64,000 nt of DNA from Alphaproteobacteria bacterium (GTDB lineage Bacteria; Pseudomonadota; Alphaproteobacteria; Sphingomonadales; Sphingomonadaceae). Below the pieces are notes generated by a model. That model searched no databases. It was not told where the DNA came from and worked only from the letters and a program-made list of their open reading frames with translations. The translations under genes and the position numbers were made by a program. Of this stretch, positions 1 through 64,000 are shown in pieces (the stretch's first letter is position 1; each line of letters starts with the position of its first letter). The stretch spans positions 1-64,000 of the forward strand of contig JAUHWC010000006.1 in NCBI GenBank assembly GCA_030424845.1, in the 5' to 3' direction.

Positions 1-3
1 TTA

Positions 4-38
4 TGTGAACGCTCACAAGAAAAAAGTGAACGTTCACA
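4..38. promoter_or_regulatory. Paired LacI-type operators upstream of lacI-family gene
   Basis: Two 14-bp palindromes lie side by side: TGTGAACGCTCACA at 4-17 and AGTGAACGTTCACA at 25-38. Their centres are 21 bp apart, two helical turns, so two dimers could bind one DNA face. The GTGAACG core with a central CG is typical of LacI-family operators. They sit about 70 bp upstream of the LacI-type gene, which suggests autoregulation and control of the transporters that follow. The target assignment is inference; the repeats are seen directly. Confidence 0.75.
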
Positions 39-105
39 TTTTTGCTTGTCAAGATACCCTCCAGTCGCTCTTATGCAAGCTGGACTAAGGTAGAGGGCAG
101 GCCTG

Positions 106-1173
106 ATGGCGAAGAAAGCCAATGTGACGATCGAGGATGTTGCGCGCGAAGTGGGTGTGTCGCGGCAAACCGTCTCGCGCGTCATAAACAAGGGCCCCAA
201 TGTGAAGCCCGCCGTGCGCGAGAAGGTGGAACAAGCCATCGCCCGGCTGGGGTATGTCCCCAACCTGTCGGCACGGCGCATGGGCGGCGGGCGTTCCTAC
301 CTGATCCTGGCGGTGAACGACCGGCAACGCACGCTGGAGAACTGGCAGGCCGGGCGCGGCAACGACTGGGTCGACCAGATGCTCTACGGCGGCATGACCG
401 AGTGCGAGAAGCAGGGCTATCACCTGATGTTTGAGCTGATCGATACCGAACCGGAAAAGGCACCCGTGGAACTGTCTCATTCCATCGCCGCCCTGCGACC
501 GGACGGCATCATCCTCACTCCTCCCCACAGCGACAATGAAGCGCTGGCCGCCATGCTGGCTGAAAAGGGCATCCCCTGTGCGCGGATCGGCCGCCGGGGT
601 GGCGAGGACTATATCGACGTCTACATGGACGAAGGCGCAGCCGCGGCCGATGCGGCCCGGCACCTGCTGGCACTGGGCCACAGGAAATTGGCCTTGATTG
701 CCGGCTCGCCCGAATATGGCAACTCGCAAAAGCGCGCCGAAGGGTTCCTGTCCGCACTGGAGCAGGCGCAGTGCGGACCCGGCCTGGTGGCCAAGGCTAA
801 TTTCCAGTTCGACCGCGCCGCAGAACTGCTGGAGGAGATGCTGACCGGCCCCAATCCGCCCACGGGCGTGATTGCCGACAATGACGAGATGGCATTTGCC
901 GCCCTGCACGTGGCGGACAAGCTGGGCCTGCGCATCCCCGACGATCTTTCCGTCATCAGCTTCGAGGATACGCCCGGTGTCCGCTTCAGCGTGCCGCCGC
1001 TCACCGCAATTCGCCAGCCGACAGCCGAGATGATCGGCAAGGCCTGCAACGAGTTGATCGCCGCTGCCGGGGGCCAACCGGCCAAGGGCAGCTTCATCCT
1101 GCCCTACCGCATGGTGGAACGGGCGACGACGGGCCCGCTCGCGCCTCGCCTGTCACAGGCAAGCGGAAGCTGA
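106..1173 (+). CDS. LacI family transcriptional regulator
   Basis: A 355-residue LacI/GalR-type repressor. Residues 6-27 form the classic N-terminal helix-turn-helix (VTIEDVAREVGVSRQTVSRV) followed by the hinge region near VPNLSARRM. The rest is a periplasmic-binding-protein-like effector domain (Peripla_BP_3 type) with recognisable segments such as RPDGIILTPP and GHRKLALIAGSP. The start ATG follows an AG-rich stretch, and the length is normal for the family. It directly precedes two sugar-type MFS genes on the same strand, so it probably controls carbohydrate uptake. The effector is unknown. The two palindromes upstream are the likely operators. Confidence 0.95.
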   Translation: MAKKANVTIEDVAREVGVSRQTVSRVINKGPNVKPAVREKVEQAIARLGYVPNLSARRMGGGRSYLILAVNDRQRTLENWQAGRGNDWVDQMLYGGMTECEKQGYHLMFELIDTEPEKAPVELSHSIAALRPDGIILTPPHSDNEALAAMLAEKGIPCARIGRRGGEDYIDVYMDEGAAAADAARHLLALGHRKLALIAGSPEYGNSQKRAEGFLSALEQAQCGPGLVAKANFQFDRAAELLEEMLTGPNPPTGVIADNDEMAFAALHVADKLGLRIPDDLSVISFEDTPGVRFSVPPLTAIRQPTAEMIGKACNELIAAAGGQPAKGSFILPYRMVERATTGPLAPRLSQASGS

Positions 1174-1178
1174 CCGCC

Positions 1179-2405
1179 ATGACGGCGATCAGCCAGCCGC
1201 GCACGGCCATGGCCCGCTACGGGCTTGCCTATCTGGGTGCGCACTTGGCGTTCATGCCGCTTCTTGTGCTGCTGGTTCCCCGCCGGGTGGAGAGCCTGGC
1301 TCCGGGCAACGCCGGGGAATGGTTGAGCTGGCTGCTGCTGTGCGGTGCCTGCGTCGCCGGCCTTGCGCATATCCTGGCGGGCCACGCCAGCGACCGCTGG
1401 CTGGAACGCCATGGCAGGCGCCGCGGGATGATTGCCATTGGCGCGGTGGTGCTGGCAGGCTCCTATATCGTGCTTTCGATCGCGCAGAGTTTTGCCGGAC
1501 TGATGACAGCGATCCTGCTGTTCCAGCTTGCCCTGAACATCGCCTTTGCACCGCTCGGCGCGTTGCTGGCCGATCACTTTCCGCACAGCCAGAAGGGGCA
1601 GATGGGCGGATTGATGAACGCCGCCCTGCCCGCCTCCTCGCTAGCCGTCGTGCTGGTGGGCTGGCTTTTCCCGCAAGACGGGAACAGCGCCTTCCTGTTC
1701 ACCGGCGCGCTGGCCTGCGCCTGCCTCCTTCCGCTGCTGGTAAACTGGGGCCTCGGCTCGGCCCGCACCGCCGCCATCCCCGACAGCCAAGCGCCGCGAC
1801 CACTCGCCCGCGTCGCGCGCGCCGATTTCTCGATTGCCTGGGCCGCCCGCCTTGCCGTGCAACTGGGTTCCGCCTTCGTGCACGGCTATATCTACCTCTA
1901 TCTCGCCGCGACACTGGCGGGGAACAGCGACGATCCGCGATTTACCGCCACCTCGATCCTCTCCACGCTTTCGGCACCGGCTGCGATCATCGCGATTGCC
2001 GCCACGATTGCCGCGGGAACCTTGTCGGACAAGGCCGGCAAGCGTCGCTTCCCCTTGTCCATTTCCGCACTTGCCGTGGCCGCCGGCCTGCTGTCCATGG
2101 CGCAGGCAGACGGGCTGGCGGTGATGCTGGTCGGCTATGTCAGTTTCTATGTCGGCCTGTCCGCTTTCCTGTCGATCGACACCGCGCTGGTAGCGCAACT
2201 GGTCAGCGCCAACCGCAACCGCGGGACTCTGCTCGGCATCATGAACCTGACGAACACCCTGCCCTCGGTCATTGCTCCGGGCCTGACCCTGCTCGCCTAC
2301 CAGCAGAGCCAGTTGCAGCAGCAGTTGAGCGCCCTGTTCATGGTTTGTGCAGCGCTGGCGCTGGCAGGGGCCGTGGGCATCCAGTTCATCCAGACGGTGC
2401 GCTGA
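1179..2405 (+). CDS. MFS transporter (SLC45/sugar-like permease)
   Basis: A 408-residue polytopic inner-membrane protein with about 12 hydrophobic segments and a long loop in the middle, the pattern of a major facilitator. A motif-A-like loop (GHASDRWLERHGRRR) follows the second helix, and a second one (GTLSDKAGKRR) occurs in the C-terminal half. It starts 5 bp after the LacI-type gene, so the two are almost certainly cotranscribed. Substrate is not evident; with the repressor and the FucP-type symporter next door a sugar or glycoside is likely. No truncation is seen. Confidence 0.85.
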   Translation: MTAISQPRTAMARYGLAYLGAHLAFMPLLVLLVPRRVESLAPGNAGEWLSWLLLCGACVAGLAHILAGHASDRWLERHGRRRGMIAIGAVVLAGSYIVLSIAQSFAGLMTAILLFQLALNIAFAPLGALLADHFPHSQKGQMGGLMNAALPASSLAVVLVGWLFPQDGNSAFLFTGALACACLLPLLVNWGLGSARTAAIPDSQAPRPLARVARADFSIAWAARLAVQLGSAFVHGYIYLYLAATLAGNSDDPRFTATSILSTLSAPAAIIAIAATIAAGTLSDKAGKRRFPLSISALAVAAGLLSMAQADGLAVMLVGYVSFYVGLSAFLSIDTALVAQLVSANRNRGTLLGIMNLTNTLPSVIAPGLTLLAYQQSQLQQQLSALFMVCAALALAGAVGIQFIQTVR

Positions 2406-2535
2406 TCATGGATATGGCCACCCCCGTCCGCTTCGCTCTCCAACCCCGCGCGCCAAGGTCCGCCTGCTCCGCGCACAACCCGTCATTCGGCAATGACCGA
2501 AAACGGCATGCCGCCAATCCGAGAGAGGATCACAC

Positions 2536-3813
2536 ATGAACAGCCAGACAAGAGGCGGAACGGTCAAGGCCGCCTTCATCGCGGTGACGACCCTGTTCTT
2601 TGCATGGGGTTTCATCACCAGCCTGATCGATCCGCTGGTGGCAGCGGTGAAGGGCATCTTCACGCTGAGCAATACCGAGGCACAGCTCTCGGCCTTTGCC
2701 TTCTTCATCGCCTATGGCCTCATTTCCTTTCCCGCCGCCGTGTTCATCGCGCGGTGGAAGGCAGTGCCGTCCATCCTGGTGGCCCTGTGCATGATGATCG
2801 GTGGCTGCCTGATCATGCTGGGGGCGGCCAATATCGCCAACTACTCGATCGTCCTGCTGGGCCTGTTCGTGTTGGCGAGCGGCATTACCGTGCTGCAGGT
2901 GGCGGCGAACCCGCTGGCGGCCGCCTTGGGTGATCCCAAGGGCAGCCACTTCCGCCTGACGCTGGCGCAGACCTTCAACAGCTTCGGCACCTTCATCGGC
3001 CCGTACCTGGGTGCAGTATTGTTCCTGGGCGGGTTGGAAGTGGCCGAAGGGACGGTGGTGACCGAGGAAGCGCGCCAGAACGCGCTGCTGGGGATCGACA
3101 CAGCCTATGTCTGGATCTGCGGATTGCTGGTGCTGCTGCTGGTCTTCTTCTTCGTCAGCCGCAAGACGGTGGCTGCCGCCGCGCCCGAACCGGCCCCGGC
3201 CAAGGGCATCGGCGCGATGATCGCGGATGCCTTTTCCAGCAAGTGGTGCCTGCTGGGTGGTGCGGCGATCTTCCTTTATGTCGGCGCGGAAGTGGCCATC
3301 GGGACTCAGATGGCGCTGTTCCTCAATTCCGATGGCATCTGGGGTGTCAGCCTTGAAGATGCGGGCAAGGCCGTGTCCTTCTACTGGGGCGGCGCCATGG
3401 TCGGCCGCGCGATCGGCTCTGTGCTGCTGGCGCGCTTCAAAGCAGCCAAGCTGCTGATGCTGTTCACTGCCGTTGCCTGTGCCATGGTGCTCTACGTGGT
3501 CACGCTTGGCGGTGTGAGCGCAGGCTATGTCGCGCTGTCGATTGGCCTGTTCAACTCGATCATGTTCCCGGTGATCTTCACCCTGACGCTGGAACGCTCC
3601 ACTGCCAGCGAGCAGGCGACCTCGGGCTTCCTGTGCACGGCGATTGTCGGCGGCGCGTTCATCCCGCTGCTGGTGGGCGTGCTGTCGGACAGCATGGGCC
3701 TGGTGACCGCGCTGCTCCTGCCGGCACTGTGCTATGCCCTGCTGTGCGTCTTCGCATGGAAGGCCAGCCAGACACCGGCCCTGCACGAGGTGGAAGCCAC
3801 TTCGGCGCATTGA
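2536..3813 (+). CDS. FucP-type sugar MFS transporter
   Basis: A 425-residue sugar:proton symporter of the FucP/GluP (FHS) branch of the MFS. Diagnostic segments are FFAWGFITSLIDPLV in helix 1, QVAANPLAAALG in helix 4 and LTLAQTFNSFGTFIGPYLGA in helix 5. It would import a hexose, fucose-like or similar monosaccharide across the inner membrane. It lies 130 bp after the preceding MFS gene on the same strand, with GAGAGGATCACAC upstream of the ATG. The gap could hold its own promoter, but none is obvious. A paralogue lies on the other strand near 22.9-24.2 kb. Confidence 0.92.
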   Translation: MNSQTRGGTVKAAFIAVTTLFFAWGFITSLIDPLVAAVKGIFTLSNTEAQLSAFAFFIAYGLISFPAAVFIARWKAVPSILVALCMMIGGCLIMLGAANIANYSIVLLGLFVLASGITVLQVAANPLAAALGDPKGSHFRLTLAQTFNSFGTFIGPYLGAVLFLGGLEVAEGTVVTEEARQNALLGIDTAYVWICGLLVLLLVFFFVSRKTVAAAAPEPAPAKGIGAMIADAFSSKWCLLGGAAIFLYVGAEVAIGTQMALFLNSDGIWGVSLEDAGKAVSFYWGGAMVGRAIGSVLLARFKAAKLLMLFTAVACAMVLYVVTLGGVSAGYVALSIGLFNSIMFPVIFTLTLERSTASEQATSGFLCTAIVGGAFIPLLVGVLSDSMGLVTALLLPALCYALLCVFAWKASQTPALHEVEATSAH

Positions 3814-3824
3814 TGGATGACAGC

Positions 3825-3857
3825 GGCGCGGGTGGTTATTTCAGGATCGCCCGCGCC
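3825..3857. terminator. Possible hairpin after the sugar transporter gene
   Basis: GGCGCGGG at 3825-3832 pairs with CCCGCGCC at 3850-3857 (8 bp, 17-nt loop). It begins 12 bp after the stop of the FucP-type gene. There is no T-rich tail, so an intrinsic terminator is only a weak call. Confidence 0.35.
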
Positions 3858-4127
3858 TCGTCATCGATATCGGTGCGCAAGGGTTGAACCGGCACTTAAA
3901 GCCTCTTGTCGATGCTATCGCATAGCTTATGAGAAGTGGTCGGAGCCACAAGGAGGTAAATCTCATCCCGAACGCGCTGGGATAAATTGAAACCCGACCC
4001 GGATTCTCCTTCAGCCAACGTCGAACTTTGGCTCGGTGCACTTTCTATCGGGTTCTTCATGATCTGCTTAGGCGTTACACTTAGTCAGTATCACTTACAT
4101 CCGAGCCACCTTTGTTTGTGAGTTAGA
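3858..4127. other. Gene-free decayed stretch; possible transposase remnant on minus strand
   Basis: No intact gene is visible, and base composition is less GC-rich than its neighbours. On the minus strand near 3990-4041 a short peptide (HRAKVRRWLKENPGR) resembles the region before the last catalytic acid of IS630-type transposases, but the reading frame does not continue as a transposase. No terminal inverted repeats or target duplications were recognised. The stretch adjoins a kinase pseudogene, so it may be the scar of an old insertion. The transposase resemblance is weak and by eye. Confidence 0.3.
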
Positions 4128-4962
4128 CTATTCACGAAGTAGCACAAAAACAAGCATTCCCAAACCAACCAGCATGAACACCAGCGCCAGCACCAGCTTG
4201 TTGCGCCCCAGGAACTTTACCAGGCGATAGCTGATAGCGTTGGAATAGGTGGCGACGGGCAGACCGGCACGAAATGCCTCCACCTCCGCGATCAGCTCCG
4301 CAACCGAATGAGAGCGGGCGCCGGGCCTCCGATCCGCTGCCCGGGCCGCTATCGCTGACAGGTCCTTCCTGTTCTCCCCACCGACAAGCTCATGCAACAC
4401 CAGGCCCAGCGCATAGACAACAGGCAGGATGTTCAGGTCGGATGGATCGGCCCTTTTCAGCAAGGCAACGCCGAAATCGATGAGCTTCGCCTACCCGCCT
4501 TCCGTGACCAGCAGGTTTTCCATCGTCAGGTCTCGATGGACGACCATGCGGTGATGCGCATGGGCCACCGCCCCGCCGCCTGCAGGAACAGCGCCAGCCT
4601 GTTGTCCAGCGAAGGACTCTCGTCCTGCACCCAACTGCGCGGCGTGCGACCATCAACATATTCCAACGCGATGAAGGGATCGCCTCCGGCCGTGCGGCCA
4701 CTGTCAAGCAGGCGAGCAATATGCGGATGGTCAAGCCGCTTGAGGATCGCGCACTCCCGTTCGAACCGTCCGCCAGGTTGCCGGGGGACCCGGCAGGCCG
4801 CAGGATCTTGAGCGCCTCAAGCCCTGCCTCCTCGCTATCGCGATGAGCCAGGAACACCTCTCCCGACCCGCCCAGTGCCAAGCGCCGGACAAGGACGTAT
4901 CCCGGAAGCACCGGAAAGGCATTGTTGCGACCGCTATCCGGCCTGCGATCATCCCCAAACAT
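4128..4962 (-). pseudogene. Degenerate Ser/Thr protein kinase gene
   Basis: Pieces of a bacterial eukaryotic-like Ser/Thr kinase lie in different frames of the minus strand. The N-terminal piece has the glycine-rich loop (LALGGSGEVFLAH) and the VAIK-like lysine (EALKILR). After a frameshift near 4770 the next frame reads RFERECAILKRLDHPHIARLL and ALEYVDGR. A second frameshift near 4570 restores HRDLTMENLL, followed by an in-frame TAG and then LIDFGVALL. The part after DFG jumps almost directly to YALGLVLHELVGG, so most of the activation segment is missing. A C-terminal membrane helix (LVLALVFMLVGLGMLVFVLL) remains. Two frameshifts, a stop and a deletion make a working kinase very unlikely. 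Confidence 0.8.
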
Positions 4963-5045
4963 GGAGCAAGGCTCTAACAGCCCCGCGCCGTGTGTAAATC
5001 GCGACCAGGGACAGAAAGCCCCGAAATGGAGGCAGTTACGCCCTG

Positions 5046-6215
5046 CTAGACAGGCAAGCCGACGTAGTTTTCGGCAATCGTTGTCTGCGCTGCACGGCTG
5101 TTGGCGATATAATCCAGCTCCGCCACCTGCATTGCGCGTTCGAAAGGCCCGTCATCAGGGAAACGGTGCATCAGCTTGGTCAGCGACCAGCTGAACCGTT
5201 CGGATTTCCAGACGCGGGCCAGCGCGGTGTCGGAATAGGCCGCGATCGCATCATTGTCCGATTTTCCGAAGAAGCCGGTCAGCGCGGCAGCAGCATAGTG
5301 CACGTCGCTGGCGGCAAGGTTCAGGCCCTTGGCGCCGGTGGGAGGCACGATGTGGGCGCTGTCGCCACACAGCAGCAGCGATCCGTGGCGCATGGGCGCG
5401 AAGACATAGCTGCGGAGCGGGGCGATGCTCTTCTCCAGCGCCGGACCGCGGGTGATATTGGCGGCAGCTTCCGGGCCGAGGCGGATGACAAGCTCGTCCC
5501 ACAGGCGGTCGTCGCTCCATTCCTCCACCTTGTCGGTCAGCGGAACGTCGACGTAATAGCGGCTGCGAGTCTCGCTGCGCATGGAAGCCAGCGCGAAGCC
5601 GCGCTCGTGGTTGGCATAGATCAGTTCGTGGTTGCACGGGGGCACATCGGCTAGGATGCCCAGCCAGCCGAAAGGGTAGACCCGCTCGAATTCCTGTCCC
5701 ACGCTTGCAGGGATCGCCTTGCGGCTGGGGCCGTGGAAACCGTCGCACCCGACGACAAAGCGGCAGTCCACGCGGTGCTCCGCGCCGTCCTTGTGGTAGG
5801 TGACATAGGGCGCATCGCCCTCCACTTCATGCAGTGCCACGTGAGCCGCTTCATAGACCACTTCCAGCCCGCGTTCCTCGCTGGCATCCATCAGGTCCTT
5901 GGTAATCTCGGTCTGGCCGTAGACCATCACCCGGCTGCCGACGAGGTCCGCCATGTCGATACGGATCAACCTGTCACCGTCGGCAAGGTTGAAGCCATCA
6001 TGCCACATGCCTTCCAGCTTCATCCGGGCATCAAGGCCCAGGCGCTCCACCAGCTCGACGGTGATGGTTTCCAGAACGCCCGCGCGGATGCGGGTGAGCA
6101 CGTAGTCTCCCGTCTGGCGTTCCAGTACCACGCAATCGACGCCTTCCGCGCGAAGGAGGTGACCCAGAATCAGCCCGGCCGGGCCGGCACCGATGATGCA
6201 GACTTGCGTTTTCAT
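5046..6215 (-). CDS. pobA: 4-hydroxybenzoate 3-monooxygenase
   Basis: A 389-residue cytoplasmic FAD/NADPH hydroxylase that converts 4-hydroxybenzoate to protocatechuate, the entry to ring cleavage. The N-terminal dinucleotide-binding motif IGAGPAG lies at residues 8-14, the DG fingerprint (GCDGFHGPSR) near 158, and the second FAD motif (GDSAHIVPPTGAKGLNLA) near 285. This GAKGLN arrangement and the length (family about 394) are typical of PobA rather than of other flavin monooxygenases. It is divergent from an AraC-type gene of the PobR kind, as in many pob loci. No protocatechuate ring-cleavage genes lie in the window. Confidence 0.95.
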   Translation of the reverse strand: MKTQVCIIGAGPAGLILGHLLRAEGVDCVVLERQTGDYVLTRIRAGVLETITVELVERLGLDARMKLEGMWHDGFNLADGDRLIRIDMADLVGSRVMVYGQTEITKDLMDASEERGLEVVYEAAHVALHEVEGDAPYVTYHKDGAEHRVDCRFVVGCDGFHGPSRKAIPASVGQEFERVYPFGWLGILADVPPCNHELIYANHERGFALASMRSETRSRYYVDVPLTDKVEEWSDDRLWDELVIRLGPEAAANITRGPALEKSIAPLRSYVFAPMRHGSLLLCGDSAHIVPPTGAKGLNLAASDVHYAAAALTGFFGKSDNDAIAAYSDTALARVWKSERFSWSLTKLMHRFPDDGPFERAMQVAELDYIANSRAAQTTIAENYVGLPV

Positions 6216-6268
6216 GTGAACTTCCTGTCTTGATCCTGACGGGCATCCTAGCTGCCAGCGCGACCGGC

Positions 6269-6284
6269 TGGAATGCGCCTTCCA
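6269..6284. promoter_or_regulatory. Inverted repeat in the pobA-regulator gap
   Basis: TGGAA at 6269-6273 and TTCCA at 6280-6284 form a dyad with a 6-bp spacer, between the divergent pobA and AraC-type starts. It is a candidate regulator site. AraC proteins usually bind direct repeats, so the assignment is tentative. Confidence 0.35.
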
Positions 6285-6330
6285 ACGCAGAACTTGGCTT
6301 TTTCAACGCGCCGTGCAATCAGCTTTCGCC

Positions 6331-7215
6331 ATGAGCGGAACGCTTCCTCCAGACTTCTTCCTGTATGGAGAGCCTCCCAAGGCGGCGAGCCCCGACTTCG
6401 TGCATGTCGAGGAACTGGCGAAACGTTCCCGCCCCGGGAACTGGCAGATCAAACCCCACCGGCACGGCGATCTGTGTCACCTGATCCTGATCACGCGCGG
6501 TGGCGGAACCATCCAATATGAATATGAATTTATGGATTTTTCATCGCCCCGCCTGCTGATAGTCCCGGCACAGACCGTCCACGGATTCTCATGGAAAGCA
6601 CCATCGGAAGGTAAGGTGCTGACGGTCGCCCTGCCTCAGTTGCAACAGCTAGTGGGCGAACATGCGGACTTTGCCGGGATCTTCACCCGCCCGCGCTCAC
6701 TGCCGCTGGACAGGCAGGCCAGTGCCGCCATTTCAGCGGCCATGTCGGGAATTGCTCAGGAGCTTTCCTGGGTCGGCCTTGGACAATCCGCAGCCCTGCA
6801 GGCTGGCCTGCTCAATGTTCTGGTGCAGGTAGCGCGACAATTGCACCATACACAAGCGCAGCTGAGCGGGCCACAGGGGCACCACAGGCTGGTGGCACGG
6901 TACCGGCAAATGGTGGAACAGCGCTTCCGCTTGCGTGAAAGCGTCGCCATCTACGCCCGCGACCTGGGGGTGAGCGAAACCTCGCTGCGGGAGGCCTGTG
7001 CTGCAACCGGCCAATCGCCCATCACCATTCGCGACCAGCGCGCGGTGCTGGAGGCTCAGCGCCTGCTCGCCTTTTCCGCCCTGCACGTGGCCGAAATCGG
7101 GGGCTCCATCGGGATCGAGGACCCGGCCTATTTCTCGCGCTTCTTTGCCCGCCATTGCGGCTGCTCACCTGCATATTGGCGGCGCGAGCGGCTCAAGGCC
7201 CGCCAAATGGCCTAA
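6331..7215 (+). CDS. AraC family regulator, PobR-like
   Basis: A 294-residue regulator with an N-terminal cupin-like sensing domain (conserved FFLYGE start, HRHGDLCHLILITRGGG) and a C-terminal AraC double helix-turn-helix (SVAIYARDLGVSETSLREAC and EIGGSIGIEDPAYFSRFFAR). The ATG at 6331 is preferred to a GTG at 6313 because the paralogue at 60178-61107 starts the same distance before its LYGE motif. It is divergent from pobA, so it is probably the 4-hydroxybenzoate-responsive activator; the ligand is inferred from context. Confidence 0.85.
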   Translation: MSGTLPPDFFLYGEPPKAASPDFVHVEELAKRSRPGNWQIKPHRHGDLCHLILITRGGGTIQYEYEFMDFSSPRLLIVPAQTVHGFSWKAPSEGKVLTVALPQLQQLVGEHADFAGIFTRPRSLPLDRQASAAISAAMSGIAQELSWVGLGQSAALQAGLLNVLVQVARQLHHTQAQLSGPQGHHRLVARYRQMVEQRFRLRESVAIYARDLGVSETSLREACAATGQSPITIRDQRAVLEAQRLLAFSALHVAEIGGSIGIEDPAYFSRFFARHCGCSPAYWRRERLKARQMA

Positions 7216-7310
7216 CCGCGCGCAGCTTCCCCATCGCGCCCTGCAAACCATTCCTAGTGGCCGGGCTGGTGCAGCGCAACAACGTCCGCAGCTTGTGATT
7301 GCAGACGGTT

Positions 7311-7538
7311 TCACACATCCAGCACGGCGATCTTGTAGCCTTCGGCAAGCGTGGGATCGTTGAAGGAGTCGTCGACGAAATAGCCCACAGTGCCGAAGAC
7401 CACGAAGTAGCAGCTATTGCAGCCATCCCCCTGGTGCAAAATGGGATCGCCCCGATCGGCCTGCTCCCGCCGGGCCAGAGGCAGGACTTCGCCGGCCACA
7501 GCATTACCGCAGCCGAAAAAGGGCATCAAGCACGGCAA
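7311..7538 (-). CDS. Short hypothetical ORF downstream of cytochrome c
   Basis: An open frame of 75 codons lies 89 bp after the last gene of module 1 on the same strand. The product has a Cys-rich middle (DGCNSCYFVVFG) and ends in EGYKIAVLDV; no family was recognised and there is no clear signal peptide or membrane segment. There is no strong ribosome-binding site. The rest of the 7216-7627 gap shows no further gene. It may be a gene fragment or spurious. Confidence 0.25.
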   Translation of the reverse strand: MPCLMPFFGCGNAVAGEVLPLARREQADRGDPILHQGDGCNSCYFVVFGTVGYFVDDSFNDPTLAEGYKIAVLDV

Positions 7539-7627
7539 TCCGGGTGTCCCGATCCTTCATCGGAAGCGGACCATTCCCGTTTCCGCATGGCTTGGCAAGG
7601 GGCTAATTGCCGCTGGCCTTGCCCCCC

Positions 7628-8023
7628 TTAGCGCCGCGGATTGGCGGCAGCCGTGGCCGCGATATAGGCAGCAAGCTCGTCAATTTGCGCATCGGTCAGC
7701 TCACCCTTGCGGAACATTGGCATGGCACCACTGCCCCGGCGCAGGATCACCCGCAGGACCGGCGCTGGCAAGTCGCTGCGCAGTTCCAGTGGCCCGGGCC
7801 TGTCCCCGCCATATTTGGCATCGAGCGCCGCCGTGCCGGGCAAGGTGGGCGAGCCATCGTCCCCCGGCCCTGTTCCATGACAAGGCGCGCATTGCTGCTC
7901 GAACACCACGCGCCCGGGCACTTCCGGCCGCTCGATATCTGCCGCGATGCCTTGCGCCAGTGCGGCGCTGCCGGCCAACGCGCCCACGCCAAAGACGATG
8001 GCAAGCGAAGCCTTCACGCTCAC
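7628..8023 (-). CDS. Class I cytochrome c, flavocytochrome partner (module 1)
   Basis: A 131-residue exported monohaem cytochrome c. Residues 1-24 are a Sec-type signal peptide ending ALAQ. The haem motif CAPCH is at residues 45-49, and the likely axial Met is M101 in GAMPMF. It overlaps the stop of the preceding flavoprotein gene by 4 bp (ATGA), so it is probably the electron-accepting subunit, as PchC is for p-cresol methylhydroxylase. Its middle (LPGTAALDAKY) resembles the other module 1 cytochrome (LAGTSSLAIKY) more than those of module 2. Confidence 0.9.
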   Translation of the reverse strand: MSVKASLAIVFGVGALAGSAALAQGIAADIERPEVPGRVVFEQQCAPCHGTGPGDDGSPTLPGTAALDAKYGGDRPGPLELRSDLPAPVLRVILRRGSGAMPMFRKGELTDAQIDELAAYIAATAAANPRR

Positions 8024-9633
8024 GCCCGGAACCTCCGCGGCCAGATACCGCCCCTACCCGGAGCGATGATGCCATCAGGGTCGATCGCGTCCTTCAACTG
8101 CTCGTGGAAACGGCGCAGGATGTGGTTGTTGAAGCTGTAGGTGTTCGACACATCGTCCTGGTAGATCGGTGCCGCGCGATAATCGCCCCAGCCATGCTCT
8201 GCCGCCACGGCAACGCACTTCTTCATCGATGCATGGGTGATCGCGTTGTGCTGCGGATCGTCATGCTTGATCGAGGGCGCGAAAACCATCTGGAAGGTGT
8301 GCGTATGCCAGAACAGGGGCATGGTCAGCGCGTTGAAGAAGGGCGGCAGCGTGGGAAATTCCTTCATCGCATCGCCCAGCACGCGTTGCACCTCGAATAC
8401 CGCCTCCCCCGTGCGCGGCAGCACGGGGAAGAAGCCGACGTGGCCATCATCGCGCACGATCTTCCACGCGCCAAGGCTTGGCACCCCCAATGAGCGGCGG
8501 CGCTTGATGCTGGTTTGCCACGGCTGCGTTGTGTTGTTGAGTTGGTCTTCGCTGGCGGGAAGCGTGAAATGGTCGCCATCCACGGCTGCCGCACCCGGAA
8601 TATCGGACAGGATACGGTCCTTGGCGTAATTCCAGTTCTCCAACGTCGCCTTTTGCGGACCGAAGAACTGCAACTCCACCTGGAAGCTAGGCAACCCTGC
8701 CGCGCTGGCAGCCGCATCCATCTCGGCGTCAGAAGGTCCGCCCGTCTTGGTAGCGAGTACGAAGAAGTCCGGATTACCCATCAATGCGGACAGCGGGGAA
8801 CCGTACTCGACCTCACCGATCAGCCCGCTGTCGGACAGGAAATTGACATGGTTCACCAGCTTGATGAAGTCCCGCCGGCGCGGCACGGTGATCAGGCCGG
8901 TGCGGTAATATTCGGGCATCGGCATCAGGCGGAAACCCATCTTGGTCACCACCCCGAAATTGCCTTGCGCGAACAGGCCGGCCGGATCCGGCCCGAAGCC
9001 ATAGGGATATTCCTGCCAGGTTTCCGACCCGGGCAGCGCGCCCATGCCGGTGCGCATGATCTCGCCATCGGGCAGCACCACTTCCATCCCGCAATGCGCG
9101 CCGAAATGATCGCGGAAATGCGGCATGGTATAGCCGACACCGCGTTCCAGTGAGTTGCCGATGGGGCTGCCCCAACCCGGATCCGGGCAATCCAGCATTA
9201 CCTTGTTGCCCGTGGCATCCACCGCGCGCTGCAGGTCGAAGTAGGATACGCCGGGTTCGACGAGGCAGTAATTGCGGTCCGTGTTCACCTCGATCACGCG
9301 GTTCATGCGCTTGAGGTCCAGCACGACCGAGCCGTTCACATTGGGTGACGGGCCGCCATAGCCGAAGTTCTTGCCGGTGGAGATCGGGTAGAGCGGCACG
9401 CGGTGCTTGCGGGCGATCTTCACCACGGCGCTGACCTGCTCGACATCCTCGGGTGCTACGGCAGCGGAGGCGTGGCGTTCTTCCGCGGTATTCCAGACAG
9501 GGCTGAAGCTGTCGCGATAGGGGAACATGTCCGCGTCGCCCGACCATACCCAGTCCGCGCCCACCGCGCCGCGCAACTCTTCAAGGAATGCGGCGAAGCT
9601 GGCCGAATCGATATCGGGAGGAAGCACGCTCAT
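8020..9633 (-). CDS. VAO/PCMH-family flavoprotein subunit (module 1, distal)
   Basis: A 537-residue FAD enzyme of the vanillyl-alcohol oxidase/4-cresol dehydrogenase family (FAD_binding_4 then FAD-oxidase C domain), oxidising para-substituted phenols. By eye against VAO: Y92 in GKNFGYGG matches Tyr108, D151 in CPDPGWGS matches Asp170, the His of DDGHVGFF matches the flavin-linking His422, and GDYR matches Tyr503/Arg504 that bind the phenolate. There is no signal peptide, although its cytochrome partner is exported. It follows a Tat-signal protein with a 4-bp overlap, the order of pchC-pchX-pchF. Substrate is unknown (alkylphenol, vanillyl or coniferyl type likely). Confidence 0.9.
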   Translation of the reverse strand: MSVLPPDIDSASFAAFLEELRGAVGADWVWSGDADMFPYRDSFSPVWNTAEERHASAAVAPEDVEQVSAVVKIARKHRVPLYPISTGKNFGYGGPSPNVNGSVVLDLKRMNRVIEVNTDRNYCLVEPGVSYFDLQRAVDATGNKVMLDCPDPGWGSPIGNSLERGVGYTMPHFRDHFGAHCGMEVVLPDGEIMRTGMGALPGSETWQEYPYGFGPDPAGLFAQGNFGVVTKMGFRLMPMPEYYRTGLITVPRRRDFIKLVNHVNFLSDSGLIGEVEYGSPLSALMGNPDFFVLATKTGGPSDAEMDAAASAAGLPSFQVELQFFGPQKATLENWNYAKDRILSDIPGAAAVDGDHFTLPASEDQLNNTTQPWQTSIKRRRSLGVPSLGAWKIVRDDGHVGFFPVLPRTGEAVFEVQRVLGDAMKEFPTLPPFFNALTMPLFWHTHTFQMVFAPSIKHDDPQHNAITHASMKKCVAVAAEHGWGDYRAAPIYQDDVSNTYSFNNHILRRFHEQLKDAIDPDGIIAPGRGGIWPRRFRA

Positions 9634-10031
9634 GCCGTCACGCTCGGATGCACGGGTGCGATCACCCAGCTGACGGGATAGACGCCGCGCTCGTTCTTTT
9701 CGCCCAGTTGCTGCTGGCTCACAACCCGCCGGCCGTGCTGCTGCGCCAGCACCTCCAGCACGAACAGCGCATCACTGCCGGTAATGCCGCCCAGCACATA
9801 GCCGCGCCGGCGCCACGCATGATCGAGCGTGTCGAACCACGGCCTAGTCACGTCGCCGGCAAAGCGGATTGCCGTAATGGCGGCATGTTCGGCGGGCAGG
9901 TTCTCGACATAGCGTGTATCGAGCAGGAAGGCATCGAGGCCTTGCGGCGCACGGGCGAAGGCTGCTTGCGAGCTTGCGGCAATGGCGGGAACGACAACAC
10001 CCCACTTGATCGCTTCACGACGGGTAATCAC
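9630..10031 (-). CDS. Small Tat-signal protein, PchX-like position
   Basis: A 133-residue protein starting with a twin-arginine signal (MITRREAIKWGVV) followed by a hydrophobic stretch ending AAFARA. The mature part of about 105 residues matches no family I can name. It overlaps both neighbours by 4 bp and sits between a cytochrome and a flavoprotein gene, the place of pchX in Pseudomonas pch operons. It shares pattern with the Tat protein at 38626-39015 (Asp-Arg near the start of the mature part, a Trp, then a GG-x-G segment and a Q(Q/Y)G motif). A role in carrying or maturing the signal-less flavoprotein is inference. Confidence 0.8.
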   Translation of the reverse strand: MITRREAIKWGVVVPAIAASSQAAFARAPQGLDAFLLDTRYVENLPAEHAAITAIRFAGDVTRPWFDTLDHAWRRRGYVLGGITGSDALFVLEVLAQQHGRRVVSQQQLGEKNERGVYPVSWVIAPVHPSVTA

Positions 10032-10474
10032 TGGTCACCTCCTGCCTGGGCGCGGGCTTCGGCGGCCTTGCGGACCATTTCTTCTGCCAGCAGTTCGGCA
10101 TGCGCGCCGCGATCTTCCAGCGGCGCGGTAAGATAGGCGCTGAGCGCGGCAAGCTGCCCATCGCTGATCTCTGTCGGTCGGAAGGGCGGCATCCATGCCA
10201 CGCCATTGCGAACGAAAACCCCGATCACCGGAGCGGACAGGTCCGTCCGGTCTTCCAGGGCGGCAGGGATGTCCGTCCCCTGGTACTTGATTGCCAGGCT
10301 GGACGTGCCAGCGAGGCTGGGCACGGCTGCATGGCATGGCGCGCACCAGTGGGCATAGATCGCCTTGCCTTCCTGCAGTTCGGGCGCGGTCGGGCCGGTG
10401 CGGGCGTTGTCCTGCGCCCTGGCCACCCCGAAAGCGAGTGTTCCGGCAAGAACCGCCAGTGCAAGATACTTCAT
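10028..10474 (-). CDS. Class I cytochrome c, flavocytochrome partner (module 1)
   Basis: A 148-residue exported monohaem cytochrome c. The start ATG at 10474 is chosen because GGGAGGGG precedes it and because it overlaps the upstream flavoprotein stop (ATGA). Residues 1-20 are the signal peptide. CAPCH is at 44-48 and the likely Met ligand is M95 in AWMPPF. It carries an extra C-terminal tail of about 30 Ala/Glu/Arg-rich residues not present in the other three cytochromes of this type. It should take electrons from a VAO-type flavoprotein and pass them to the respiratory chain. Confidence 0.9.
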   Translation of the reverse strand: MKYLALAVLAGTLAFGVARAQDNARTGPTAPELQEGKAIYAHWCAPCHAAVPSLAGTSSLAIKYQGTDIPAALEDRTDLSAPVIGVFVRNGVAWMPPFRPTEISDGQLAALSAYLTAPLEDRGAHAELLAEEMVRKAAEARAQAGGDQ

Positions 10475-12060
10475 GCGCCCCTCCCTTCGCGAAGATGCCG
10501 GGGCCATACGCCATAGCGCCCGGCGGACAGGATACCCTTGGGATCGAGCGCATCCTTGATCTGCTCGTTAACCCGCCGCAGCTTGTTGTCGCCGAAGCTG
10601 TAGGCATCCATCACCGCATCCATGAAGGCGGGCGGGCAGCGGTATTCGCCCCACCCGTGATCAGCGCAAATATCGATGATCTCGGTCACGCTTTCGCGCA
10701 GGTGCTGGTTGCGTGCAGGATCCTTGTAGACCGGCACGGCGGCAAACAGCACGAAGCTGCGCGTCCAGCAGGTGACGCTCGGCACGAACATGAACAGGTC
10801 CAGCCCCAGCCGCTCGCACTCGCGGCGCATCACGCGGTTCGCTTCGATGATGCCCTTGCCCGAACGCGGGATCACGGCGGAAAACCAGATATGCCCGTCA
10901 CTGGGGTTGAAGTCCCCGAAACCGCGGCTGCCGACGCTGAAGATCTCCAGCGAAGGGATGCCGTAACGCGGCTTCTGCACCCGCTCCAGCGTGGGCGGAT
11001 CGATCGGGAAGCGTACAGGCTCTGCCGCCCCGAACTTCACGTCGGCGAAATGGGCAAAGCGTTCCTGCACATATTCCCATTGTGCGCGGATGACCTTTTC
11101 CGGTCCGTAGAAATTGAACGAGGCGCGCCATGCCGGAAGGCCGCTTTCCCGCACCATGCGGTTGAACTCATCGGGTTCCGGCACGATCGACATCGCGATC
11201 GGGTTGTCCTGGTTGAGGACGGGCGAACCGATCCCCGGCATGCCGTTGAAGACATTGCCATATTCCAGTTCATTGAGCAGCTCCACCATCTCGTCGAGGT
11301 CTTCGAAACGGAACACGTCGACGGTGGCGGAAAGGTGCGCTTCGGGTTGCGGGAAAAGGTAGAAACCCATCTTGGTGACAACACCCAGCGAGGACTGGCG
11401 GAACAGCCCGTCAAGGCAAGGGCCGATCCCCATGCGGTATTGTTGCCAGGTTTCCGACCCGGGCAGCGCGCCCATGCCGGTGCGCAACAGCTCGCCATCG
11501 GCCATCACCGCCTCTATCCCGCAGACAGCTTCCCAGTGTCCGCGATAGCCGGCAGTGGTATAGCCGCCGCCGCTGTCCAGCGCGTTGCCTACCAGCGATC
11601 CCCAGCCCGGATCAGGGCAGTCGATCCACAGCTTGGAACCGGTTTCCTGCAAGTGGCGGTACATGTCGAAATAGGACACCCCCGGCTCGACAAGGCATGA
11701 GCAGTTCCCCTCGTTCACGTCGAGGATGCGGTTCATCCGCTTCAGGTCCAGCACCACGCTGCCGCTGAGCACCGGTGCCGCCCCGCCATAGCCGAGGTTG
11801 CGCCCGGTGGAGATGGGGTAGAGCGGGATCGAGCGCTCGTTGGCCGCGCGGACGATCGCCTGCACTTGCTCCACATTGGCGGGGGCGATGGCGGCCGATG
11901 CCTTCTTCTCCTCGGGCTCGCCCCAGAGGACGGAATAGAAGTCACGATAGGTGTTGAGGTCGGCCGGCTGGTCAAAGACCCATTCATCACCCACGACGGA
12001 GCGCATTTCCGCCAGCCCGTCAGCAAACGTAGCATCACTCATGCCCGGTGGTGTGGTCAT
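10471..12060 (-). CDS. VAO/PCMH-family flavoprotein subunit (module 1, first gene)
   Basis: A 529-residue paralogue of the flavoprotein at 8020-9633 and the first gene of module 1. By eye against VAO: Y91 in GRNLGYGG, D150 in CPDPGWGS (Asp170 position), the His of SDGHIWFS (His422 position) and GEYR near the C terminus (Tyr503/Arg504) are all kept, so it should be catalytically active with covalently bound FAD. It has no signal peptide. A 43-bp stretch is identical to the downstream paralogue. The gap to the TetR gene holds a strong palindrome, so the module is probably TetR-controlled. Function: oxidation of a 4-hydroxyphenyl compound; substrate unknown. Confidence 0.9.
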   Translation of the reverse strand: MTTPPGMSDATFADGLAEMRSVVGDEWVFDQPADLNTYRDFYSVLWGEPEEKKASAAIAPANVEQVQAIVRAANERSIPLYPISTGRNLGYGGAAPVLSGSVVLDLKRMNRILDVNEGNCSCLVEPGVSYFDMYRHLQETGSKLWIDCPDPGWGSLVGNALDSGGGYTTAGYRGHWEAVCGIEAVMADGELLRTGMGALPGSETWQQYRMGIGPCLDGLFRQSSLGVVTKMGFYLFPQPEAHLSATVDVFRFEDLDEMVELLNELEYGNVFNGMPGIGSPVLNQDNPIAMSIVPEPDEFNRMVRESGLPAWRASFNFYGPEKVIRAQWEYVQERFAHFADVKFGAAEPVRFPIDPPTLERVQKPRYGIPSLEIFSVGSRGFGDFNPSDGHIWFSAVIPRSGKGIIEANRVMRRECERLGLDLFMFVPSVTCWTRSFVLFAAVPVYKDPARNQHLRESVTEIIDICADHGWGEYRCPPAFMDAVMDAYSFGDNKLRRVNEQIKDALDPKGILSAGRYGVWPRHLREGRGA

Positions 12061-12085
12061 CGCCCAGTTCCCGTTCCCAAATCCC

Positions 12086-12107
12086 GATTCATACGAGTGT
12101 ATAAATC
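12086..12107. promoter_or_regulatory. 22-bp palindrome, likely TetR operator
   Basis: GATTCATAC at 12086-12094 and GTATAAATC at 12099-12107 are inverted repeats matching at 8 of 9 positions around a 4-bp centre (GAGT). The site is 26 bp upstream of the first flavoprotein start and 40 bp after the stop of the TetR-type gene, the size and symmetry expected for a TetR dimer. A related ACGAGTG core recurs at 12829-12835, before the divergent GMC gene, so both operons may be controlled by one repressor. Confidence 0.7.
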
Positions 12108-12146
12108 ACTCCCTCGCAGATTGGCAAGCAGCAGCCGGGTCGCCGG

Positions 12147-12734
12147 TCAACCGGCGAGCGCAGCCTTGGCAAAACGCATGAGGAATTCGATATCGTCCAG
12201 CGCCTTGCCCGTCCCCCCCAGCATCGGGGCACCGTGGCTGCGCGGCGGCGGGCCGATCAGCGCCGCCGAGATGAACCGCAAGCGCGCTCGCAATTCGGTG
12301 TCATCCAGATGAGGGCAATCCGCAGCCAGCAGTCGGCGCAGGCGAAGGCTGAACTGCTCCATTTCGGAGAGCACCTGCTGCCGCAACTCGCCTTCGCCAT
12401 GCGCGGCGATCTCGTCCAGCACCACCAGCGCGCGGCCACCGGGCGTGAAGGCGGCAGGGGCGAGCATCGGCTCCAGCCAGCAGCGCAGCTTCTCCTCGAA
12501 CGGCTTGCCGGCCTCCACCGCTTCCCAGCCCTGCATGATCGGCCGGAGGTTGAGCTGACACAATTCGTCGAGCAGATTGGCGATGCTCTTGAAGTGATAG
12601 GTCACCAGCGTGGGATTGACGCCCGCGGCCTCCCCCACCTTGCGCACGGAAAGCCCGGTGATGCCGCGCTCCACCAATATGCCTTCCGCCGCTGCCAGCA
12701 GTTTCGTGCGTGTGTCGAGTGTGGAGCCGCTCAC
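12147..12734 (-). CDS. TetR family transcriptional regulator
   Basis: A 195-residue regulator, taking the GTG at 12734 as start. The TetR helix-turn-helix is clear: TRTKLLAAAEGILVERGITG then LSVRKVGEAAGVNPTLVTYH at about residues 8-50, with the typical YHF segment. The remainder is a helical ligand-binding domain. The frame is open much further upstream, but that part is arginine/proline-rich and unlike TetR sequences. It lies between module 1 (same strand, 86 bp downstream) and the divergent GMC operon, making it the likely repressor of both. Confidence 0.88.
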   Translation of the reverse strand: MSGSTLDTRTKLLAAAEGILVERGITGLSVRKVGEAAGVNPTLVTYHFKSIANLLDELCQLNLRPIMQGWEAVEAGKPFEEKLRCWLEPMLAPAAFTPGGRALVVLDEIAAHGEGELRQQVLSEMEQFSLRLRRLLAADCPHLDDTELRARLRFISAALIGPPPRSHGAPMLGGTGKALDDIEFLMRFAKAALAG

Positions 12735-12871
12735 TTCTACCCTGTCTCCCGTTCCCCGCACAGGGACAGCAAAGCCACGCCAATTGCAAGCATGCACAAA
12801 GGCTGCGCACAGGCATTGCAGAACCCTAACGAGTGATACTATGCGATAGCAGCAGGAGAGAGAGGAAAGCG

Positions 12872-14494
12872 GTGCCTTCAGAGCAGTACGACTACGTGAT
12901 CGTTGGTGCAGGTTCGGCCGGCTGCGTGCTGGCGGCCAGGCTGAGCGAGGATCCGGACAATTCGGTGCTGCTGGTGGAAGCCGGCAAGCGCGCGCGTGAC
13001 CCGCTGCTGACCATTCCCATCGCCTTCCCGCTGGTGATGAACAAGCCTGCCTACAACTGGGCCTATACCGGCGAGGAGGAACCCTTTGCCGACAACCGCC
13101 GGCTGAACCAGCCGCGCGGCAAGGCCCTGGGCGGTTCATCGATGATCAACGGCATGCTCTATGCCCGCGGCAACGCCCGCGATTACGACGAGTGGCGCCA
13201 GCTCGGTTGCGAGGGCTGGAGCTATGACGACGTGCTGCCCTATTTCCGGAAGTCGGAAAACCATTGGGGCGATGCAGACCGCTATCACGCCAAGGGCGGG
13301 CCGCTGTCGATTACCAAGCACATTCCGGACGACGTGCTGTTTCCGCGCTTCATCGAGGCTGCGAAGAAGATCGGCCACAAGACCCAGGCCGACCATCACG
13401 GCCCGGACCAGGAAGGCTGGGGATCGCCCGATATCTCGATCCACAAGGGCCGCCGCGGCTCTACCTATGCCCGTTTCCTGAAACCGGCGATGGCCCGTTC
13501 CAACCTGACGGTCATCTCCGAAGCCCATGCCACGAAAGTGGAAGTGGAGAACGGCCGCGCCCGCGCCCTGCATTACCGCCAGGTCGGACAGGACAAGCGG
13601 GTTGTGGCGACGCGGGAAATCATCCTGTCGGGCGGCACCTTCAATTCTCCGCAACTGCTGATGCTGTCCGGCATCGGCCCTGCCGACGAACTGCGCGAAT
13701 TGGGAATTGACGTGGTGTGCGACCTGCCCGGCGTGGGCCGCAACATGCAGGACCATCCCTCTATCGCGATGATCTGGAATGCCGAGCGCGAGGCAACGCT
13801 CAATCCCGACCTCCGGATGGACCGGATCGCCATGCAGGGCCTGAAATGGATGCTGACCGGAAAAGGTCGGCTGGCCAACATGCCGGTAACCGCCAATGGC
13901 TTCATCAAGACACGGCCCGAGCTGGAACGGCCCGACGGGCAATTCCTGTTGCAGCCGACCACCATCTTCGCGCGCCCCTGGTTCCCGCTGATCCGCCCGG
14001 TTTCGCCGGATGTCATCGCCATGGCCTGCGTGCTGCTGCGCCCGCAAAGCCGGGGCTGGGTGAAGCTGCGCAGCGCCGATCCCTTTGCCGCACCGCGCAT
14101 CCTCAGCAACGTGCTGAAGGAACAGGCGGACCGCGACTTCTTCCGCCGCGCGGTAGACATGCTGCGCGATCTCTTCGCCACTTCGCCGCTTACTGAAGTG
14201 GTCAAGAACGAAGTGATGCCCGGGGCCAATGTGCAGAGCGACGAGGCGTTCGCCGCGTGGCTCCGCACCGCAACCAACACCGCCATGCACCCCACCAGCA
14301 CCTGCGCCATGGGCATTGGCGAGGAGGCGGTCTGCGATCCGCAATTGCGCGTGCGCGGGATTTCCGGCCTGCGGGTGGCGGATGCTTCCGTGATGCCGCG
14401 CATCGTCGGCGGCAACACCAATGCCGCGGCCATCATGATCGGCGAGAAGGCGGCTGAGCTCGTGCTGGGCAAGACGGCGGCAGAAGCGGCATGA
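12872..14494 (+). CDS. GMC family oxidoreductase
   Basis: A 540-residue FAD-dependent glucose-methanol-choline family alcohol dehydrogenase. The start GTG at 12872 is chosen because AGGAGAGAGAGG lies just before it. The N-terminal FAD motif is [16 protein letters not shown], followed by GKALGGSSMINGM. The catalytic His is in the HPTSTCAMG segment and its Asn partner in GGNTNAAAIM near the C terminus. No signal peptide. It overlaps the next GMC gene by 4 bp and is followed by an aldehyde dehydrogenase, suggesting alcohol-to-acid oxidation of an aromatic side chain. In Sphingobium SYK-6 a GMC pair (PhcC/PhcD) oxidises a phenylcoumaran alcohol; equivalence here is inference. Confidence 0.9.
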   Translation: MPSEQYDYVIVGAGSAGCVLAARLSEDPDNSVLLVEAGKRARDPLLTIPIAFPLVMNKPAYNWAYTGEEEPFADNRRLNQPRGKALGGSSMINGMLYARGNARDYDEWRQLGCEGWSYDDVLPYFRKSENHWGDADRYHAKGGPLSITKHIPDDVLFPRFIEAAKKIGHKTQADHHGPDQEGWGSPDISIHKGRRGSTYARFLKPAMARSNLTVISEAHATKVEVENGRARALHYRQVGQDKRVVATREIILSGGTFNSPQLLMLSGIGPADELRELGIDVVCDLPGVGRNMQDHPSIAMIWNAEREATLNPDLRMDRIAMQGLKWMLTGKGRLANMPVTANGFIKTRPELERPDGQFLLQPTTIFARPWFPLIRPVSPDVIAMACVLLRPQSRGWVKLRSADPFAAPRILSNVLKEQADRDFFRRAVDMLRDLFATSPLTEVVKNEVMPGANVQSDEAFAAWLRTATNTAMHPTSTCAMGIGEEAVCDPQLRVRGISGLRVADASVMPRIVGGNTNAAAIMIGEKAAELVLGKTAAEAA

Positions 14495-16134
14495 GCGCCT
14501 TCGACTACATCATCGTCGGCGCGGGCTCTGCCGGCTGCGTGCTGGCCAATCGCCTGACGGAGGACCCGGAAACCCGCGTCCTGCTGATCGAGGCGGGCGG
14601 CAGCCACAAGCATTTCCTGCTGGATATACCGCTGGGTATGCTCAAAGCGATGCTGCGTCCGGAATTCGGCTGGGGCTACATGTCGGAACCGGAACCGCAC
14701 CTGGACAATCGCAAGTTGATGGTGCCGCGCGGCAAGGTGTTGGGCGGATCGTCATCGATCAACGGCATGTTCTACATGCGCGGCCATTCGCGCGATTATG
14801 ACGAATGGCGGCAGATGGGCTGCGACGGGTGGAGCTATGCCGACATCCTACCCTATTTCAAGCGCATGGAAGACAGCTGGCGCGGTGCCGGCCCCTATCA
14901 CGGCGAAGGCGGCCCGCTGAGCGTCGTGCCCGTGCAGGGCAAGCACCTGCTGCACGAACCGCTGATGCAGTCTGCCGAGGCGGCCGGCTTCAATACCTCC
15001 GACGATCTCAGCGCCGAAGTGCAGGAAGGTTTCGCCAAGGGGGAACTGACGATCGACCGCAGGGGCCGGCGTGCCAGCACCGCCCGCGCCTATCTCGATC
15101 CCGTCATGCATCGCCCGAACCTGACCGTGATCACGCAGACGGCAACGCAGCGCGTGGTGATGGACGGCAAGCGCGCGACCGGCGTGGAAGTGCTGCGCGA
15201 TGGCCAGCGCCAGCTGATCACGGCAAGGCGCGAGGTGATCCTGTGCGGCGGCGCCTACAACTCCCCGCAACTGCTGATGCTGTCCGGCATCGGCCCGGCC
15301 GCACATCTGCGCGACAAGGGGATTGACGTGGTTCACGACCTTCCCGGCGTGGGCCGCAACCTTTCCGAACACCCACGGGTGCCGGTGCAGTTTGCCCTCA
15401 CCAAGCCCGTCAGCTTCCTCAACCAGCTGCGGGCAGACCGCGTGGCGCGCTGGGTGCTGCAATGGAAACTTGCCGGTACCGGTGCCTTTGCCAGCCAGCT
15501 CAACAGTTGCAACATCGTGGTCAAGACCCGGCCGGAACTGGACAAGCCGGACATCCAGCTGTTTTCCAATCCCGTGCGCATGGATGCGCAGATCTGGTTC
15601 CCCCTCTGGCGCAAGAAGCAGCAGGACGTGATCACGGCGGACGTGATCCTGCTCCACCCCAACAGCCGTGGCTGGATGGAATTGCGCTCCAACGACCCGG
15701 CAGACAGTCCGGCGGTTACCTTCAACAACTTCTCCGATCCGGCTGACTGGCGCACCGCGCGTGATGGCATCCGCCTCGTCCGCAGGATCTATCGCAGCGG
15801 TCCGCAAGGCGAGCTGACGGGCGATGAACTGGTGCCCGGCGCACACCTCGAAAGCGACGAGGAACTGGACAGCCACATCCGCGCCACGGCGCAGGTGACG
15901 CAGCACCCCGTGGGCACCTGTTCGATGGGCCGGGGATCGATGAGCGTGGTCGATCCGCAGCTTCGCGTGCACGGGCTGGAAGGCCTGCGCGTTGTCGATG
16001 CCTCCATCATGCCAACCGTTCCCGGCGGCAACACCAATGCCCCCGTCATCATGGTGGCCGAGAAGGCTGCCGACATGATCCGCGGCAAGCCCGCATTGCC
16101 CGCCGAACATCCCGAAACCCCACAAGCAGCCTGA
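14491..16134 (+). CDS. GMC family oxidoreductase
   Basis: A 547-residue second GMC-family flavoenzyme, translationally coupled to the first by an ATGA overlap. FAD motif [19 protein letters not shown] at the N terminus, then [18 protein letters not shown]. Catalytic His in HPVGTCSMG and Asn in [10 protein letters not shown]. It is clearly a paralogue of the preceding gene but only moderately similar. A tandem GMC pair followed by an aldehyde dehydrogenase fits enantiomer-specific or sequential oxidation of an alcohol side chain. Quinone or another membrane carrier is the usual electron acceptor for such dehydrogenases; the acceptor here is unknown. Confidence 0.9.
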
Positions 16135-16147
16135 ACAGGAAATTCCC

Positions 16148-17677
16148 ATGTCCATGCCTCCCATGCCCGTCGATACATCCATCCTGCCTTCGCTGAAGGA
16201 AGACCTTGCCGCCAGGCCGCGCCAGCTTTTCATCAATGGTGAATTCGTGGATGCGCAGTCGGGTGAAACCTTCGATGTGATCGATCCGGCTACCGGCAAG
16301 GTCTTCGCGCAATCCGCCGCCGGCGATGCGGCAGACGTGGATGCCGCCGTCAAGGCGGCGCGCAAGCGCTTCGACAGCGGCGCATGGTCCGGCATGCCTC
16401 CCGCCCGCCGTGCCCGCATCATGACCAAGCTGGCGGACCTGATCGAAGCCAATGCCAGCCGGATCGCCCTGACAGAGACGCTGGACAACGGCATGCCGCT
16501 GATGATGGGCTATTTCGGCGGGGTCATGGCCGCTTCGGAAACGCTGCGCTACAACGCGGGCTGGGCGACCAAGATCAACGGGGAGACCTTCACCCCGTCC
16601 CACCCGGGCGAATTCCACGCCTATACCTCGCGCGAACCTGTCGGCGTCGTCGGCGGCATCGTGCCGTGGAACTTCCCCTTCGTGATGGGCGTGGCCAAGA
16701 TGGCGCAGGCGCTCGCCGCCGGCTGCACCATCGTGCTGAAACCGGCCGAACAGACCCCGCTTTCCACCGCGATCCTGGGCGAACTGGTGGCAGAGGCGGG
16801 CTTTCCCGAAGGCGCGGTGAACATCGTCACCGGGTTCGGCAAGACGGCCGGCGCCGCGCTGGTCGAACATCCGCTGGTCGACAAGATCTCCTTCACCGGC
16901 TCCACCGTTACCGGCAAGCAGATCGTCCACGCCTGTACCGGCAACCTGAAGCGCGTGACGCTGGAACTGGGCGGCAAGTCGCCCGTGATCATCTTTGCCG
17001 ATGCCGACCTGTCCAAGGCCATCCCCAGTGCCGCCATGGGCATTTTCGGCAATGCCGGGCAGGTCTGTGCCGCAGGTTCGCGCCTGTTCGTGCACGAAAG
17101 CGTGCGCGACGAGGTGCTGGCCGGAATTGCCGGTATTGCCAAGTCGCTCAAGGTCGGTTCCGGCCTTGATCCCGCAACCCAGATGGGCCCGCTGGTCAGC
17201 GATGCCCAGTTCGCCCGCGTGACCGGCTATATCGAAAGCGCACTGGCGGAAGGTGCCAGCATCCATACCGGTGGCGAAAAGGCCAGCGTGGAAGGCAGTG
17301 AGGGCGGCTACTTCATCCAGCCCACCGTTCTGACCGATACCAGGCCCGGCATGAAGGCCGTGGAAGAGGAAATCTTCGGCCCTGTCCTGTCCACCATGAC
17401 CTTCGGCGATGATGACCTGGAAACGGTGGCTGCTGCCGCCAACAACACGCAATACGGCCTCAACGCCTCGGTCTTCACCCGCAACATCTACAACGGCCTG
17501 AAGATGGCCAAGCGCATCCGTTCGGGCATGGTCAACATCAACGGCGCAGGCGGCGGGCCTGACCCGGCAATGCCGCTGGGCGGCTTCAAGCAGTCAGGCT
17601 GGGGCCGCGAGAACGGCCGCGCCGGCGTGGAAGCCTTCACCGAGATCAAGTCGGTTACCGTCAACCTCAACGAGTGA
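16148..17677 (+). CDS. NAD(P)-dependent aldehyde dehydrogenase
   Basis: A 509-residue ALDH superfamily enzyme oxidising an aldehyde to a carboxylate in the cytoplasm. The catalytic set is complete: Asn174 in PWNFP, Lys198 in VLKPAEQTP, Glu273 in LELGGKSP and nucleophile Cys307 in [10 protein letters not shown]. It starts 13 bp after the second GMC gene with an AGGAAA site and clearly belongs to the same operon, so its substrate is probably the aldehyde made by those enzymes. It resembles phenylacetaldehyde/betaine-aldehyde type ALDHs in general features; the exact substrate cannot be read from sequence. Confidence 0.93.
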
Positions 17678-17699
17678 TTGCAGCAGGGAGAGCAAGATC

Positions 17700-18218
17700 A
17701 TGTCGCAGATGGACGAAGCCATCATCTACGCCGCCGAGCGCGCCGCCATCGAGGACCTGATGGCGCGTTACCTGTTCGCGCTGGACTGGAACGATTTCGA
17801 CAGTTTCGCCGCCACGCTGACGGAAGACTGCGTGTTCGAATATGCCCGCGGAACCATTGTCGGGCGAGACAACATCGTGGAGGCCATCAAGGGCTTCAAG
17901 GAACGCATCGTCGAAATCTACTGCGATGTGGACGGCAATCCCGGCGTGCTGCGCCACGTGCTGGGCCAGACCGTGATCCGGGTGGAGGGCGATCGGGCAT
18001 GGACGCGCGCCTTCTGGCACGAAATGTCCAACGATGGCCCGCGCAACAAGCACGACAGGCTTACTCCCACCGTGGGCAGCTTCGGCATCTACGAGGACGA
18101 ATTGGTGAAGCGGGACGGCACGTGGCTGTTCTGCAGCCGTCGTATCCTCAACGAATTCCTGCCCGGCCGGGAGTCGAGCAAGGAAAACCCGGTGCTTGCA
18201 ATGGATGCCGCCAGCTGA
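17700..18218 (+). CDS. SnoaL-like (NTF2 fold) protein
   Basis: A 172-residue cytoplasmic protein of the SnoaL-like/NTF2 superfamily: RAAIEDLMARYLFALDWNDF at residues 14-33 is the usual first helix with the D-W-D pattern, followed by LTEDCVFEY and GRDNIVEAIKGF. This fold supports cofactor-free isomerases, hydrolases and lyases; the sphingomonad diarylpropane lyase LdpA belongs to it. It is the last gene of the GMC-GMC-ALDH operon, 22 bp after the ALDH with a GGGAGAGCAAG site. A lyase or dehydratase role in the same pathway is inference. A small protein of this fold could also be non-catalytic. Confidence 0.85.
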   Translation: MSQMDEAIIYAAERAAIEDLMARYLFALDWNDFDSFAATLTEDCVFEYARGTIVGRDNIVEAIKGFKERIVEIYCDVDGNPGVLRHVLGQTVIRVEGDRAWTRAFWHEMSNDGPRNKHDRLTPTVGSFGIYEDELVKRDGTWLFCSRRILNEFLPGRESSKENPVLAMDAAS

Positions 18219-18229
18219 TCGCTTGTTGA

Positions 18230-18763
18230 TCAGGCCGGTGGCCCGGGATCGGGCAGCCCTTCATCGAGCCTGCCCATCAGCATCCTGAGGAAGTCATTCA
18301 CCGTGTCCAGCATCTCGGGCGGCACATCCTCGAGAAGCCGGGCGCGGTAGACCTCGGCGACGCCGAATATCTCGTCCAGCGCTTCGCGTCCGCGCGCGGT
18401 CAGCCGCAGCTTCTTGCTGCGCCGGTCATCGGGATCGGCCAGCCGTTCCACCAGGCCATCCTTCTCCAGCGTATCGAGCATGCGCGTGAGCGTTGGCCCC
18501 TCGATCCGCAAACGCCTGGCGATATCCACCTGGGCCGGAAGCGCGGGAGAATTGGCAATCGCGGCCAGTGCTTCCATCCTCGCCGAGCTCTGGTCGATCC
18601 GGCGCAGTTGTTCGTCAAGCAGGGAACGCCAGCGCCGCGCGGCCAGGACCAGTTGCACCGTCAGCAGGATTTCCGCCGCGTCTTCGTAATCCTCGTAGAT
18701 GTCGAGGATGCTTGCGGGCTGCCCCTTTCCCGAAGGACGGCTGGCGGGCTTGTTCGATGTCAT
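18230..18763 (-). CDS. MarR family transcriptional regulator
   Basis: A 177-residue winged-helix regulator. The core is seen as ALAAIANSPALPAQVDIARRL, then RIEGPTLTRMLDTLEKDGLVERL and the wing PDDRRSKKLRLTARGREAL, all classic MarR. The ATG at 18763 is chosen over an upstream start because the extra N-terminal residues are not MarR-like. It is convergent with the SnoaL gene and divergent from the DUF3604 operon. A perfect 13-bp dyad lies in the divergent gap and is a candidate binding site. Confidence 0.88.
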   Translation of the reverse strand: MTSNKPASRPSGKGQPASILDIYEDYEDAAEILLTVQLVLAARRWRSLLDEQLRRIDQSSARMEALAAIANSPALPAQVDIARRLRIEGPTLTRMLDTLEKDGLVERLADPDDRRSKKLRLTARGREALDEIFGVAEVYRARLLEDVPPEMLDTVNDFLRMLMGRLDEGLPDPGPPA

Positions 18764-18903
18764 AGGCGGTCCGATTTGCCACTGGCCCGTGAAGGCCCCT
18801 CCATTCCCCTGGTCGGCATGCCCTAATACGCACAGGGCTGCGCGTGAAGTGGCTGGCCGCAATTAATACCTCTCGGATAGCTGCGAGACAGGCCGTTTGC
18901 GTC

Positions 18904-18916
18904 ACATTGACAATGT
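18904..18916. promoter_or_regulatory. Perfect dyad overlapping a possible -35 box
   Basis: ACATTG and CAATGT form a perfect inverted repeat around a single A in the gap between the MarR-type gene and the DUF3604 gene. It overlaps TTGACA (18907-18912), a consensus -35 hexamer, with a weak CATTCT 17 bp downstream. A repressor bound here could block transcription of the DUF3604 operon. A second, looser repeat (TCTCG at 18871, CGAGA at 18884) lies nearby. Confidence 0.45.
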
Positions 18917-18986
18917 CCGACCCTGACAGCATTCTGTGCTTGGAGAGGGCCTTCCGGGCAGGACGGGAGGCAAAGGAGCAAGCGGG

Positions 18987-20873
18987 ATGGAAGAGAGGCA
19001 ACACGGCAAGGCGGGCAAGTGGTTTGCACGGTTGGCGGCAGGGGCGGCAGCAGTCTCTGCCCTGGCGCTGGTCCCGGCCACGCAAATCGTGGCGCAGGGT
19101 GAAGGTCGCAGCCCGACGGAACTGTTCTGGGGCGAACTGCACCTGCATTCAAACCACTCGCTGGACGCCTACATCACCGATAACACCATGGTCACGCCCG
19201 ACATGGCTTATCGCTATGCGCGCGGCATTCCGATCGAACAGCCGGGCCTTGACCGCAAGATCCAGATCCGTCGCCCGCTCGACTTCATGGCGGTGACCGA
19301 CCACGCCGAGATGATGGGCCTGTTCACCCTGCTCAACAGGGCGGACGAAACGCTGACCTCGACGCCATGGGGTCGCCGCGCACTGGCGGCCCATATCCAG
19401 GACCCGGGCCGCAACGGCGCAATGAGCGTGACAACGGCAGGCATGGCCGGCCCGCCGGCTCCCGAATTGCAGGAGATGATGAGCCAGATCCAGTCCGATG
19501 CCGTGCGCACCGCGGCATGGGCGGTTGAGATCGAGGCAGCAGAGCGCAACTACATCCCCGGCACCTTCACCACGATGTTCGGCTGGGAATGGTCTTCGGT
19601 GGTCGATGGCGGCAAGAACCTGCACCGCATCGTCGTGGCGAATACCGATGCAGAAGGCGCGGCCAGCTTCATTCCCTACTCCAGCCAGGACAGCCAGCGC
19701 CCGGAAGACCTGTGGAACTGGCTTTCCAACACTCGTGACCGCACGGGCATCGATTTCATTGCCATCCCGCACAATTCCAACATTTCCGGCGGGCTGATGT
19801 TCCAGATGACGGATAGCGACGGGCGGCCCATTTCCGCTGCCTATGCCCGCGCGCGGCAGACATGGGAGCCGCTGGTGGAAGTGACCCAGGCGAAGGGCAC
19901 GTCCGAAGTCCATCCCGAAATCGCTCCCAATGACGAATTCGCCGACTTCGAAATCCGCCGCAAGCTGCTGATCGGCCAACCCACACCCGCCGATGCGGGC
20001 GACTATGCCCGGTCCGCCCTCTTGCGCGGGCTGCAGATCCAGCGGCGCACCGGCGTGAATCCCTACAATTTCGGCATGATCGGCTCGACCGACAGCCACA
20101 CCGGCCTCACTTCGGTGCAGGAAAGCGACTTCTACGGAAAGCTGGTGTCCGACATTCCCTTGAGCGAACACGTGATCGGCCCGCGCCCGGTAATCTTCCC
20201 GGCTTGGGAGATGGGGGCATCCGGCCGGGTCGCCGCCTGGGCGGACGAGAACACCCGCGAAGGCATTTTCGCGGCCCTGAAGCGCAAGGAAGTCTATGCC
20301 ACCACGGGCCCCCGCATCGCGCTGCGTATGTTCGGCGGTTTCAACTTTGCCGCCGCTGATGCGGATGCCCGCGATATCGCCGCAGTCGGCTATGCCCGCG
20401 GCATTCCAATGGGTGGAGACCTGACGGCAGCACCGGCCGGGCGCGCGCCCAGCCTGCTGATCCACGCAGCGAAGGACCCGCTGTCCGGCAACCTTGACCG
20501 GGTGCAGGTGGTGAAAGGCTGGATCGATGCCCGCGGCGAAGCGCATGAGCGGATCTATGACGTAGCCTGGTCCGGCGACCGCCGGATCGGTGCTGACGGA
20601 AAGCTGCCCGCGGTCGGCAATACGGTGGACCTCGAAACAGGCCTCTATTCCAACTCCATCGGTGCGGTACAGCTTGCCACCGTGTGGACGGACCCAGATT
20701 TCGACCCCGAGCAGCTGGCATTCTATTATGTCCGCGTGCTGGAAATCCCCACCCCGCGTCATTCGCTGTTCGATGCCATCGCCCTTGGCATCGACGTTGC
20801 GGAAACCGGCCAGCCGGCAACCATCCAGGAGCGCGCCTACTCCTCGCCGATCTGGTATACGCCCAGCCGCTGA
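18987..20873 (+). CDS. DUF3604 domain protein, exported PHP-like metalloprotein
   Basis: A 628-residue protein counted from the ATG at 18987, which has AAAGGAG nine bases upstream. Residues 14-38 are a signal peptide (ending IVAQ). The DUF3604 signature is FWGELHLHSNHSLDA (His52-Leu-His54-Ser), DFMAVTDHAEMMG and GSTDSHTG, with metal-ligand-like His and Asp residues as in PHP phosphoesterases. The reaction of the family is not established. It is followed by a membrane parvulin and a HupE-type protein, a set I recognise as recurrent in marine and sphingomonad genomes. Location: periplasm. Confidence 0.88.
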   Translation: MEERQHGKAGKWFARLAAGAAAVSALALVPATQIVAQGEGRSPTELFWGELHLHSNHSLDAYITDNTMVTPDMAYRYARGIPIEQPGLDRKIQIRRPLDFMAVTDHAEMMGLFTLLNRADETLTSTPWGRRALAAHIQDPGRNGAMSVTTAGMAGPPAPELQEMMSQIQSDAVRTAAWAVEIEAAERNYIPGTFTTMFGWEWSSVVDGGKNLHRIVVANTDAEGAASFIPYSSQDSQRPEDLWNWLSNTRDRTGIDFIAIPHNSNISGGLMFQMTDSDGRPISAAYARARQTWEPLVEVTQAKGTSEVHPEIAPNDEFADFEIRRKLLIGQPTPADAGDYARSALLRGLQIQRRTGVNPYNFGMIGSTDSHTGLTSVQESDFYGKLVSDIPLSEHVIGPRPVIFPAWEMGASGRVAAWADENTREGIFAALKRKEVYATTGPRIALRMFGGFNFAAADADARDIAAVGYARGIPMGGDLTAAPAGRAPSLLIHAAKDPLSGNLDRVQVVKGWIDARGEAHERIYDVAWSGDRRIGADGKLPAVGNTVDLETGLYSNSIGAVQLATVWTDPDFDPEQLAFYYVRVLEIPTPRHSLFDAIALGIDVAETGQPATIQERAYSSPIWYTPSR

Positions 20874-20887
20874 ACGGTGCGCCAGCC

Positions 20888-21805
20888 ATGACTATCCTGC
20901 GCCTGTTCCTGCGGGAGCCACTTGCCCATTTCGTGCTGCTGGGCGGCCTGCTGTTCGCCGCGTGGTCCTTCCTGAACCCGGATGATTCCCTGGACGCGGA
21001 TTCGCGCGTGATCACCGTCGACCGCGAACAGCTGCTCACCTTCCTGCAATACCGCAACGCCGCATTCGAGCCCGGCTACTTCGAGGCCCAGTTTGACGCG
21101 ATGAGCGATGAACAGCGCGCCTTGCTGGCACAGAACTTCGTGCGCGAGGAGGCAATGGCACGCGAAGCAATGGCGCTGGGGCTGGACGAGAATGACTATG
21201 TCATCCGCCGCCGCCTGATCCAGAAGATCGAATACCTCGTGACCGATGTGGATCTCGATCCGGAGCCGCCCAGCGAAGAGGCGCTGCGCAACTATTATGA
21301 CGAAAACCTAGACGATTTCCGGCAGGATGCGGAATTCACCTTCACCCACGTGTTCATCGATGCAGAGCGCGATCACCCCGGCGGGCTGGCAGCCGAGGCG
21401 CAGCGTGTCCTGGCCAGCCTGCGCCGCGCCGATGCGGGTTTCAACGATGCCGGCCTCTCTGGCGACCGCTTTCCCTACCAGCGCAACTATGTGCGACAGT
21501 TCCTGCGACCTGTGGCAAACGACTTCGGCCCCGAGTTCGCATCCAGCCTGGCGCAGCTCCAGCCCGGCGAAACCTGGCAGGGACCGATCGCCTCGAGTTT
21601 CGGCCTGCACCTGGTAATGCTGACAGACCGCACGGCAGCACGCGTCCCCGATTTTGCCGAAGTGCGCGAAGTGGTGCGCGAAGCGGTGCTGGAGCGACGC
21701 CGCACCGACACGCGCGAGGCGCTGCTCGATGAACTCGTCGAACAGTATGACGTGCGCTACGAAGGCGTGCCTTCGCCCGCCATCATCGATAACGGCGAAA
21801 GCTGA
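20888..21805 (+). CDS. Membrane-anchored parvulin-type peptidyl-prolyl isomerase
   Basis: A 305-residue protein counted from the ATG at 20888, 14 bp after the DUF3604 stop. One membrane helix (HFVLLGGLLFAAWSFL) at about residues 14-30 anchors it, with the rest in the periplasm. Helical SurA/PpiD-type N-domain (QNFVREEAMAREAMALGLDE) precedes a parvulin-like rotamase region (FTFTHVFID and PGETWQGPIASSFGLHLVML). It probably helps fold the secreted DUF3604 protein or the next membrane protein. It is shorter than PpiD and lacks a second rotamase domain. Confidence 0.82.
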   Translation: MTILRLFLREPLAHFVLLGGLLFAAWSFLNPDDSLDADSRVITVDREQLLTFLQYRNAAFEPGYFEAQFDAMSDEQRALLAQNFVREEAMAREAMALGLDENDYVIRRRLIQKIEYLVTDVDLDPEPPSEEALRNYYDENLDDFRQDAEFTFTHVFIDAERDHPGGLAAEAQRVLASLRRADAGFNDAGLSGDRFPYQRNYVRQFLRPVANDFGPEFASSLAQLQPGETWQGPIASSFGLHLVMLTDRTAARVPDFAEVREVVREAVLERRRTDTREALLDELVEQYDVRYEGVPSPAIIDNGES

Positions 21806-22815
21806 TGCGCAACCTGCTGCTCGCCCTGCTGGTGGCACTCACGGCCTTGCTGCCCGCCCTGCCCGCGTCCGCCCATGATGCCCGGCCCGTCTCCGTGCTC
21901 ATACGCGAGCTTCCGGGTGAGCGATTTGCCTTGCGCGTTCGTGCGCCGGACTCCGTCGCTTTCGACAATCGCCCGCAACTGCTGCCGCCGGATGGTTGTT
22001 CGGCTGTGACTATCGGCGCTCCGACAGACCCGGTGCAGCCTTCGGAGATGGTGGTCCATTGCCCCGGCGGGGTCGCGGGGAAGAGTTTCCGGCTGGATTT
22101 CCCCATCTACAATCCCTCGCTCTCCGCGCTGTACCGGTTGGAACGGCTTGGTGGTGAACCCCTGGTGCAATTGCTGCCGCCCAGCGAAGCGGCATGGGAA
22201 GTCCCGCTGGAGCCATCGCGTTGGGAGGTGGCGGGTGACTATTTCCGGCTGGGGGTGGAACATATTTTCGGTGGGCTGGATCACCTGCTGTTCGTGGTCG
22301 GCCTGTTGCTGATTTCCGGTACCTGGCGCCGCTCGCTGCTGGCGCTGACCGGCTTCACGGTTGCCCATTCAGTCACCCTGGCGCTTTCCGTGCTTGACCT
22401 CGTGCGCTTGCCCACGCCGCCGGTGGAGGCCGTCATTGCATTGTCGATCCTGTTCCTTGCGCTGGAAATCCTGCGTGGAGACAGGAGCAGCGTGACTTTC
22501 CGCTATCCCGTCCTCGTCGCCTCGCTGTTCGGCCTCCTCCATGGCTTCGGCTTTGCCAGCGTGCTGCGCGATATCGGCGTTCCGGGAAGCGAGATTGCCA
22601 CGGCCCTGCTCTCCTTCAACCTAGGCGTCGAGGCCGGACAGGTGGTGTTCGTGCTCGCATGCCTTGGCGTGGTTGCGCTGCTGTCCATGATCGCCGCCCG
22701 GACACCGCGCCTCGGGACCATGGCAGCACCTGCTCGGGCAACGAGGCTCGCCGCCTACGCGCTGGGGACGATTGCAATGTTCTGGTTGTTCGAGCGGGTC
22801 AGCGCCTTCGCCTGA
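21805..22815 (+). CDS. HupE/UreJ family membrane protein
   Basis: A 336-residue protein with an N-terminal signal peptide (to about residue 23), a periplasmic beta-rich domain of about 125 residues, then six to seven membrane helices of the HupE/UreJ_2 type. Conserved family motifs are VEHIFGGLDHLLFV, GFTVAHSVTLAL, GLLHGFGFA and FNLGVEAGQV, rich in His and Asp facing the membrane, as in metal permease relatives. Start and preceding stop overlap (TGATG). Role is unknown; nickel or other metal transport is proposed for relatives. It ends the DUF3604-parvulin-HupE operon. Confidence 0.88.
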   Translation: MRNLLLALLVALTALLPALPASAHDARPVSVLIRELPGERFALRVRAPDSVAFDNRPQLLPPDGCSAVTIGAPTDPVQPSEMVVHCPGGVAGKSFRLDFPIYNPSLSALYRLERLGGEPLVQLLPPSEAAWEVPLEPSRWEVAGDYFRLGVEHIFGGLDHLLFVVGLLLISGTWRRSLLALTGFTVAHSVTLALSVLDLVRLPTPPVEAVIALSILFLALEILRGDRSSVTFRYPVLVASLFGLLHGFGFASVLRDIGVPGSEIATALLSFNLGVEAGQVVFVLACLGVVALLSMIAARTPRLGTMAAPARATRLAAYALGTIAMFWLFERVSAFA

Positions 22816-22892
22816 ACACTGCGTGCTGTCCTGGCCTCGTTTCATCGATGACGAAGTGCTCGCGCGCTGGCACCAGCACCCTGGAAGCCGCG

Positions 22893-24188
22893 TCAGGCAG
22901 GTTTTCGGGCGAATATTCCGAAGCCGGTAATCACGGCATAGCAAAGCGCCGGAAGGGTCAATGCGATGGCGAGATTGCCACCCGTTGCATCGGCAAGCGC
23001 CCCGAAAGCGAGTGGGACGATCGCTCCGCCGCAGATAGCGACATTGATGATGCCGGACCCGTCAGCCGCGCGCGGCCCCAGTTTCTCGCAGGCGAGGCTG
23101 AATATGGTGGGGAACATGATCGAGTTCATCAGGCCGGTTGCCAGCAGGGTATAGCCCGCCAGTTCTCCTGTCGTATTGGCCGAGATCGCGATCAGCGCGA
23201 TTGCGCCTGTTGCCACGCCGGCAAGGATCAGGCCGGGGCTGACAAAGCGCATCACCAGCGACCCGATGAAGCGACCGACCATCGCCCCGCCCCAATAGAG
23301 GCTGATCATCCAGCCCACGGCGGCTTCCGGCTGGCCCAGGACACGCTCTTCCATAAGGTAGTTGACGATGATCGAGCCGATCGCGACCTCTGCCCCGACG
23401 TAGAGGAAGATGCACAGCGCGCCATAGCCGAACCGGCCGCGTTTCAGCAGGTCAAGCCCCGCAAACCCGCTTGAAGCTTCATGCTGCTCGCCCTGCAACC
23501 GGTTTCGGAAAGACCAGACAACGGCAGCGACAATGGCGATTGCGATGGCAAGGCCAAGGTATCCCTGCCAGATCGCCTCGCTTTCCGCCTGGCGATAGGC
23601 CAACAACTCAGCGCCCGAAAGCTGGTCTGCGGTCACGGTCGCCAGCGAGCCGAGGATCAGCATGGCCCCGAAATAGGGAAAGATCGTGGTCCCCAGCGAA
23701 TTGAACGCCTGCGCGAAGGTGAGCCGGCTGTGTGCGGTCCTTGCCGGGCCGAGCAGGCTGATGAGCGGGTTCGCCACCACCTGTACCACGACAACCCCGC
23801 TGGCGAGGATGAAATAGGCGAACAGGAAAACCCAGTAGGTCGCCGTCTGGCTGGCAGGGATGAACAGCAGGCAGCCGACCATCATTGTCGCCAGCCCGAA
23901 CACCGCGCCGCGCATGTAGCCGATACGTTTGACCAGCTTGGCCCCGGGAATACCGATGACCGCATAAGCCGCAAAGAAGCAGAACTGCACCAGCATCGCC
24001 TGGGTGTAGTTGAGCGTGAACAGCTCCTTCAGCTTCGGGATGATCACGTCATTCAGGCTGGTGATACCGCCAAAGATGAAGAACAGGGCAAAGACGAAAT
24101 ACTGCAGGCCCGGGGCGTTGATGTGCTGCCCTTCATCCTCGACCGGATTGGGATCGGTGCTCAAGGCCAGATCGGGTGCCAGTGCCAT
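22893..24188 (-). CDS. FucP-type sugar MFS transporter
   Basis: A 431-residue glucose/galactose/fucose-type MFS symporter, counted from the ATG at 24188. Signature parts are FFIFGGITSLNDVIIPKLK in helix 1, QVVANPLISLLG, and LTFAQAFNSLGTTIFPYFG. It is a paralogue of the gene at 2536-3813. It stands alone on the minus strand: convergent with the HupE gene and 127 bp downstream of the acyltransferase-like gene, with which it could be cotranscribed. Substrate unknown. Confidence 0.92.
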   Translation of the reverse strand: MALAPDLALSTDPNPVEDEGQHINAPGLQYFVFALFFIFGGITSLNDVIIPKLKELFTLNYTQAMLVQFCFFAAYAVIGIPGAKLVKRIGYMRGAVFGLATMMVGCLLFIPASQTATYWVFLFAYFILASGVVVVQVVANPLISLLGPARTAHSRLTFAQAFNSLGTTIFPYFGAMLILGSLATVTADQLSGAELLAYRQAESEAIWQGYLGLAIAIAIVAAVVWSFRNRLQGEQHEASSGFAGLDLLKRGRFGYGALCIFLYVGAEVAIGSIIVNYLMEERVLGQPEAAVGWMISLYWGGAMVGRFIGSLVMRFVSPGLILAGVATGAIALIAISANTTGELAGYTLLATGLMNSIMFPTIFSLACEKLGPRAADGSGIINVAICGGAIVPLAFGALADATGGNLAIALTLPALCYAVITGFGIFARKPA

Positions 24189-24315
24189 TCTCTTGATCCC
24201 CTTCCCCGGCCAAATGCACAAGTGTGCGGCCGCCTTGCGCCTCGTTGCGGGCCCTGCGTTGTCACAGGGCTATGCCAGGCAAGCCTGCTTGGCAACAAGC
24301 AGGCCCACTCAGTTC

Positions 24316-25344
24316 CTAGGCGACGAGCCCGCGTTGGTCCGCCATGCCCATGGCGGCAAGGATCGATTCAGCATCCTGCCTCGCACGGAAATCCTGCTTG
24401 CTCGCCATCCCCCGCCAGTTTGCAGGGATCAGCGACTGCGCAACCGCACCTCCCAGCGTCGTGCCGGGACCAAGGATCACGAACAGGTCCGGCGCAAACT
24501 CGCGCGCCGCCACCGCCAGCGCACGGGTGAAGTCGTAGGGCTGGGTCACCTGGTGGCCCAGCGTGTAGTCATGCAGCGCCTCGGTATCGCTGGCTCCCGG
24601 CCACCAGATCGCTCCGCGCCCGTCGATCATCGGCAGGTCAGGCTGGCCGAAAAGGTCGGCAGGCAGGCTGGCCCTGCCCTTTGCGGCGACCGGTTCCTGC
24701 AATGGCGTGTGAAATGCCGCGTGATTACCAAGGCGCATCGGGAAACGGCCCTGCACAGGCTCGACTGCGCTTTCGAAAGCAGCGAGCCCGGCAGCATTTC
24801 CTGCAAGCACGAGCATGCCGCCAAGGTCGATCGAAAGGTGGAGTTCGCATTCCGCCGAAGCGCCGATGCGGGCGACAAGATCGAGCAATTCAGCCTTGCG
24901 TTGGGGTTTGGGAACCCAGTCATCATCCATCCATGGGTGGATCAGCTGGCCACCGATCAGCGCCTCCTGCATCAAGGTGCCCATGGTGTTGGCGACCTTG
25001 AAACCATCTGCGGCTGACAGGGCGCCGCCGCAAGCCAGCGCACTGTACCAACCCATCGAATTGCCGGTGACGGCCACGACCTCTATCCTCTCGCGGTCGA
25101 TGCAGAGGAAATCGCCATAGGAAGCGGCGAAGATCAGTCCCGAGGCATTGTCGCCCCGGGTGTGCTTGGCCATCGAGAATCGCCCTGCACCATCAAGCGC
25201 GGAGAGGGTTTCCTGCCCTGCGGCTTCTCGCTGCGCATCGAAGGCGGCAAGCAGCGCGGCATCCGGGAAGTGCTGGCCAAGGTATCCCAGTTCCGGCGCA
25301 TTATAGGTCCCGCGCCCCGGGCAGATGACGACAGCGGTGGTCAT
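24316..25344 (-). CDS. ACP malonyltransferase-like acyltransferase (MdcH/FabD type)
   Basis: A 342-residue alpha/beta acyltransferase. The serine nucleophile is S96 in TGNSMGWYSAL (GxSxG), and the catalytic His is H212 in NHAAFHTPLQ, as in malonyl-CoA:ACP transferases and the epsilon subunit of malonate decarboxylase. The ATG at 25344 overlaps the stop of the E1 gene (ATGA), so the proteins are made together. No acyl carrier protein, ketosynthase or malonate-decarboxylase gene is nearby, so the acceptor is unclear. Substrate specificity cannot be read with certainty. Confidence 0.75.
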   Translation of the reverse strand: MTTAVVICPGRGTYNAPELGYLGQHFPDAALLAAFDAQREAAGQETLSALDGAGRFSMAKHTRGDNASGLIFAASYGDFLCIDRERIEVVAVTGNSMGWYSALACGGALSAADGFKVANTMGTLMQEALIGGQLIHPWMDDDWVPKPQRKAELLDLVARIGASAECELHLSIDLGGMLVLAGNAAGLAAFESAVEPVQGRFPMRLGNHAAFHTPLQEPVAAKGRASLPADLFGQPDLPMIDGRGAIWWPGASDTEALHDYTLGHQVTQPYDFTRALAVAAREFAPDLFVILGPGTTLGGAVAQSLIPANWRGMASKQDFRARQDAESILAAMGMADQRGLVA

Positions 25345-27542
25345 GCCCTGCCTCTCACCAACTGCATGGCGGCATCCACGATCCGGTCCCGCGAAGGCAT
25401 GGTTGCCGCATAGGCGGGGCCGGTGGGGATGAAGCTGTCCTCTGCCGTCAGCCTGGCGTGGGGAAGGTCGCACTGTTCCGCCACCAGCGCCATCAGCGCT
25501 TCTGCCACACCGCCGGTGCGGCGCGTTTCATCCACGATCAGGGCCGCGCCGCAATCCTTTACCGCTTCGGCAATGGCCAGTGCGGGAAGCGGCGAGAGCC
25601 AGCGAATGTCCACGATGCGTGCCTTGATGCCTTTGTCAGCCAGGATCGGCAGTGCCTGGTGCGACAGGTAGGCCCCGTTGGCGAATGTGATGATCGCCAG
25701 GTCCTTGCCATCGCCATGCACGCCCACTTCGCCCATCCCGATGCGCTCGCCCGGCTCGGGATAGGACATCATCCAGCCGCCATCGCCCGCTTCGTGCAGA
25801 TCGCGCATGGGATAGAGTGCGATGGGCTCGAGGAAGACCACCAGCCGCTGTTCTTCCCGCGCCAGCCGAACGCATTCTCGCAGCATCATGGCGGCATCGC
25901 GACCGTTCGCGGGGCAAGCCAGGATCAGGCCGGGAATGTCACGCAGGACCGCAATCGAATTGTCATTGTGGAAATGGCCGCCAAAGCCCTTCTGGTAGCC
26001 AAGGCCGGAAATGCGCACTACCATCGGGTTGGTGTACTGGCCGTTTGAGAAGAACGGCAGGGTTGCCGCCTCCCCGCGCAACTGGTCCTCGGCATTGTGG
26101 AGATAGGCGAGGAACTGGATTTCCGGCAGCGGGATGAAACCGTTCTGGGCCATGCCGATGGCAAGGCCGAGGATCGATTGTTCGTCCAGCAAGGTATCGA
26201 TCACGCGGGAACGGCCGAAACGGGCCGACAGGCGCTGTGTGATGCCATAATTTCCGCCCTTCTTGCCGATGTCCTCGCCCATCATGACGACTTCCTGATG
26301 CTCCAGCATCAGATCGGTCAGCGCCATGTTGATCAGCTTGCCCATCGGCTGGGGCTTTTCCATCAGCGCCATGTCCGAACCGAATACATCCTGCCTTCGT
26401 TGCGGGTCGGGGCCGTTGGTCGGGGCACACACGCGCCGCGGCGGGACGAGGCTGGCCATCACCTCCTGTGCATTGCCAAGCCGAGGCCGCGAGACGGCTT
26501 CGGCAGCGATGCGTTCCACCCGATCGGCACTGCTGTCGTAGATCGCCAGCGCCTCTGCCGGAGCCAGCACTTCGGCCTCGGCCAGTTGGCGGACCATGTG
26601 CAGCAACGGGTCCTGCGCCTCTTCGGCTTCAACCTCGTTCTTAGGCAGATAGGCGAGTGCAACATCCGCCCCTGCATGCCCATAGAGACGGATCGTGCGG
26701 ACGTGCAGGAAGGCCGGCCTGCGCCTTGTGCGAACATATTCGGCCGCTTGCTGTGCCACCTGGAAGGTCTGGTAGATATCGAGGCCGTCGCATTCGAAGT
26801 ACTTGAGGCCCGGGCGATGTTCGAAACTCGCCTTCACCCAGCCGCGCGGCGTCTTGGTGGAGATGCCGATGCCGTTGTCCTCGCACACGAACAGCAGCGG
26901 CAGGGGCACGGATTGGTAGCTGGTCCAGCCTGCCGTGTTGAACGCACCCTGCGCCGTCGAATGGTTCACCGAGGCATCACCGAAGGAGCAATAGACGATG
27001 GCATCGTCCGCAAACTCCTTGTGCTCCGGCGCCTGCTTGCGTGCGAGACCGATGGAATAGGCCGCTCCCACCGCCTTGGGCAGGTGGCTGGCGATGGTCG
27101 AAGTCTGCGGCGGAATGTTCAGGGCCTTGGAGCCCAGCACCTTGTGCCGCCCCCCGGAGATCGGGTCCTCGCTGGAGCAGGCGTAGGACAACAGCATGTC
27201 CCAGGCAGCCGTCTGTCCCGGCACCTGCTCGGCTCGCTGCAACTGGAACGCTGCATCGCGATAGTGCAGGAAAGCAGGGTCCGTCGGACGCAGCGCCGCG
27301 GCGATTGCGGCCATGCCTTCATGCCCGGATGGGCCGATGGTGTAATAACCTTGCCCGGCAGCCTGCATCTTGCGGCTGGTCCGGTCCATCGCACGGGTAA
27401 TGCAGGCGGTGCGGAAGATCGAGGCTGCCGTGATGTCATCGAGCGGGCCAGCAGGAGTCCTGCCTTGGGGAAAATCACCTTCCGCGACACGCCGACGAAA
27501 GTTCTCATGGACAATCGTGACGCGGTCCATCGGCCCGCTCAT
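25341..27542 (-). CDS. Fused 2-oxoacid dehydrogenase E1 alpha/beta
   Basis: A 733-residue thiamine-diphosphate enzyme with the E1 alpha part (about residues 35-330) and E1 beta part (about 400-730) on one chain. The alpha part has a ThDP-binding segment from GDASVNHSTAQGAFN to CEDNGIGIS. The beta part has VVMMGEDIGKKGGNYGITQ, DTLLDEQSILGLAIGMA and a C-terminal transketolase domain (DIRWLSPLP, VDETRRTGGV). Such enzymes decarboxylate branched-chain or other 2-oxoacids and pass the acyl group to a lipoyl E2. No E2 or E3 gene is adjacent; instead an acyl-CoA dehydrogenase and an acyltransferase are coupled to it. Its acyl acceptor is therefore open. Confidence 0.88.
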   Translation of the reverse strand: MSGPMDRVTIVHENFRRRVAEGDFPQGRTPAGPLDDITAASIFRTACITRAMDRTSRKMQAAGQGYYTIGPSGHEGMAAIAAALRPTDPAFLHYRDAAFQLQRAEQVPGQTAAWDMLLSYACSSEDPISGGRHKVLGSKALNIPPQTSTIASHLPKAVGAAYSIGLARKQAPEHKEFADDAIVYCSFGDASVNHSTAQGAFNTAGWTSYQSVPLPLLFVCEDNGIGISTKTPRGWVKASFEHRPGLKYFECDGLDIYQTFQVAQQAAEYVRTRRRPAFLHVRTIRLYGHAGADVALAYLPKNEVEAEEAQDPLLHMVRQLAEAEVLAPAEALAIYDSSADRVERIAAEAVSRPRLGNAQEVMASLVPPRRVCAPTNGPDPQRRQDVFGSDMALMEKPQPMGKLINMALTDLMLEHQEVVMMGEDIGKKGGNYGITQRLSARFGRSRVIDTLLDEQSILGLAIGMAQNGFIPLPEIQFLAYLHNAEDQLRGEAATLPFFSNGQYTNPMVVRISGLGYQKGFGGHFHNDNSIAVLRDIPGLILACPANGRDAAMMLRECVRLAREEQRLVVFLEPIALYPMRDLHEAGDGGWMMSYPEPGERIGMGEVGVHGDGKDLAIITFANGAYLSHQALPILADKGIKARIVDIRWLSPLPALAIAEAVKDCGAALIVDETRRTGGVAEALMALVAEQCDLPHARLTAEDSFIPTGPAYAATMPSRDRIVDAAMQLVRGRA

Positions 27543-28744
27543 CAGAAGAAGGCCTGCAAACCTGTCTGCGCCCGGCCCAGGATCAGGGCGTGGACATCAT
27601 GCGTGCCTTCATAGGTGTTCACCGTCTCCAGGTTCACCATGTGGCGGATCACGCCGAACTCCTCGGAGATACCGTTGCCACCGTGCATGTCGCGCGCCAT
27701 GCGGGCGATATCGAGGGCCTTGCCGCAATTGTTGCGCTTGATCAGGCTGATCATCTCGGGCGCGGCATTGCCTTCATCCATCAGGCGGCCCACGCGCAGC
27801 GCAGCCTGCAATCCGAGCGTGATCTCGGTCTGCATGTTGGCGAGTTTCAGCTGGAACAGCTGGGTCCCGGCAATCGGCTTGCCGAACTGCTTGCGATCAA
27901 GGCCATACTGGCGCGCGGCATGCCAGCAATATTCCGCTGCTCCCATCACGCCCCAGGCAATGCCGTAGCGCGCCCGGTTGAGACAGCCGAAAGGCCCCTT
28001 CAGCCCCTCCACGCCGGGCAGCAGCGCATCCTCGCCCACCTCGACATTGTCCATCACGATTTCGCCGGTGATGGAGGCGCGCAGGGAGAGCTTGCCGCCG
28101 ATCTTGGGTGCCGAAAGGCCCTTCATTCCCTTCTCAAGCACGAAGCCGCGGATCTTGCCGTCATGCGCATCTGACTTCGCCCAGACCACGAAAACGTCGG
28201 CAATCGGCGAATTGGAAATCCACATCTTGCTGCCGTTGAGCACATAGCCGCCATCGACCTTCTTCGCGGTGGTGCGCATGCCTGCGGGATCGGAGCCTGC
28301 ATCGGGCTCGGTCAGGCCGAAGCAGCCGATCAGCTCCCCGCTGGCAAGGCGGGGCAGGTACTTCTGCTTCTGTTCGTCGGAGCCATAGGCGTTGATCGGA
28401 TACATCACGAGGCTGGACTGCACGCTCATCATCGAACGGTAGCCGGAATCGACCCGCTCGATCTCGCGCGCCACCAGGCCGTAGGTGACATAGCCTGCGC
28501 CAAGGCCGCCAAGCTCTTCGGGGATCGTCACGCCCAGCAAGCCGGCATCGCCCATCTTGCGGAAGATGTCCGGATCGGTGTGCTCCTCGCGATAGGCATC
28601 TGTCACGCCGGGCTGCAGCTCGCTTTGCGCAAAGGCACGCGCCGCGTCACGCAGCATGCGCTCATCCTCGCTCAGCTGGTCCTCCAGCCGGAAGGCATCG
28701 GACCAGTCGAATGACGACAGCGAAGGGCCATGACCGTCAGACAT
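27542..28744 (-). CDS. gcdH: Glutaryl-CoA dehydrogenase-like acyl-CoA dehydrogenase
   Basis: A 400-residue acyl-CoA dehydrogenase with the pattern of GcdH, which oxidises and decarboxylates glutaryl-CoA to crotonyl-CoA. Key segments: [17 protein letters not shown] (FAD and substrate binding), [18 protein letters not shown], and the catalytic glutamate in [20 protein letters not shown] near residue 378. [19 protein letters not shown] at the N terminus is also GcdH-like. It overlaps the E1 gene by 1 bp and has GAGGAGAGAG upstream. Paired with a 2-oxoacid E1 it could serve a lysine/tryptophan-type or aromatic ring-cleavage downstream route; related substrates are possible. Confidence 0.85.
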
Positions 28745-29130
28745 CGCGAAACTCTCTCCTCAGGAACACAATCACTCGTTCAATCCCACCCTTTCGGGCG
28801 GACAGCGCTGGCAAGGGCGCAGTCCAGACAAGGAAGCCTGCGGCACCCTTCCGAATACACCGGCCCTGCCTCGAAAGGGGGGCAATGCTGCATCGTTCAC
28901 CTTGGACCGGAAAAATGCAAACCCGTAACAGCTCTGACGCGCGCCTAATGAACCCGTGCCACGACCTTGGTCAAGATGGTTTCATTGATTACTTTCTCGA
29001 CCGCAACCACAAAGCCATTATCGGGTCGCGGGGAAGCAGACTGTAACGGCAGCCAATGCCCCTCGCACAGGCTGGAACTGCCCATGCAGGAAGTGCATCG
29101 GTTTCAACGGGTTTGCGCGATTTGCCTGCG
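28745..29130. other. Intergenic stretch, no gene recognised
   Basis: A 386-bp gap between the divergently placed ends of two minus-strand units. No convincing gene, RNA gene or repeat was found in either strand. It should hold the promoter of the gcdH-like operon; no clear sigma-70 hexamers stand out. The part near 28980-29040 is slightly less GC-rich. Confidence 0.4.
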
Positions 29131-29904
29131 TCAGGGGTAGACTGTGATGACCACCTTGCGATCCTGCCAGTCGCCCACCTCTGCCTCTTCCGAACTGCCG
29201 ACTTCCACTTCCTGCAAACTGGGCAACAAACCGTCGAACATGCGGCCGACCTGGCTCGCGCGAAGTGCGGCAATGCCGTCGCGTTCGGCAATGACTTCAC
29301 CATTGGTCAACTGCACCGCTGCACGGTGGCCCGTCACCTCGAGACGTTTTGCCTCCACGTTGCGGGCATAATCGAGGACTTCCTGCAGCGCCCCCGGTGT
29401 CTGGAAATTCACGCTGCCTTCGAAGGGGAAATAGATCTCGAAACTGCGGACCTCCAAAGGTGGCTCGGGCGGCGGCGGGGGTGGTGGTGGAGTGAAGGCC
29501 AGCCGTCCATTGCTGGGCCCGGGGGGACGGCGCGGCTCGAAGGGCAGCACATAGCCTGGCTCGGCCATCAGCACCGTGTCACACTCCGGCGACAGCTCCG
29601 GCATTACCGAAACCTTCACCGGCTCCAACACGATCCCTCCGCAAATCCGCTCGCCATCTGCGGAAGGGGTTCCTTCCACCAGCGCCTTGTGCCCAAGCCA
29701 CGGAGGATTGAACGGCGCGGATACATCGCTCTGCACGCCCATGTAGTAGAGCTCACCCCCGTATTCGGTGAGCCAGCACGGCACGCTTGGCGTATCCTTC
29801 ACGATCGGACAGGCGATGAAGGCAAGGTCTTGTGCCGATGCTACAGCCGATGACAGCGCAAGGGCGGCAGATGTGCAGGTGACAGTCAGCGTTCGCAGCA
29901 TCAC
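29131..29904 (-). CDS. Exported protein with OmpA-like C-terminal domain
   Basis: A 257-residue protein. Residues 1-24 are a signal peptide ending ASAQ. A poorly recognised N-terminal domain with four Cys is followed by a run of eight prolines near residue 140, then a C-terminal region (YFPFEGSVNFQTPGALQEVLDYA and AERDGIAALRASQVGRMF) that looks like a diverged OmpA/MotB peptidoglycan-binding domain. The Pro run may be a linker reaching through the periplasm. It overlaps the dihaem protein gene by 4 bp, so the two are probably functionally linked. The exact role is unknown. Confidence 0.7.
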   Translation of the reverse strand: MMLRTLTVTCTSAALALSSAVASAQDLAFIACPIVKDTPSVPCWLTEYGGELYYMGVQSDVSAPFNPPWLGHKALVEGTPSADGERICGGIVLEPVKVSVMPELSPECDTVLMAEPGYVLPFEPRRPPGPSNGRLAFTPPPPPPPPEPPLEVRSFEIYFPFEGSVNFQTPGALQEVLDYARNVEAKRLEVTGHRAAVQLTNGEVIAERDGIAALRASQVGRMFDGLLPSLQEVEVGSSEEAEVGDWQDRKVVITVYP

Positions 29905-31499
29905 AACGTCCTCAGGAAGTTCTCGAGGTCGATCTTCTCCTGCTCGCTGTACTGGATGTTGTAGCGACGATCATAGAAGTCGATGATTTCGCGGATATTG
30001 GCGGCGGAACCGTTCGAAAAATACGGCGCTCGCGAGGCAAGCGCCCGGAACTGCTGCATCACGATGGTGCCGACATCGTTGCACTTGCCGGAAATCAGCG
30101 CACGCCCGGGATCCTGTGTGTAGATCACCCGCCCCAGGAAGGGGTGCGGCGGCACATCGTTGCGACAGGTGACACGGAACAGCGGCATCAGCTCTCGCTC
30201 CTCGGTCCACGGGTTGAGCGGCACTTCGTGCGCCCAGGGCAGGTTGGTGGTGCCGATATCCATCCAGCCGTTTGCTGTATCCAGCCCGGTCATGTGCATG
30301 CCGTGGCAGGTAGCGCAGGTGCGCTTCACGGGATTTCCCAGCCCCACGGTATTGAGATGCATGGAGTCCCTGATCCAGAACGTGCGGAAGTGGTAGATCT
30401 GCTGCCCGCGACGGATGGAGGCACGCATGGTGTTCTGTTCATCACTCAGGCCTGCTTGCGGCTCGGCCCAGCTTTCGTCGATGGGGAAGACCCAGCGCGT
30501 GATGTTGTTTCCAAGGACACCGATATCGCCATTGGCAAGGTTCTCCGGCCCGAAAGTCTTGCCACCTTCGCCGAGCAGGAGGTTGCCCGCTCCATTGTCG
30601 TGGACCTGCGCGGCAAACAGCTGGCGCTCGAAAGCGACAATCCGTTCACGCTGTTCCCGGCTCAGTCCGGCCAGCATCTCCAGGTGATTGGTCGCAGCAT
30701 CCATCGCCTGCACACCCAACGTGGCAGCGCGGGCATCAGCCATGATGTTCATGTTGACCGGCTGCCCGTTTTCGGGATCGCGCAGGGCCGGCTCGCCCGT
30801 CTTGCCCACGAATGGGCCGATGCCGAAATTGCGATGCACTGCGTATGGCAGGTTGGCGACCATCCGCGGCCGGCGATAGACCGAAACCATCGGGTTGTCG
30901 CTGTCCAGCCCATAGACCGGATCGAGATTGCAGCCACCCGGATCGCGCACCACTTCAAGCGTGAACTCGGGCTCGATCGTACCGTCGCCCCAGGGATCCT
31001 TTGGAGGCCAGGGTAGGAACACCCGGAACAATCCGCGCTCGAGCAACAGCGAGTGCGATGCCTCTTCCCCCTGTGGCAGGCTGGGACAGTTGGACCCGTC
31101 GATCGCGGCAAAAATCGGGTCTGTCCCGTCCGTCTCCTCCCATCGCTCGCGGATGGTCCTGACAGACAGGCTCATCCCGTCAGCCGGTTGGTGGCAACTC
31201 ACGCAAGCACGGCCGTTGGGGCCGAGCGGCTCGAAGAAAGGATGCCCGTCTGTCTCGATCTGTCCGGAGGTATTGTAGAGCCTCAGGCGGCCATGGTCGT
31301 TCTCGTATTCGAGCAGTTGGGGAATCGGCCTTCCCTCGCCCGGGTCCCACCATGCGCGGCCACCATTCGGGATCACTGCCTGCTGCGCGGAACCGGCCTG
31401 TGCGGAAACAGCCGGCTCCCGGGCCTGGAGCGCCTGGAAAGCCATAGCCGCCAACACCGTTCCGCCGGCGAGCGTCAGCATACGCGAAGAAACGGTCAT
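29901..31499 (-). CDS. Exported dihaem c-type cytochrome/peroxidase-like protein
   Basis: A 532-residue protein, counted from the ATG at 31499 with AGGGGAAAG upstream. A signal-like hydrophobic segment (LTLAGGTVLAAMAFQAL) begins the chain. Two haem-binding motifs are present: CVSCH at residues 99-103 and CATCH near residue 390, each followed by Met- or His-containing segments. The overall layout (two haem domains, FGIGPFVGKTG, SRAPYFSNGSAANIREIIDFYDRRY at the C terminus) is that of MauG/bacterial cytochrome c peroxidase relatives. Function unknown; oxidation in the periplasm together with the coupled OmpA-like protein is plausible. Confidence 0.78.
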   Translation of the reverse strand: MTVSSRMLTLAGGTVLAAMAFQALQAREPAVSAQAGSAQQAVIPNGGRAWWDPGEGRPIPQLLEYENDHGRLRLYNTSGQIETDGHPFFEPLGPNGRACVSCHQPADGMSLSVRTIRERWEETDGTDPIFAAIDGSNCPSLPQGEEASHSLLLERGLFRVFLPWPPKDPWGDGTIEPEFTLEVVRDPGGCNLDPVYGLDSDNPMVSVYRRPRMVANLPYAVHRNFGIGPFVGKTGEPALRDPENGQPVNMNIMADARAATLGVQAMDAATNHLEMLAGLSREQRERIVAFERQLFAAQVHDNGAGNLLLGEGGKTFGPENLANGDIGVLGNNITRWVFPIDESWAEPQAGLSDEQNTMRASIRRGQQIYHFRTFWIRDSMHLNTVGLGNPVKRTCATCHGMHMTGLDTANGWMDIGTTNLPWAHEVPLNPWTEERELMPLFRVTCRNDVPPHPFLGRVIYTQDPGRALISGKCNDVGTIVMQQFRALASRAPYFSNGSAANIREIIDFYDRRYNIQYSEQEKIDLENFLRTL

Positions 31500-31680
31500 C
31501 TTTCCCCTGCCGCCGGGGCATCTCGAAGCAGGATACTCTCTGCCATGGCTTGCGTCGTTGACCATGCATCCCTCTGTCTTCTGCGGATCGCCATGCGGGA
31601 AGTCCGTGCCGATGCGAAGCTGCCAACTTTACAGACTGCCGCTTTCGTGTTTCCTGCATGTTCTGTAGGGGGATGAGGGA

Positions 31681-32979
31681 TTGAGCAAGGCTGACAACAC
31701 GATAATGCACGCCCGCGTATGGGCGAAGCTGGCCTTGTGGCTGATCGTGCCGATCGCACTGCTCACATTCGTCAATTCGATAGACCGGGTGAATGTCAGC
31801 TATGCCGGAAGCGCGCTTTCGGCGGAACTGGGCCTGAGCCAGCAGCAATTCGGCCAGGGGGTGAGCATGTTCTTCCTTGCCTACCTGCTGTTCCAGTATC
31901 CCCATGTCCGCCTGCTGAAGGCCTGGGGCATCAAGATATGGCTGTTCTGCTCCATCCTCTTGTGGGCAGTCTCGGGTTTCTGGATGGCGCATATCCAGTC
32001 GGCAGCGGAATTTTATGCTGCCCGTTTCCTTCTTGGCATGGCAGAGGCCGGTTTTGCCCCGGGAATGACCTGGCTGATTTCGCAATGGGCACCACCATCC
32101 TTGCGCGCAAGGGCGCTATCCGGCGCGCTGGTCGCCGTACCGCTGTCAATGGTGCTGGGCGGGCCGCTATGCGGATGGTTGCTGGGGATCGGCAACTCGC
32201 TGGACATGGCGGCCTGGCGTTACATGTTCCTCGTCATCGCCACCCCCAACCTGCTACTGGCGGTTGCGGCGGCACTCTATTTCGTGGACAGTCCCGAAAA
32301 GGCGCGCTGGCTGGATGACAGTGAGCGCCAATGGCTGGTTGCCGAATTCGCCAGGCAGGAGCAGACCAGCGCGCCCGAGCCGGCCTGGAAAGAGATTGCG
32401 CGCGATCCCTGGCTGTGGCGCTGCTGCGTCACCTGGCTGCTGGTGATGACCGGTTCCTACGCGCTCGCGTTCTGGCTGCCGCAACTGGTGCGACAGCTCG
32501 ATATTGGCGGTAGCGAGTTCATGATCGGCACGCTCAGCGCGCTGCCGATGCTGGGTCTTGCCATCGGCCTGATGCTGAACGGTCGCCATTCGGATCGCAG
32601 CAACGAGAGGCTTTTGCACGTCGGGATACCCAGCGCGCTCGCAGGCATTGCCATGCTGGTTGCCGCCTTCCTGCAACCTGGATGGCCGGTGCTGGCGCTG
32701 CTGACCCTGACCGGTTTCGGGATCGGCGCGGCCCAGGGCGTATTCTGGGCCATCCCGGGCACCGTGCGTCTTGGTGGCGACAAGGTGCCCGTAGGTGCCA
32801 TTGCGCTTATAAGCATGTTCGGTACGGCCGGTGGCATCATCGGCCCATGGCTGACGGGTGTGCTGGTGGAAAGCAGCGGCAATTTCTCGCTCGCGATCGG
32901 CGCCCTGGCATCACTGCTGGTCATCGCACTGTTCGTGATCGGATTCGACAGGTCAGGCCGCAGCCGCCAAGCGACTTAG
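31681..32979 (+). CDS. MFS transporter, anion:cation symporter family
   Basis: A 432-residue permease with 12 predicted helices, of the ACS family that imports organic acids such as 4-hydroxyphenylacetate or tartrate. Features: VNSIDRVNVSYAG after helix 1, RFLLGMAEAGFAPGM (motif typical of ACS), and a central loop before ARDPWLWR. The TTG at 31681 is taken as start because GGGGGATGAGGGA lies immediately before it; the ATG at 31705 has no such site. Its stop overlaps the 3' end of the convergent GMC gene. An aromatic acid substrate is inferred from the neighbourhood. Confidence 0.85.
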   Translation: MSKADNTIMHARVWAKLALWLIVPIALLTFVNSIDRVNVSYAGSALSAELGLSQQQFGQGVSMFFLAYLLFQYPHVRLLKAWGIKIWLFCSILLWAVSGFWMAHIQSAAEFYAARFLLGMAEAGFAPGMTWLISQWAPPSLRARALSGALVAVPLSMVLGGPLCGWLLGIGNSLDMAAWRYMFLVIATPNLLLAVAAALYFVDSPEKARWLDDSERQWLVAEFARQEQTSAPEPAWKEIARDPWLWRCCVTWLLVMTGSYALAFWLPQLVRQLDIGGSEFMIGTLSALPMLGLAIGLMLNGRHSDRSNERLLHVGIPSALAGIAMLVAAFLQPGWPVLALLTLTGFGIGAAQGVFWAIPGTVRLGGDKVPVGAIALISMFGTAGGIIGPWLTGVLVESSGNFSLAIGALASLLVIALFVIGFDRSGRSRQAT

Positions 32980-34559
32980 GCCTTTCGCACTTCGGCCAGC
33001 AGTTCTGCCGCCTTTTCCGCGATCATGACCGTGGGGGCATGGGTATTGCCCCGGATCACATCGGGCATGACCGATGCATCGGCTACCCTTAACCCCTCCA
33101 CGCCCTGGACCCGCAGCCGGGCATCGACGACATCGCCCATCGCGCAGGTGCTTGTGGGATGGCCGGCGCTGATCAGCGAGGCCCGCAGCCAGCCGTCGAT
33201 GGCTGCATCATCGGCAGCGTCAGGCCCGGGGGCCAGTTCCTGTTTCACCAACGGCCTTGCAGCCTCGGTTGCAAAGAAGCGGCGGGTGAAGCGAAACCCC
33301 TTTCGCAACCTCTGGCGATCTCCGGGTGCGCTCATGAAATTGAACTGCACGGCGGGAAGCGCCAGCGGATCGGCACTTTGCAGTGTCACCTCGCCGCGGC
33401 TTTCCGGATCCAGCAGGATTGCCCCGCACGAGAACATCGGCAGCGGGGCCTTGCGCCAGCCGGGAAACCATGGGCGCGCATCATAACCGCTGTGCACGAT
33501 CTGAAATTGCAGGTCAGGCCGTTCCTGCTCCTCTCCCGAGCGGATGAAGCCCTGGATCGACATGGGGCTCTGGCTCATCTGACCAGTGCCGGCAAGCTTC
33601 CATTTCAGGAAGTTTGTCACCAGCCTGTCCAGCCGGATCTCGCGGTTGAAGGCAATGTCCTGCGCAGCCCTGTAGATCGTCATCGCGATGGGGTGGTCTT
33701 GCAGGTTCTGCCCCACACCGGGCAGGTCGTGCAGAACGTCGATCCCATGCTCGCGCAGATGCCCCGCCGGCCCGATCCCGGACAGCATCAGCAAGTGGGG
33801 GCTGTTGAGCGCCCCCGCACTCAGGATGACCTCGCCCCGACAGCGCAGCTTGCGGTTCCCGAGATCCACGCCTGAGGCCCTGCTGCCTTCAAACAGCACG
33901 CGATGGACCGTCGCACCGGCAATCACCTTCAGGTTGGCGCGCGATTTCACCGGATCGATTAAGGCCCGTACCGTACTCGCCCGGCGGCCCTTGCGGATGG
34001 TGCAGTCGGGCATCCCGAAACCTTCGGGCTGTGGCACGGCAAAATCCGGGCAAGCGCCATATCCCAACTCGCGTGCTGCTTCGAGGAAGGCAGGAAAGAG
34101 CGCCGGGTCCGGTTGCATCGGGGAGACATCCATCTCCCCCTCGCCGCCGTGAAGCTCTCCCGCACCGCGCCAATTGTTCTCGGATCGCTTGAACAGCTCG
34201 AGGACATCGTCATATCCCCAGCCGTCAAACCCGGCATCGCGCCAGCTATCATAATCTGCAGCCGCACCCCGGATATACATGGTACCATTTATGGAAGAGC
34301 ATCCACCCAGCACCTTGCCCCGCGGGATCGGCTGGCTGCGCCCGTCAAGGTGCGGATCAGGCTGGCTTTCGTATCCCCAGCCGAAACGCGGATCCGCTGC
34401 CGCCTGCATCCAGGTCAATGGCATGTCGATCAATGGGTGGCGACAATCCACGCCTGCTTCGATCAGCGCGACGCTTACCCCGGGCCGCGCGCTGAGACGG
34501 TTGGCCAGCACACAGCCGGCGCTGCCTGCACCGACGATGATATAGTCGAACTCTTCCAC
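32976..34559 (-). CDS. GMC family oxidoreductase
   Basis: A 527-residue third GMC flavoenzyme. The GTG at 34559 is preferred because GGAGAGG lies 8 bases upstream and the protein then begins just before [19 protein letters not shown]. Other motifs: GKVLGGCSSINGTMYIRG, catalytic His in HPTSTCAMG and Asn in RGNTHAPTVM (the second Asn of the usual GNTN is His here). It is divergent from the DUF3237-SnoaL pair with only 54 bp between starts. It would oxidise an alcohol; substrate is likely an aromatic compound by context. Confidence 0.9.
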   Translation of the reverse strand: MEEFDYIIVGAGSAGCVLANRLSARPGVSVALIEAGVDCRHPLIDMPLTWMQAAADPRFGWGYESQPDPHLDGRSQPIPRGKVLGGCSSINGTMYIRGAAADYDSWRDAGFDGWGYDDVLELFKRSENNWRGAGELHGGEGEMDVSPMQPDPALFPAFLEAARELGYGACPDFAVPQPEGFGMPDCTIRKGRRASTVRALIDPVKSRANLKVIAGATVHRVLFEGSRASGVDLGNRKLRCRGEVILSAGALNSPHLLMLSGIGPAGHLREHGIDVLHDLPGVGQNLQDHPIAMTIYRAAQDIAFNREIRLDRLVTNFLKWKLAGTGQMSQSPMSIQGFIRSGEEQERPDLQFQIVHSGYDARPWFPGWRKAPLPMFSCGAILLDPESRGEVTLQSADPLALPAVQFNFMSAPGDRQRLRKGFRFTRRFFATEAARPLVKQELAPGPDAADDAAIDGWLRASLISAGHPTSTCAMGDVVDARLRVQGVEGLRVADASVMPDVIRGNTHAPTVMIAEKAAELLAEVRKA

Positions 34560-34613
34560 TGGCAGCGCCTCTCCGATAGTGTCGTTTGAAGCACTTAGCG
34601 CACTGATGGCTGA

Positions 34614-35105
34614 GTGAGGAAGGGGAGGATTGTCCTGCATACGCCCAGCCTTGAACTGGCCTTTCATGTCAGGCTCGATTTCGCTGAAGGTCCGCGCACG
34701 CGTTTCACCCCCGCGGCCAAGCAGTTCACGCGCGGCTTCGTGGGCCTGGCGGGAGGCGAAGTCAGCGGGCCCCGCCTCTCAGGCAAGGTGGTCCCCGGCT
34801 CTGGAGGTGACTGGCCGCGCATGTGGCAAAGCGGCCTGATCGAATTCGAGGCGCATTACATGATCGAGGCAGCAGACGGCACTCCGATCTATATCCACAA
34901 CAGCGGGCTTGCCTGGTCAGCTCCCGATGCCCTTGCCAGGATCGAAGCGGGCAAAACGGTGGGGGCGGAGGAAAACTATGTTCGTGTCACACCTCGCTTT
35001 GAAGCGCCGGACGGGCCGCACGCCTGGCTGGGGCGCACGATCTTCGTCGGCATTGCCGAACGGCGGGGCAATTCCACGCATTTCGATTACTACGCGGTGA
35101 CCTGA
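34614..35105 (+). CDS. DUF3237 family protein
   Basis: Up to 163 residues, one of four DUF3237 paralogues here. The fold is a small beta barrel; conserved parts are LELAFHVRLDF, GGEVSGPRLSGKVVPGSGGDW and a C-terminal PHAWLGRTIFVGIAER. The start is uncertain: the GTG at 34614 has no good ribosome site, while GGGGAGG at about 34622-34628 would serve a rare start (ATT or CTG) at 34629-34635. It is 3 bp upstream of a SnoaL gene and divergent from a GMC gene. No activity is assigned to the family in general; an enzyme role on phenolic dimers is possible. Confidence 0.82.
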   Translation: MRKGRIVLHTPSLELAFHVRLDFAEGPRTRFTPAAKQFTRGFVGLAGGEVSGPRLSGKVVPGSGGDWPRMWQSGLIEFEAHYMIEAADGTPIYIHNSGLAWSAPDALARIEAGKTVGAEENYVRVTPRFEAPDGPHAWLGRTIFVGIAERRGNSTHFDYYAVT

Positions 35106-35108
35106 ACC

Positions 35109-35618
35109 ATGCCGCAACCCCTGTCGATCGAGGACCAGCTGGCGATCCGCGATGTCGTGTCACGCTATTGCTGGGCGCTCGATACCGGCGACGTGGAAGG
35201 TTTCGTATCCTGCTTTGCTGCTGATGCGGTGCTGGTGTGGGACACCTTCGAAGTCCCGTTGGAATGGCGGGGCCATGATGCCATGCGCCACTTCGCCTCG
35301 TTCCTGCGCGACCAGCCGAGCACGGCGGGGCGCCAACACCACGTCTCCAACCTGCTGCTGGAAGCAACCGACCAGGGTGCTCGCGGAAAGGCCTACGCCA
35401 GCGTCGCCCTGCGGCAAGGCAACGGGCCGCACCTGCTCAACGTGATGGGCTGGTACGAGGATGAATATTGCAAGCAGGCCAACGGCTGGGCAATTGCCCG
35501 CCGGGTCATTCGCGATTGGTCGGGCCCTGTCCTTGGCGGGATCGCCGGTCAGGACGGGCAGCGCGAGGCACGGCCCCTTCCCCCGCCCCTTGCAGGCCTC
35601 GTCTACGGCGAAGGTTAG
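35109..35618 (+). CDS. SnoaL-like (NTF2 fold) protein
   Basis: A 169-residue cytoplasmic NTF2-fold protein. IEDQLAIRDVVSRYCWALDTGDVEGF at residues 7-32 is the hallmark first helix, followed by CFAADAVLVWDT and a His-His pair in GRQHHVSNLLLEA. These small alpha+beta barrels often act as lyases, isomerases or dehydratases without cofactor. It is almost joined to the DUF3237 gene (3-bp gap), so the pair is one transcriptional unit. The substrate is unknown. Confidence 0.85.
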   Translation: MPQPLSIEDQLAIRDVVSRYCWALDTGDVEGFVSCFAADAVLVWDTFEVPLEWRGHDAMRHFASFLRDQPSTAGRQHHVSNLLLEATDQGARGKAYASVALRQGNGPHLLNVMGWYEDEYCKQANGWAIARRVIRDWSGPVLGGIAGQDGQREARPLPPPLAGLVYGEG

Positions 35619-36407
35619 TCAGAACAGTGAATTGGTGGCCCCGCCATCGATGACCAGGCTCTGCCCGGTGATGTAGTTGCCCTGCTCGCTGCAGAACATG
35701 GCCACCCAGTCTCCCACGTCGTCGCACTCGCCGAAGCGTTCCGAAGCGATGCGCCAGTCACGGCAGAATTCCGACACCTCCTGCTCATAGGTGATGCCCT
35801 TGGCAGCGGCGCGTTCGTTGAACTGCTTCTCCACGAAGGCGCTGTGGTGCATGCCCGGCAGCAGGTTGTTGATCGTGATGTTGTGCCTGGCAACGACCTT
35901 GGAGACGGCAACGGCATAGTTGGCCAGCGCAGCGCGCGTCGCTCCCGACAGGATGCGGATCTCACCCGGATATTTCGCCGCGACCGTGGCGATGTTGACG
36001 ATGCGGCCCCATTTGCGCTCGACCATGCCATCCAGCACGTCGCGCATGAAGGCCACGGGTGACAACAGCGAAATATCGATTGCTTCGTGCCAGTCCGCTT
36101 CCTTGATGGCGCGGTAATCCGGCGTCATCGGCGGGGGCGAGCACGTTCCGACAAGGATATCCGGGTCCGGACAGGCCGAGAGGATTTTCGCGCGCCCTTC
36201 GGCAGTACTGTGGTCGGCGCAGACGGGAATGATGGTCGCACCGGTCTGGGCAGCGATCTCCTCGCATGCGGTGACTAGCCTCTCCTCACCGCGTGCCGAA
36301 ACGACAACCTGTGCACCCGCACGCGCAAGCGAGAGAACCGCACTGCGTCCCATGCCGGCGCTGCCGCCATTGACGATGGCCTTGCGACCGCGAATTCCCA
36401 GTTCCAT
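35619..36407 (-). CDS. Short-chain dehydrogenase/reductase with degenerate active site
   Basis: A 262-residue Rossmann-fold SDR, counted from the ATG at 36407. The nucleotide motif is NGGSAGMGRS (TGxxxGxG type) at residues 13-22, and the C terminus has GNYITGQSLVIDGG. The usual active site is altered: the NNAG motif reads GTCSP (87-91), the catalytic Ser region reads NIATVA, and the YxxxK motif is SGATR (154-158), so Tyr and Lys are Ser and Arg. SDRs of this kind exist but their reactions are poorly known. It follows module 2 on the same strand, 74 bp after the last cytochrome. Confidence 0.85.
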   Translation of the reverse strand: MELGIRGRKAIVNGGSAGMGRSAVLSLARAGAQVVVSARGEERLVTACEEIAAQTGATIIPVCADHSTAEGRAKILSACPDPDILVGTCSPPPMTPDYRAIKEADWHEAIDISLLSPVAFMRDVLDGMVERKWGRIVNIATVAAKYPGEIRILSGATRAALANYAVAVSKVVARHNITINNLLPGMHHSAFVEKQFNERAAAKGITYEQEVSEFCRDWRIASERFGECDDVGDWVAMFCSEQGNYITGQSLVIDGGATNSLF

Positions 36408-36481
36408 TCCTTCCCCCATTCCTGCCGCATCGCCTCAAGCGAAAGGTGGTTTGCAGCCAATGCCGCACGTCAATTGCATGA

Positions 36482-36826
36482 TCAGTTGCGGTCTTCCAGC
36501 CAGTTCGCCAGCGCCTCCAGCTCCTCGTCCGTCAATTCGGCCGGGGTGAACTGGGGCATTGCGCCAATCCCGCGCCTGACCACGAAGGCAGTGTAGGCGG
36601 GAGGCAGGTTCACCCTGTCCAGCAAAGCCGCTTCACCCTCGGGCATGCGCCGGGCCAAGGCACGCGTTCCCCAGCCGCCATCGTCATGGCAGTAGGCGCA
36701 ACGGCTGGCGAATATCGTTTCGGGCGAACGGGCTGCCTCGCTGGCGGACTGGACCGCTGCAGGCGTTGCGGCAGCGAGCACGGGAGCGGCAAGCCATAGG
36801 AAACGGTTTGGACGCTCCGGCCTCAT
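36482..36826 (-). CDS. Class I cytochrome c, flavocytochrome partner (module 2)
   Basis: A 114-residue exported monohaem cytochrome c. A Sec signal ends near residue 27 (AVQSA). CAYCH is at 43-47 and the likely Met ligand is M90 in GAMPQF. It overlaps the preceding flavoprotein stop by 4 bp. Its sequence after the haem (GGWGTRALARRMPEGEA) parallels the other module 2 cytochrome (GGFGTRVLSRRVPEGQA), so the two form one subfamily. Expected role: electron acceptor for the flavoprotein. Confidence 0.9.
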   Translation of the reverse strand: MRPERPNRFLWLAAPVLAAATPAAVQSASEAARSPETIFASRCAYCHDDGGWGTRALARRMPEGEAALLDRVNLPPAYTAFVVRRGIGAMPQFTPAELTDEELEALANWLEDRN

Positions 36827-38388
36827 TGCCCTTCCTCCTCCTTGTCGTTCCAGCTGCCGATACCCTGCTTGCCGGGAGCAAGGATGCCGTTGGGATCCAG
36901 CGCCGCCTTGATGCGATTGTTGAGCTTGGGCAGGGCGTGATCACCCCAGCCATGCATGGCAACCGCATCATCCATGAAGCGCAGGTGCGTGCGATAGAGA
37001 CCGATACCGATCCCGGTCATGTCCGCGCAAAGCTGGCGAAACAACCTGCGGCATCGCTCGGTCTCTTCAGCGTCAGTGCGAGTGTAGAACATGTCAGCCA
37101 CGAAGATCAGCGCGCGGCTGGAGATGCCGAACATGCCGATCCACGGGTCCTTGCCATATTCCAGGAAACGCCTTTCGATGATCGCATAGACTTCTTCCGC
37201 GCGGTCACCCAGCGGCGCGACGATCGGTCCGAAATCGCTATGACCGCCGGGATTGCCGCCCCAGTCGACCACGCCCAGCGGGGCAAGGCTGACGTCCTGG
37301 CGCATCCAGCTTTCCTTGGGTTGACCTTGCTCCCAACGTCGCACTTCGATGGTGGCGCCGGGAATATTCTGGGAGAAGGCCTGGCGGATCTTTTCCAGCC
37401 TAAGGTCAAGGCCGGCCGGACTGTCGAACAGGTTGAAGATGACGCTCCACCAGCCCTGCCCGCGCTCGGCCAGAAGTTCCTCCATCCGCTCGCGAGAAAT
37501 TGCACCGGGGCCGTCCCACACCTCGCTGCGGACACGGCCTCCGGTGATCTGCCGCCAGCCATTGGCGATGGTATAGGGCGCGTTGATCACATCTGTCATG
37601 CGCAAGGGACGCAGGGTGTCGATCAGGGCGCGGAAATCCCCGCGATCGGGAATCCGGATGGAAACCCCGGCCATTCCCTCCGGTTCGGGCATCAGGCACA
37701 GGCCCATCTTGGTAACGATGCCGAAGTTCGACTGGGTGAACATCCCGTCAAGGCCGGGACCGAACGGCCAGCGATAGGCCTGCCATTCGCGCGTCCCTTC
37801 CACTGCGCCCAGTCCAGTGCGCACCAGCGAGCCGTCAGCCAGCATCACTTCCATACCGCAGATCGTCTCAGCGTGCTGGCCATAGGGTGTGTAACCGACA
37901 CCATGTTCCAGGGCATTGCCGATGACACTGCCCCAGCTGTGCGACGGGCCGGACATCCAGAGCCCCGATTGCCTGCGGTCGAGCTCAGCCTTGAAATCGA
38001 AGAAGCTGACACCTGGTTCCACCACCGCCGTACCCATTTCCTCGTCGATCTCGAGGATGCGGTTCATGCGCTTCAAGTCGAGGATCACGGATCCCCGCAT
38101 TTCCGGCGCGGCAGTGCCATAGGCAAGGTTCTTGCCCATCGAGATCGGCCAGAGCGGAACCCTGTAGCGGTTGGCGATCTCCAGGATCTTGCGACAATCC
38201 TCGACGCCCGATGGAGCAAGCGCGGCAGAACTGGCATGATCGTCCTGGTCACCGATATCGAAGGGATCGAGATAACTCGCCCGGTCGGCATCGGAGGTAA
38301 AGACCCACTGCGGGCCGATGGCGGCCCGGAACTCCGCCAGCGCCTGATCGAAGGTTTCTTGCGTCAATCCCGGGGGCAGCACACTCAT
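36823..38388 (-). CDS. VAO/PCMH-family flavoprotein subunit (module 2, distal)
   Basis: A 521-residue member of the vanillyl-alcohol oxidase/4-cresol dehydrogenase family, counted from the ATG at 38388. By eye against VAO: Y90 in GKNLAYGT (Tyr108), a His in PGGHSDFG (His422, the flavin link) and GLYRTH (Tyr503/Arg504) are kept, but the Asp170 position is S149 in SGPSHSWGS. Asp170 controls flavin reactivity and water attack in VAO, so chemistry or substrate may differ from module 1. No signal peptide. It follows two Tat-signal genes and is coupled to a cytochrome gene. Confidence 0.9.
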   Translation of the reverse strand: MSVLPPGLTQETFDQALAEFRAAIGPQWVFTSDADRASYLDPFDIGDQDDHASSAALAPSGVEDCRKILEIANRYRVPLWPISMGKNLAYGTAAPEMRGSVILDLKRMNRILEIDEEMGTAVVEPGVSFFDFKAELDRRQSGLWMSGPSHSWGSVIGNALEHGVGYTPYGQHAETICGMEVMLADGSLVRTGLGAVEGTREWQAYRWPFGPGLDGMFTQSNFGIVTKMGLCLMPEPEGMAGVSIRIPDRGDFRALIDTLRPLRMTDVINAPYTIANGWRQITGGRVRSEVWDGPGAISRERMEELLAERGQGWWSVIFNLFDSPAGLDLRLEKIRQAFSQNIPGATIEVRRWEQGQPKESWMRQDVSLAPLGVVDWGGNPGGHSDFGPIVAPLGDRAEEVYAIIERRFLEYGKDPWIGMFGISSRALIFVADMFYTRTDAEETERCRRLFRQLCADMTGIGIGLYRTHLRFMDDAVAMHGWGDHALPKLNNRIKAALDPNGILAPGKQGIGSWNDKEEEGQ

Positions 38389-38410
38389 GGGGCTTCGTCC
38401 TTGCGTGCGG

Positions 38411-38629
38411 TCAGGGGAATTCGGGATGCCATGCCGGCGGAATGCTGGCAGGCTTGCGACGGGCTGCCGCCACCGGCAGCGCTCCCTTTCCCCAGAAAGA
38501 CAGCCCCCAGACCTCGCCAACGCAGTCAACCTGCGCGGCCGGTTGTGCAAGGATCGGCGCGGAATGGAGAGCGGTCAGCACCGGCAGGCCGGCGCAACCG
38601 GCTATGAATGTGCGGCGGTTGAGTTTCAT
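38411..38629 (-). CDS. Very small Tat-signal protein in module 2
   Basis: A 72-residue protein with a clear twin-arginine signal (MKLNRRTFIAG) and a hydrophobic stretch ending ILAQP, leaving only about 43 mature residues (CVGEVWGLSFWGKGA, then a Pro-rich tail). Its ATG overlaps the upstream Tat gene stop (ATGA). No family is recognised. It lies between the larger Tat protein and the flavoprotein gene, so it may act with them in export or assembly. A one-Cys mature part could be functional or incidental. Real gene status is supported by signal and coupling. Confidence 0.65.
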   Translation of the reverse strand: MKLNRRTFIAGCAGLPVLTALHSAPILAQPAAQVDCVGEVWGLSFWGKGALPVAAARRKPASIPPAWHPEFP

Positions 38630-39015
38630 GTGATGCTCCAATGGCGCAAGGCACCTCCGGCGGCCCCTGGCAGAAGTTGCCCATCCCCGATGCTGGATAG
38701 GCCGTACTGCCTGGCGAAAGTCTCGCAGATGAAGCGGTCGGACCACAAGGTAGCGCCCGCGATGCCGCCGCCTCTCTTCAGCAATTCCGGGATATGCTCG
38801 CGCCACGCAATGCCGAGGTCATCCTTACGCGGGTCAAGGATCTCAACCCCGCGATCGCGCCACCCATCGGCAAGCTCGCGCGAGGCGGCGAAGCGCGCGT
38901 CATGGATGAATACAGCGGGCTTGAAGCCTTGCGCCCGCAGGGCTGAAGGCATGGCGCCGAGCGCGGCAAGCGCAACCCCGCCCTTGAGCAGCATGCGGCG
39001 ATTACTGCGGATCAT
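38626..39015 (-). CDS. Small Tat-signal protein, PchX-like position
   Basis: A 129-residue protein with a twin-arginine signal (SNRRMLLKGG at residues 4-13) and a hydrophobic run ending ALRAQ. The mature part (AVFIHDARFAASRELADGW, GGGIAGATLWSDRF, FARQYG) lines up in outline with the Tat protein of module 1 at 9630-10031. It overlaps its neighbours by 4 bp and sits between a cytochrome and a flavoprotein gene, as pchX does. It may be an escort that brings the signal-less flavoprotein out through Tat, or an assembly factor for the flavocytochrome; this is inference. Confidence 0.8.
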   Translation of the reverse strand: MIRSNRRMLLKGGVALAALGAMPSALRAQGFKPAVFIHDARFAASRELADGWRDRGVEILDPRKDDLGIAWREHIPELLKRGGGIAGATLWSDRFICETFARQYGLSSIGDGQLLPGAAGGALRHWSIT

Positions 39016-39344
39016 CGGCGTTTCTCCAGATAGTCGGCAATCGCTTGCAGCTCGGCATCACTGAGCTCGGCGGGGCGGATCTGCGGCATGGAGCCGATTC
39101 CCCGGCGCACTACCGTGGTTGTGAAGCTGGCCGGCAGCACCTCGCGCCTTTCCAGTTCGGCCTGCCCTTCGGGGACTCGGCGGGACAGGACGCGCGTGCC
39201 GAAACCGCCTTCCAGATGGCATGCACCGCAGCGTTCGAGGAACAGTTCCTGCCCGGATCTGCCGTCTTCCGCCTGTGCCCCTTGCGTTACGGCGAGCGCG
39301 CCGGCGATTGCCAACAGCGGGGCAGTGCAGACCAGCGCCCTCAT
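39012..39344 (-). CDS. Class I cytochrome c, flavocytochrome partner (module 2)
   Basis: A 110-residue exported monohaem cytochrome c. Signal peptide to about residue 25 (QGAQA). CGACH is at 39-43 and the likely Met ligand is M86 in GSMPQI. It overlaps both neighbours by 4 bp: flavoprotein upstream and Tat protein downstream. Closest relative in the window is the cytochrome at 36482-36826. Expected to receive electrons from the coupled VAO-type flavoprotein. Confidence 0.9.
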   Translation of the reverse strand: MRALVCTAPLLAIAGALAVTQGAQAEDGRSGQELFLERCGACHLEGGFGTRVLSRRVPEGQAELERREVLPASFTTTVVRRGIGSMPQIRPAELSDAELQAIADYLEKRR

Positions 39345-40882
39345 GATTGCGCCTCCCGGTAGGCCCGCGGCCAGATACCCATCTTTCCCGGCGCGATGAT
39401 GCCGTGCGGATCGACCGCGTCCTTCACCGTTTCATTCCAGCGGCGCAACGCACCGTTGTTGTAGTCATAGGTGCGGGCCACCTCGTCATAGAAAAGCGTA
39501 TGGGTACGGTATTCGCCCCAACCGCGCGAAGCGGCCGTCGCAATCAGGTCACTGAACAGCCGGTTGGCCCGCGCGGTCATGTCCTCGTCATTGCGGTTGA
39601 ACACGATCATGCTGATGTGGTTGAGATAACGCTGGCCAGCCGTGAAACCGCCGTAGTAGTCGAAACCGGCATCCTCATACATGCCGCGAACGGTGGTATA
39701 TTGCTCCCAGGCCTCCGCCCCTGAAAAGGGCGACACGGGCGAGAATGTCAGATGGCCGCCGGGACCACCCAGCCAGTCCACAACCCCCAGCGCCGCCAAT
39801 GTCGGGGTCGGCGATCCCGAGCCACGCAAGGGTTCGCCGCGATGCCATTCGGAAAGCTGGAATTCATATGGCAGGTGAGCAAAGGCGCGCTTCACCTTCT
39901 CGGCATTGATCTGGTTGATCGCCTTGTCACCGAACAGGCGGATGGAAAAGTTCCAGTGCCCCACGCCGGCCTGCTCCCGCGCCTGGTCTAGGATATCGGC
40001 AGGGATCGGCCCGCTGCCCTGGTAATACTCGCTGCGCGGTGCGCGCACGGCGAGGTTGCGGATGATGTTGCCGAAGCTGGGATTGGCCTGAACGGTTCCA
40101 TCCAGCTTGAGTGGCCGCAGGGCATCGACACCCAGGGGAAGATCCTCGACCCGGTCGAACGACATGGCAAGGTTCAGAGTATGCTCCGGCTCCGGCATCA
40201 GCCAGATACCCATCTTGGTGGCGATGCCGAAGTTCGATTGCATGAAGGCGCCATCCCAGGACGGACCAAAGCCGTAGGGGAACAATTGCCAGGTCTTGGC
40301 GCCTTCCAGCGCCCCCATGCCGGTGCGCAGCAATTCGCCGGTGCCAGTCACGACTTCGAGGCCGCAGACCTTGGAGGCATGCTCGCCATAAGGCGTGTAT
40401 CCCACGCCGCGTTCCAGCGCGTTGCCCAGAACGCTGCCCCAGGTGTGGGCTGGAGCGGAGATCCACAGCGGAATGTCGTTGTCGACCAGGTAGTGATAGA
40501 GATCATCGAAACCCACGCCGGGCTCGACCACGGCATATCCCATTTCGGCATTGACCTCGAGGATGCGGTTCATGCGGACAAGGTCCAGCATGACGACTTC
40601 AGAAGTACGCGGGGCGGAGCCGCCATAACCGAAGTTCTTGCCGCGGCTGATCGGCCAGAGCGGGACGCCGAGCTCACCGGCAACGCGAACGATTGCCTGC
40701 ACTTCATCGACGCTGGCAGGAGCAACTGCGCCGCGCGGTGCATAGGACATGGGATCGCGCGGTGCCATCGCGTCCTTGTACCCATGCGCGGCATCATCAC
40801 CGCGCCAGACGTGCTCCTCCCCCACGATAGCCGCAAAGCGGACCATCGCCTGCTCCAGCCGGGAAGCATCAATCACAATCAT
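39341..40882 (-). CDS. VAO/PCMH-family flavoprotein subunit (module 2, proximal)
   Basis: A 513-residue VAO-type FAD enzyme, started at the ATG at 40882 because it overlaps the stop of the carotenoid-oxygenase gene (ATGA). By eye against VAO: Y86 in GKNFGYGG (Tyr108), His of PGGHLTFSPV (His422) and GEYRTH (Tyr503/Arg504) are kept, but the Asp170 position is A145 in SAPAHTWGS. No signal peptide. Its coupling to a lignostilbene-dioxygenase-type gene suggests both act on the same 4-hydroxyphenyl compound series. Substrate unknown. Confidence 0.9.
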   Translation of the reverse strand: MIVIDASRLEQAMVRFAAIVGEEHVWRGDDAAHGYKDAMAPRDPMSYAPRGAVAPASVDEVQAIVRVAGELGVPLWPISRGKNFGYGGSAPRTSEVVMLDLVRMNRILEVNAEMGYAVVEPGVGFDDLYHYLVDNDIPLWISAPAHTWGSVLGNALERGVGYTPYGEHASKVCGLEVVTGTGELLRTGMGALEGAKTWQLFPYGFGPSWDGAFMQSNFGIATKMGIWLMPEPEHTLNLAMSFDRVEDLPLGVDALRPLKLDGTVQANPSFGNIIRNLAVRAPRSEYYQGSGPIPADILDQAREQAGVGHWNFSIRLFGDKAINQINAEKVKRAFAHLPYEFQLSEWHRGEPLRGSGSPTPTLAALGVVDWLGGPGGHLTFSPVSPFSGAEAWEQYTTVRGMYEDAGFDYYGGFTAGQRYLNHISMIVFNRNDEDMTARANRLFSDLIATAASRGWGEYRTHTLFYDEVARTYDYNNGALRRWNETVKDAVDPHGIIAPGKMGIWPRAYREAQS

Positions 40883-42435
40883 GCGCCGCGGCTCCAAGTC
40901 GGCACCCAGTTGCCATGGATCTGCTGCGGGGCCTTGAACGGCAAGCGTACGCGGGCAACCGGCCCATCCGCCAGCCTGGCCGTGTCGCCGATGACCAGTT
41001 CACTCTTCATCGTGTCGTAATTGGTGGCCAGCGCCATCACCCAGCCATCGGCTTCTGGCGCATCCGGGCTGCGCGGGGCGAAGGCGATCTCCTGCAAGCC
41101 ATACTCCGGACCGGCGAACATCACATCGACCTCGCCTGTGGCGAAATCGAACCGGCCGAAGCTGTTGGTCGGCCGTCGCCCTGTTCCGGTGAATGCCTGG
41201 AACTCGTCGGAAAAGCTCAGCAGGCCGTATCGGAAATCATGCCCCATAAACCGGTCGTCAACCCGGCTCAGCGCTCCCGGCTTGTCCTGGAAGCGCAATT
41301 CCTCGCGCCATCCATTGTCCCGGCCGTTCATGTCCATGGTGTAGCGACGGATTGTGGTCCGAGCAGCCGCAGGATCGAAAGGCTTGCCATGCACATCGGG
41401 GAAGAAGGGAAATGGATTGCCGTCGGAAACCGCCGCATCCAGCGTGATCACGCCATCCTTGTCGCTTGCCGCAAAGGTGTGGACCATCGCCATTTGGGGG
41501 CCTTCGAACCAGCGGATGTCGGACGCATCACCATTTCGCGGCAGAACGCCGATATGGCTGGGAACGCTCGTATCCCAGCCCCAATGCACTTTGCCCTCAC
41601 GCAAGCGCTCCATGCTGGAAACCATGCCGTAGACCGGGATCAGGATATAGTTCTGCGAGATGGCGATATCATGCACCATCGAAAGGTATGGTGCGGGCAG
41701 CTTGCGCTCGCTGGTTACCGTCCCGTTGGCATCGATCGTGTATATCCAGATGGCATTGCTCGCCAGGCCCTCGGCCTCATAGCCGTAGGTGATCATTTCA
41801 CCTGTGCGACCATCGACCTTGGGGTGGGCTGTGAACGTCGGGGCCTTGTAGTCACCCCCGAAATCATGAAACCCCCGCGTATCAAGCGTGTCCGGGTCCA
41901 TTTCCATCGGCAGGGCATCTTCCTTCAGCGCCAGCAGCTTGCCCGCGAAGTAGATGACATTGGTGTTCGATACGGTGTCGTGATTGTTGAACTTGCCCTC
42001 CATCTCCGGCTCGTGGGTGAAGGGATTGCGGTAATATCCGAAGAGCTGGCGGCGGGCGGCCTTGTTGGCGAGATAGCGAGGTGTCTCGATATAGCGTGCA
42101 GTGAAGTCGCAGCAGCCATCGGCGATGTGGAAAGCGGTGATCATGCCATCAGCGGCAAAGGGTGAATCGTCAGGGAACTTCGGCGGATAGAACCATTCCG
42201 CACAAGCCCGATAGAAGGTGCCGTTGAGATCGGCGGGAATGGCCCCCACCACTTCGCAATCGAAAACGCTGGAATCGAAGCGCGCCGGCTCGAAATCGCC
42301 CTGCAGGGCGGGGTGATCCGCATAGGATAGTGCCAATATAGAATGCGGGTGTTGGCCCGCCCCTCCCTCTCGCCATGGTAAGGCGTGTCCGCATGAGCCC
42401 AAGCCTGTTGCTGCCGCAGGCTGAGAGACACGCAT
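40879..42435 (-). CDS. Carotenoid oxygenase family protein, lignostilbene-dioxygenase-like
   Basis: A 518-residue non-haem iron dioxygenase of the carotenoid cleavage family. Four iron-ligand His are seen in TAHPKVD, SMVHDIA, AMVHTFA and, at the C terminus, QQIHGNW. The LLALKEDALP segment carries the Lys that stilbene-cleaving members use to bind the 4-hydroxyl group, so lignostilbene or another 4-hydroxystilbene is a likelier substrate than a carotenoid. The product would be aromatic aldehydes. The ATG at 42435 is used; the first 30 residues are not conserved-looking, so a later start is possible. First gene of the module 2 operon, divergent from a MarR gene. Confidence 0.88.
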   Translation of the reverse strand: MRVSQPAAATGLGSCGHALPWREGGAGQHPHSILALSYADHPALQGDFEPARFDSSVFDCEVVGAIPADLNGTFYRACAEWFYPPKFPDDSPFAADGMITAFHIADGCCDFTARYIETPRYLANKAARRQLFGYYRNPFTHEPEMEGKFNNHDTVSNTNVIYFAGKLLALKEDALPMEMDPDTLDTRGFHDFGGDYKAPTFTAHPKVDGRTGEMITYGYEAEGLASNAIWIYTIDANGTVTSERKLPAPYLSMVHDIAISQNYILIPVYGMVSSMERLREGKVHWGWDTSVPSHIGVLPRNGDASDIRWFEGPQMAMVHTFAASDKDGVITLDAAVSDGNPFPFFPDVHGKPFDPAAARTTIRRYTMDMNGRDNGWREELRFQDKPGALSRVDDRFMGHDFRYGLLSFSDEFQAFTGTGRRPTNSFGRFDFATGEVDVMFAGPEYGLQEIAFAPRSPDAPEADGWVMALATNYDTMKSELVIGDTARLADGPVARVRLPFKAPQQIHGNWVPTWSRGA

Positions 42436-42451
42436 TCAAGCCTGAAGATGT

Positions 42452-42464
42452 TTATTTAAGATAA
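42452..42464. promoter_or_regulatory. AT-rich divergent control region with small dyad
   Basis: The gap between the carotenoid-oxygenase and MarR starts (42436-42534) contains an AT-rich island in otherwise GC-rich DNA, with TTAT at 42452-42455 and ATAA at 42461-42464 inverted around 5 bp. It is the likely promoter/operator zone for module 2 and the MarR gene. The exact boxes are not clear. Confidence 0.4.
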
Positions 42465-42534
42465 TTATTTTTGTAAAGCATTGGCGGGTTCTGCAAACGC
42501 TGCCCCGCATCCGGTTTGGAGAAAGGTTCACACC

Positions 42535-42969
42535 TTGGAATTTGGATCGATCCGCAATCATCTCGCCTTCCAGGTTCACCTCACCTGGCGGGCGGCAAGG
42601 AAGGCACTGCTTGCCGAAGTGGACAAGAGCGACCAGCCGGTCTCGCGCGGGTCCTACTCGATCCCGATCCTGATCGGGCTCAACCCGGGAATCACGCCGA
42701 TGCAGCTTGCCAACTCCCTGCACCTGGACGCATCGAAAGTGGCACTGTTCCTGCGCGAACTGGACAAGCAGGGCCTGATCAGGCGGATCCGCTCGCGGAA
42801 GGACCGTCGGGTTGTCGAATTGTATCTCACCGAGGATGGCGAGGCCTTCGCGCGCAACGCGAGCCAGGCCAGCGAGAAGCTGGAAAGCCCGTTCGAGGAC
42901 ATATTGTCCGACGAGGAACGCGAGACCCTGATCAGCCTGCTGATAAAACTGCGAGGCGGGCTACCCTGA
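42535..42969 (+). CDS. MarR family transcriptional regulator
   Basis: A 144-residue winged-helix regulator if started at the TTG at 42535, which has AAAGG nine bases upstream; a TTG at 42481 would add 18 residues. The DNA-binding region is GITPMQLANSLHLDASKVALFL then RELDKQGLIRRIRSRKDRRVV and the wing. It is divergent from the carotenoid-oxygenase/flavocytochrome operon across an AT-rich gap and is the natural candidate for its regulator, sensing a phenolic ligand. Confidence 0.85.
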   Translation: MEFGSIRNHLAFQVHLTWRAARKALLAEVDKSDQPVSRGSYSIPILIGLNPGITPMQLANSLHLDASKVALFLRELDKQGLIRRIRSRKDRRVVELYLTEDGEAFARNASQASEKLESPFEDILSDEERETLISLLIKLRGGLP

Positions 42970-43001
42970 GGCCGCTACCAGCACATGTCCGTGACGGAAC
43001 C

Positions 43002-43796
43002 TTACTCGACAACCTCGAATTCCGCACCGGACAGCCCTTCGCCATCATCCACTTCGCTGTAATCAATCGCAAAAGTCGGGTCACAGGCATAAGGCAAGAC
43101 ATAGCCATCTTCGGCGGTCCACTGCATGAAGCGCGCGCCGGGAGTATCGAGGTTGTCCGGGTCCTCGAACCACTGGGTGGACATCAGTGTCCGGCCATCT
43201 TCGCTCAGCTTGAAACGCTCGATGAAGTGGACGTTCTCGCTGTGATCGAGGCCGTTGTTGGTGATGGTGGAGGCACTGATATGGGTGGTGTCGACAACCA
43301 GTTCGTCACCTTCCCACCAACCGATGGAATGGCCCAGATTGCTGTGGGCGGCATCTTCGGAAGGATGACCACGACCGTCCATGTAGATCACTCGGACCTG
43401 GTCAAAATACTCCACCTTGATGATCATCACATCAGATGTCTGGTGGATCTCGATCGGAAACGGCCCCTGCATGGTGTAGATCACCGCCGGGGTCGCACAG
43501 ACATTCTCGAGCTTGAAGGCATCCGAAGGCTCCCAGTTCTCCGCCGCCTCAAGCGCATGCGGCTTGATCTCAAGCCCCCCGTATTCGCCCTTGGGAAATT
43601 CCACATAGCTGGCATCATCGAGTACAACCGTTTCCGGTGGCAACTGCGACATCAGACCTTCATCCATCGGGTGTTGTTCGCGAGCAGGTGACCAGAAACC
43701 GGTGAAGTCCCGGGGCGAGCGCCCGTCCTGCGACATCGCAGGGCTGGAAGCCACACAGGCAATGGCTGTGGCAAGGCAAAGAAAACGTTTCATCAT
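43002..43796 (-). CDS. Secreted protein of unknown function
   Basis: A 264-residue protein with a signal peptide to about residue 22 (SPAMSQ). The mature part opens DFTGFWSP and contains CATPAVIYTMQGPFPIEI, YMDGRGHP, GHSIGWWEGDELVVDT and FIERFKLSEDGRTL, repeats of a beta-sandwich pattern common in uncharacterised exported proteins of sphingomonads that often sit beside DUF6152 genes, as here. No catalytic motif is recognised. It is 54 bp after the DUF6152 gene on the same strand, so they probably form an operon. Confidence 0.75.
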   Translation of the reverse strand: MMKRFLCLATAIACVASSPAMSQDGRSPRDFTGFWSPAREQHPMDEGLMSQLPPETVVLDDASYVEFPKGEYGGLEIKPHALEAAENWEPSDAFKLENVCATPAVIYTMQGPFPIEIHQTSDVMIIKVEYFDQVRVIYMDGRGHPSEDAAHSNLGHSIGWWEGDELVVDTTHISASTITNNGLDHSENVHFIERFKLSEDGRTLMSTQWFEDPDNLDTPGARFMQWTAEDGYVLPYACDPTFAIDYSEVDDGEGLSGAEFEVVE

Positions 43797-43850
43797 TCTA
43801 TCCCGGAATTCATGTCGGCCACGCCAAGTGGCGCATAACCGAAGGCCCTA

Positions 43851-44261
43851 TCAGTCTTCCCTGGTGGAGAATGCACCGGAGCCCACCGGATTTCCATTGG
43901 CATCGGTGACCTGGCGCAAACGCAGATAACGGCTGCCATCACGCGCCAGCCAGCCTTCTACCGTGACCCTGTCACCAGGCTTGAGCGAAGTGCGCGTCCA
44001 ACCGCGGCGGTTGAGGATCGAAGGAGAGGTGGTTTCGATACGCCAGTCATGCTCCTCACCCGAACGACCGGTGACGGTGACCACGATGCTGCCATGCGGA
44101 TTGGCGAAGCGGAAACGCTTTACCGTGCCCTCAATCCTGACCAAACGGTTATCATCAAAGAACACGGCAAAGGAATGATGCGCATTGCCGGCCATCGGCG
44201 CGGACAGCACACCGAGTGCCCCGAGCGCCAGGGTCACGTGCAGTCTGGTCCATTTGAACAT
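43851..44261 (-). CDS. DUF6152 family exported protein
   Basis: A 136-residue protein, started at the ATG at 44261. Signal peptide to about residue 27. The mature protein begins HHSFAVFFDD, the His-His-Ser-Phe opening typical of DUF6152, then VRIEGTVKRFRFANPHGSIVV and GDRVTVEGW, forming an OB-like small beta barrel. It may bind metal through the N-terminal His pair, but this is not shown. Cotranscribed with the secreted protein downstream. Divergent from the ThDP-enzyme gene. Confidence 0.85.
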   Translation of the reverse strand: MFKWTRLHVTLALGALGVLSAPMAGNAHHSFAVFFDDNRLVRIEGTVKRFRFANPHGSIVVTVTGRSGEEHDWRIETTSPSILNRRGWTRTSLKPGDRVTVEGWLARDGSRYLRLRQVTDANGNPVGSGAFSTRED

Positions 44262-44318
44262 TTCAAAATTCCCACTTCTTCGATCTTCGCTGTCTGGGCG
44301 CTGCATTGCCGCTAGGTG

Positions 44319-44330
44319 TTGACATGTCAA
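44319..44330. promoter_or_regulatory. Perfect 12-bp palindrome TTGACATGTCAA
   Basis: A perfect palindrome lies in the 219-bp gap between the divergent DUF6152 and ThDP-enzyme genes. Its outer arms, TTGA-N4-TCAA, recur at 46659-46670 and 49902-49913 upstream of other cluster genes. It is a candidate operator, perhaps for one of the MarR proteins. It could overlap a -35 box (TTGACA). Confidence 0.5.
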
Positions 44331-44480
44331 TACCACTTGCCCAACGGGGCGGGCAAGGACAAAGCGCGTCGAGCCTTGGGCGCCGTTCGTTTGTCCGGAT
44401 AACGAATTTGGGCTTGCTTCAGGCTGAATGCGATTGCAGTCACCCGCGATCAGGCCGAAAATGCTGCACGGGAGAGAATA

Positions 44481-46121
44481 ATGAAGGTTGCCGAAGCCAT
44501 AGCGCAGATCCTGCAGGCGGAAGGGGTCGAGGCAATCTTCGGCTATCCTCGCAATCGCGTGCTGGAGACGGCTTCGGAACTCGGGATTCGGCCGATCATT
44601 GTTCGCCAGGAGAGAACCGGCCTGCACATGGCGGATGCACTTTCGCGCCTCTCGCGCGGGAAGCGCATTGGCGTTTTCGCCATGCAGCACGGCCCGGGAA
44701 CGGAGAACGCCTATGGCGGCGTGGCCCAAGCCTACTCCGAATCCGTTCCGCTGCTGGTCCTGCCGATGGGCTATGACCGCACGCTCTCCTTCGTGCCAGA
44801 CAACTACAATGCTTCGGTCTCCATGCGCGATGTCACCAAACACGCAGAGCCGATCACCCTGCCGGACGAGGTCGGCAATATCTTCCGCCGTGCCTTCACC
44901 CAGCTGCGCAACGGGCGCCTGCGGCCCGTCCTGGTGGAGATGCCGCATGATGTCCTGGGCGAGGAGACGGCCTACGATCCGGCAACCTACCAGCCGGTCT
45001 ATTCCACCCGCTCCGCGCCTGATCCCGATGCCGTTCGCAAGGCTGCCAAGATGCTTTGCGCGGCCAAGCGTCCGGTGATCTATGCGGGACAGGGCATCCA
45101 TTGGTCCGGTGCCTATGCCGAACTGGCGGAGTTGGCCGAATTGCTGGCGATCCCCGTTTGCACCAGCCTTGAAGGCAAGAGTTGCTTTGACGAGACGCAC
45201 CCGCTGGCGCTGGGCTCAGGCGGGGCTGCCGTCCCGGGCCAGGTCAAGCACTTCCTGGAACAGGCGGACCTGATCCTTGGAATAGGCTGCAGCTTTTCCC
45301 GGACAGCTTTCGGCGTGTCCATGCCCGCCGGAAAGACCATCATCCACGCAACCCTGGATCCGGCAGATCTCAACAAGGGTGTTGTTTCAGAACTCGGACT
45401 GGTCGGCGATGCCCAGCTGACACTTTCCATGCTGTTGGATGCGTGCTGCGCGATCAACTCTGACCCGCGCGACGCGACGCCGGTTGCAGGCGAGATTGCC
45501 CGCGCCGAAGCGGACTGGATGAAGGATTGGCTGCCCCTGCTGACCAGCGAGGATGCGCCGCTTTGCCCTTATCGCGTCCTGTGGGACCTTCAGCAGACGG
45601 TCGATGTTGCCAATACCATCATCACCCACGATGCCGGCAGCCCGCGCGACCAGCTCTCCCCATTCTGGAAGACCACCCGCCCGCTGACTTATCTCGGTTG
45701 GGGTAAGAGCACCCAGCTTGGCTATGGGCTGGGCCTGGCGATGGGCGCGAAATACGCTTGCCCGGACAAGCTGTGCATCAACGTATGGGGCGATGCGGCG
45801 ATCGGGTTTACGGGCATGGACTTCGAAACCGCGGTTCGCGAAAGACTGCCGATCCTGTCCATCCTGCTCAACAATTCGGCAATGGCGATCGAATTGCCGG
45901 TCATGCCCACGGCAACCGAGCGCTTCCGGGCAACCGATATCTCGGGCAATTATGCGGAATTTGCCAAGGCCCTTGGCGGCTATGGAGAGCGCGTGACCCG
46001 GCCTTCGGAAATTGCCGATGCAATCCGGCGCGGAATAGCGGCAACCGAAGCAGGGCAACCGGCATTGCTGGAATTCATCACCGCCAAGGAAACCCGCGCG
46101 TCCCGGGCACAGCCGCAGTAG
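44481..46121 (+). CDS. Thiamine-diphosphate-dependent enzyme (acetolactate synthase/benzaldehyde lyase superfamily)
   Basis: A 546-residue three-domain ThDP enzyme. The N-terminal PYR domain has EGVEAIFGYPRN and the cofactor-activating Glu in VRQERTGLHMADAL. A central domain (KRPVIYAGQGIHWSG) follows, and the C-terminal domain has the ThDP/metal motif GDAAIGFTGMDFETAVRERLP ending ILLNNSAM. It resembles glyoxylate carboligase, benzoylformate decarboxylase and benzaldehyde lyase in layout, but I cannot assign the substrate. In this setting cleavage or decarboxylation of an aromatic 2-oxo or acyloin compound is plausible. Transcribed alone, with a MarR gene convergent to its end. Confidence 0.85.
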   Translation: MKVAEAIAQILQAEGVEAIFGYPRNRVLETASELGIRPIIVRQERTGLHMADALSRLSRGKRIGVFAMQHGPGTENAYGGVAQAYSESVPLLVLPMGYDRTLSFVPDNYNASVSMRDVTKHAEPITLPDEVGNIFRRAFTQLRNGRLRPVLVEMPHDVLGEETAYDPATYQPVYSTRSAPDPDAVRKAAKMLCAAKRPVIYAGQGIHWSGAYAELAELAELLAIPVCTSLEGKSCFDETHPLALGSGGAAVPGQVKHFLEQADLILGIGCSFSRTAFGVSMPAGKTIIHATLDPADLNKGVVSELGLVGDAQLTLSMLLDACCAINSDPRDATPVAGEIARAEADWMKDWLPLLTSEDAPLCPYRVLWDLQQTVDVANTIITHDAGSPRDQLSPFWKTTRPLTYLGWGKSTQLGYGLGLAMGAKYACPDKLCINVWGDAAIGFTGMDFETAVRERLPILSILLNNSAMAIELPVMPTATERFRATDISGNYAEFAKALGGYGERVTRPSEIADAIRRGIAATEAGQPALLEFITAKETRASRAQPQ

Positions 46122-46144
46122 GCGGGGCGCACGGCGAAATTCAA

Positions 46145-46612
46145 TCAGTCAGCGGGATCGATCGTCCCAGGCAGGTTTTCGGCCATGACCAGCAACTGCC
46201 GGTCGAGCTCGCTGCGCTCCTCGCGCGAGAGGCCGCTCATGATCGCCTCGAAGAACAGGCGTCGTTCCGTCTTGACCTTCTCCGCAAGCTTCTGGCCGGC
46301 ATCCGTGGCGGTGATGATGAGCCGCTTGCCATGATCGGGATCCTGCTTCCGGGACAACAATCCCATCGGTTCCAGCCTCCTCATCGCGCGGCTGATTTCC
46401 GCACGGTCGATCTCACCCGCCTTGCCGATTTCGCTGGCCGTACACGGCCCGATACTGGTGGCAATCGCCAGTAGGCGCCACTCGGCCAGGGACAGGCCGA
46501 ATTTCTCGTTCAGGTTCTTCTGCGTTTCCCGGTCGATCATCCGCGCCAGCAGGAGCAACCTGTAAGGCAGGTGGTCTTTTCCGAACAGATGCCAGACCTG
46601 AGGGATCGCCAT
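46145..46612 (-). CDS. MarR family transcriptional regulator
   Basis: A 155-residue winged-helix regulator with start taken at ATG 46612 (46618 or a GTG at 46666 are alternatives; the GTG would lie inside an operator-like repeat). The recognition region is LAEWRLLAIATSIGPCTASEIGKAGEIDRAEISRAMRRLEPMGLLSRK in pieces, then the wing DPDHGKRLIITATDAG. It is divergent from the DUF3237-hydrolase operon, so it is the likely regulator of that pair. Confidence 0.87.
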   Translation of the reverse strand: MAIPQVWHLFGKDHLPYRLLLLARMIDRETQKNLNEKFGLSLAEWRLLAIATSIGPCTASEIGKAGEIDRAEISRAMRRLEPMGLLSRKQDPDHGKRLIITATDAGQKLAEKVKTERRLFFEAIMSGLSREERSELDRQLLVMAENLPGTIDPAD

Positions 46613-46658
46613 GATCATTCGGTGCCAAGTCCGGGATGGGATTGCAATGCCAAAGTTG

Positions 46659-46670
46659 TTGACCACTCAA
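46659..46670. promoter_or_regulatory. TTGACCACTCAA dyad in MarR/DUF3237 gap
   Basis: TTGA and TCAA are inverted around CCAC, 24 bp upstream of the DUF3237 start and divergent to the MarR gene. It resembles the palindrome at 44319-44330. Candidate operator for the adjacent MarR protein. Confidence 0.4.
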
Positions 46671-46693
46671 TATGCTGCTTTCATGATGCCCTC

Positions 46694-47176
46694 ATGGCAG
46701 AGGAACACCCCTTCGCTCCGAGGTTGGAGCACGCATTCACCATTTCGATAGAGCTTTCGGCACCTTACTGGGTCACGCCCAGCGTGCGCGGAGAGACGCG
46801 GGCGGCAATATATGCCAAGTCCGGGACGGTGGAAGGGCCCCGACTGACGGGAAAGGTTATCCCCATGTCCGGAGGCGACTTCCCCCTTTCGCGCGAATCC
46901 GGCGTGATCGATTTCGACGCGCGTTACCTGATCGAGGCATCTGACGGCGCAATCATATACCTTGAGAACCGTGGCTATCGCTGGGCCAGGGATGAAGGCA
47001 TCTCGGAAAAGCTGCGCAATAACCAGGCCGTCTCCTTCGACGACTACTACATGCGCGTGACGCCGAAATTCGATGCGCCGGCCGGCCCTCACGAATGGAT
47101 GAGCAAACATGTCTTCGTGGGTGTCGCGGAAAAGATTCCCGGCGCCAACCGCATCCATTACTTCGTGGTGCTGTAA
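46694..47176 (+). CDS. DUF3237 family protein
   Basis: A 160-residue DUF3237 protein, started at the ATG at 46694 because the sequence then begins directly before the conserved PRLEHAFTISIEL. Other shared segments are GPRLTGKVIPMSGGDF, DARYLIEASDGAIIYLENRG and PHEWMSKHVFVGVAEK, aligning well with the copy at 34614-35105. No signal peptide. Its TAA overlaps the ATG of the CocE-type hydrolase by one base, so the two are coupled. Function unknown. Confidence 0.87.
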   Translation: MAEEHPFAPRLEHAFTISIELSAPYWVTPSVRGETRAAIYAKSGTVEGPRLTGKVIPMSGGDFPLSRESGVIDFDARYLIEASDGAIIYLENRGYRWARDEGISEKLRNNQAVSFDDYYMRVTPKFDAPAGPHEWMSKHVFVGVAEKIPGANRIHYFVVL

Positions 47177-48849
47177 TGGCCGCACCGCGTTTCAGGGGCA
47201 TCTTCCGGCCTGGCGTCGATCCGTTCAGCGCGAGCCACAAGCCCCCTCTGCCGCCTGCCGATTACCACCGCCGCACCGAGCAGGGCCTGGTCATCGAGCG
47301 CAACTGCATCATCCCGTTGGCGGACGGAACCGAGATCTTCTGCGATCTCTATCGACCCGAAGCGGCAAACGGCGACGTGCCGGTACTGCTGGCATGGGGC
47401 CCCTACGGCAAGCACGCCCTGTCCAACCAGGTGTACTGGCCGCGCTCCGGCGTAGAGCCCGATTGGCTATCCCCGCTCACGCCCTTCGAAGGACCTGATC
47501 CGGTATGGTGGGGCCAACGCGGCTATGGCGTAGCGGTGGTGGACCCGCGCGGTGCATGGCTGTCCGGTGGTGATTTCCATCACAATGGCGCACAGGAAGC
47601 TCAAGATTGCGCAGAGGCGGTGGAATGGCTCGGCCGCCTGCCCTGGAGCAACGGCCGCGTGGGCATGACCGGCGTATCCTATCTCGCGGCGATCCAGTAC
47701 CTCGTCGCTCCGCTCAAGCCCGGGCCGCTGGCAGCGCTCAACCCCTGGGAGGGGTTTTCCGACTGGTATCGCGAGTTTGCCTATCACGGCGGCATTCTGG
47801 AAACCGGTTTCCTGCCGCGCGCTTCGGACAACATCCAGTGGTCACTTGGGCAGACGGAAAACACCTGGGAGAACGTCAAGGCGCACCCGCTGATCGATGA
47901 GTTCTGGCATTCCAAGGAGCTTGACCTGGAGGGGATCGAGCAACCGGCTTACGTCGTCGCCAGCTGGTCGGACCAGGGCCTGCACCTGCGCGGCACCATA
48001 GAAGCCTGGCGGCGCATGAGCAGCGCGCATAAATGGCTGGAGGTGCATGGCCAGAAGAAGTGGGCGCACTACTATCGCCCCGAGAGCAGGGACCGGCAGC
48101 GCGCCTTCTTCGATCATTTCCTGCTTGATCGACCCACCAGCGTCGCCGCGTGGCCTCCGGTCAGAATCGAAATCCGTGAACGACACGGCGTGGCGGTGGA
48201 ACGCGAAGAACAGGAATGGCCGCTCGCAAGAACGGATTATCGCACGCTTCACCTCGATGCGGGCAAGGATGCACTTTGCGAAGAAGCCCCTGGGAACGAC
48301 CTAGCCCTCCGGCAGGATGCTGTCGAAGGCGTTGCCCACTTCGATATCACTTTCAGCGAAGATACGGAGATCACCGGCCACGCCGCGTTGAAGCTGTGGG
48401 TGCAGGCCGAAGGTTCCAACGACATGGACCTGTTCGCCGCCTTGCAGAAAATCGACGCCAATGGCGAGCAGGTCGGCCTCACCTTCTACGCCTTCTATGA
48501 ATACGGCCCCGTGGCGTTGGGCTGGCAGCGGGTCAGCCATCGCGCACTCGATCCGGAGAGGTCCACACCGGAACGTCCGGTACACCTGCATACCAGCGAG
48601 GAACTGCTATCAGCGGAGGAAATCGTCCCGGTCGAAATCGAGTTCTGGCCGTCGTCCACATTGTTCAGGGCGGGCGAGACGCTGCGCCTCGTCATCGCCG
48701 GACAGGATATCTATCGCCGTGAGGAAGGTGTTCCCCTACCCTTCCCCATGCACGAGGAAACGCGGAACAAGGGCATGCATGTTATCTACACAGGAGGGAA
48801 GCATGACAGCGTCCTGCGCTTGCCGGTCATCCCTCCGCGGCAGGCTTAG
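47176..48849 (+). CDS. CocE/NonD family alpha/beta hydrolase
   Basis: A 557-residue hydrolase of the CocE/NonD/X-Pro dipeptidyl-peptidase S15 type. The N-terminal alpha/beta domain has VPVLLAWGPYG, VVDPRGAWLSGGDF and the nucleophile Ser in GMTGVSYLAAIQY; the C-terminal jelly-roll domain (DITFSEDTEITGHAALKLWV, FRAGETLRLVIAG) is typical. No signal peptide, so cytoplasmic. Such enzymes hydrolyse esters or amides of aromatic acids (cocaine esterase) or acyl peptides. Coupling to DUF3237 suggests an ester or lactone intermediate in the same pathway. Confidence 0.88.
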   Translation: MAAPRFRGIFRPGVDPFSASHKPPLPPADYHRRTEQGLVIERNCIIPLADGTEIFCDLYRPEAANGDVPVLLAWGPYGKHALSNQVYWPRSGVEPDWLSPLTPFEGPDPVWWGQRGYGVAVVDPRGAWLSGGDFHHNGAQEAQDCAEAVEWLGRLPWSNGRVGMTGVSYLAAIQYLVAPLKPGPLAALNPWEGFSDWYREFAYHGGILETGFLPRASDNIQWSLGQTENTWENVKAHPLIDEFWHSKELDLEGIEQPAYVVASWSDQGLHLRGTIEAWRRMSSAHKWLEVHGQKKWAHYYRPESRDRQRAFFDHFLLDRPTSVAAWPPVRIEIRERHGVAVEREEQEWPLARTDYRTLHLDAGKDALCEEAPGNDLALRQDAVEGVAHFDITFSEDTEITGHAALKLWVQAEGSNDMDLFAALQKIDANGEQVGLTFYAFYEYGPVALGWQRVSHRALDPERSTPERPVHLHTSEELLSAEEIVPVEIEFWPSSTLFRAGETLRLVIAGQDIYRREEGVPLPFPMHEETRNKGMHVIYTGGKHDSVLRLPVIPPRQA

Positions 48850-48881
48850 GCCAAACTCCTACCTGCGCCCAAGATCGATTT

Positions 48882-48910
48882 CTCGTCCTTTCCGAAGCGG
48901 TCAGGACGAG
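48882..48910. terminator. Possible hairpin between convergent genes
   Basis: CTCGTCCT at 48882-48889 and AGGACGAG at 48903-48910 are perfect inverted repeats with a 13-nt loop, between the convergent hydrolase and AraC genes and covering the last codons of the latter. No clear T-tract. Confidence 0.35.
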
Positions 48911-49848
48911 CCCCGCTGCAAGGCAGCAACAAAAGAGCTGGGACTGGTACCGAACCGTTCCCGGAACGATCGGCTGAAATGCGACGAACTGTTGAAGCCG
49001 CAATCGAATGCCAGCGCAGTCAGCGTCGTGGGTTGGAGCGGTTGTCTCTCCAGCTTGCTACGACACAGGTCAAGCCGCCGGTTCCAGATATAACGGCAAA
49101 CCGATTCCGAGCCTTGAAATGCCTTGTGAATGTAGCGCGGAGTGCAACCCAGCGCGCGTGCCACCTGGTCAACGGAAAGCTCGGGATCATGCAGGTTGCG
49201 GTCAATATAATTGCGTGCACGCCGCGCGGTTTGTTCGAGGCTGGTCAGCTGCAACGATGCCTGGGTAGACTGGCGCAGCACCCGGCGGAACAGGTCGGTC
49301 AATTGCCGGCCGAGTTGCACTTCCTCCTCGCAGGCAAGCTGTCCAGGAGCGTCAATCGCGTGGACGATCGCTTCGTAAAGCGCGCCGCTGGCACCTTGGC
49401 TGAGCGGCAACAAAGGGTTCTCGCAACGCGAAGCGATACTGGCGGCAAAGGGCAAATCGTTGCAGGGCACCTGCAGCCATAGATGCGAAACATCGCCTTC
49501 GTTGATGGCCAGATGGGACTGATGCGGATCCACCATCATCCAGTCACCGGGATGCAGTTCCACTTTTTGCTGTCCCTGGAACACGATGCTGTGGCCATCC
49601 TGCTGGTAGCGCAAGCGCAGCATGCGTCCACCATCGCCTGCCAAGGGGTTCATCTCGACCCGGTGAGGAGTGGAAGACAAGCGATATAGAGTCAGGCTGT
49701 CGATCCGCCGAAGCGTCACTTCGGCATCGAAGACGTTGCTCTTTGCCTCGGCCCTGACACCGCCGATCCGGCTTGATCCGGCATTCCAGAAATTGATCCG
49801 ATCTGCAGGATCGATTGCACTTGTGGAGGCGTAAAACGCCTGTCCCAT
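48901..49848 (-). CDS. AraC family transcriptional regulator
   Basis: A 315-residue regulator started at the ATG at 49848, which has AGGGAGG eight to nine bases upstream. The N-terminal region (TLYRLSSTPHRVEMNP, HPGDWMMVDPHQSH) is the AraC_binding_2/FeaR type sensor. The C-terminal DNA-binding region shows ELSVDQVARALGCTPRYIHKAF and FDCGFNSSSHFSRSFRERFGTSP. FeaR-like regulators respond to aromatic amines or aldehydes; the ligand here is unknown. It lies between the CocE hydrolase and the TonB operon. Confidence 0.9.
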   Translation of the reverse strand: MGQAFYASTSAIDPADRINFWNAGSSRIGGVRAEAKSNVFDAEVTLRRIDSLTLYRLSSTPHRVEMNPLAGDGGRMLRLRYQQDGHSIVFQGQQKVELHPGDWMMVDPHQSHLAINEGDVSHLWLQVPCNDLPFAASIASRCENPLLPLSQGASGALYEAIVHAIDAPGQLACEEEVQLGRQLTDLFRRVLRQSTQASLQLTSLEQTARRARNYIDRNLHDPELSVDQVARALGCTPRYIHKAFQGSESVCRYIWNRRLDLCRSKLERQPLQPTTLTALAFDCGFNSSSHFSRSFRERFGTSPSSFVAALQRGSS

Positions 49849-49901
49849 CCAGACATCCTCCCTTCGCCTTCGCGGCAATACGGATGATAGGATGTTCGGT
49901 G

Positions 49902-49913
49902 TTGAGAAGTCAA
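49902..49913. promoter_or_regulatory. TTGAGAAGTCAA dyad upstream of AraC gene
   Basis: TTGA and TCAA are inverted around GAAG, about 55 bp upstream of the AraC start. It is the third copy of the TTGA-N4-TCAA pattern in this cluster. A chance match is possible because the arms are only 4 bp. Confidence 0.35.
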
Positions 49914-49927
49914 TTCATTCAAGCAAA

Positions 49928-49963
49928 GGAAAGGGGGCGGCCCGCAACAGGCCGCCCCCTTCC
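49928..49963 (-). terminator. Rho-independent terminator after TonB receptor gene
   Basis: GGAAAGGGGGCGGCC (49928-49942) pairs with GGCCGCCCCCTTCC (49950-49963), a stem of about 14 bp with one bulge and a 7-nt loop. On the minus strand it begins 16 bp after the receptor stop and is followed by a T-rich run (CCTTTGCTTG). It should end the long Tat-CCO-DUF3237-lipoprotein-TonB operon. Confidence 0.8.
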
Positions 49964-49978
49964 ATCAACCGGCCAGTA

Positions 49979-52504
49979 TCAGAAGTCCTTCTTCACCGTT
50001 AGCGCCCATTCACGCGGGCGTGCCGGGGTGGCGATACGGCCACCGTTGTTGTTGCGCTGGTCGAATACCGAATAGAAGTAGTATTCGTCGGTCAGGTTGG
50101 TGACTTCCAGGGCGATCGACAGGTCCTCGTCCTCGTTGCGCCAGGTCACGCGGGCGTTCGCCGTGGTGAAACTGGGCAGGTAGGTTTCCAGTCGGCCCAG
50201 CGGACCGTTGTCGAAGCCGGAGAAGGTCTCATCCTGATAGTACACGTCGATACGCGGCGTGATCGAACCGGCATCGCCGATATCGATGCGATACTGCGCA
50301 CCGATCGATGCCTTCCACTCCGGCATGCCGGTACCCGGATCGGTGAGCAGTGCACCCGAAGCGGGGTTCACGAAGGTGAACTGGAAGTCGAGATAGCTGA
50401 CGGAGCCGCTGATGGTGAAGTCATCCACCGGCTCGGCAAACAGCTCGATTTCCACGCCCTTGATGTCCGCACTACCCGAGTTCACGCGGCAAGCCGAGGG
50501 GCGCGAGTAGATCGGATCGGCAGTCGGGCAAGGGTTCGCAGTCGACTGGATATCCGAGTACTTGTTCAGGAACGACGACACGTTCAGGCGCAGGCGCCGG
50601 TCGAGCAGGTCGGACTTGAAGCCGATTTCATACGCAGTCAGCGATTCCGGGCCGAACGGCAGAAGCTGGAAGGCATTGAACGGACGCGGGTTCGAACCAC
50701 CACCCTTGAAGCCGGTCGAGATCGAGGCGTAGGCCAGGAACTGCTCGCTGAAGCGATAGTCCAGCGCCACACGATAGTCGATCTTGTCGCCCTTGTAGAA
50801 AGCCGTCTGGCCAGTGAGAGCGCGAACGACTTCGGTGGTGTTGCTGTCACCGTCGTAATCCTGAACGTCGGGCCCGTCGAAGCCTTCGCCATAGAAAGCA
50901 CCTACCGGATCGAGGAATCCGTTGATCGTGCCATCCAGGTTATAGCGGAAATAGGACTGGGCCTTGCTTTCCTCGGTATAACGGATGCCGGCGTTCAGGT
51001 TCAGGTTGGGAACGATTTCCCACGCCAGGTTGGCGAACAGCGCCTGAGCGTCTGCAGCCACCGTGTCGGGCTGGCGGAACTGCAGCGGATACGGAGCCAC
51101 ATAGCGAAGGTCCTGCGTGGAATCATACACGGAGGACTGTTCGAAATAGTAGCCGCCGATCGTCACGAAGATCGTTTCGGTCAGCTCTGCGTTCAAACGC
51201 AGTTCCTGGCTGAAGCTCCAGTTGTCGAGGTTGTTGATGCCGTAACCCGTGCGAGCCGGCGAAATGTCGCCGTCAGCCGCGAAGTAGGTATCGAACTCGC
51301 GATAACCGGTGATCGAGACCAGCTGCAGCATCTCGTTGATGTCCCAGTTCGCCTGGCCCGAAATACCCCAGCCGCGATAGGTGGTACGGTTTTCGCCCTG
51401 GGTTGCCTGCATGATGGTGCCACCGGCACCAAACGGGTCACCCGGGATTACGGGTACGAACGGACCGCCAAAGGCACTGCCATCGACCTGGTAGTTACAG
51501 AACGGACCGCAAATGAAGCGGTCGTCCATCGGCAAACCGCTCGGCGTCAGGATGTTCGGGTTGGCATTGCGGCGGGTAGCCGTCAGCACCTGGCCTGCGA
51601 CCGTCTGGTCCTGGTCAGTGAAGTCGCCGATCAGGGTAAAGTCGAAATCGGGGCTTGCTTCCCAGCGCAGGATCGCACGGGCAGCCTGGTAGTTGGTGCT
51701 GCCCAGCTTTGCCACGCGGCAATCATCGGTGGTCACAAAGCGCGGTTCACCACCCACCGGGTTGATTTCCTCCACGTCGCCATCGGCATTGATGAAGGTG
51801 TCACCGCCACCAGCCGGGAATACGCAGCCAAAATCAAGCTGGTCAACATAACCGTCCTGGCGCTTCGACACACCGGAGACACGGGCGAAGAGGTTGTCGG
51901 TAAGCGGGAATTCCGCCGCGCCGCGCAAGGTCATGCGATCACGGCTGCCATAGCCTGCTTCGACAAAACCGCTGGTGTCGCCGCTCGGCAGGCGCGAATA
52001 CATCTTAACCGCACCACCGATCGAGTTACGACCGGACAGCGTGCCCTGGGGGCCACGCAGGATTTCCACACGGTCAAGGTCGAGCGTGTCGAAGATCGCA
52101 CCGGTCAGCGAGGGATAGTAGATATCGTCGATGTAGATACCGACGCCGGGCTCGTACGCGGGGTTGAAGTCGTTCTGGCCGATACCGCGGATAGACGCGG
52201 TAACGGACGGACCGAACGCTGCCGTCTGCGGGCGGATCTGCACGTTCGGAGCGCTGTCAGCGATGGTCGCAAGGTCAGTCTGGCTGCGTGCTTCCAGCTC
52301 TTCTGCGGTCACCGCGGTGATAGCAAGCGGCGTATCTTGCAGGGCCTGCTCGCGGAACTGCGCGGTCACGATGATCACATTGTCCCGGGAACTTTCTCCA
52401 TCCCCGTCATCCTGTGCCAGGGCCGGGCTGCTGGCCATTGCCAGGACCGAAGCCCCCAGGGCCAGCATGGTGCCCCTTCGCAGATTGGTAGTGTTTTTCC
52501 TCAT
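49979..52504 (-). CDS. TonB-dependent outer-membrane receptor
   Basis: An 841-residue receptor with a signal peptide ending ALAQD (about residue 31), a TonB-box-like DNVIIVTAQ, a plug domain (residues about 50-160 with PNVQIRPQTAAFG, YIDDIYYPSLTG, VEILRGPQGTLSGRN) and a 22-strand barrel ending EWALTVKKDF with terminal Phe. Sphingomonads use such receptors for aromatic compounds and oligosaccharides as well as iron. Its position at the end of an operon with carotenoid-oxygenase and DUF3237 genes points to uptake of the phenolic substrate. TonB, ExbB and ExbD are not in the window. Confidence 0.95.
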   Translation of the reverse strand: MRKNTTNLRRGTMLALGASVLAMASSPALAQDDGDGESSRDNVIIVTAQFREQALQDTPLAITAVTAEELEARSQTDLATIADSAPNVQIRPQTAAFGPSVTASIRGIGQNDFNPAYEPGVGIYIDDIYYPSLTGAIFDTLDLDRVEILRGPQGTLSGRNSIGGAVKMYSRLPSGDTSGFVEAGYGSRDRMTLRGAAEFPLTDNLFARVSGVSKRQDGYVDQLDFGCVFPAGGGDTFINADGDVEEINPVGGEPRFVTTDDCRVAKLGSTNYQAARAILRWEASPDFDFTLIGDFTDQDQTVAGQVLTATRRNANPNILTPSGLPMDDRFICGPFCNYQVDGSAFGGPFVPVIPGDPFGAGGTIMQATQGENRTTYRGWGISGQANWDINEMLQLVSITGYREFDTYFAADGDISPARTGYGINNLDNWSFSQELRLNAELTETIFVTIGGYYFEQSSVYDSTQDLRYVAPYPLQFRQPDTVAADAQALFANLAWEIVPNLNLNAGIRYTEESKAQSYFRYNLDGTINGFLDPVGAFYGEGFDGPDVQDYDGDSNTTEVVRALTGQTAFYKGDKIDYRVALDYRFSEQFLAYASISTGFKGGGSNPRPFNAFQLLPFGPESLTAYEIGFKSDLLDRRLRLNVSSFLNKYSDIQSTANPCPTADPIYSRPSACRVNSGSADIKGVEIELFAEPVDDFTISGSVSYLDFQFTFVNPASGALLTDPGTGMPEWKASIGAQYRIDIGDAGSITPRIDVYYQDETFSGFDNGPLGRLETYLPSFTTANARVTWRNEDEDLSIALEVTNLTDEYYFYSVFDQRNNNGGRIATPARPREWALTVKKDF

Positions 52505-52537
52505 TTTGGTAATCTCCCTCCTTCGAGTGATGTCTCT

Positions 52538-53530
52538 TTATTGCAGTGTTGACAAATCCACAACCTGTTCGTCCCACGGTGACGAAGTGTAGTATGGTGC
52601 TTGGTAGAAAGTGGCGACGACAGCCGAGATGCAGCCATCGTTGACCTTGAACATCTCCAGCAATCCCCAGCTTTGCGGTTCCTGGAAGATGGACTTTGCC
52701 GGTGTGCCGTCGGTCAGCGTGTATTCGTCCAACTGGCCCTTATGATCGATGAATCCCCTGGCAAGGGCTACCTGTCGTTCCTCATCGATCAGGACCACAG
52801 TACGCCGCACCCGGTTGTTGAACAGATAGCGGCCGGATTCGAATGCGCCCTTGATATCAGTGAACAGCAGCCCGTTTTCCCGTCGCGTGGCTTCCGGAAG
52901 GAAACAGGTACCGCGAATTTCGCCGTCATTGAGCTGCAACGTGTCAAAATAGCCATGGGCATGGGCGGCCAGTTCTTCACGTGAAGCACGCTCCTCTGCC
53001 GGCACGACCTGGTCGATGATCGGTTCGTGCACATATTCATCGACATCGCCTATAGGCGTTGGCGGACTGCTGAGGTTGCGCGCAGTCGAAATGATCTGCT
53101 CGACCTCGGTGATCCGGCCGCCTTCCACTTTCAGCCGCACACCCAGGAACCCGGGCACCTCGCGCTGGCGGATGGCGGTGAAGATTCCGATCGTCCCGAG
53201 GACGGGATCGGACAAGGTCAGCGCTGGCCCCACCTCTTCGGTCACCGTATCCCAGGTTCCATCGGGAAAGGGCATGGCGACGTTGTTTTCCGTGAAGCGA
53301 ACAAGATCCGCAAACGGGGCTGCCGAAGGATCATGCGCCAGGTAAGCAGCACGATACTGGTCTGCGATCTCTTCCAGGCACGCCTTGTCACATTCCTGCG
53401 CCAGATCGGCAGAAGCCGCCCCTTGTTCGCCACCTTCACCGGCACAGCCGGCAAGCCCGACCAGTGCCAATCCAAGGGCAGCGGGTGCCAGCATCCGTGC
53501 GGCAAGGCGCCCTGTGTTGAAGTATGTCAT
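52538..53530 (-). CDS. Lipoprotein with SnoaL/NTF2-like domains
   Basis: A 330-residue lipoprotein: the signal ends in the lipobox LAGC with acylated Cys29. Behind it, CLEEIADQYRAAYLAHDPSAAPF and a further region (EVPGFLGVRLKVEGGRITEVEQII, HAHGYFDTLQLNDGEI) look like one or two NTF2/SnoaL-type cone folds (a DUF8021-like layout). It would sit in the periplasm, anchored to a membrane. It is 33 bp upstream of the TonB receptor gene in the same operon, so a substrate-binding or early-step role before or after uptake is likely; there is no direct evidence. Confidence 0.75.
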   Translation of the reverse strand: MTYFNTGRLAARMLAPAALGLALVGLAGCAGEGGEQGAASADLAQECDKACLEEIADQYRAAYLAHDPSAAPFADLVRFTENNVAMPFPDGTWDTVTEEVGPALTLSDPVLGTIGIFTAIRQREVPGFLGVRLKVEGGRITEVEQIISTARNLSSPPTPIGDVDEYVHEPIIDQVVPAEERASREELAAHAHGYFDTLQLNDGEIRGTCFLPEATRRENGLLFTDIKGAFESGRYLFNNRVRRTVVLIDEERQVALARGFIDHKGQLDEYTLTDGTPAKSIFQEPQSWGLLEMFKVNDGCISAVVATFYQAPYYTSSPWDEQVVDLSTLQ

Positions 53531-53553
53531 TGGCTTGTCCTCCCCGGCGGTAC

Positions 53554-54015
53554 TCAGGTTACTTCGTAATAGCTGATGGTGATGCTGCGCCCGTCAGATG
53601 CCGGAAGCCCCACACCGATGAAGAACAGGCCAAGCACCCAGTCGTGCCGTCCACGCACATCGGCATCGACCCAGCTCGTGACGCGGTAGTATCCGTCAGG
53701 ACGGCGATACCCGATATTGCGCAGATACAGCCATTCGCCCTGCTCGCTGTCGTCGCGCAGCAGGATGTGGCCATCGATGTCCACCACGGCGTCTTCGCGA
53801 CGCTGCGAATATTCGCCGCCGCCGTCGGGATAGATTGTTCCGGAAATGCGACCCGTGATGGTGCCGCCATCGATCTTGCGGAAAATCCGGTCCCCGCGCG
53901 GGGAATGGAAGCTCTCCGCAGGCGCATATTGCAGCGTGACCGTGAAGGCCGGCTCGAAGCCGAGATCGGCGATGTATTCCTCGCCGCGATCGGCAAGCAC
54001 TTGCATGCGATCCAT
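53554..54015 (-). CDS. DUF3237 family protein
   Basis: A 153-residue DUF3237 protein, start at the ATG at 54015, overlapping the stop of the upstream DUF3237 gene (TGATG). Conserved parts: FEPAFTVTLQY, GTITGRISGTIYPDGGGEYS, DIDGHILLRDD and HDWVLGLFFIGVGLP. It has no signal peptide, unlike the neighbouring paralogue. Two DUF3237 proteins in a row, one exported and one not, follow the carotenoid-oxygenase gene. Function unknown. Confidence 0.85.
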   Translation of the reverse strand: MDRMQVLADRGEEYIADLGFEPAFTVTLQYAPAESFHSPRGDRIFRKIDGGTITGRISGTIYPDGGGEYSQRREDAVVDIDGHILLRDDSEQGEWLYLRNIGYRRPDGYYRVTSWVDADVRGRHDWVLGLFFIGVGLPASDGRSITISYYEVT

Positions 54016-54635
54016 CACAGCACCTCGTAATAGGTGAAGATCGTGCGGTCGGGATCGACCATCCGCAGGCCGTGGCCGATGAACAGCGTGCTGTTCATCC
54101 ATGCGTGCGGACTGTTGACCGGGGCATCGAAGAACGGCGAGGTCCGCATGCGCAACGGCACCTGGTCATTCGATCCAGAAACGAATTCCTGGCTGAAGCT
54201 GCCATCGGGATTGACCGGCCCCACCTGGCGCCGGACACCGTCAGCCGGATCCGAACCGATCCGGCGCATATAGCCGCGATTGTTGATGTAGATGTAATGG
54301 CCATCATCCGCCTGGAACATGTAGTGTGCATCCAGCGGACCGCCGCCGCCGCCGAAGTCCGCGCCGCCATAGGGCACGACGCGGCCCGAAAGACGCGGCC
54401 CCCAGATATCCCCGCCGATTGCCGGAACGAATGCGCGCCGGAAGGGTGAATCAATGGCAATGCGTTCCTTGAAGAACACGCTGACGGAAAATGCCCAGCG
54501 GTATTGCAGGCCATTCTTCTCCTTTACGGGCGCGCTCGTGGGCGTGTCCTGCGCTGTTGCCGGTCCAGCCTGCGCTGCCAGCGCCGCTACACCCGCAGCA
54601 GCGCCGCCACGCAGCACGTGCCTGCGATCAATCAT
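54015..54635 (-). CDS. Tat-exported DUF3237 family protein
   Basis: A 206-residue protein, started at the ATG at 54635, which is inside the end of the carotenoid-oxygenase gene (8-bp overlap). A twin-arginine signal (MIDRRHVLRGGA) with a hydrophobic run ending ATAQD is followed by a DUF3237 domain: YRWAFSVSVFF, GDIWGPRLSGRVVPYGGAD, DAHYMFQADDGHYIYINNRG and PHAWMNSTLFIGHGL. Export through Tat indicates a folded periplasmic protein. An exported member beside cytoplasmic ones suggests that the domain works on both sides of the inner membrane. Confidence 0.85.
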   Translation of the reverse strand: MIDRRHVLRGGAAAGVAALAAQAGPATAQDTPTSAPVKEKNGLQYRWAFSVSVFFKERIAIDSPFRRAFVPAIGGDIWGPRLSGRVVPYGGADFGGGGGPLDAHYMFQADDGHYIYINNRGYMRRIGSDPADGVRRQVGPVNPDGSFSQEFVSGSNDQVPLRMRTSPFFDAPVNSPHAWMNSTLFIGHGLRMVDPDRTIFTYYEVL

Positions 54636-56193
54636 CGCTGCCCTCCCCACTCCCGTTGAACAGGTTTGCATCATAACGCGCCGCTTCTGCATGATCGGCC
54701 CGCACGACGCCCTCGCCGACCGGCATCTCCACCAGTCCGGGAAGCTCTTCGGCATCGTACCAGGCACCGTGAACCTGCGGCCCACCGCGGAAAGGCAGGA
54801 TGACGCGCGCAAGTTCGCCTTCGGACACACGCTGGGCATCCACGATCACCAGCTCGGTGCGCAGTTCGGCCAGGTTCGACGTGGTGCCGATCAGGTAACC
54901 ATCGCCTTCTTCGGTGCTGCCCCGGCGCGGAACGAAGCTGCATTCCTGCAGCGTGTGCGTATCGCCCACGAAATAGCTTTCCACCTCGCCCGTATGCATA
55001 TCGAACCGGCCATAGCTGTTGGATACGCGGCCGCGCAGATTGCCCGCCCGTTCCTCGTCGAACGGCTTCGTCGGGTCGGAAAAGAAGGTGAAGGCATAGC
55101 GCGCAGGCTGCGTCAGGAAGCGATGATCCATCTTGGCGAGGTCCCCCACCTGCTGCGGGAAGAGGATTTCCTCCTCCCACGTGTCGCTGGAGGATGACAG
55201 GTCGAAGGTCAGCTTGCGGAAGAAGCAGCGCGCCTTCGAAGGATCCCACGGACTGCCATCGACATTGGTGAAGAACGGGAAGAAATTGGAATCATAGAAG
55301 GGCGCATAGAGCGTGACCTTGTCGCCCTCGCTTACGGCATTGAGGGTATGCATCATGCAGCGCTCGGGGCCGCGGAACCAGCGCAGGTCCTTCGCATCGC
55401 CATCGCGCGGCATGATGCCGACCATGCTGGGCTTGGTCTTGTCCCAGCCCCAGTGCACCTTGCCTTCCCGCAGGCGCTCCATGCTGGTGGTGTAGCCGCC
55501 GAAAGTGAAGAGCACGTGGTCCTGCGTCACCGCCCAGTCGTGAACGACCGATACGTAGGGCACCTTCAGGCGCACCTCGCGCGTCACTGTGCCGTTGCGG
55601 TCGATGACATAGTAGAACAGGTCATCGCTCAAGAGCCCGGTCGCTTCGTAGCCGAAGGTGAGCATTTCGCCGGAAACCGGATCGATCTTGGGGTGGGCGG
55701 TGAAGGTCTCGCTGCGATAGTTGCCGCCAAAATCATGCGGACCGATAGTACCCAGCGTTGCCGGATCGATGCGATACGGCAACGCATCTTCCTTCAGCGC
55801 GAAGAGCATGCCGGCATGGGCCAACGGCGCAGTATTTGCCACCGTGGCATCGAGACCGCGCACCTTCTCATCATGCGTGAACGGGTTGCGATAATTGCCG
55901 AACTGCTGGCGTCCTTCAGCCAGGTTGGCCCTGAAACGCGGGGTCTCGACATAACGGCCCCGGAAGGAGACCTTCCCGTTCTTGATCCTGAATGCGCTGA
56001 TATAGCCATCGGAATGCAACGGGGCATCATCGGGGAATTTCGGCGGATAGTACCATTCGCCGCCCACGCGCACGAAAACGCCATCCATGTCATGGGGCAC
56101 AGTTCCCTCGACCTCGCAATCGAGCAGCTGCGCGTCGAACCTTTGCGGCGCAAAGAAGCCTTGTGCCCCCGGATCGCTGAATGCCTTGACTAT
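54628..56193 (-). CDS. Carotenoid oxygenase family protein, likely ATA start
   Basis: A 521-residue non-haem iron dioxygenase. Four ligand His are seen in TAHPKID, SVVHDWA, CMMHTLN and PQVHGAW; MLFALKEDALPYRID carries the Lys typical of stilbene-cleaving members. Related to the enzyme at 40879-42435. The start is odd: GGGAGAGGGAAG is followed by ATA GTC AAG, and no ATG, GTG or TTG occurs in the expected place, so ATA at 56193 is proposed as start (one base from ATG). Alternatives lie well upstream in frame without a ribosome site. It follows a Tat-signal gene and precedes two DUF3237 genes. Confidence 0.8.
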   Translation of the reverse strand: MVKAFSDPGAQGFFAPQRFDAQLLDCEVEGTVPHDMDGVFVRVGGEWYYPPKFPDDAPLHSDGYISAFRIKNGKVSFRGRYVETPRFRANLAEGRQQFGNYRNPFTHDEKVRGLDATVANTAPLAHAGMLFALKEDALPYRIDPATLGTIGPHDFGGNYRSETFTAHPKIDPVSGEMLTFGYEATGLLSDDLFYYVIDRNGTVTREVRLKVPYVSVVHDWAVTQDHVLFTFGGYTTSMERLREGKVHWGWDKTKPSMVGIMPRDGDAKDLRWFRGPERCMMHTLNAVSEGDKVTLYAPFYDSNFFPFFTNVDGSPWDPSKARCFFRKLTFDLSSSSDTWEEEILFPQQVGDLAKMDHRFLTQPARYAFTFFSDPTKPFDEERAGNLRGRVSNSYGRFDMHTGEVESYFVGDTHTLQECSFVPRRGSTEEGDGYLIGTTSNLAELRTELVIVDAQRVSEGELARVILPFRGGPQVHGAWYDAEELPGLVEMPVGEGVVRADHAEAARYDANLFNGSGEGSDD

Positions 56194-56222
56194 CTTCCCT
56201 CTCCCTTGTCCGTATTCGCGGC

Positions 56223-56477
56223 CTAGGTCATGAATGGCGAAAGCCGTCTGAGCCGCTCCTCGTCCCCACTGGATAGCGGCCCGGCACCCCGAAACCCCCT
56301 GGGCGGGCGATACCCCGGCAATTTCCCGGATGTGTCCATCATCGGACGGTCGGCAAAGAAGGACAGTTGCGGCGCATGTGCATGCACGGCCTTTGCATGA
56401 GCTGCACACACAGGCGTGGCAAGCAGCGCCAGGCCGCCACACGTGCCGGCGAGAAATGTTCGCCGATCACAGGACAT
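56223..56477 (-). CDS. Small Tat-signal protein before carotenoid oxygenase
   Basis: An 84-residue protein with a twin-arginine signal (MSCDRRTFLAG) and a hydrophobic stretch ending AAHA, leaving about 55 residues (PQLSFFADRP, PGYRPPRGFRGAG). No family is recognised. The signal resembles that of the 72-residue protein at 38411-38629 (RRTFIAG), which likewise sits in an operon with a carotenoid-oxygenase gene. Start ATG 56477 chosen by the Tat motif. It is 29 bp upstream of the proposed carotenoid-oxygenase start. Confidence 0.6.
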   Translation of the reverse strand: MSCDRRTFLAGTCGGLALLATPVCAAHAKAVHAHAPQLSFFADRPMMDTSGKLPGYRPPRGFRGAGPLSSGDEERLRRLSPFMT

Positions 56478-56780
56478 GTCGCCAGCGATCCCACGACTAT
56501 CGCTTACAGAATTCGTGACCATTAACCGCGCGAATAGGCCCTCGCGGCAAACGATGTCTTGCACGAGAGTGAACCAACTCAACTTGAGCATGCGCATCGC
56601 AACTCGCGATGACCGCTGCTCGTGGGCCAAGGATGTGCAACAGGTGAGCCATTGCTGTTGGCATCTTGAAACGAATGTTGGATCAAGGGCAGATCCAATC
56701 GCTCGTGTCAGACCGCAACGCTGCTGCTGACACAGGGCAGCCCGAAGCTGCAAGTCAAATGAATCCTGGAAGGAACCACC
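56478..56780. promoter_or_regulatory. Divergent control region with two inverted repeats
   Basis: A 303-bp gap between the Tat/carotenoid-oxygenase operon and the SnoaL gene. TTGGATC (56678-56684) and GATCCAA (56692-56698) form a perfect 7-bp dyad around 7 bp, with ACGA and TCGT outside it. A second perfect dyad, GTGTCAG (56705-56711) and CTGACAC (56727-56733), lies just downstream. Both are good candidates for regulator sites serving either gene. No tidy promoter hexamers were found. Confidence 0.5.
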
Positions 56781-57401
56781 ATGTCCGATGAACTAGCGGC
56801 AATGCGCGCAGAAATGGATTCCATGCGTGCCGAACTCGATGCGCTGGCCAGTCGCTCCCGCAAGGCCGATCACTATGTCGAGATATGCAACTTGCAGGCA
56901 GCATATGGCTATTATGTCGACAAGGGACGGTGGGATGATGCGGCTGACCTTTTTGCCAGGGATGGCACGCTGGAGCTTGCAGGGCGCGGCGTCTATGTCG
57001 GGCAGGACAGGGTCAGGGCCTACCTCCACCACCTTCCGCCTTATGGCCGCGGCGTGCTCTACAACCACATGCAGCTGCAGCCGGTAATCCATATCGATTG
57101 CGATGCCGGGACCGCCAAGGGCCGCTGGCGCAGCTTCATGATGGTGGGCGCTCTTGGCGCAGAAGCCCGTTGGGGCGAGGCAACCTACGAGAACGAATAC
57201 AAGCTGGAAGACGGCAGGTGGCGCATCGCGCTGCTGCACGGCTACATGAATATCTACACCGAATACGAACAGGGCTGGCACAAGGGCGGGGTGAAGCTGC
57301 TGCGCTCGATTGACGGCTTGCAGCCAGACTTGCCGCCGACGGTGGAATATGAAGCCTATCCCGAGCCGGTGATCGCCCCCTATCACTACGACAAGGTCTG
57401 A
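56781..57401 (+). CDS. SnoaL-like (NTF2 fold) protein with N-terminal coiled coil
   Basis: A 206-residue NTF2-superfamily protein. Residues 1-27 form a charged heptad helix (ELAAMRAEMDSMRAELDAL); the domain starts at HYVEICNLQAAYGYYVDKGRWDDAADLF, with GRWRSFMMVGALG, YENEYKLEDGRWRIALLHGY and a C-terminal extension. It is larger than the other SnoaL proteins here and resembles in size the class that includes the sphingomonad diarylpropane lyase LdpA, which makes lignostilbene for a dioxygenase. It is divergent from a stilbene-dioxygenase-type gene, which fits such a role; substrate is inference. Confidence 0.8.
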   Translation: MSDELAAMRAEMDSMRAELDALASRSRKADHYVEICNLQAAYGYYVDKGRWDDAADLFARDGTLELAGRGVYVGQDRVRAYLHHLPPYGRGVLYNHMQLQPVIHIDCDAGTAKGRWRSFMMVGALGAEARWGEATYENEYKLEDGRWRIALLHGYMNIYTEYEQGWHKGGVKLLRSIDGLQPDLPPTVEYEAYPEPVIAPYHYDKV

Positions 57402-57443
57402 TCAGCGCCCAGGGTAGGATCACTGCCTCTTCGGTCCAGGAAC

Positions 57444-57490
57444 GGGCTTTGCAAGGCAGGCTTCGTAAAAGCCTGCCTTGCCTCAAGCCC
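57444..57490. terminator. Bidirectional hairpin terminator
   Basis: GCAAGGCAGGCT (57451-57462) and AGCCTGCCTTGC (57470-57481) are perfect 12-bp inverted repeats with a 7-nt loop; outer arms GGGCTT (57444) and AAGCCC (57485) extend it. It lies between the convergent SnoaL and G8-protein genes and can serve both. It is the cleanest hairpin in the window. Confidence 0.8.
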
Positions 57491-57511
57491 TCGGGATCAG
57501 GGCAAGGGCCC

Positions 57512-60022
57512 TTACCTGCTCACATCGATGGTGGTCTGTGCCCGGAGCGCGCCGACGCGAACCAGCACGTCACCATCGGCAGCCGGATCTTCCACCATCA
57601 GCTTGACCCACAGATTGCCCTCATCCTTGAACCACGCGGTTTGATCAGCCGCCCGCAAGGCATCCAGGCTATCGGCCTCGACACCCGAACCGGCGTTGGA
57701 GAACCCGGGGAGCTGAAGGACGACAAAGGAATCCTTGTCCATTTCCCGCAGGGAGATGGAGAGTGCATCCCGGCCGGTATCCACGCGCAGTTCCGCGCCG
57801 CTGCCAATGGTCGTTTCACCGTTGTATTCATAGCGCCGGCCATCGCGATCGAGGATGATCGGATTGGTGATCGGCTGGTTGCCGAAGTCGGGAAACTCGC
57901 CGGAGATGTGCAGGCGGCCCAGGTCGCCTTCGCAAACGGCAGCACCCCAGCTCGAGCGGATTTCGCAATCCTCCTCATGTGCGGCAATGCCGTTGTCGAT
58001 CACGATATAGGCACCGGGCTTGCCGGTGACCGAGCCATCGCGGTCGCGGAAAGCCGCGCTGCGGTAAGCTGCCATGCCACCGAAGTCGGACGCCCAGCGC
58101 CGGTCGATCGGGGGGAAGCTCACAGGCTTGGCGTTCTCGAAGGTGAGCCCCTCGACAGAGTTCTCCGTGCTCATCCCGAAGCTGGTGAACAACAGGTAGG
58201 ACAAAGCGCCTGCATCGCGGACCTCGTTCGGCTGGTAATTCACGAACTTGGTGTTCACCACTTCATGCAGGTAATCGTAGTATTCATAGCCGCGAATGGG
58301 GAAATCGGGTGCTTCGGCCGGCAGGCTGCGGCCATAGGCGATTTCCTCCGGCCTCGTGGGATTGCCGATGTTGTCGCTTTCGCCCACGAACAGTGAATCC
58401 TCCACGCGCGAAGTGTAGGGCGCACGGCCCGGAGCACCGGCTGCATGGGTGAAGCCGATGGCGTTGTCGGCCAGCTTCATGTTCCTGTAGAGGTGGTATT
58501 CGCCGCGGCTCCAGATGGCACCATTGCGGTTCTTGTATCCGGTGTAGTTGTCGATCACCGACACAACCGGCTCGCTGTCAGCGTCGGAAGGGTCCGCCAG
58601 GCTGATGTGGCTGCCCCCGCCGATGGTGAAGAAACCTTCGGGCGAAGGACCGCGATCGAACATCACGCCATCGAAGTTGGAATGGGCGGTGTTGCCGCTG
58701 AATTCGCGCAACTTCATCCGCCGCGGCCAGGTATTGGCGCTGATCTCGGATCCCTCGAACTGGCCGGTGGGATGCACCGGCAAGGCGATCCAGAAACCGA
58801 TCTGGTCCGATCCCGCCGCCACATTGTCGCGATAGACATTGTCGGGGTTGGTGATCCAGAAGGTCGAAGCGGTATTGTCCGACGGGATCAGGATATTGTC
58901 TGCCCGCTGCCCGTCCATCGACTGGTGGGGCAACGTCAGGTTGGTGGGATCGCATGGCAGTGTCGGGTGGCACTTGGTCTGGATGCCAAGGTTGCGCACG
59001 AACTGGTTGCCCGTCTCGATCCCGTCCTCGAGGAAGAAGCAGTGACCGACGTTGTTGAAGGTCACGTTGTTTTCCACCAGCAGGTTGTTGGTGCCATGCA
59101 CGGTGACACAACGGCTGTAGGTGTCATGGATGGCTGAATTACGGATATATTGGCCCTGGCCTTCGCCGATCAGGTGCCAGTGGATGGGATAACGGGCCAG
59201 GTTCATGTGCTGGCCCATGCGATTGAGCTCGACGCTGGAGACGAACATCTCCGAACCGATCATCGCCATGATGTGCCCGCCGAAGTAGTTCTCCAGCGAA
59301 TCCTCCGAGGACTGGATCAGGATGTTGCGTGTCAGAAGCCCCACTTCGCCGCGCTGGTCCACGCCGAAGGTGATTTCACCGAAGTGCATGTATTCCAGCG
59401 GCTGGTCGAGCGTGATCACATTGCCATCGATGGCGGTAATCCTGCGCCGTTCCGCCTGCCGCGGATCGAAGTCGGTTGATGCCAGCACGATCACATCGCC
59501 TTCGCGCCAGCCGCTCGCTTCGAGCACTTCGATCCGGGTGCTGCCGGCTTCCGCGGTGCGGGCCAGCTTGGTCCAGGTGTGTTCGCGGTTGCCATGCAGG
59601 TTCAGCGTGCCGCGCATCAGCATGATCCCGCGGTCGCCCATCGAGTTCACGTCCTCTCCGGGAACATTGTCGGTCAGGGTGATGGTGGCGTTGCTGGTGT
59701 GGGGATCATCCGCAGTGCCGATTTCCAGTTCGCCGCCGCGGACGTAGATCCATTCGGTTGCCAGCTCGAGATCGCGCTCGTCCGAAAAGCTCAGCTTGCC
59801 ATCGATGGTCAGGCTGCGCAGGTTCGGCGTGCTGACATCAAGCACCACGTCCATGTCCCGTCCGATGGTGACGGCATCTCCCTCTGCCGGCACCTTGCCC
59901 GATGGCCAGGTGGCCGGATCGGACCACCGTGCTGCACCATCTTGGGCTTGCACTGCCGCACCGGGCAGGAGCACTGCAGGCAAGGCGAGGCACAAGGCCA
60001 GTAAACGAGTGCGAATGTCCAT
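57512..60022 (-). CDS. Exported G8-domain/right-handed beta-helix protein
   Basis: An 836-residue exported protein, started at the ATG at 60022 with GGGGAG six bases upstream. Signal peptide to about residue 27 (AVQAQ). Residues about 30-150 are a G8 domain (ARWSDPATWPSGKVPAEGDAV), followed by beta-helix repeats (NILIQSSEDS, YIRNSAIHDTYSRCVTV, NNLLVENNVTFNNVGHCFFLEDGIETGN) as in CEMIP/TMEM2-like and fibrocystin-like proteins. Those animal relatives degrade or bind hyaluronan. The bacterial protein could be a polysaccharide-binding or -cleaving protein; catalysis is not shown. Single gene with a terminator after it. Confidence 0.85.
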   Translation of the reverse strand: MDIRTRLLALCLALPAVLLPGAAVQAQDGAARWSDPATWPSGKVPAEGDAVTIGRDMDVVLDVSTPNLRSLTIDGKLSFSDERDLELATEWIYVRGGELEIGTADDPHTSNATITLTDNVPGEDVNSMGDRGIMLMRGTLNLHGNREHTWTKLARTAEAGSTRIEVLEASGWREGDVIVLASTDFDPRQAERRRITAIDGNVITLDQPLEYMHFGEITFGVDQRGEVGLLTRNILIQSSEDSLENYFGGHIMAMIGSEMFVSSVELNRMGQHMNLARYPIHWHLIGEGQGQYIRNSAIHDTYSRCVTVHGTNNLLVENNVTFNNVGHCFFLEDGIETGNQFVRNLGIQTKCHPTLPCDPTNLTLPHQSMDGQRADNILIPSDNTASTFWITNPDNVYRDNVAAGSDQIGFWIALPVHPTGQFEGSEISANTWPRRMKLREFSGNTAHSNFDGVMFDRGPSPEGFFTIGGGSHISLADPSDADSEPVVSVIDNYTGYKNRNGAIWSRGEYHLYRNMKLADNAIGFTHAAGAPGRAPYTSRVEDSLFVGESDNIGNPTRPEEIAYGRSLPAEAPDFPIRGYEYYDYLHEVVNTKFVNYQPNEVRDAGALSYLLFTSFGMSTENSVEGLTFENAKPVSFPPIDRRWASDFGGMAAYRSAAFRDRDGSVTGKPGAYIVIDNGIAAHEEDCEIRSSWGAAVCEGDLGRLHISGEFPDFGNQPITNPIILDRDGRRYEYNGETTIGSGAELRVDTGRDALSISLREMDKDSFVVLQLPGFSNAGSGVEADSLDALRAADQTAWFKDEGNLWVKLMVEDPAADGDVLVRVGALRAQTTIDVSR

Positions 60023-60177
60023 TCCGATCTCCCCCTCCGGCAGGATCATTATCCTTGATCCCGCATCTCTCTTCTCGCCAGATAGTTTTGCAAGGGAATG
60101 ATCCTCTTGCCAAGACTCCTTTCGCTGCGGGGGTGATTTGTGCTGGCAGCAAGATCCGCAGTTGCCGGCCTCGCCTG

Positions 60178-61107
60178 CTAGGACCGACGGGATTCCGTCC
60201 CGGTTTCCGGAGCCTTCTGCCCTTGTGACTCGCGCCGGAACTGGCTTGCCGTCTTGCCGGTCGTCTTCTTGAAGAAGCGCGCGAAATAGGCCGGATCGGA
60301 AAAGCCCAGCCGCATTGAGATTTCCTTCATGCTGGCGCCGGAGAACTTGAGGTAACGCATCGCTTCCACGACCAGCCGCTGCTGCACCAGCTCACCGGGC
60401 GACTGGCCGAAAACGCTGCGGCACGCGCGATTCAGGGTTTGCTCGGTGGTGGCAAGCCGGGCTGCGTAATCACTGATCTTCCAACCCTTGCGGAACGCCT
60501 CTTCCACAAGGGCGCGAAACCGCCCTGCCATTTGCTGCTGTCGGCTTCCTCCACCTTGCGCTTGCTGCTCTTCCAGGACGCTGTCGGCACAGGCGAGGAT
60601 GAAGCCCAGTTCCGCCACCCTGCTTGCAGGCATTTGCTCTGCGCGCAGATCAGCCTCGGCAGCGGCGAAATCGGCCATCAACCAGCTCAACCGCTCAAGC
60701 TCGCCTCCATCTGCCGACATTTGTGCCTGTACGGCCTTCTGTCGGCTGAAGAGCGCAAGCTGGCGGGCGGCGGCCATGCGCGGGTCATGCAGCAGGTCGA
60801 TTGCGAAGGAGATAACCCAGCCTTCGGAGCCGGGATCGAAGGCGAAGGCATGGACGCACAGGCTCGGCACTGCCACGAGCACCGGGGCCACCAATTGCGT
60901 CGTATCGTTGTCGACCGTGAGCCGACCTGCGCCGCGCTGCAGCAACAGGATCTGGTGCATCCCTGGATGGCTATGCGGCGCAATGTTCCAATCGTGCAAG
61001 GATGATCGTGCGGAGACAGGTTCGATATGCACGAATTCAGGCGCAAGATCGCCTCCCTCCTCACCGTAAAGGCCGAACCTTGCCCATGCTTCTTGTGAAC
61101 CCGCCAT
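60178..61107 (-). CDS. AraC family regulator, PobR-like
   Basis: A 309-residue regulator with an N-terminal cupin sensor (FGLYGEEGGDLAPEFVHIE, HSHPGMHQILLLQRGAG) and a C-terminal AraC domain (ISDYAARLATTEQTLNRACRS and EISMRLGFSDPAYFARFFKKTTG). The ATG at 61107 is chosen by similarity to the protein at 6331-7215, whose LYGE motif has the same offset. It is divergent from the P450 gene (110-bp gap) and is the probable activator of that operon, with an aromatic acid as likely ligand. Confidence 0.87.
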   Translation of the reverse strand: MAGSQEAWARFGLYGEEGGDLAPEFVHIEPVSARSSLHDWNIAPHSHPGMHQILLLQRGAGRLTVDNDTTQLVAPVLVAVPSLCVHAFAFDPGSEGWVISFAIDLLHDPRMAAARQLALFSRQKAVQAQMSADGGELERLSWLMADFAAAEADLRAEQMPASRVAELGFILACADSVLEEQQAQGGGSRQQQMAGRFRALVEEAFRKGWKISDYAARLATTEQTLNRACRSVFGQSPGELVQQRLVVEAMRYLKFSGASMKEISMRLGFSDPAYFARFFKKTTGKTASQFRRESQGQKAPETGTESRRS

Positions 61108-61189
61108 TCTCCGAGGATGCCCAGATTTGATTGAAAAGTGCAAGAGGCTGTTGCGATCGTGCATCGCCAGGTCACTGTCGGACGTGCGA

Positions 61190-61195
61190 TATAAG
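61190..61195 (+). promoter_or_regulatory. Possible -10 box of P450 gene
   Basis: TATAAG at 61190-61195 lies 22 bp upstream of the P450 start. No convincing -35 box is at the right distance, as expected if an AraC activator is needed. A small dyad GCGAT/ATCGC lies at 61153-61167. Confidence 0.3.
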
Positions 61196-61217
61196 CCGAC
61201 AAAGATGGAGGGCCAGG

Positions 61218-62408
61218 ATGACACTGGATACGGCTTTGGCAGAAGATTTTCGCTTCGATCCCTATTCCCCGCAGAACGATGCGGACCCCTTTCCCGCCTA
61301 TGAGCGGCTGCGCGAGGAGTTCCCGCTGTTCTGGTGCGAGGAAGCAGGCATGTGGGTGCTTTCGCGCTATCATGACATCCTCACCGCATTGCAGGACTGG
61401 CGGACCTATTCATCGGCCAAGGGCAACCTGGTCGACGAACTGCCCGGCCGCGCCGGAGCCACGCTCGGATCGACTGACCCGCCCCGGCACGACCGGCTGC
61501 GCGGCCTGATCCAGAAGGCCATGCTCAAGAGCGCGCTGGAACACACGATCGAGCCGCTGCGCCTCGCCGCCCGCGGTCATCTGGCAGCACTGCGCGACAA
61601 GGACAGCTTCGATTATGTCGGCGAGTTTTCCAGCCGCGTGACACTCGACCTGATCTTCACCCTGTTCCAGCTGCCCGATAAAGGGCGCGAGGAAGTGCGC
61701 GAAAAAGCCGTGCTGATGACCCAGACCGATCCGGTCAAGCGCGCCAAGGGGGAGGAGCACCTGGCTGCCTATCGCTGGATGGCGGACTATGCCGAAAAAC
61801 TTGTGCAGGAACGCAAGAAGGCACCGGGCGAGGACCTCCTGTCCAACTTCATCACTGCCGAAATCGATGGCGAGAAATTGCGGGACGAGGAGGTGCGCCT
61901 TACCGTGACCACGCTGATCATGGCGGGGATCGAGAGCCTTTCTGGCTTCCTCTCCATGCTCGGCCTCAACCTGGCGCAATTCCCGGATGCCCGCAGGGCA
62001 CTGGTGGCCGACCCGTCACTGATCCCTGATGCCATCGAGGAAAGCCTGCGGTTCAATACCAGCGCCCAGCGCTTCCGCCGCTGCATCCAGCAGGAGACGG
62101 AATTGCACGGACAGGTGATGAAGCCGGGTGACTTCGTGATGCTGTGCTATGGCTCTGCCAATCGCGACCATCGCAAGTTCGAGAACCCGGACGTGTACGA
62201 CATCACTCGCAAGCCAAAGGGCCACCTGGGCTTCGGCGGCGGGGTACATGCCTGCCTCGGTTCCGCGCTCGCTCGCCTGGCATGCAAGGTCTCGGCGGAG
62301 GAACTGCTCGCCGCAGTACCGGACTTCACCGTGGCGGAGGAGGAGTTCCCGTGGATCCCCTCGTCGAACTTCCGCAGTCCGCAACGGCTGATGCTGGCAC
62401 GCGGCTGA
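61218..62408 (+). CDS. Cytochrome P450
   Basis: A 396-residue soluble bacterial P450. The ATG at 61218 follows AGGGCCAGG. Haem-binding Cys346 is in GFGGGVHACLGSALA, ExxR is E275-R278 (EESLR), and STDPPRHDRLR is the C-helix motif. The I-helix oxygen-activating motif is AGIES (236-240), with Glu-Ser in place of the common Asp/Glu-Thr. No ferredoxin or reductase gene lies in the window. In this setting O-demethylation or hydroxylation of a methoxylated aromatic is plausible; the substrate is not identified. Confidence 0.92.
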   Translation: MTLDTALAEDFRFDPYSPQNDADPFPAYERLREEFPLFWCEEAGMWVLSRYHDILTALQDWRTYSSAKGNLVDELPGRAGATLGSTDPPRHDRLRGLIQKAMLKSALEHTIEPLRLAARGHLAALRDKDSFDYVGEFSSRVTLDLIFTLFQLPDKGREEVREKAVLMTQTDPVKRAKGEEHLAAYRWMADYAEKLVQERKKAPGEDLLSNFITAEIDGEKLRDEEVRLTVTTLIMAGIESLSGFLSMLGLNLAQFPDARRALVADPSLIPDAIEESLRFNTSAQRFRRCIQQETELHGQVMKPGDFVMLCYGSANRDHRKFENPDVYDITRKPKGHLGFGGGVHACLGSALARLACKVSAEELLAAVPDFTVAEEEFPWIPSSNFRSPQRLMLARG

Positions 62409-62438
62409 ACGCCGGACACACGGTGACCCTGGGGTTGG

Positions 62439-63293
62439 TCAGGGCCTGGCCTCGACCAACCCCGTGGCCAGTTCCACCAGTTCCAGTTGATCATCCGCCC
62501 GGATGGTGCAGCCTTCGCCAGGCAGGATGCGCATGACGCTCCAGCGCCGGATTTCCTGCCCGTCGGCATCGCCTGAACCATCGACGACGAACACGAAGCG
62601 CAGGCTTTCCGCAGGGGCCATCCCGATGGACCGGCCTGCCGCCAACCGGATTGCGGAAACGGTCAAGCCGCGATGGGGAAAAATGCCGATCTGCTTTCGC
62701 TCAACACCGTCCAAGCCGTCAGCCCTCCAGCCGAGCGCAGCAGGACGCATCACGATCGGTGCCTTGTAGGCAGGTTCGACATAGGAGGGAGGAGCGCCCT
62801 TCACATGCTGCCAGACAGCCTCGTAGGCATCCCGATTGACGCGGCGACCATCCTCTTCGGTAGTGTAGGCACCGCGCTCGAACGATCCTGCCCGCTCCAG
62901 TTCCAGCCGGGCCTGCTTCAGCCGATCGGGGCCGATGAAGCCCTGCCCGCTTGCCCCGCCGAACTGCAAGAGCAGGACGATACGGTCCTCCCCGCCTTCC
63001 TGCGGGCCGTAATGCGCGCTTTCCGGAAAATAGCCGATCTCGCCCGCATCGATGAACAGCCCCTTGGCAATCGGGATCTTGCCTTCAAGGCAGAAGCGGA
63101 TCTGGTCCCATGGATGGCGGTGGCGCGGCGAGAAATAACTGTTGGGCTCGCGCGACATCACCAGCATGTAGTTGTCGGGACTATCCTCGTCCCCTTCGAA
63201 CAGGCGCTTGTGCGCCATTCCCTCGGTCGCGCCACGTTGGGCGACGAGGCTCTCTCCCCAGGGCATCTCGGCGCAATGGACGATATCCACCAT
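62439..63293 (-). CDS. Cupin-like protein of unknown function
   Basis: A 284-residue protein started at the ATG at 63293. The N-terminal half has a cupin-like pattern with candidate metal ligands (FSPRHRHPWDQIRFCLEGKI, YFPESAHYGP), and a second weaker beta region fills the C-terminal half (LTVSAIRLAAGRSIGMAP, RILPGEGCTIR), suggesting a bicupin. It could be a dioxygenase, isomerase or sensor. It lies 1 bp after the stop of the FAD dehydrogenase gene, so the two are cotranscribed, and it is convergent with the P450 gene. Confidence 0.7.
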   Translation of the reverse strand: MVDIVHCAEMPWGESLVAQRGATEGMAHKRLFEGDEDSPDNYMLVMSREPNSYFSPRHRHPWDQIRFCLEGKIPIAKGLFIDAGEIGYFPESAHYGPQEGGEDRIVLLLQFGGASGQGFIGPDRLKQARLELERAGSFERGAYTTEEDGRRVNRDAYEAVWQHVKGAPPSYVEPAYKAPIVMRPAALGWRADGLDGVERKQIGIFPHRGLTVSAIRLAAGRSIGMAPAESLRFVFVVDGSGDADGQEIRRWSVMRILPGEGCTIRADDQLELVELATGLVEARP

Positions 63294-63294
63294 G

Positions 63295-64000
63295 TCAGGC
63301 TTCCCCGGCTGCCTCGCGCGCGGCAATCCGACCGAAGGTCAGGGCCCGCAGAACGGACGTCCCCGCCGGATATTCCCTGTAATACAGGCCGGTCACTTCA
63401 CCTGCGGCATACAGTCCGGTAATTGGCGAACCATCCTTCCTGAGGACCCTTGCCTGCTTGTCCGAGCGGATACCGCCGAAAGTGAAGGTGATCGCAGCCG
63501 TCAGCGGATAGCCGATGAACGGCCCCTTCTCGATCGGCGTGGCCCAGTTCGACTTGGGCGGTTCGATACCCTTCGTGCACTTGCCATCCCGAATGGTCCG
63601 GTCCGTCTCACCCGGCTGGATTGCGGCGTTGTATTGGGCAACCGTCGCTTCCAGCGCGGCAGGATCAAGCCCGAAAGCCCTGGCCAGTCCTTCGATCGTG
63701 TCGGCTTCGACAGGCGGTTTGTCAGTCAACATGATATCAGCGACATTGGGCCAATCGAGTATGGCCTTCTCGCCGATGAACCAGGCCTGCTGGTCCTGGT
63801 TGGCCCAAATTTCATAGCCGAGCTTCTCGAAGGTGGAATCGAAACTGTCCTGCCCTTCGTCGAAGAAGCGCTGCCCATGCTTGTTGACGAGTATGCCGAA
63901 GGGATAGCCGTAGATCACCGCATCGGGCTTGTCGGTCCGCGTGTCGACGGGTTCGCCGTGAAACATGTCGAACTGGCCGGCGACATCACCGCCCAGCGGA
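63295..64000 (-). CDS. FAD-dependent dehydrogenase (tricarballylate/fumarate-reductase type), partial
   Basis: The C-terminal 234 or so residues of a flavoprotein that runs off the right edge; the frame is open to position 64000 (LGGDVAGQFDMFHGEPVD). Visible parts are VIYGYPFGILVNKHGQRFFDEG, FTFGGIRSDKQARVL, and the C-terminal FAD-binding GLYAAGEVTGLYYREYPAG. These match the fumarate reductase/tricarballylate dehydrogenase (TcuA) and 3-ketosteroid dehydrogenase group. Substrate cannot be set from the fragment. It is followed within 1 bp by the cupin gene. Confidence 0.85.
   Translation of the reverse strand, partial: PLGGDVAGQFDMFHGEPVDTRTDKPDAVIYGYPFGILVNKHGQRFFDEGQDSFDSTFEKLGYEIWANQDQQAWFIGEKAILDWPNVADIMLTDKPPVEADTIEGLARAFGLDPAALEATVAQYNAAIQPGETDRTIRDGKCTKGIEPPKSNWATPIEKGPFIGYPLTAAITFTFGGIRSDKQARVLRKDGSPITGLYAAGEVTGLYYREYPAGTSVLRALTFGRIAAREAAGEA

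Follow-up and report, generated by a model that had tools for sequence, protein, structure and literature searches.

Two gene clusters in a 64,000-nucleotide stretch of an alphaproteobacterial contig (the window) each encode two flavoproteins (F) of the VAO/PCMH family, their c-type cytochromes (C) and one or two small proteins carrying a twin-arginine (Tat) signal (T). We consider it likely that T, with PchX included, is a Tat 'hitchhiker' escort that brings the folded flavoprotein to the periplasm. In this mechanism, each module would yield two VAO/PCMH flavocytochrome dehydrogenases and a small escort. The signal-less flavoprotein would fold around FAD in the cytoplasm and be bound by the co-translated T, whose twin-arginine signal would take the F:T pair through the Tat pathway over the inner membrane. 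The cytochrome would travel separately via Sec, acquire its haem in the periplasm and join the flavoprotein there, and the enzyme would oxidise 4-hydroxyphenyl (guaiacyl-type) compounds to quinone methides, passing the electrons to the cytochrome.

Gene content and origin of the two modules

Both modules are real gene clusters. As the sequence-only reading had described, module 1 runs in the order F-C-T-F-C and module 2 in the same order with one extra small Tat protein, T2b, and all genes were found in place on the minus strand (Table 1). The same reading had all joints but one as 4-bp ATGA overlaps; eight of the nine internal joints are indeed 4-bp overlaps, but six of them are ATGA and two, C1a-T1 and F1b-C1b, are GTGA, while the ninth, T2b-F2b, is a 22-nt gap. 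The module 1 order was kept in three other genomes (L122 of the same genus, L019 and L133) when judged by the best match of each module-1 gene, although for C1a in L133 both cytochromes score about equally; the recurrence argues against a chance arrangement. The genes of module 2 recurred in two genomes, where they are split into divergent transcripts, and C2b was not found in one of these.

Table 1. Genes of module 1 (first five rows), the dioxygenase-family gene and module 2, in transcription order
Feature	Positions	Strand	Basis
F1a, VAO/PCMH-type flavoprotein	10471-12060	-	PF01565; best PDB match 9h40 'p-cresol methylhydroxylase', 622 bits; residue alignment
C1a, c-type cytochrome (CAPCH), N-terminal hydrophobic stretch, Sec-like by eye	10028-10474	-	PF13442; sequence
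T1, small Tat protein (MITRREAIKWG...), proposed escort, GTG start	9630-10031	-	seed of T family profile
F1b, VAO/PCMH-type flavoprotein	8020-9633	-	PF01565; PDB search, 9h40 496 bits; residue alignment
C1b, c-type cytochrome (CAPCH), GTG start	7628-8023	-	PF13442
RPE65/lignostilbene-dioxygenase-family gene, upstream of F2a, joined by ATGA overlap	40879-42435	-	PF03055; sequence
F2a, VAO/PCMH-type flavoprotein	39341-40882	-	domain and PDB search; residue alignment
C2a, c-type cytochrome (CGACH)	39012-39344	-	domain search; sequence
T2a, small Tat protein, mature part predicted folded alpha/beta	38626-39015	-	T family seed; structure prediction
T2b, second Tat protein, 72 aa, conserved GExWG tail	38411-38629	-	orthologues in two relatives
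F2b, VAO/PCMH-type flavoprotein	36823-38388	-	domain and PDB search; residue alignment
C2b, c-type cytochrome (CAYCH)	36482-36826	-	domain search; sequence

Each of the four flavoproteins is a VAO/PCMH family member, with a FAD_binding_4 domain and an end-to-end match to solved members. By alignment, each keeps the phenolate-binding Tyr/Tyr/Arg (Y108, Y503 and R504 in VAO). In F2a both known flavin-linking positions are filled, one by His and the other by Tyr, and neither the linking His (oxidase) nor the linking Tyr (dehydrogenase) aligned in F1a, F1b or F2b; since a natural non-covalent member is known (PMC7617285), this does not exclude family membership. Furthermore, a CxxCH gene adjoins each of the four, the cytochrome partner expected of the dehydrogenase branch (PCMH/EUGH type). 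At the flavin N5, that branch carries Pro or Ile plus a small residue, as against Leu plus an acidic residue (PMC7617285). The N5 pair is Asp-Pro in F1a and F1b, the mixed pair of the Marinicaulis dehydrogenase, and Ala-His in F2a and Ser-His in F2b, His being absent from the published table (PMC7617285); the oxidase pair occurs in none of them. Inspection of the sequences and a simple rule combining motif and hydropathy placed RR signals on T and showed no signal peptide on any of the four flavoproteins. Our search turned up no paper on 9h40, which among solved structures is the closest relative of F1a, and 9H40 is absent from PMC7617285. Two other FAD_binding_4 genes of the window's genome (L001 and L002) gave short or weak matches only to the window proteins.

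The earlier suggestion of tandem duplication within modules held in part. By BLASTP, the cytochromes are, as claimed, more alike within a module (C2a/C2b 51%, C1a/C1b 39-43%) than between modules (30-38%), and so are the flavoproteins (F1a/F1b 41%, F2a/F2b 40%, between modules 32-36%). However, the tree, AU tests and divergent transcripts do not support such duplication as the sole origin. F1a and F1b lie inside one 12-row clade in which single-copy relatives are nearer to F1b, and a constraint uniting the eight doubled-module proteins, a group picked after tree inspection, was rejected (AU p 0.02), which points to an old split. The best tree does not place F2a and F2b as sisters, sisterhood itself not being rejected (AU p 0.165), and their orthologues sit in divergent transcripts in two relatives.

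The small Tat proteins and the pch operon

T proteins form a fast-evolving family lacking a Pfam domain of its own; T1 and T2a are only distantly related (29%; E 2e-4 when 11 proteins were searched). An RR motif followed by a hydrophobic stretch, the criterion used for a Tat substrate, was present in 64 of 67 profile matches in 84 loci, the other three being KR in L016, DRR in L057 and one frame-broken piece. Across 36 aligned T proteins the two arginines are the sole columns without any variation, a conservation that is partly built in because the profile seeds were mostly picked for their RR signal. T2b, a Tat signal with a short conserved tail, may be a minimal version of the escort.

The mature domain of T could also speak for a subunit in the periplasm or a factor in assembly (electron transfer, attachment of haem or FAD) instead of an export escort. 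From residue 31 onwards T2a is confidently predicted as an alpha/beta domain (block means mostly 92-96 pLDDT; 75 for residues 111-120), so T may do more than carry; some D, G and W positions are conserved, and T adjoins the cytochrome gene in many loci, F-C-T being the commonest order (47 rows). Nevertheless, no Cys or His position is conserved in 55% or more of the aligned T proteins, and T also accompanies flavoproteins that lack the flavin-linking residues. Pfam (E<=0.1) matched seven families on the 36 proteins, with nothing but TAT_signal beyond scattered weak matches. In addition, T is absent where the flavoprotein has its own Tat signal although the cytochrome remains. We therefore regard a subunit or assembly role in place of escort as unlikely. 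The T2a fold had no Foldseek match in the PDB at E<=0.001, and Pfam and NCBIfam names gave no usable match for a function of T.

The likeness to a pch operon, proposed from gene order, gained support from the neighbourhood of L204, a close PchF homologue that scores 937 bits against 1DII, the structure of P. putida PCMH. Ahead of it come the end of an aldehyde-dehydrogenase-like frame (by eye), a cytochrome and a small protein with an RR signal, and this small protein fits the T profile (E 1.6e-5). Five of five close PchF homologues are immediately preceded by an RR small protein; four of these proteins match the T profile, and in four loci a cytochrome lies beyond, with none in the L225 stretch. 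Over the mature domain, the PchX-like set can be aligned with the T family (hhalign E 2.5e-6, probability 89%); the structure prediction for PchX-like proteins, from five sequences, is of low confidence (mean pLDDT 43), so it is the profile matches that link the two. The name pchX and its position in pchACXF are taken as background, as in the earlier reading, and the P. putida operon is represented here by its homologues; judged by their listings, none of the papers found for pchX concerns this gene. The window modules share with pchACXF a signal-less FAD flavoprotein, a c-type cytochrome and a small protein, and the RR-signal protein in the X position of close PchF homologues is homologous to T. 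In contrast to pchACXF, two F-C pairs here share one or two T genes in the order F-C-T-F-C, and three of the four flavoproteins are without the linking Tyr and His. An escort role for T would explain how the signal-less p-cresol enzyme reaches the periplasm.

Distribution of T among flavoprotein loci

To follow T beyond the window, we searched 246 whole genomes of the order, scoring at most 15 candidates per genome. Under this scheme 36 matches had E<=1e-8, and 35 of these lie within 0.6 kb of a PCMH-like flavoprotein (34 by coordinate comparison and one, G222:C6, by locus reading; one of the 35 is on the other strand). At least five of the 36 (T1, T2a, L011, L056 and L122) are profile members. 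Among 28 weaker matches (E>=1.9e-5), 26 reach no further than profile position 66, a region that is mainly signal peptide. L193 has a T-like gene without a flavoprotein nearby. The window genome has tatC.

The substitution and neighbour counts were drawn from loci fetched for holding a flavoprotein, T matches having also been searched in whole genomes. Near-identical sequences were dropped, and eight T-less rows too near a contig end were set aside in each count. With a nearby CxxCH frame and enough flank, T accompanied 86 of 101 signal-less flavoproteins and none of nine with their own signal (Fisher p 2.8e-7), under a first cytochrome filter that was over-inclusive (the L060 match is a frame inside the flavoprotein gene); a stricter rule gave 86 of 100 against 0 of 8. 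In the stricter non-redundant set, whose filter misses some cytochromes (e.g. L040), T was found with 72 of 85 signal-less flavoproteins and with none of eight own-signal rows, six of which have a detected cytochrome; 17 signal-less flavoproteins in this count have T and no cytochrome detected by the filter. The main counts are limited to at least 450 bits, which leaves out a 463-aa signal-less FAD protein in L009 (a distant relative, 234 bits). As a control in 80 named loci, an RR signal occurred in 35 of 90 called small genes near the flavoprotein on its strand and in 14 of 255 others. T was not found in ten loci with F and a cytochrome (L015, L017, L035, L040, L066, L081, L098, which is a short stretch, L134, L158 and L160); it may thus be unlinked there, or another route exists. 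On plasmids, where 16 of 34 matches were read, an RR small protein was present in 12 of 13 Gram-negative loci, ten matching the T profile, and a T match in none of three Gram-positive loci. None of the plasmid flavoproteins read has its own signal, and L227 and L233 have T and no CxxCH on that strand.

Own Tat signals on flavoproteins have three origins, with T absent each time; because there are three origins only, a sign test across the phylogeny was not significant (p 0.25-0.5). L009 carries its own signal, and its sister L091 has T directly abutting F. Within one genome, L009 and L010 have own Tat signals and no T, and the signal-less L011 is F-C-T. Six of the eight own-signal rows form one clade with the N5 pair Thr-Val, that of nsVAO, named an oxidase in PMC7617285, so these rows may differ in more than export. 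All seven rows with the oxidase pair Asp-Leu show no cytochrome, no T and no signal.

These repeated gains also bear on whether the flavoprotein leaves on the cytochrome's signal peptide, as a published proposal for BpfAB, the bisphenol F hydroxylase of S. yanoikuyae, has it; T would then do another job. c-type cytochromes cross the membrane unfolded by Sec and receive haem outside, and therefore cannot carry a folded FAD protein; moreover, own Tat signals arising three times beside cytochromes would be unexpected if the cytochrome sufficed. PMC12724174 (2025) predicts a signal peptide on the cytochrome BpfB and none on the flavoprotein BpfA, as in PchCF, and credits the cytochrome signal for export. 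BpfAB resembles the window pairs in its signal-less flavoprotein and cytochrome, and differs in being a single F-C-T unit. A plasmid of S. yanoikuyae keeps the gene order of bpf and has F and C genes of identical length (1569 and 426 bp); between its bpfB- and bpfD-like genes it carries a T gene with an RR signal. Export on the cytochrome signal thus seems to us quite improbable. It is more improbable still that the flavoproteins, for want of a signal peptide, stay cytoplasmic beside a T that is an unrelated exported protein of the same pathway, since the partner cytochromes look exported, PCMH has been reported to be periplasmic (Hopper 1985, as cited in PMC12724174) and T follows F across clusters as unlike as pch-like, bpf-like, LSD-linked and decarboxylase-linked ones.

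Returning to the escort, we lean towards the broader reading of a previously unnamed Tat escort family, with the pchX product among its members, that serves the export of cytochrome-linked VAO/PCMH flavoproteins across Pseudomonadota as well as on a Campylobacterota plasmid; this would be an independent invention of hitchhiker export, some lineages placing the Tat signal on the flavoprotein and dispensing with the escort.

Related systems, substrates and implications

A functional parallel is the gamma subunit of FAD glucose dehydrogenase, a Tat hitchhiker protein. According to PMC6719666, this small Tat-signal protein serves a catalytic FAD subunit whose electrons pass to a haem c subunit; however, its flavoprotein is of the GMC family and gamma has five alpha-helices, whereas T2a is predicted alpha/beta. 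No gluconate/glucose dehydrogenase small-subunit model was among the seven Pfam families matched by the 36 T proteins; T would thus work like gamma and, by the Pfam test, is not a member of its family.

The four enzymes probably oxidise lignin-type phenols outside the inner membrane. The coupling of module 2 to a lignostilbene-dioxygenase-family gene suggests lignin-dimer substrates; its enzymes probably act on dimers derived from lignin or lignans, with stilbene-like products cleaved by the coupled dioxygenase. According to PMC12607616 and PMC12997858, PinVW of the Novosphingobium pinoresinol pathway is likewise a translationally coupled flavoprotein and cytochrome c; its oxidation of a lignan-derived dimer, giving a proposed quinone methide, precedes the step of a homologue of lignostilbene dioxygenase. 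Module 2, likened to PinVW by description, differs in having two F-C pairs and the coupled LSD-family gene. The main text of PMC12607616 contains neither 'Tat' nor 'twin-arginine'.

Our search, with subscription journals mostly outside it, found no paper joining the methylhydroxylase with hitchhiker export, and the papers that pair p-cresol methylhydroxylase with twin-arginine do not, by their listings, address this question. By its listing, a Desulfitobacterium genome paper came up for cresol, Tat signal, flavoprotein and cytochrome c.

If the escort role is true for T and PchX, the export of p-cresol methylhydroxylase becomes a testable question. For biotechnology, expressing phenol- or lignin-oxidising flavocytochromes without T could leave the enzyme in the wrong compartment, and the doubled arrangement suggests that two enzymes may be served by a single escort gene.

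Layout, enzyme type and history of the modules

Both modules were found on the minus strand at the positions that the sequence-only reading had claimed (F, VAO/PCMH-type flavoprotein; C, c-type cytochrome; T, small twin-arginine (RR) protein). It had also described all joints but one as 4-bp ATGA overlaps; eight of the nine are indeed 4-bp overlaps, but only six are ATGA and two are GTGA, and the ninth is a 22-nt gap. A gene of the RPE65/lignostilbene-dioxygenase (LSD) family (PF03055) is joined to F2a by a further ATGA overlap, which extends module 2 to a run of seven genes. By identity, the cytochromes are more alike within a module than between modules, as had been noted, and so are the flavoproteins.

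Features with coordinates
Sequence	Position	Strand	Feature
Window	7628-12060	minus	module 1: F1a, C1a, T1, F1b, C1b
Window	36482-40882	minus	module 2: F2a, C2a, T2a, T2b, F2b, C2b
Window	38411-38629	minus	T2b
Window	40879-42435		LSD family
Window	54628-56088		LSD family
Window	12872-14494		GMC oxidoreductase
Window	14491-16134		GMC oxidoreductase
Window	32976-34559		GMC oxidoreductase
Window	16163-17677		aldehyde dehydrogenase
Window	54015-54635		DUF3237 protein
L012	from 8254		T2b-like
L126	from 2082	minus	T2b-like
L126	2821-3948 and 4061-5719		F2a without N-terminal part, LSD-family gene split in two
L193	6947-7525		T-like gene
L234	4549-5118		T gene flanked by cytochrome and hydrolase genes
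L009	8071-9462		smaller FAD protein

All four window flavoproteins contain FAD_binding_4, retain the phenolate-binding Tyr/Tyr/Arg and are matched along their length by solved VAO/PCMH members, the nearest being PDB entry 9h40 ('p-cresol methylhydroxylase') for F1a and F1b and, for F2a and F2b, the Marinicaulis vanillyl alcohol dehydrogenase described in the available text of PMC7617285. At flavin N5, both module 1 proteins have the pair Asp-Pro, which that text also gives for the Marinicaulis enzyme, and the module 2 proteins have Ala-His (F2a) and Ser-His (F2b); the oxidase pair (Leu plus an acidic residue) occurs in none of the four. Neither known flavin-linking residue is present in F1a, F1b or F2b, and FAD is probably bound non-covalently in three of the four flavoproteins. 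From these residues and the adjacent cytochromes, we read all four as dehydrogenases.

A search for the five-gene order elsewhere recovered that of module 1 in L122 (same genus), L019 (a Sphingobium MAG) and L133. A carefully built tree places F1a and F1b in separate four-row clades, each made up of the window genome and these three, within a 12-row clade. That shared clade agrees with the proposed tandem duplication within modules, but single-copy relatives are nearer to F1b and a doubled-only clade is rejected (AU p 0.02); for module 2, the best tree lacks F2a-F2b sisterhood, which is not rejected (p 0.165). All module 2 genes occur in Alteraurantiacibacter buctensis (L012), and all except C2b could be located in L126 (same genus); both have F2b in divergent orientation to the run LSD-F2a-C2a-T2a-T2b. 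The damaged F2a and LSD-family genes of L126 are either broken genes or assembly errors. T2b-like proteins (~57-72 aa), kept in three genomes, combine a Tat signal with a short GExWG-containing tail.

Distribution of the T family

A profile built from 25 small Tat proteins gave 67 matches among 6590 frames from 84 loci, each within 450 nt of a same-strand flavoprotein. Since these loci had been fetched for their flavoprotein, whole genomes were searched for T. Scoring no more than 15 candidates in each of 246 genomes of the order gave 36 strong matches (E<=1e-8; at least five belong to the profile itself). A PCMH-like flavoprotein lies no more than 0.6 kb from 35 of these; the exception, L193, from a member of the window's genus, has none nearby. 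Of the 349 genomes searched in the phylum, seven have a T match (E<=1e-6), all with the flavoprotein; the flavoprotein (query L009, from the window's genome) occurs in eight, and in G326, the remaining one, a weak match to T lies alongside. As an RR-signal control in 80 named loci, the signal was present in 35 of the 90 called small genes lying close to a flavoprotein and in 14 of the other 255. Only two arginines are invariant among the 36 T proteins, most profile seeds having been chosen for their RR signal. In the predicted T2a structure, the mature domain is modelled with confidence as alpha/beta; it gave no significant match in the PDB. One DUF3237 protein of the window (54015-54635) starts MIDRRHVLRGGAAAG, which is Tat-like.

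The likeness to the pch order was borne out. In L204, whose F is closely homologous to PchF (937 bits to 1DII, the P. putida PCMH structure), an RR protein, a cytochrome and the end of an aldehyde-dehydrogenase-like frame (read by eye) lie upstream of F, as in the order pchACXF. An RR protein directly precedes F in five of five close PchF homologues; the T profile matches four of these RR proteins, the exception being that of L226, and a cytochrome lies beyond it in four, with no CxxCH in the L225 stretch. Furthermore, PchX-like and T family profiles aligned in the mature domain (E 2.5e-6, hhalign probability 89%).

Plasmid loci served as an outside check (16 of 34 matches examined). An RR small protein adjoins the flavoprotein or lies one gene off in 12 of 13 Gram-negative loci; ten match the T profile and two (L228, L239) do not. 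The thirteenth locus, L241 (Rhizobium), has neither cytochrome nor T, and none of three Gram-positive loci has a cytochrome or a T match. In one of these three, L235, an RR-containing frame lies opposite an annotated MarR gene. L227 and L233, both with T, show no CxxCH on that strand. None of the flavoproteins in the examined loci has its own signal. In Sulfuricurvum, the gene between cytochrome and flavoprotein already bears the annotation of a twin-arginine signal protein.

T proteins and flavoprotein signals

In the window's genome, two further flavoproteins have their own Tat signal and no T gene, and a third, signal-less, is arranged F-C-T. Over all loci with a cytochrome and adequate flank, T accompanies 86 of 101 signal-less flavoproteins versus 0 of 9 with their own signal (Fisher p 2.8e-7); a stricter cytochrome rule gave 86/100 versus 0/8, and a stricter non-redundant set 72/85 versus 0/8. 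Among the 13 exceptions in the latter, L012 and L052 have T elsewhere in the locus, L150 has it on the opposite strand and L145 has a small RR protein that the T profile does not match, leaving nine, plus L040 from the other counts. The tree gives own signals three origins, too few for significance in an independent-pairs sign test. The N5 pair is Thr-Val in six of eight own-signal rows, as in nsVAO, named an oxidase in the available text of PMC7617285; this clade may thus differ in more than export. None of the seven rows whose N5 pair is the oxidase-type Asp-Leu shows a cytochrome, T or a signal. Flavoprotein and T occur with no adjacent cytochrome seen in L033, L057, L064, L073, L233 (named Burkholderiales), L203 and L205. 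In L009, L079, L083-L085, L087, L088, L090 and L091, the flavoprotein-cytochrome pair is followed by a further FAD protein, smaller (~463-501 aa) and signal-less.

The simplest account of these patterns is that T would escort the folded, FAD-loaded flavoprotein through the Tat pathway. A parallel is the FAD glucose dehydrogenase gamma subunit, described in the accessible part of PMC6719666 as a Tat hitchhiker required for secretion of the catalytic subunit; it is all-helical, whereas T2a is predicted to be alpha/beta, and no T protein matched a gamma-subunit-type family model. Guidance of the flavoprotein by the cytochrome signal, as the available text of PMC12724174 proposes for bisphenol F hydroxylase (BpfAB), seems very improbable here, leaving unexplained both the presence of T and its absence beside flavoproteins with their own Tat signal. 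The cluster on S. yanoikuyae plasmid pF1 (L234) agrees with bpf in the order and lengths of its genes and contains a T gene; the main text of PMC12724174 does not mention an orf5017.

Probable substrates and gene surroundings

For substrates, we infer by analogy: module 2 adjoins an LSD-family gene and is compared with PinVW, a flavocytochrome whose proposed product, in the available text of PMC12997858 and PMC12607616, is a quinone methide, made ahead of an LSD homologue. The window also holds three SnoaL-like and four DUF3237 genes, which, with the GMC oxidoreductase, aldehyde dehydrogenase and second LSD-family genes, would suit catabolism of lignin-derived dimers. By its gene set, the window looks like a lignin-dimer catabolic island.
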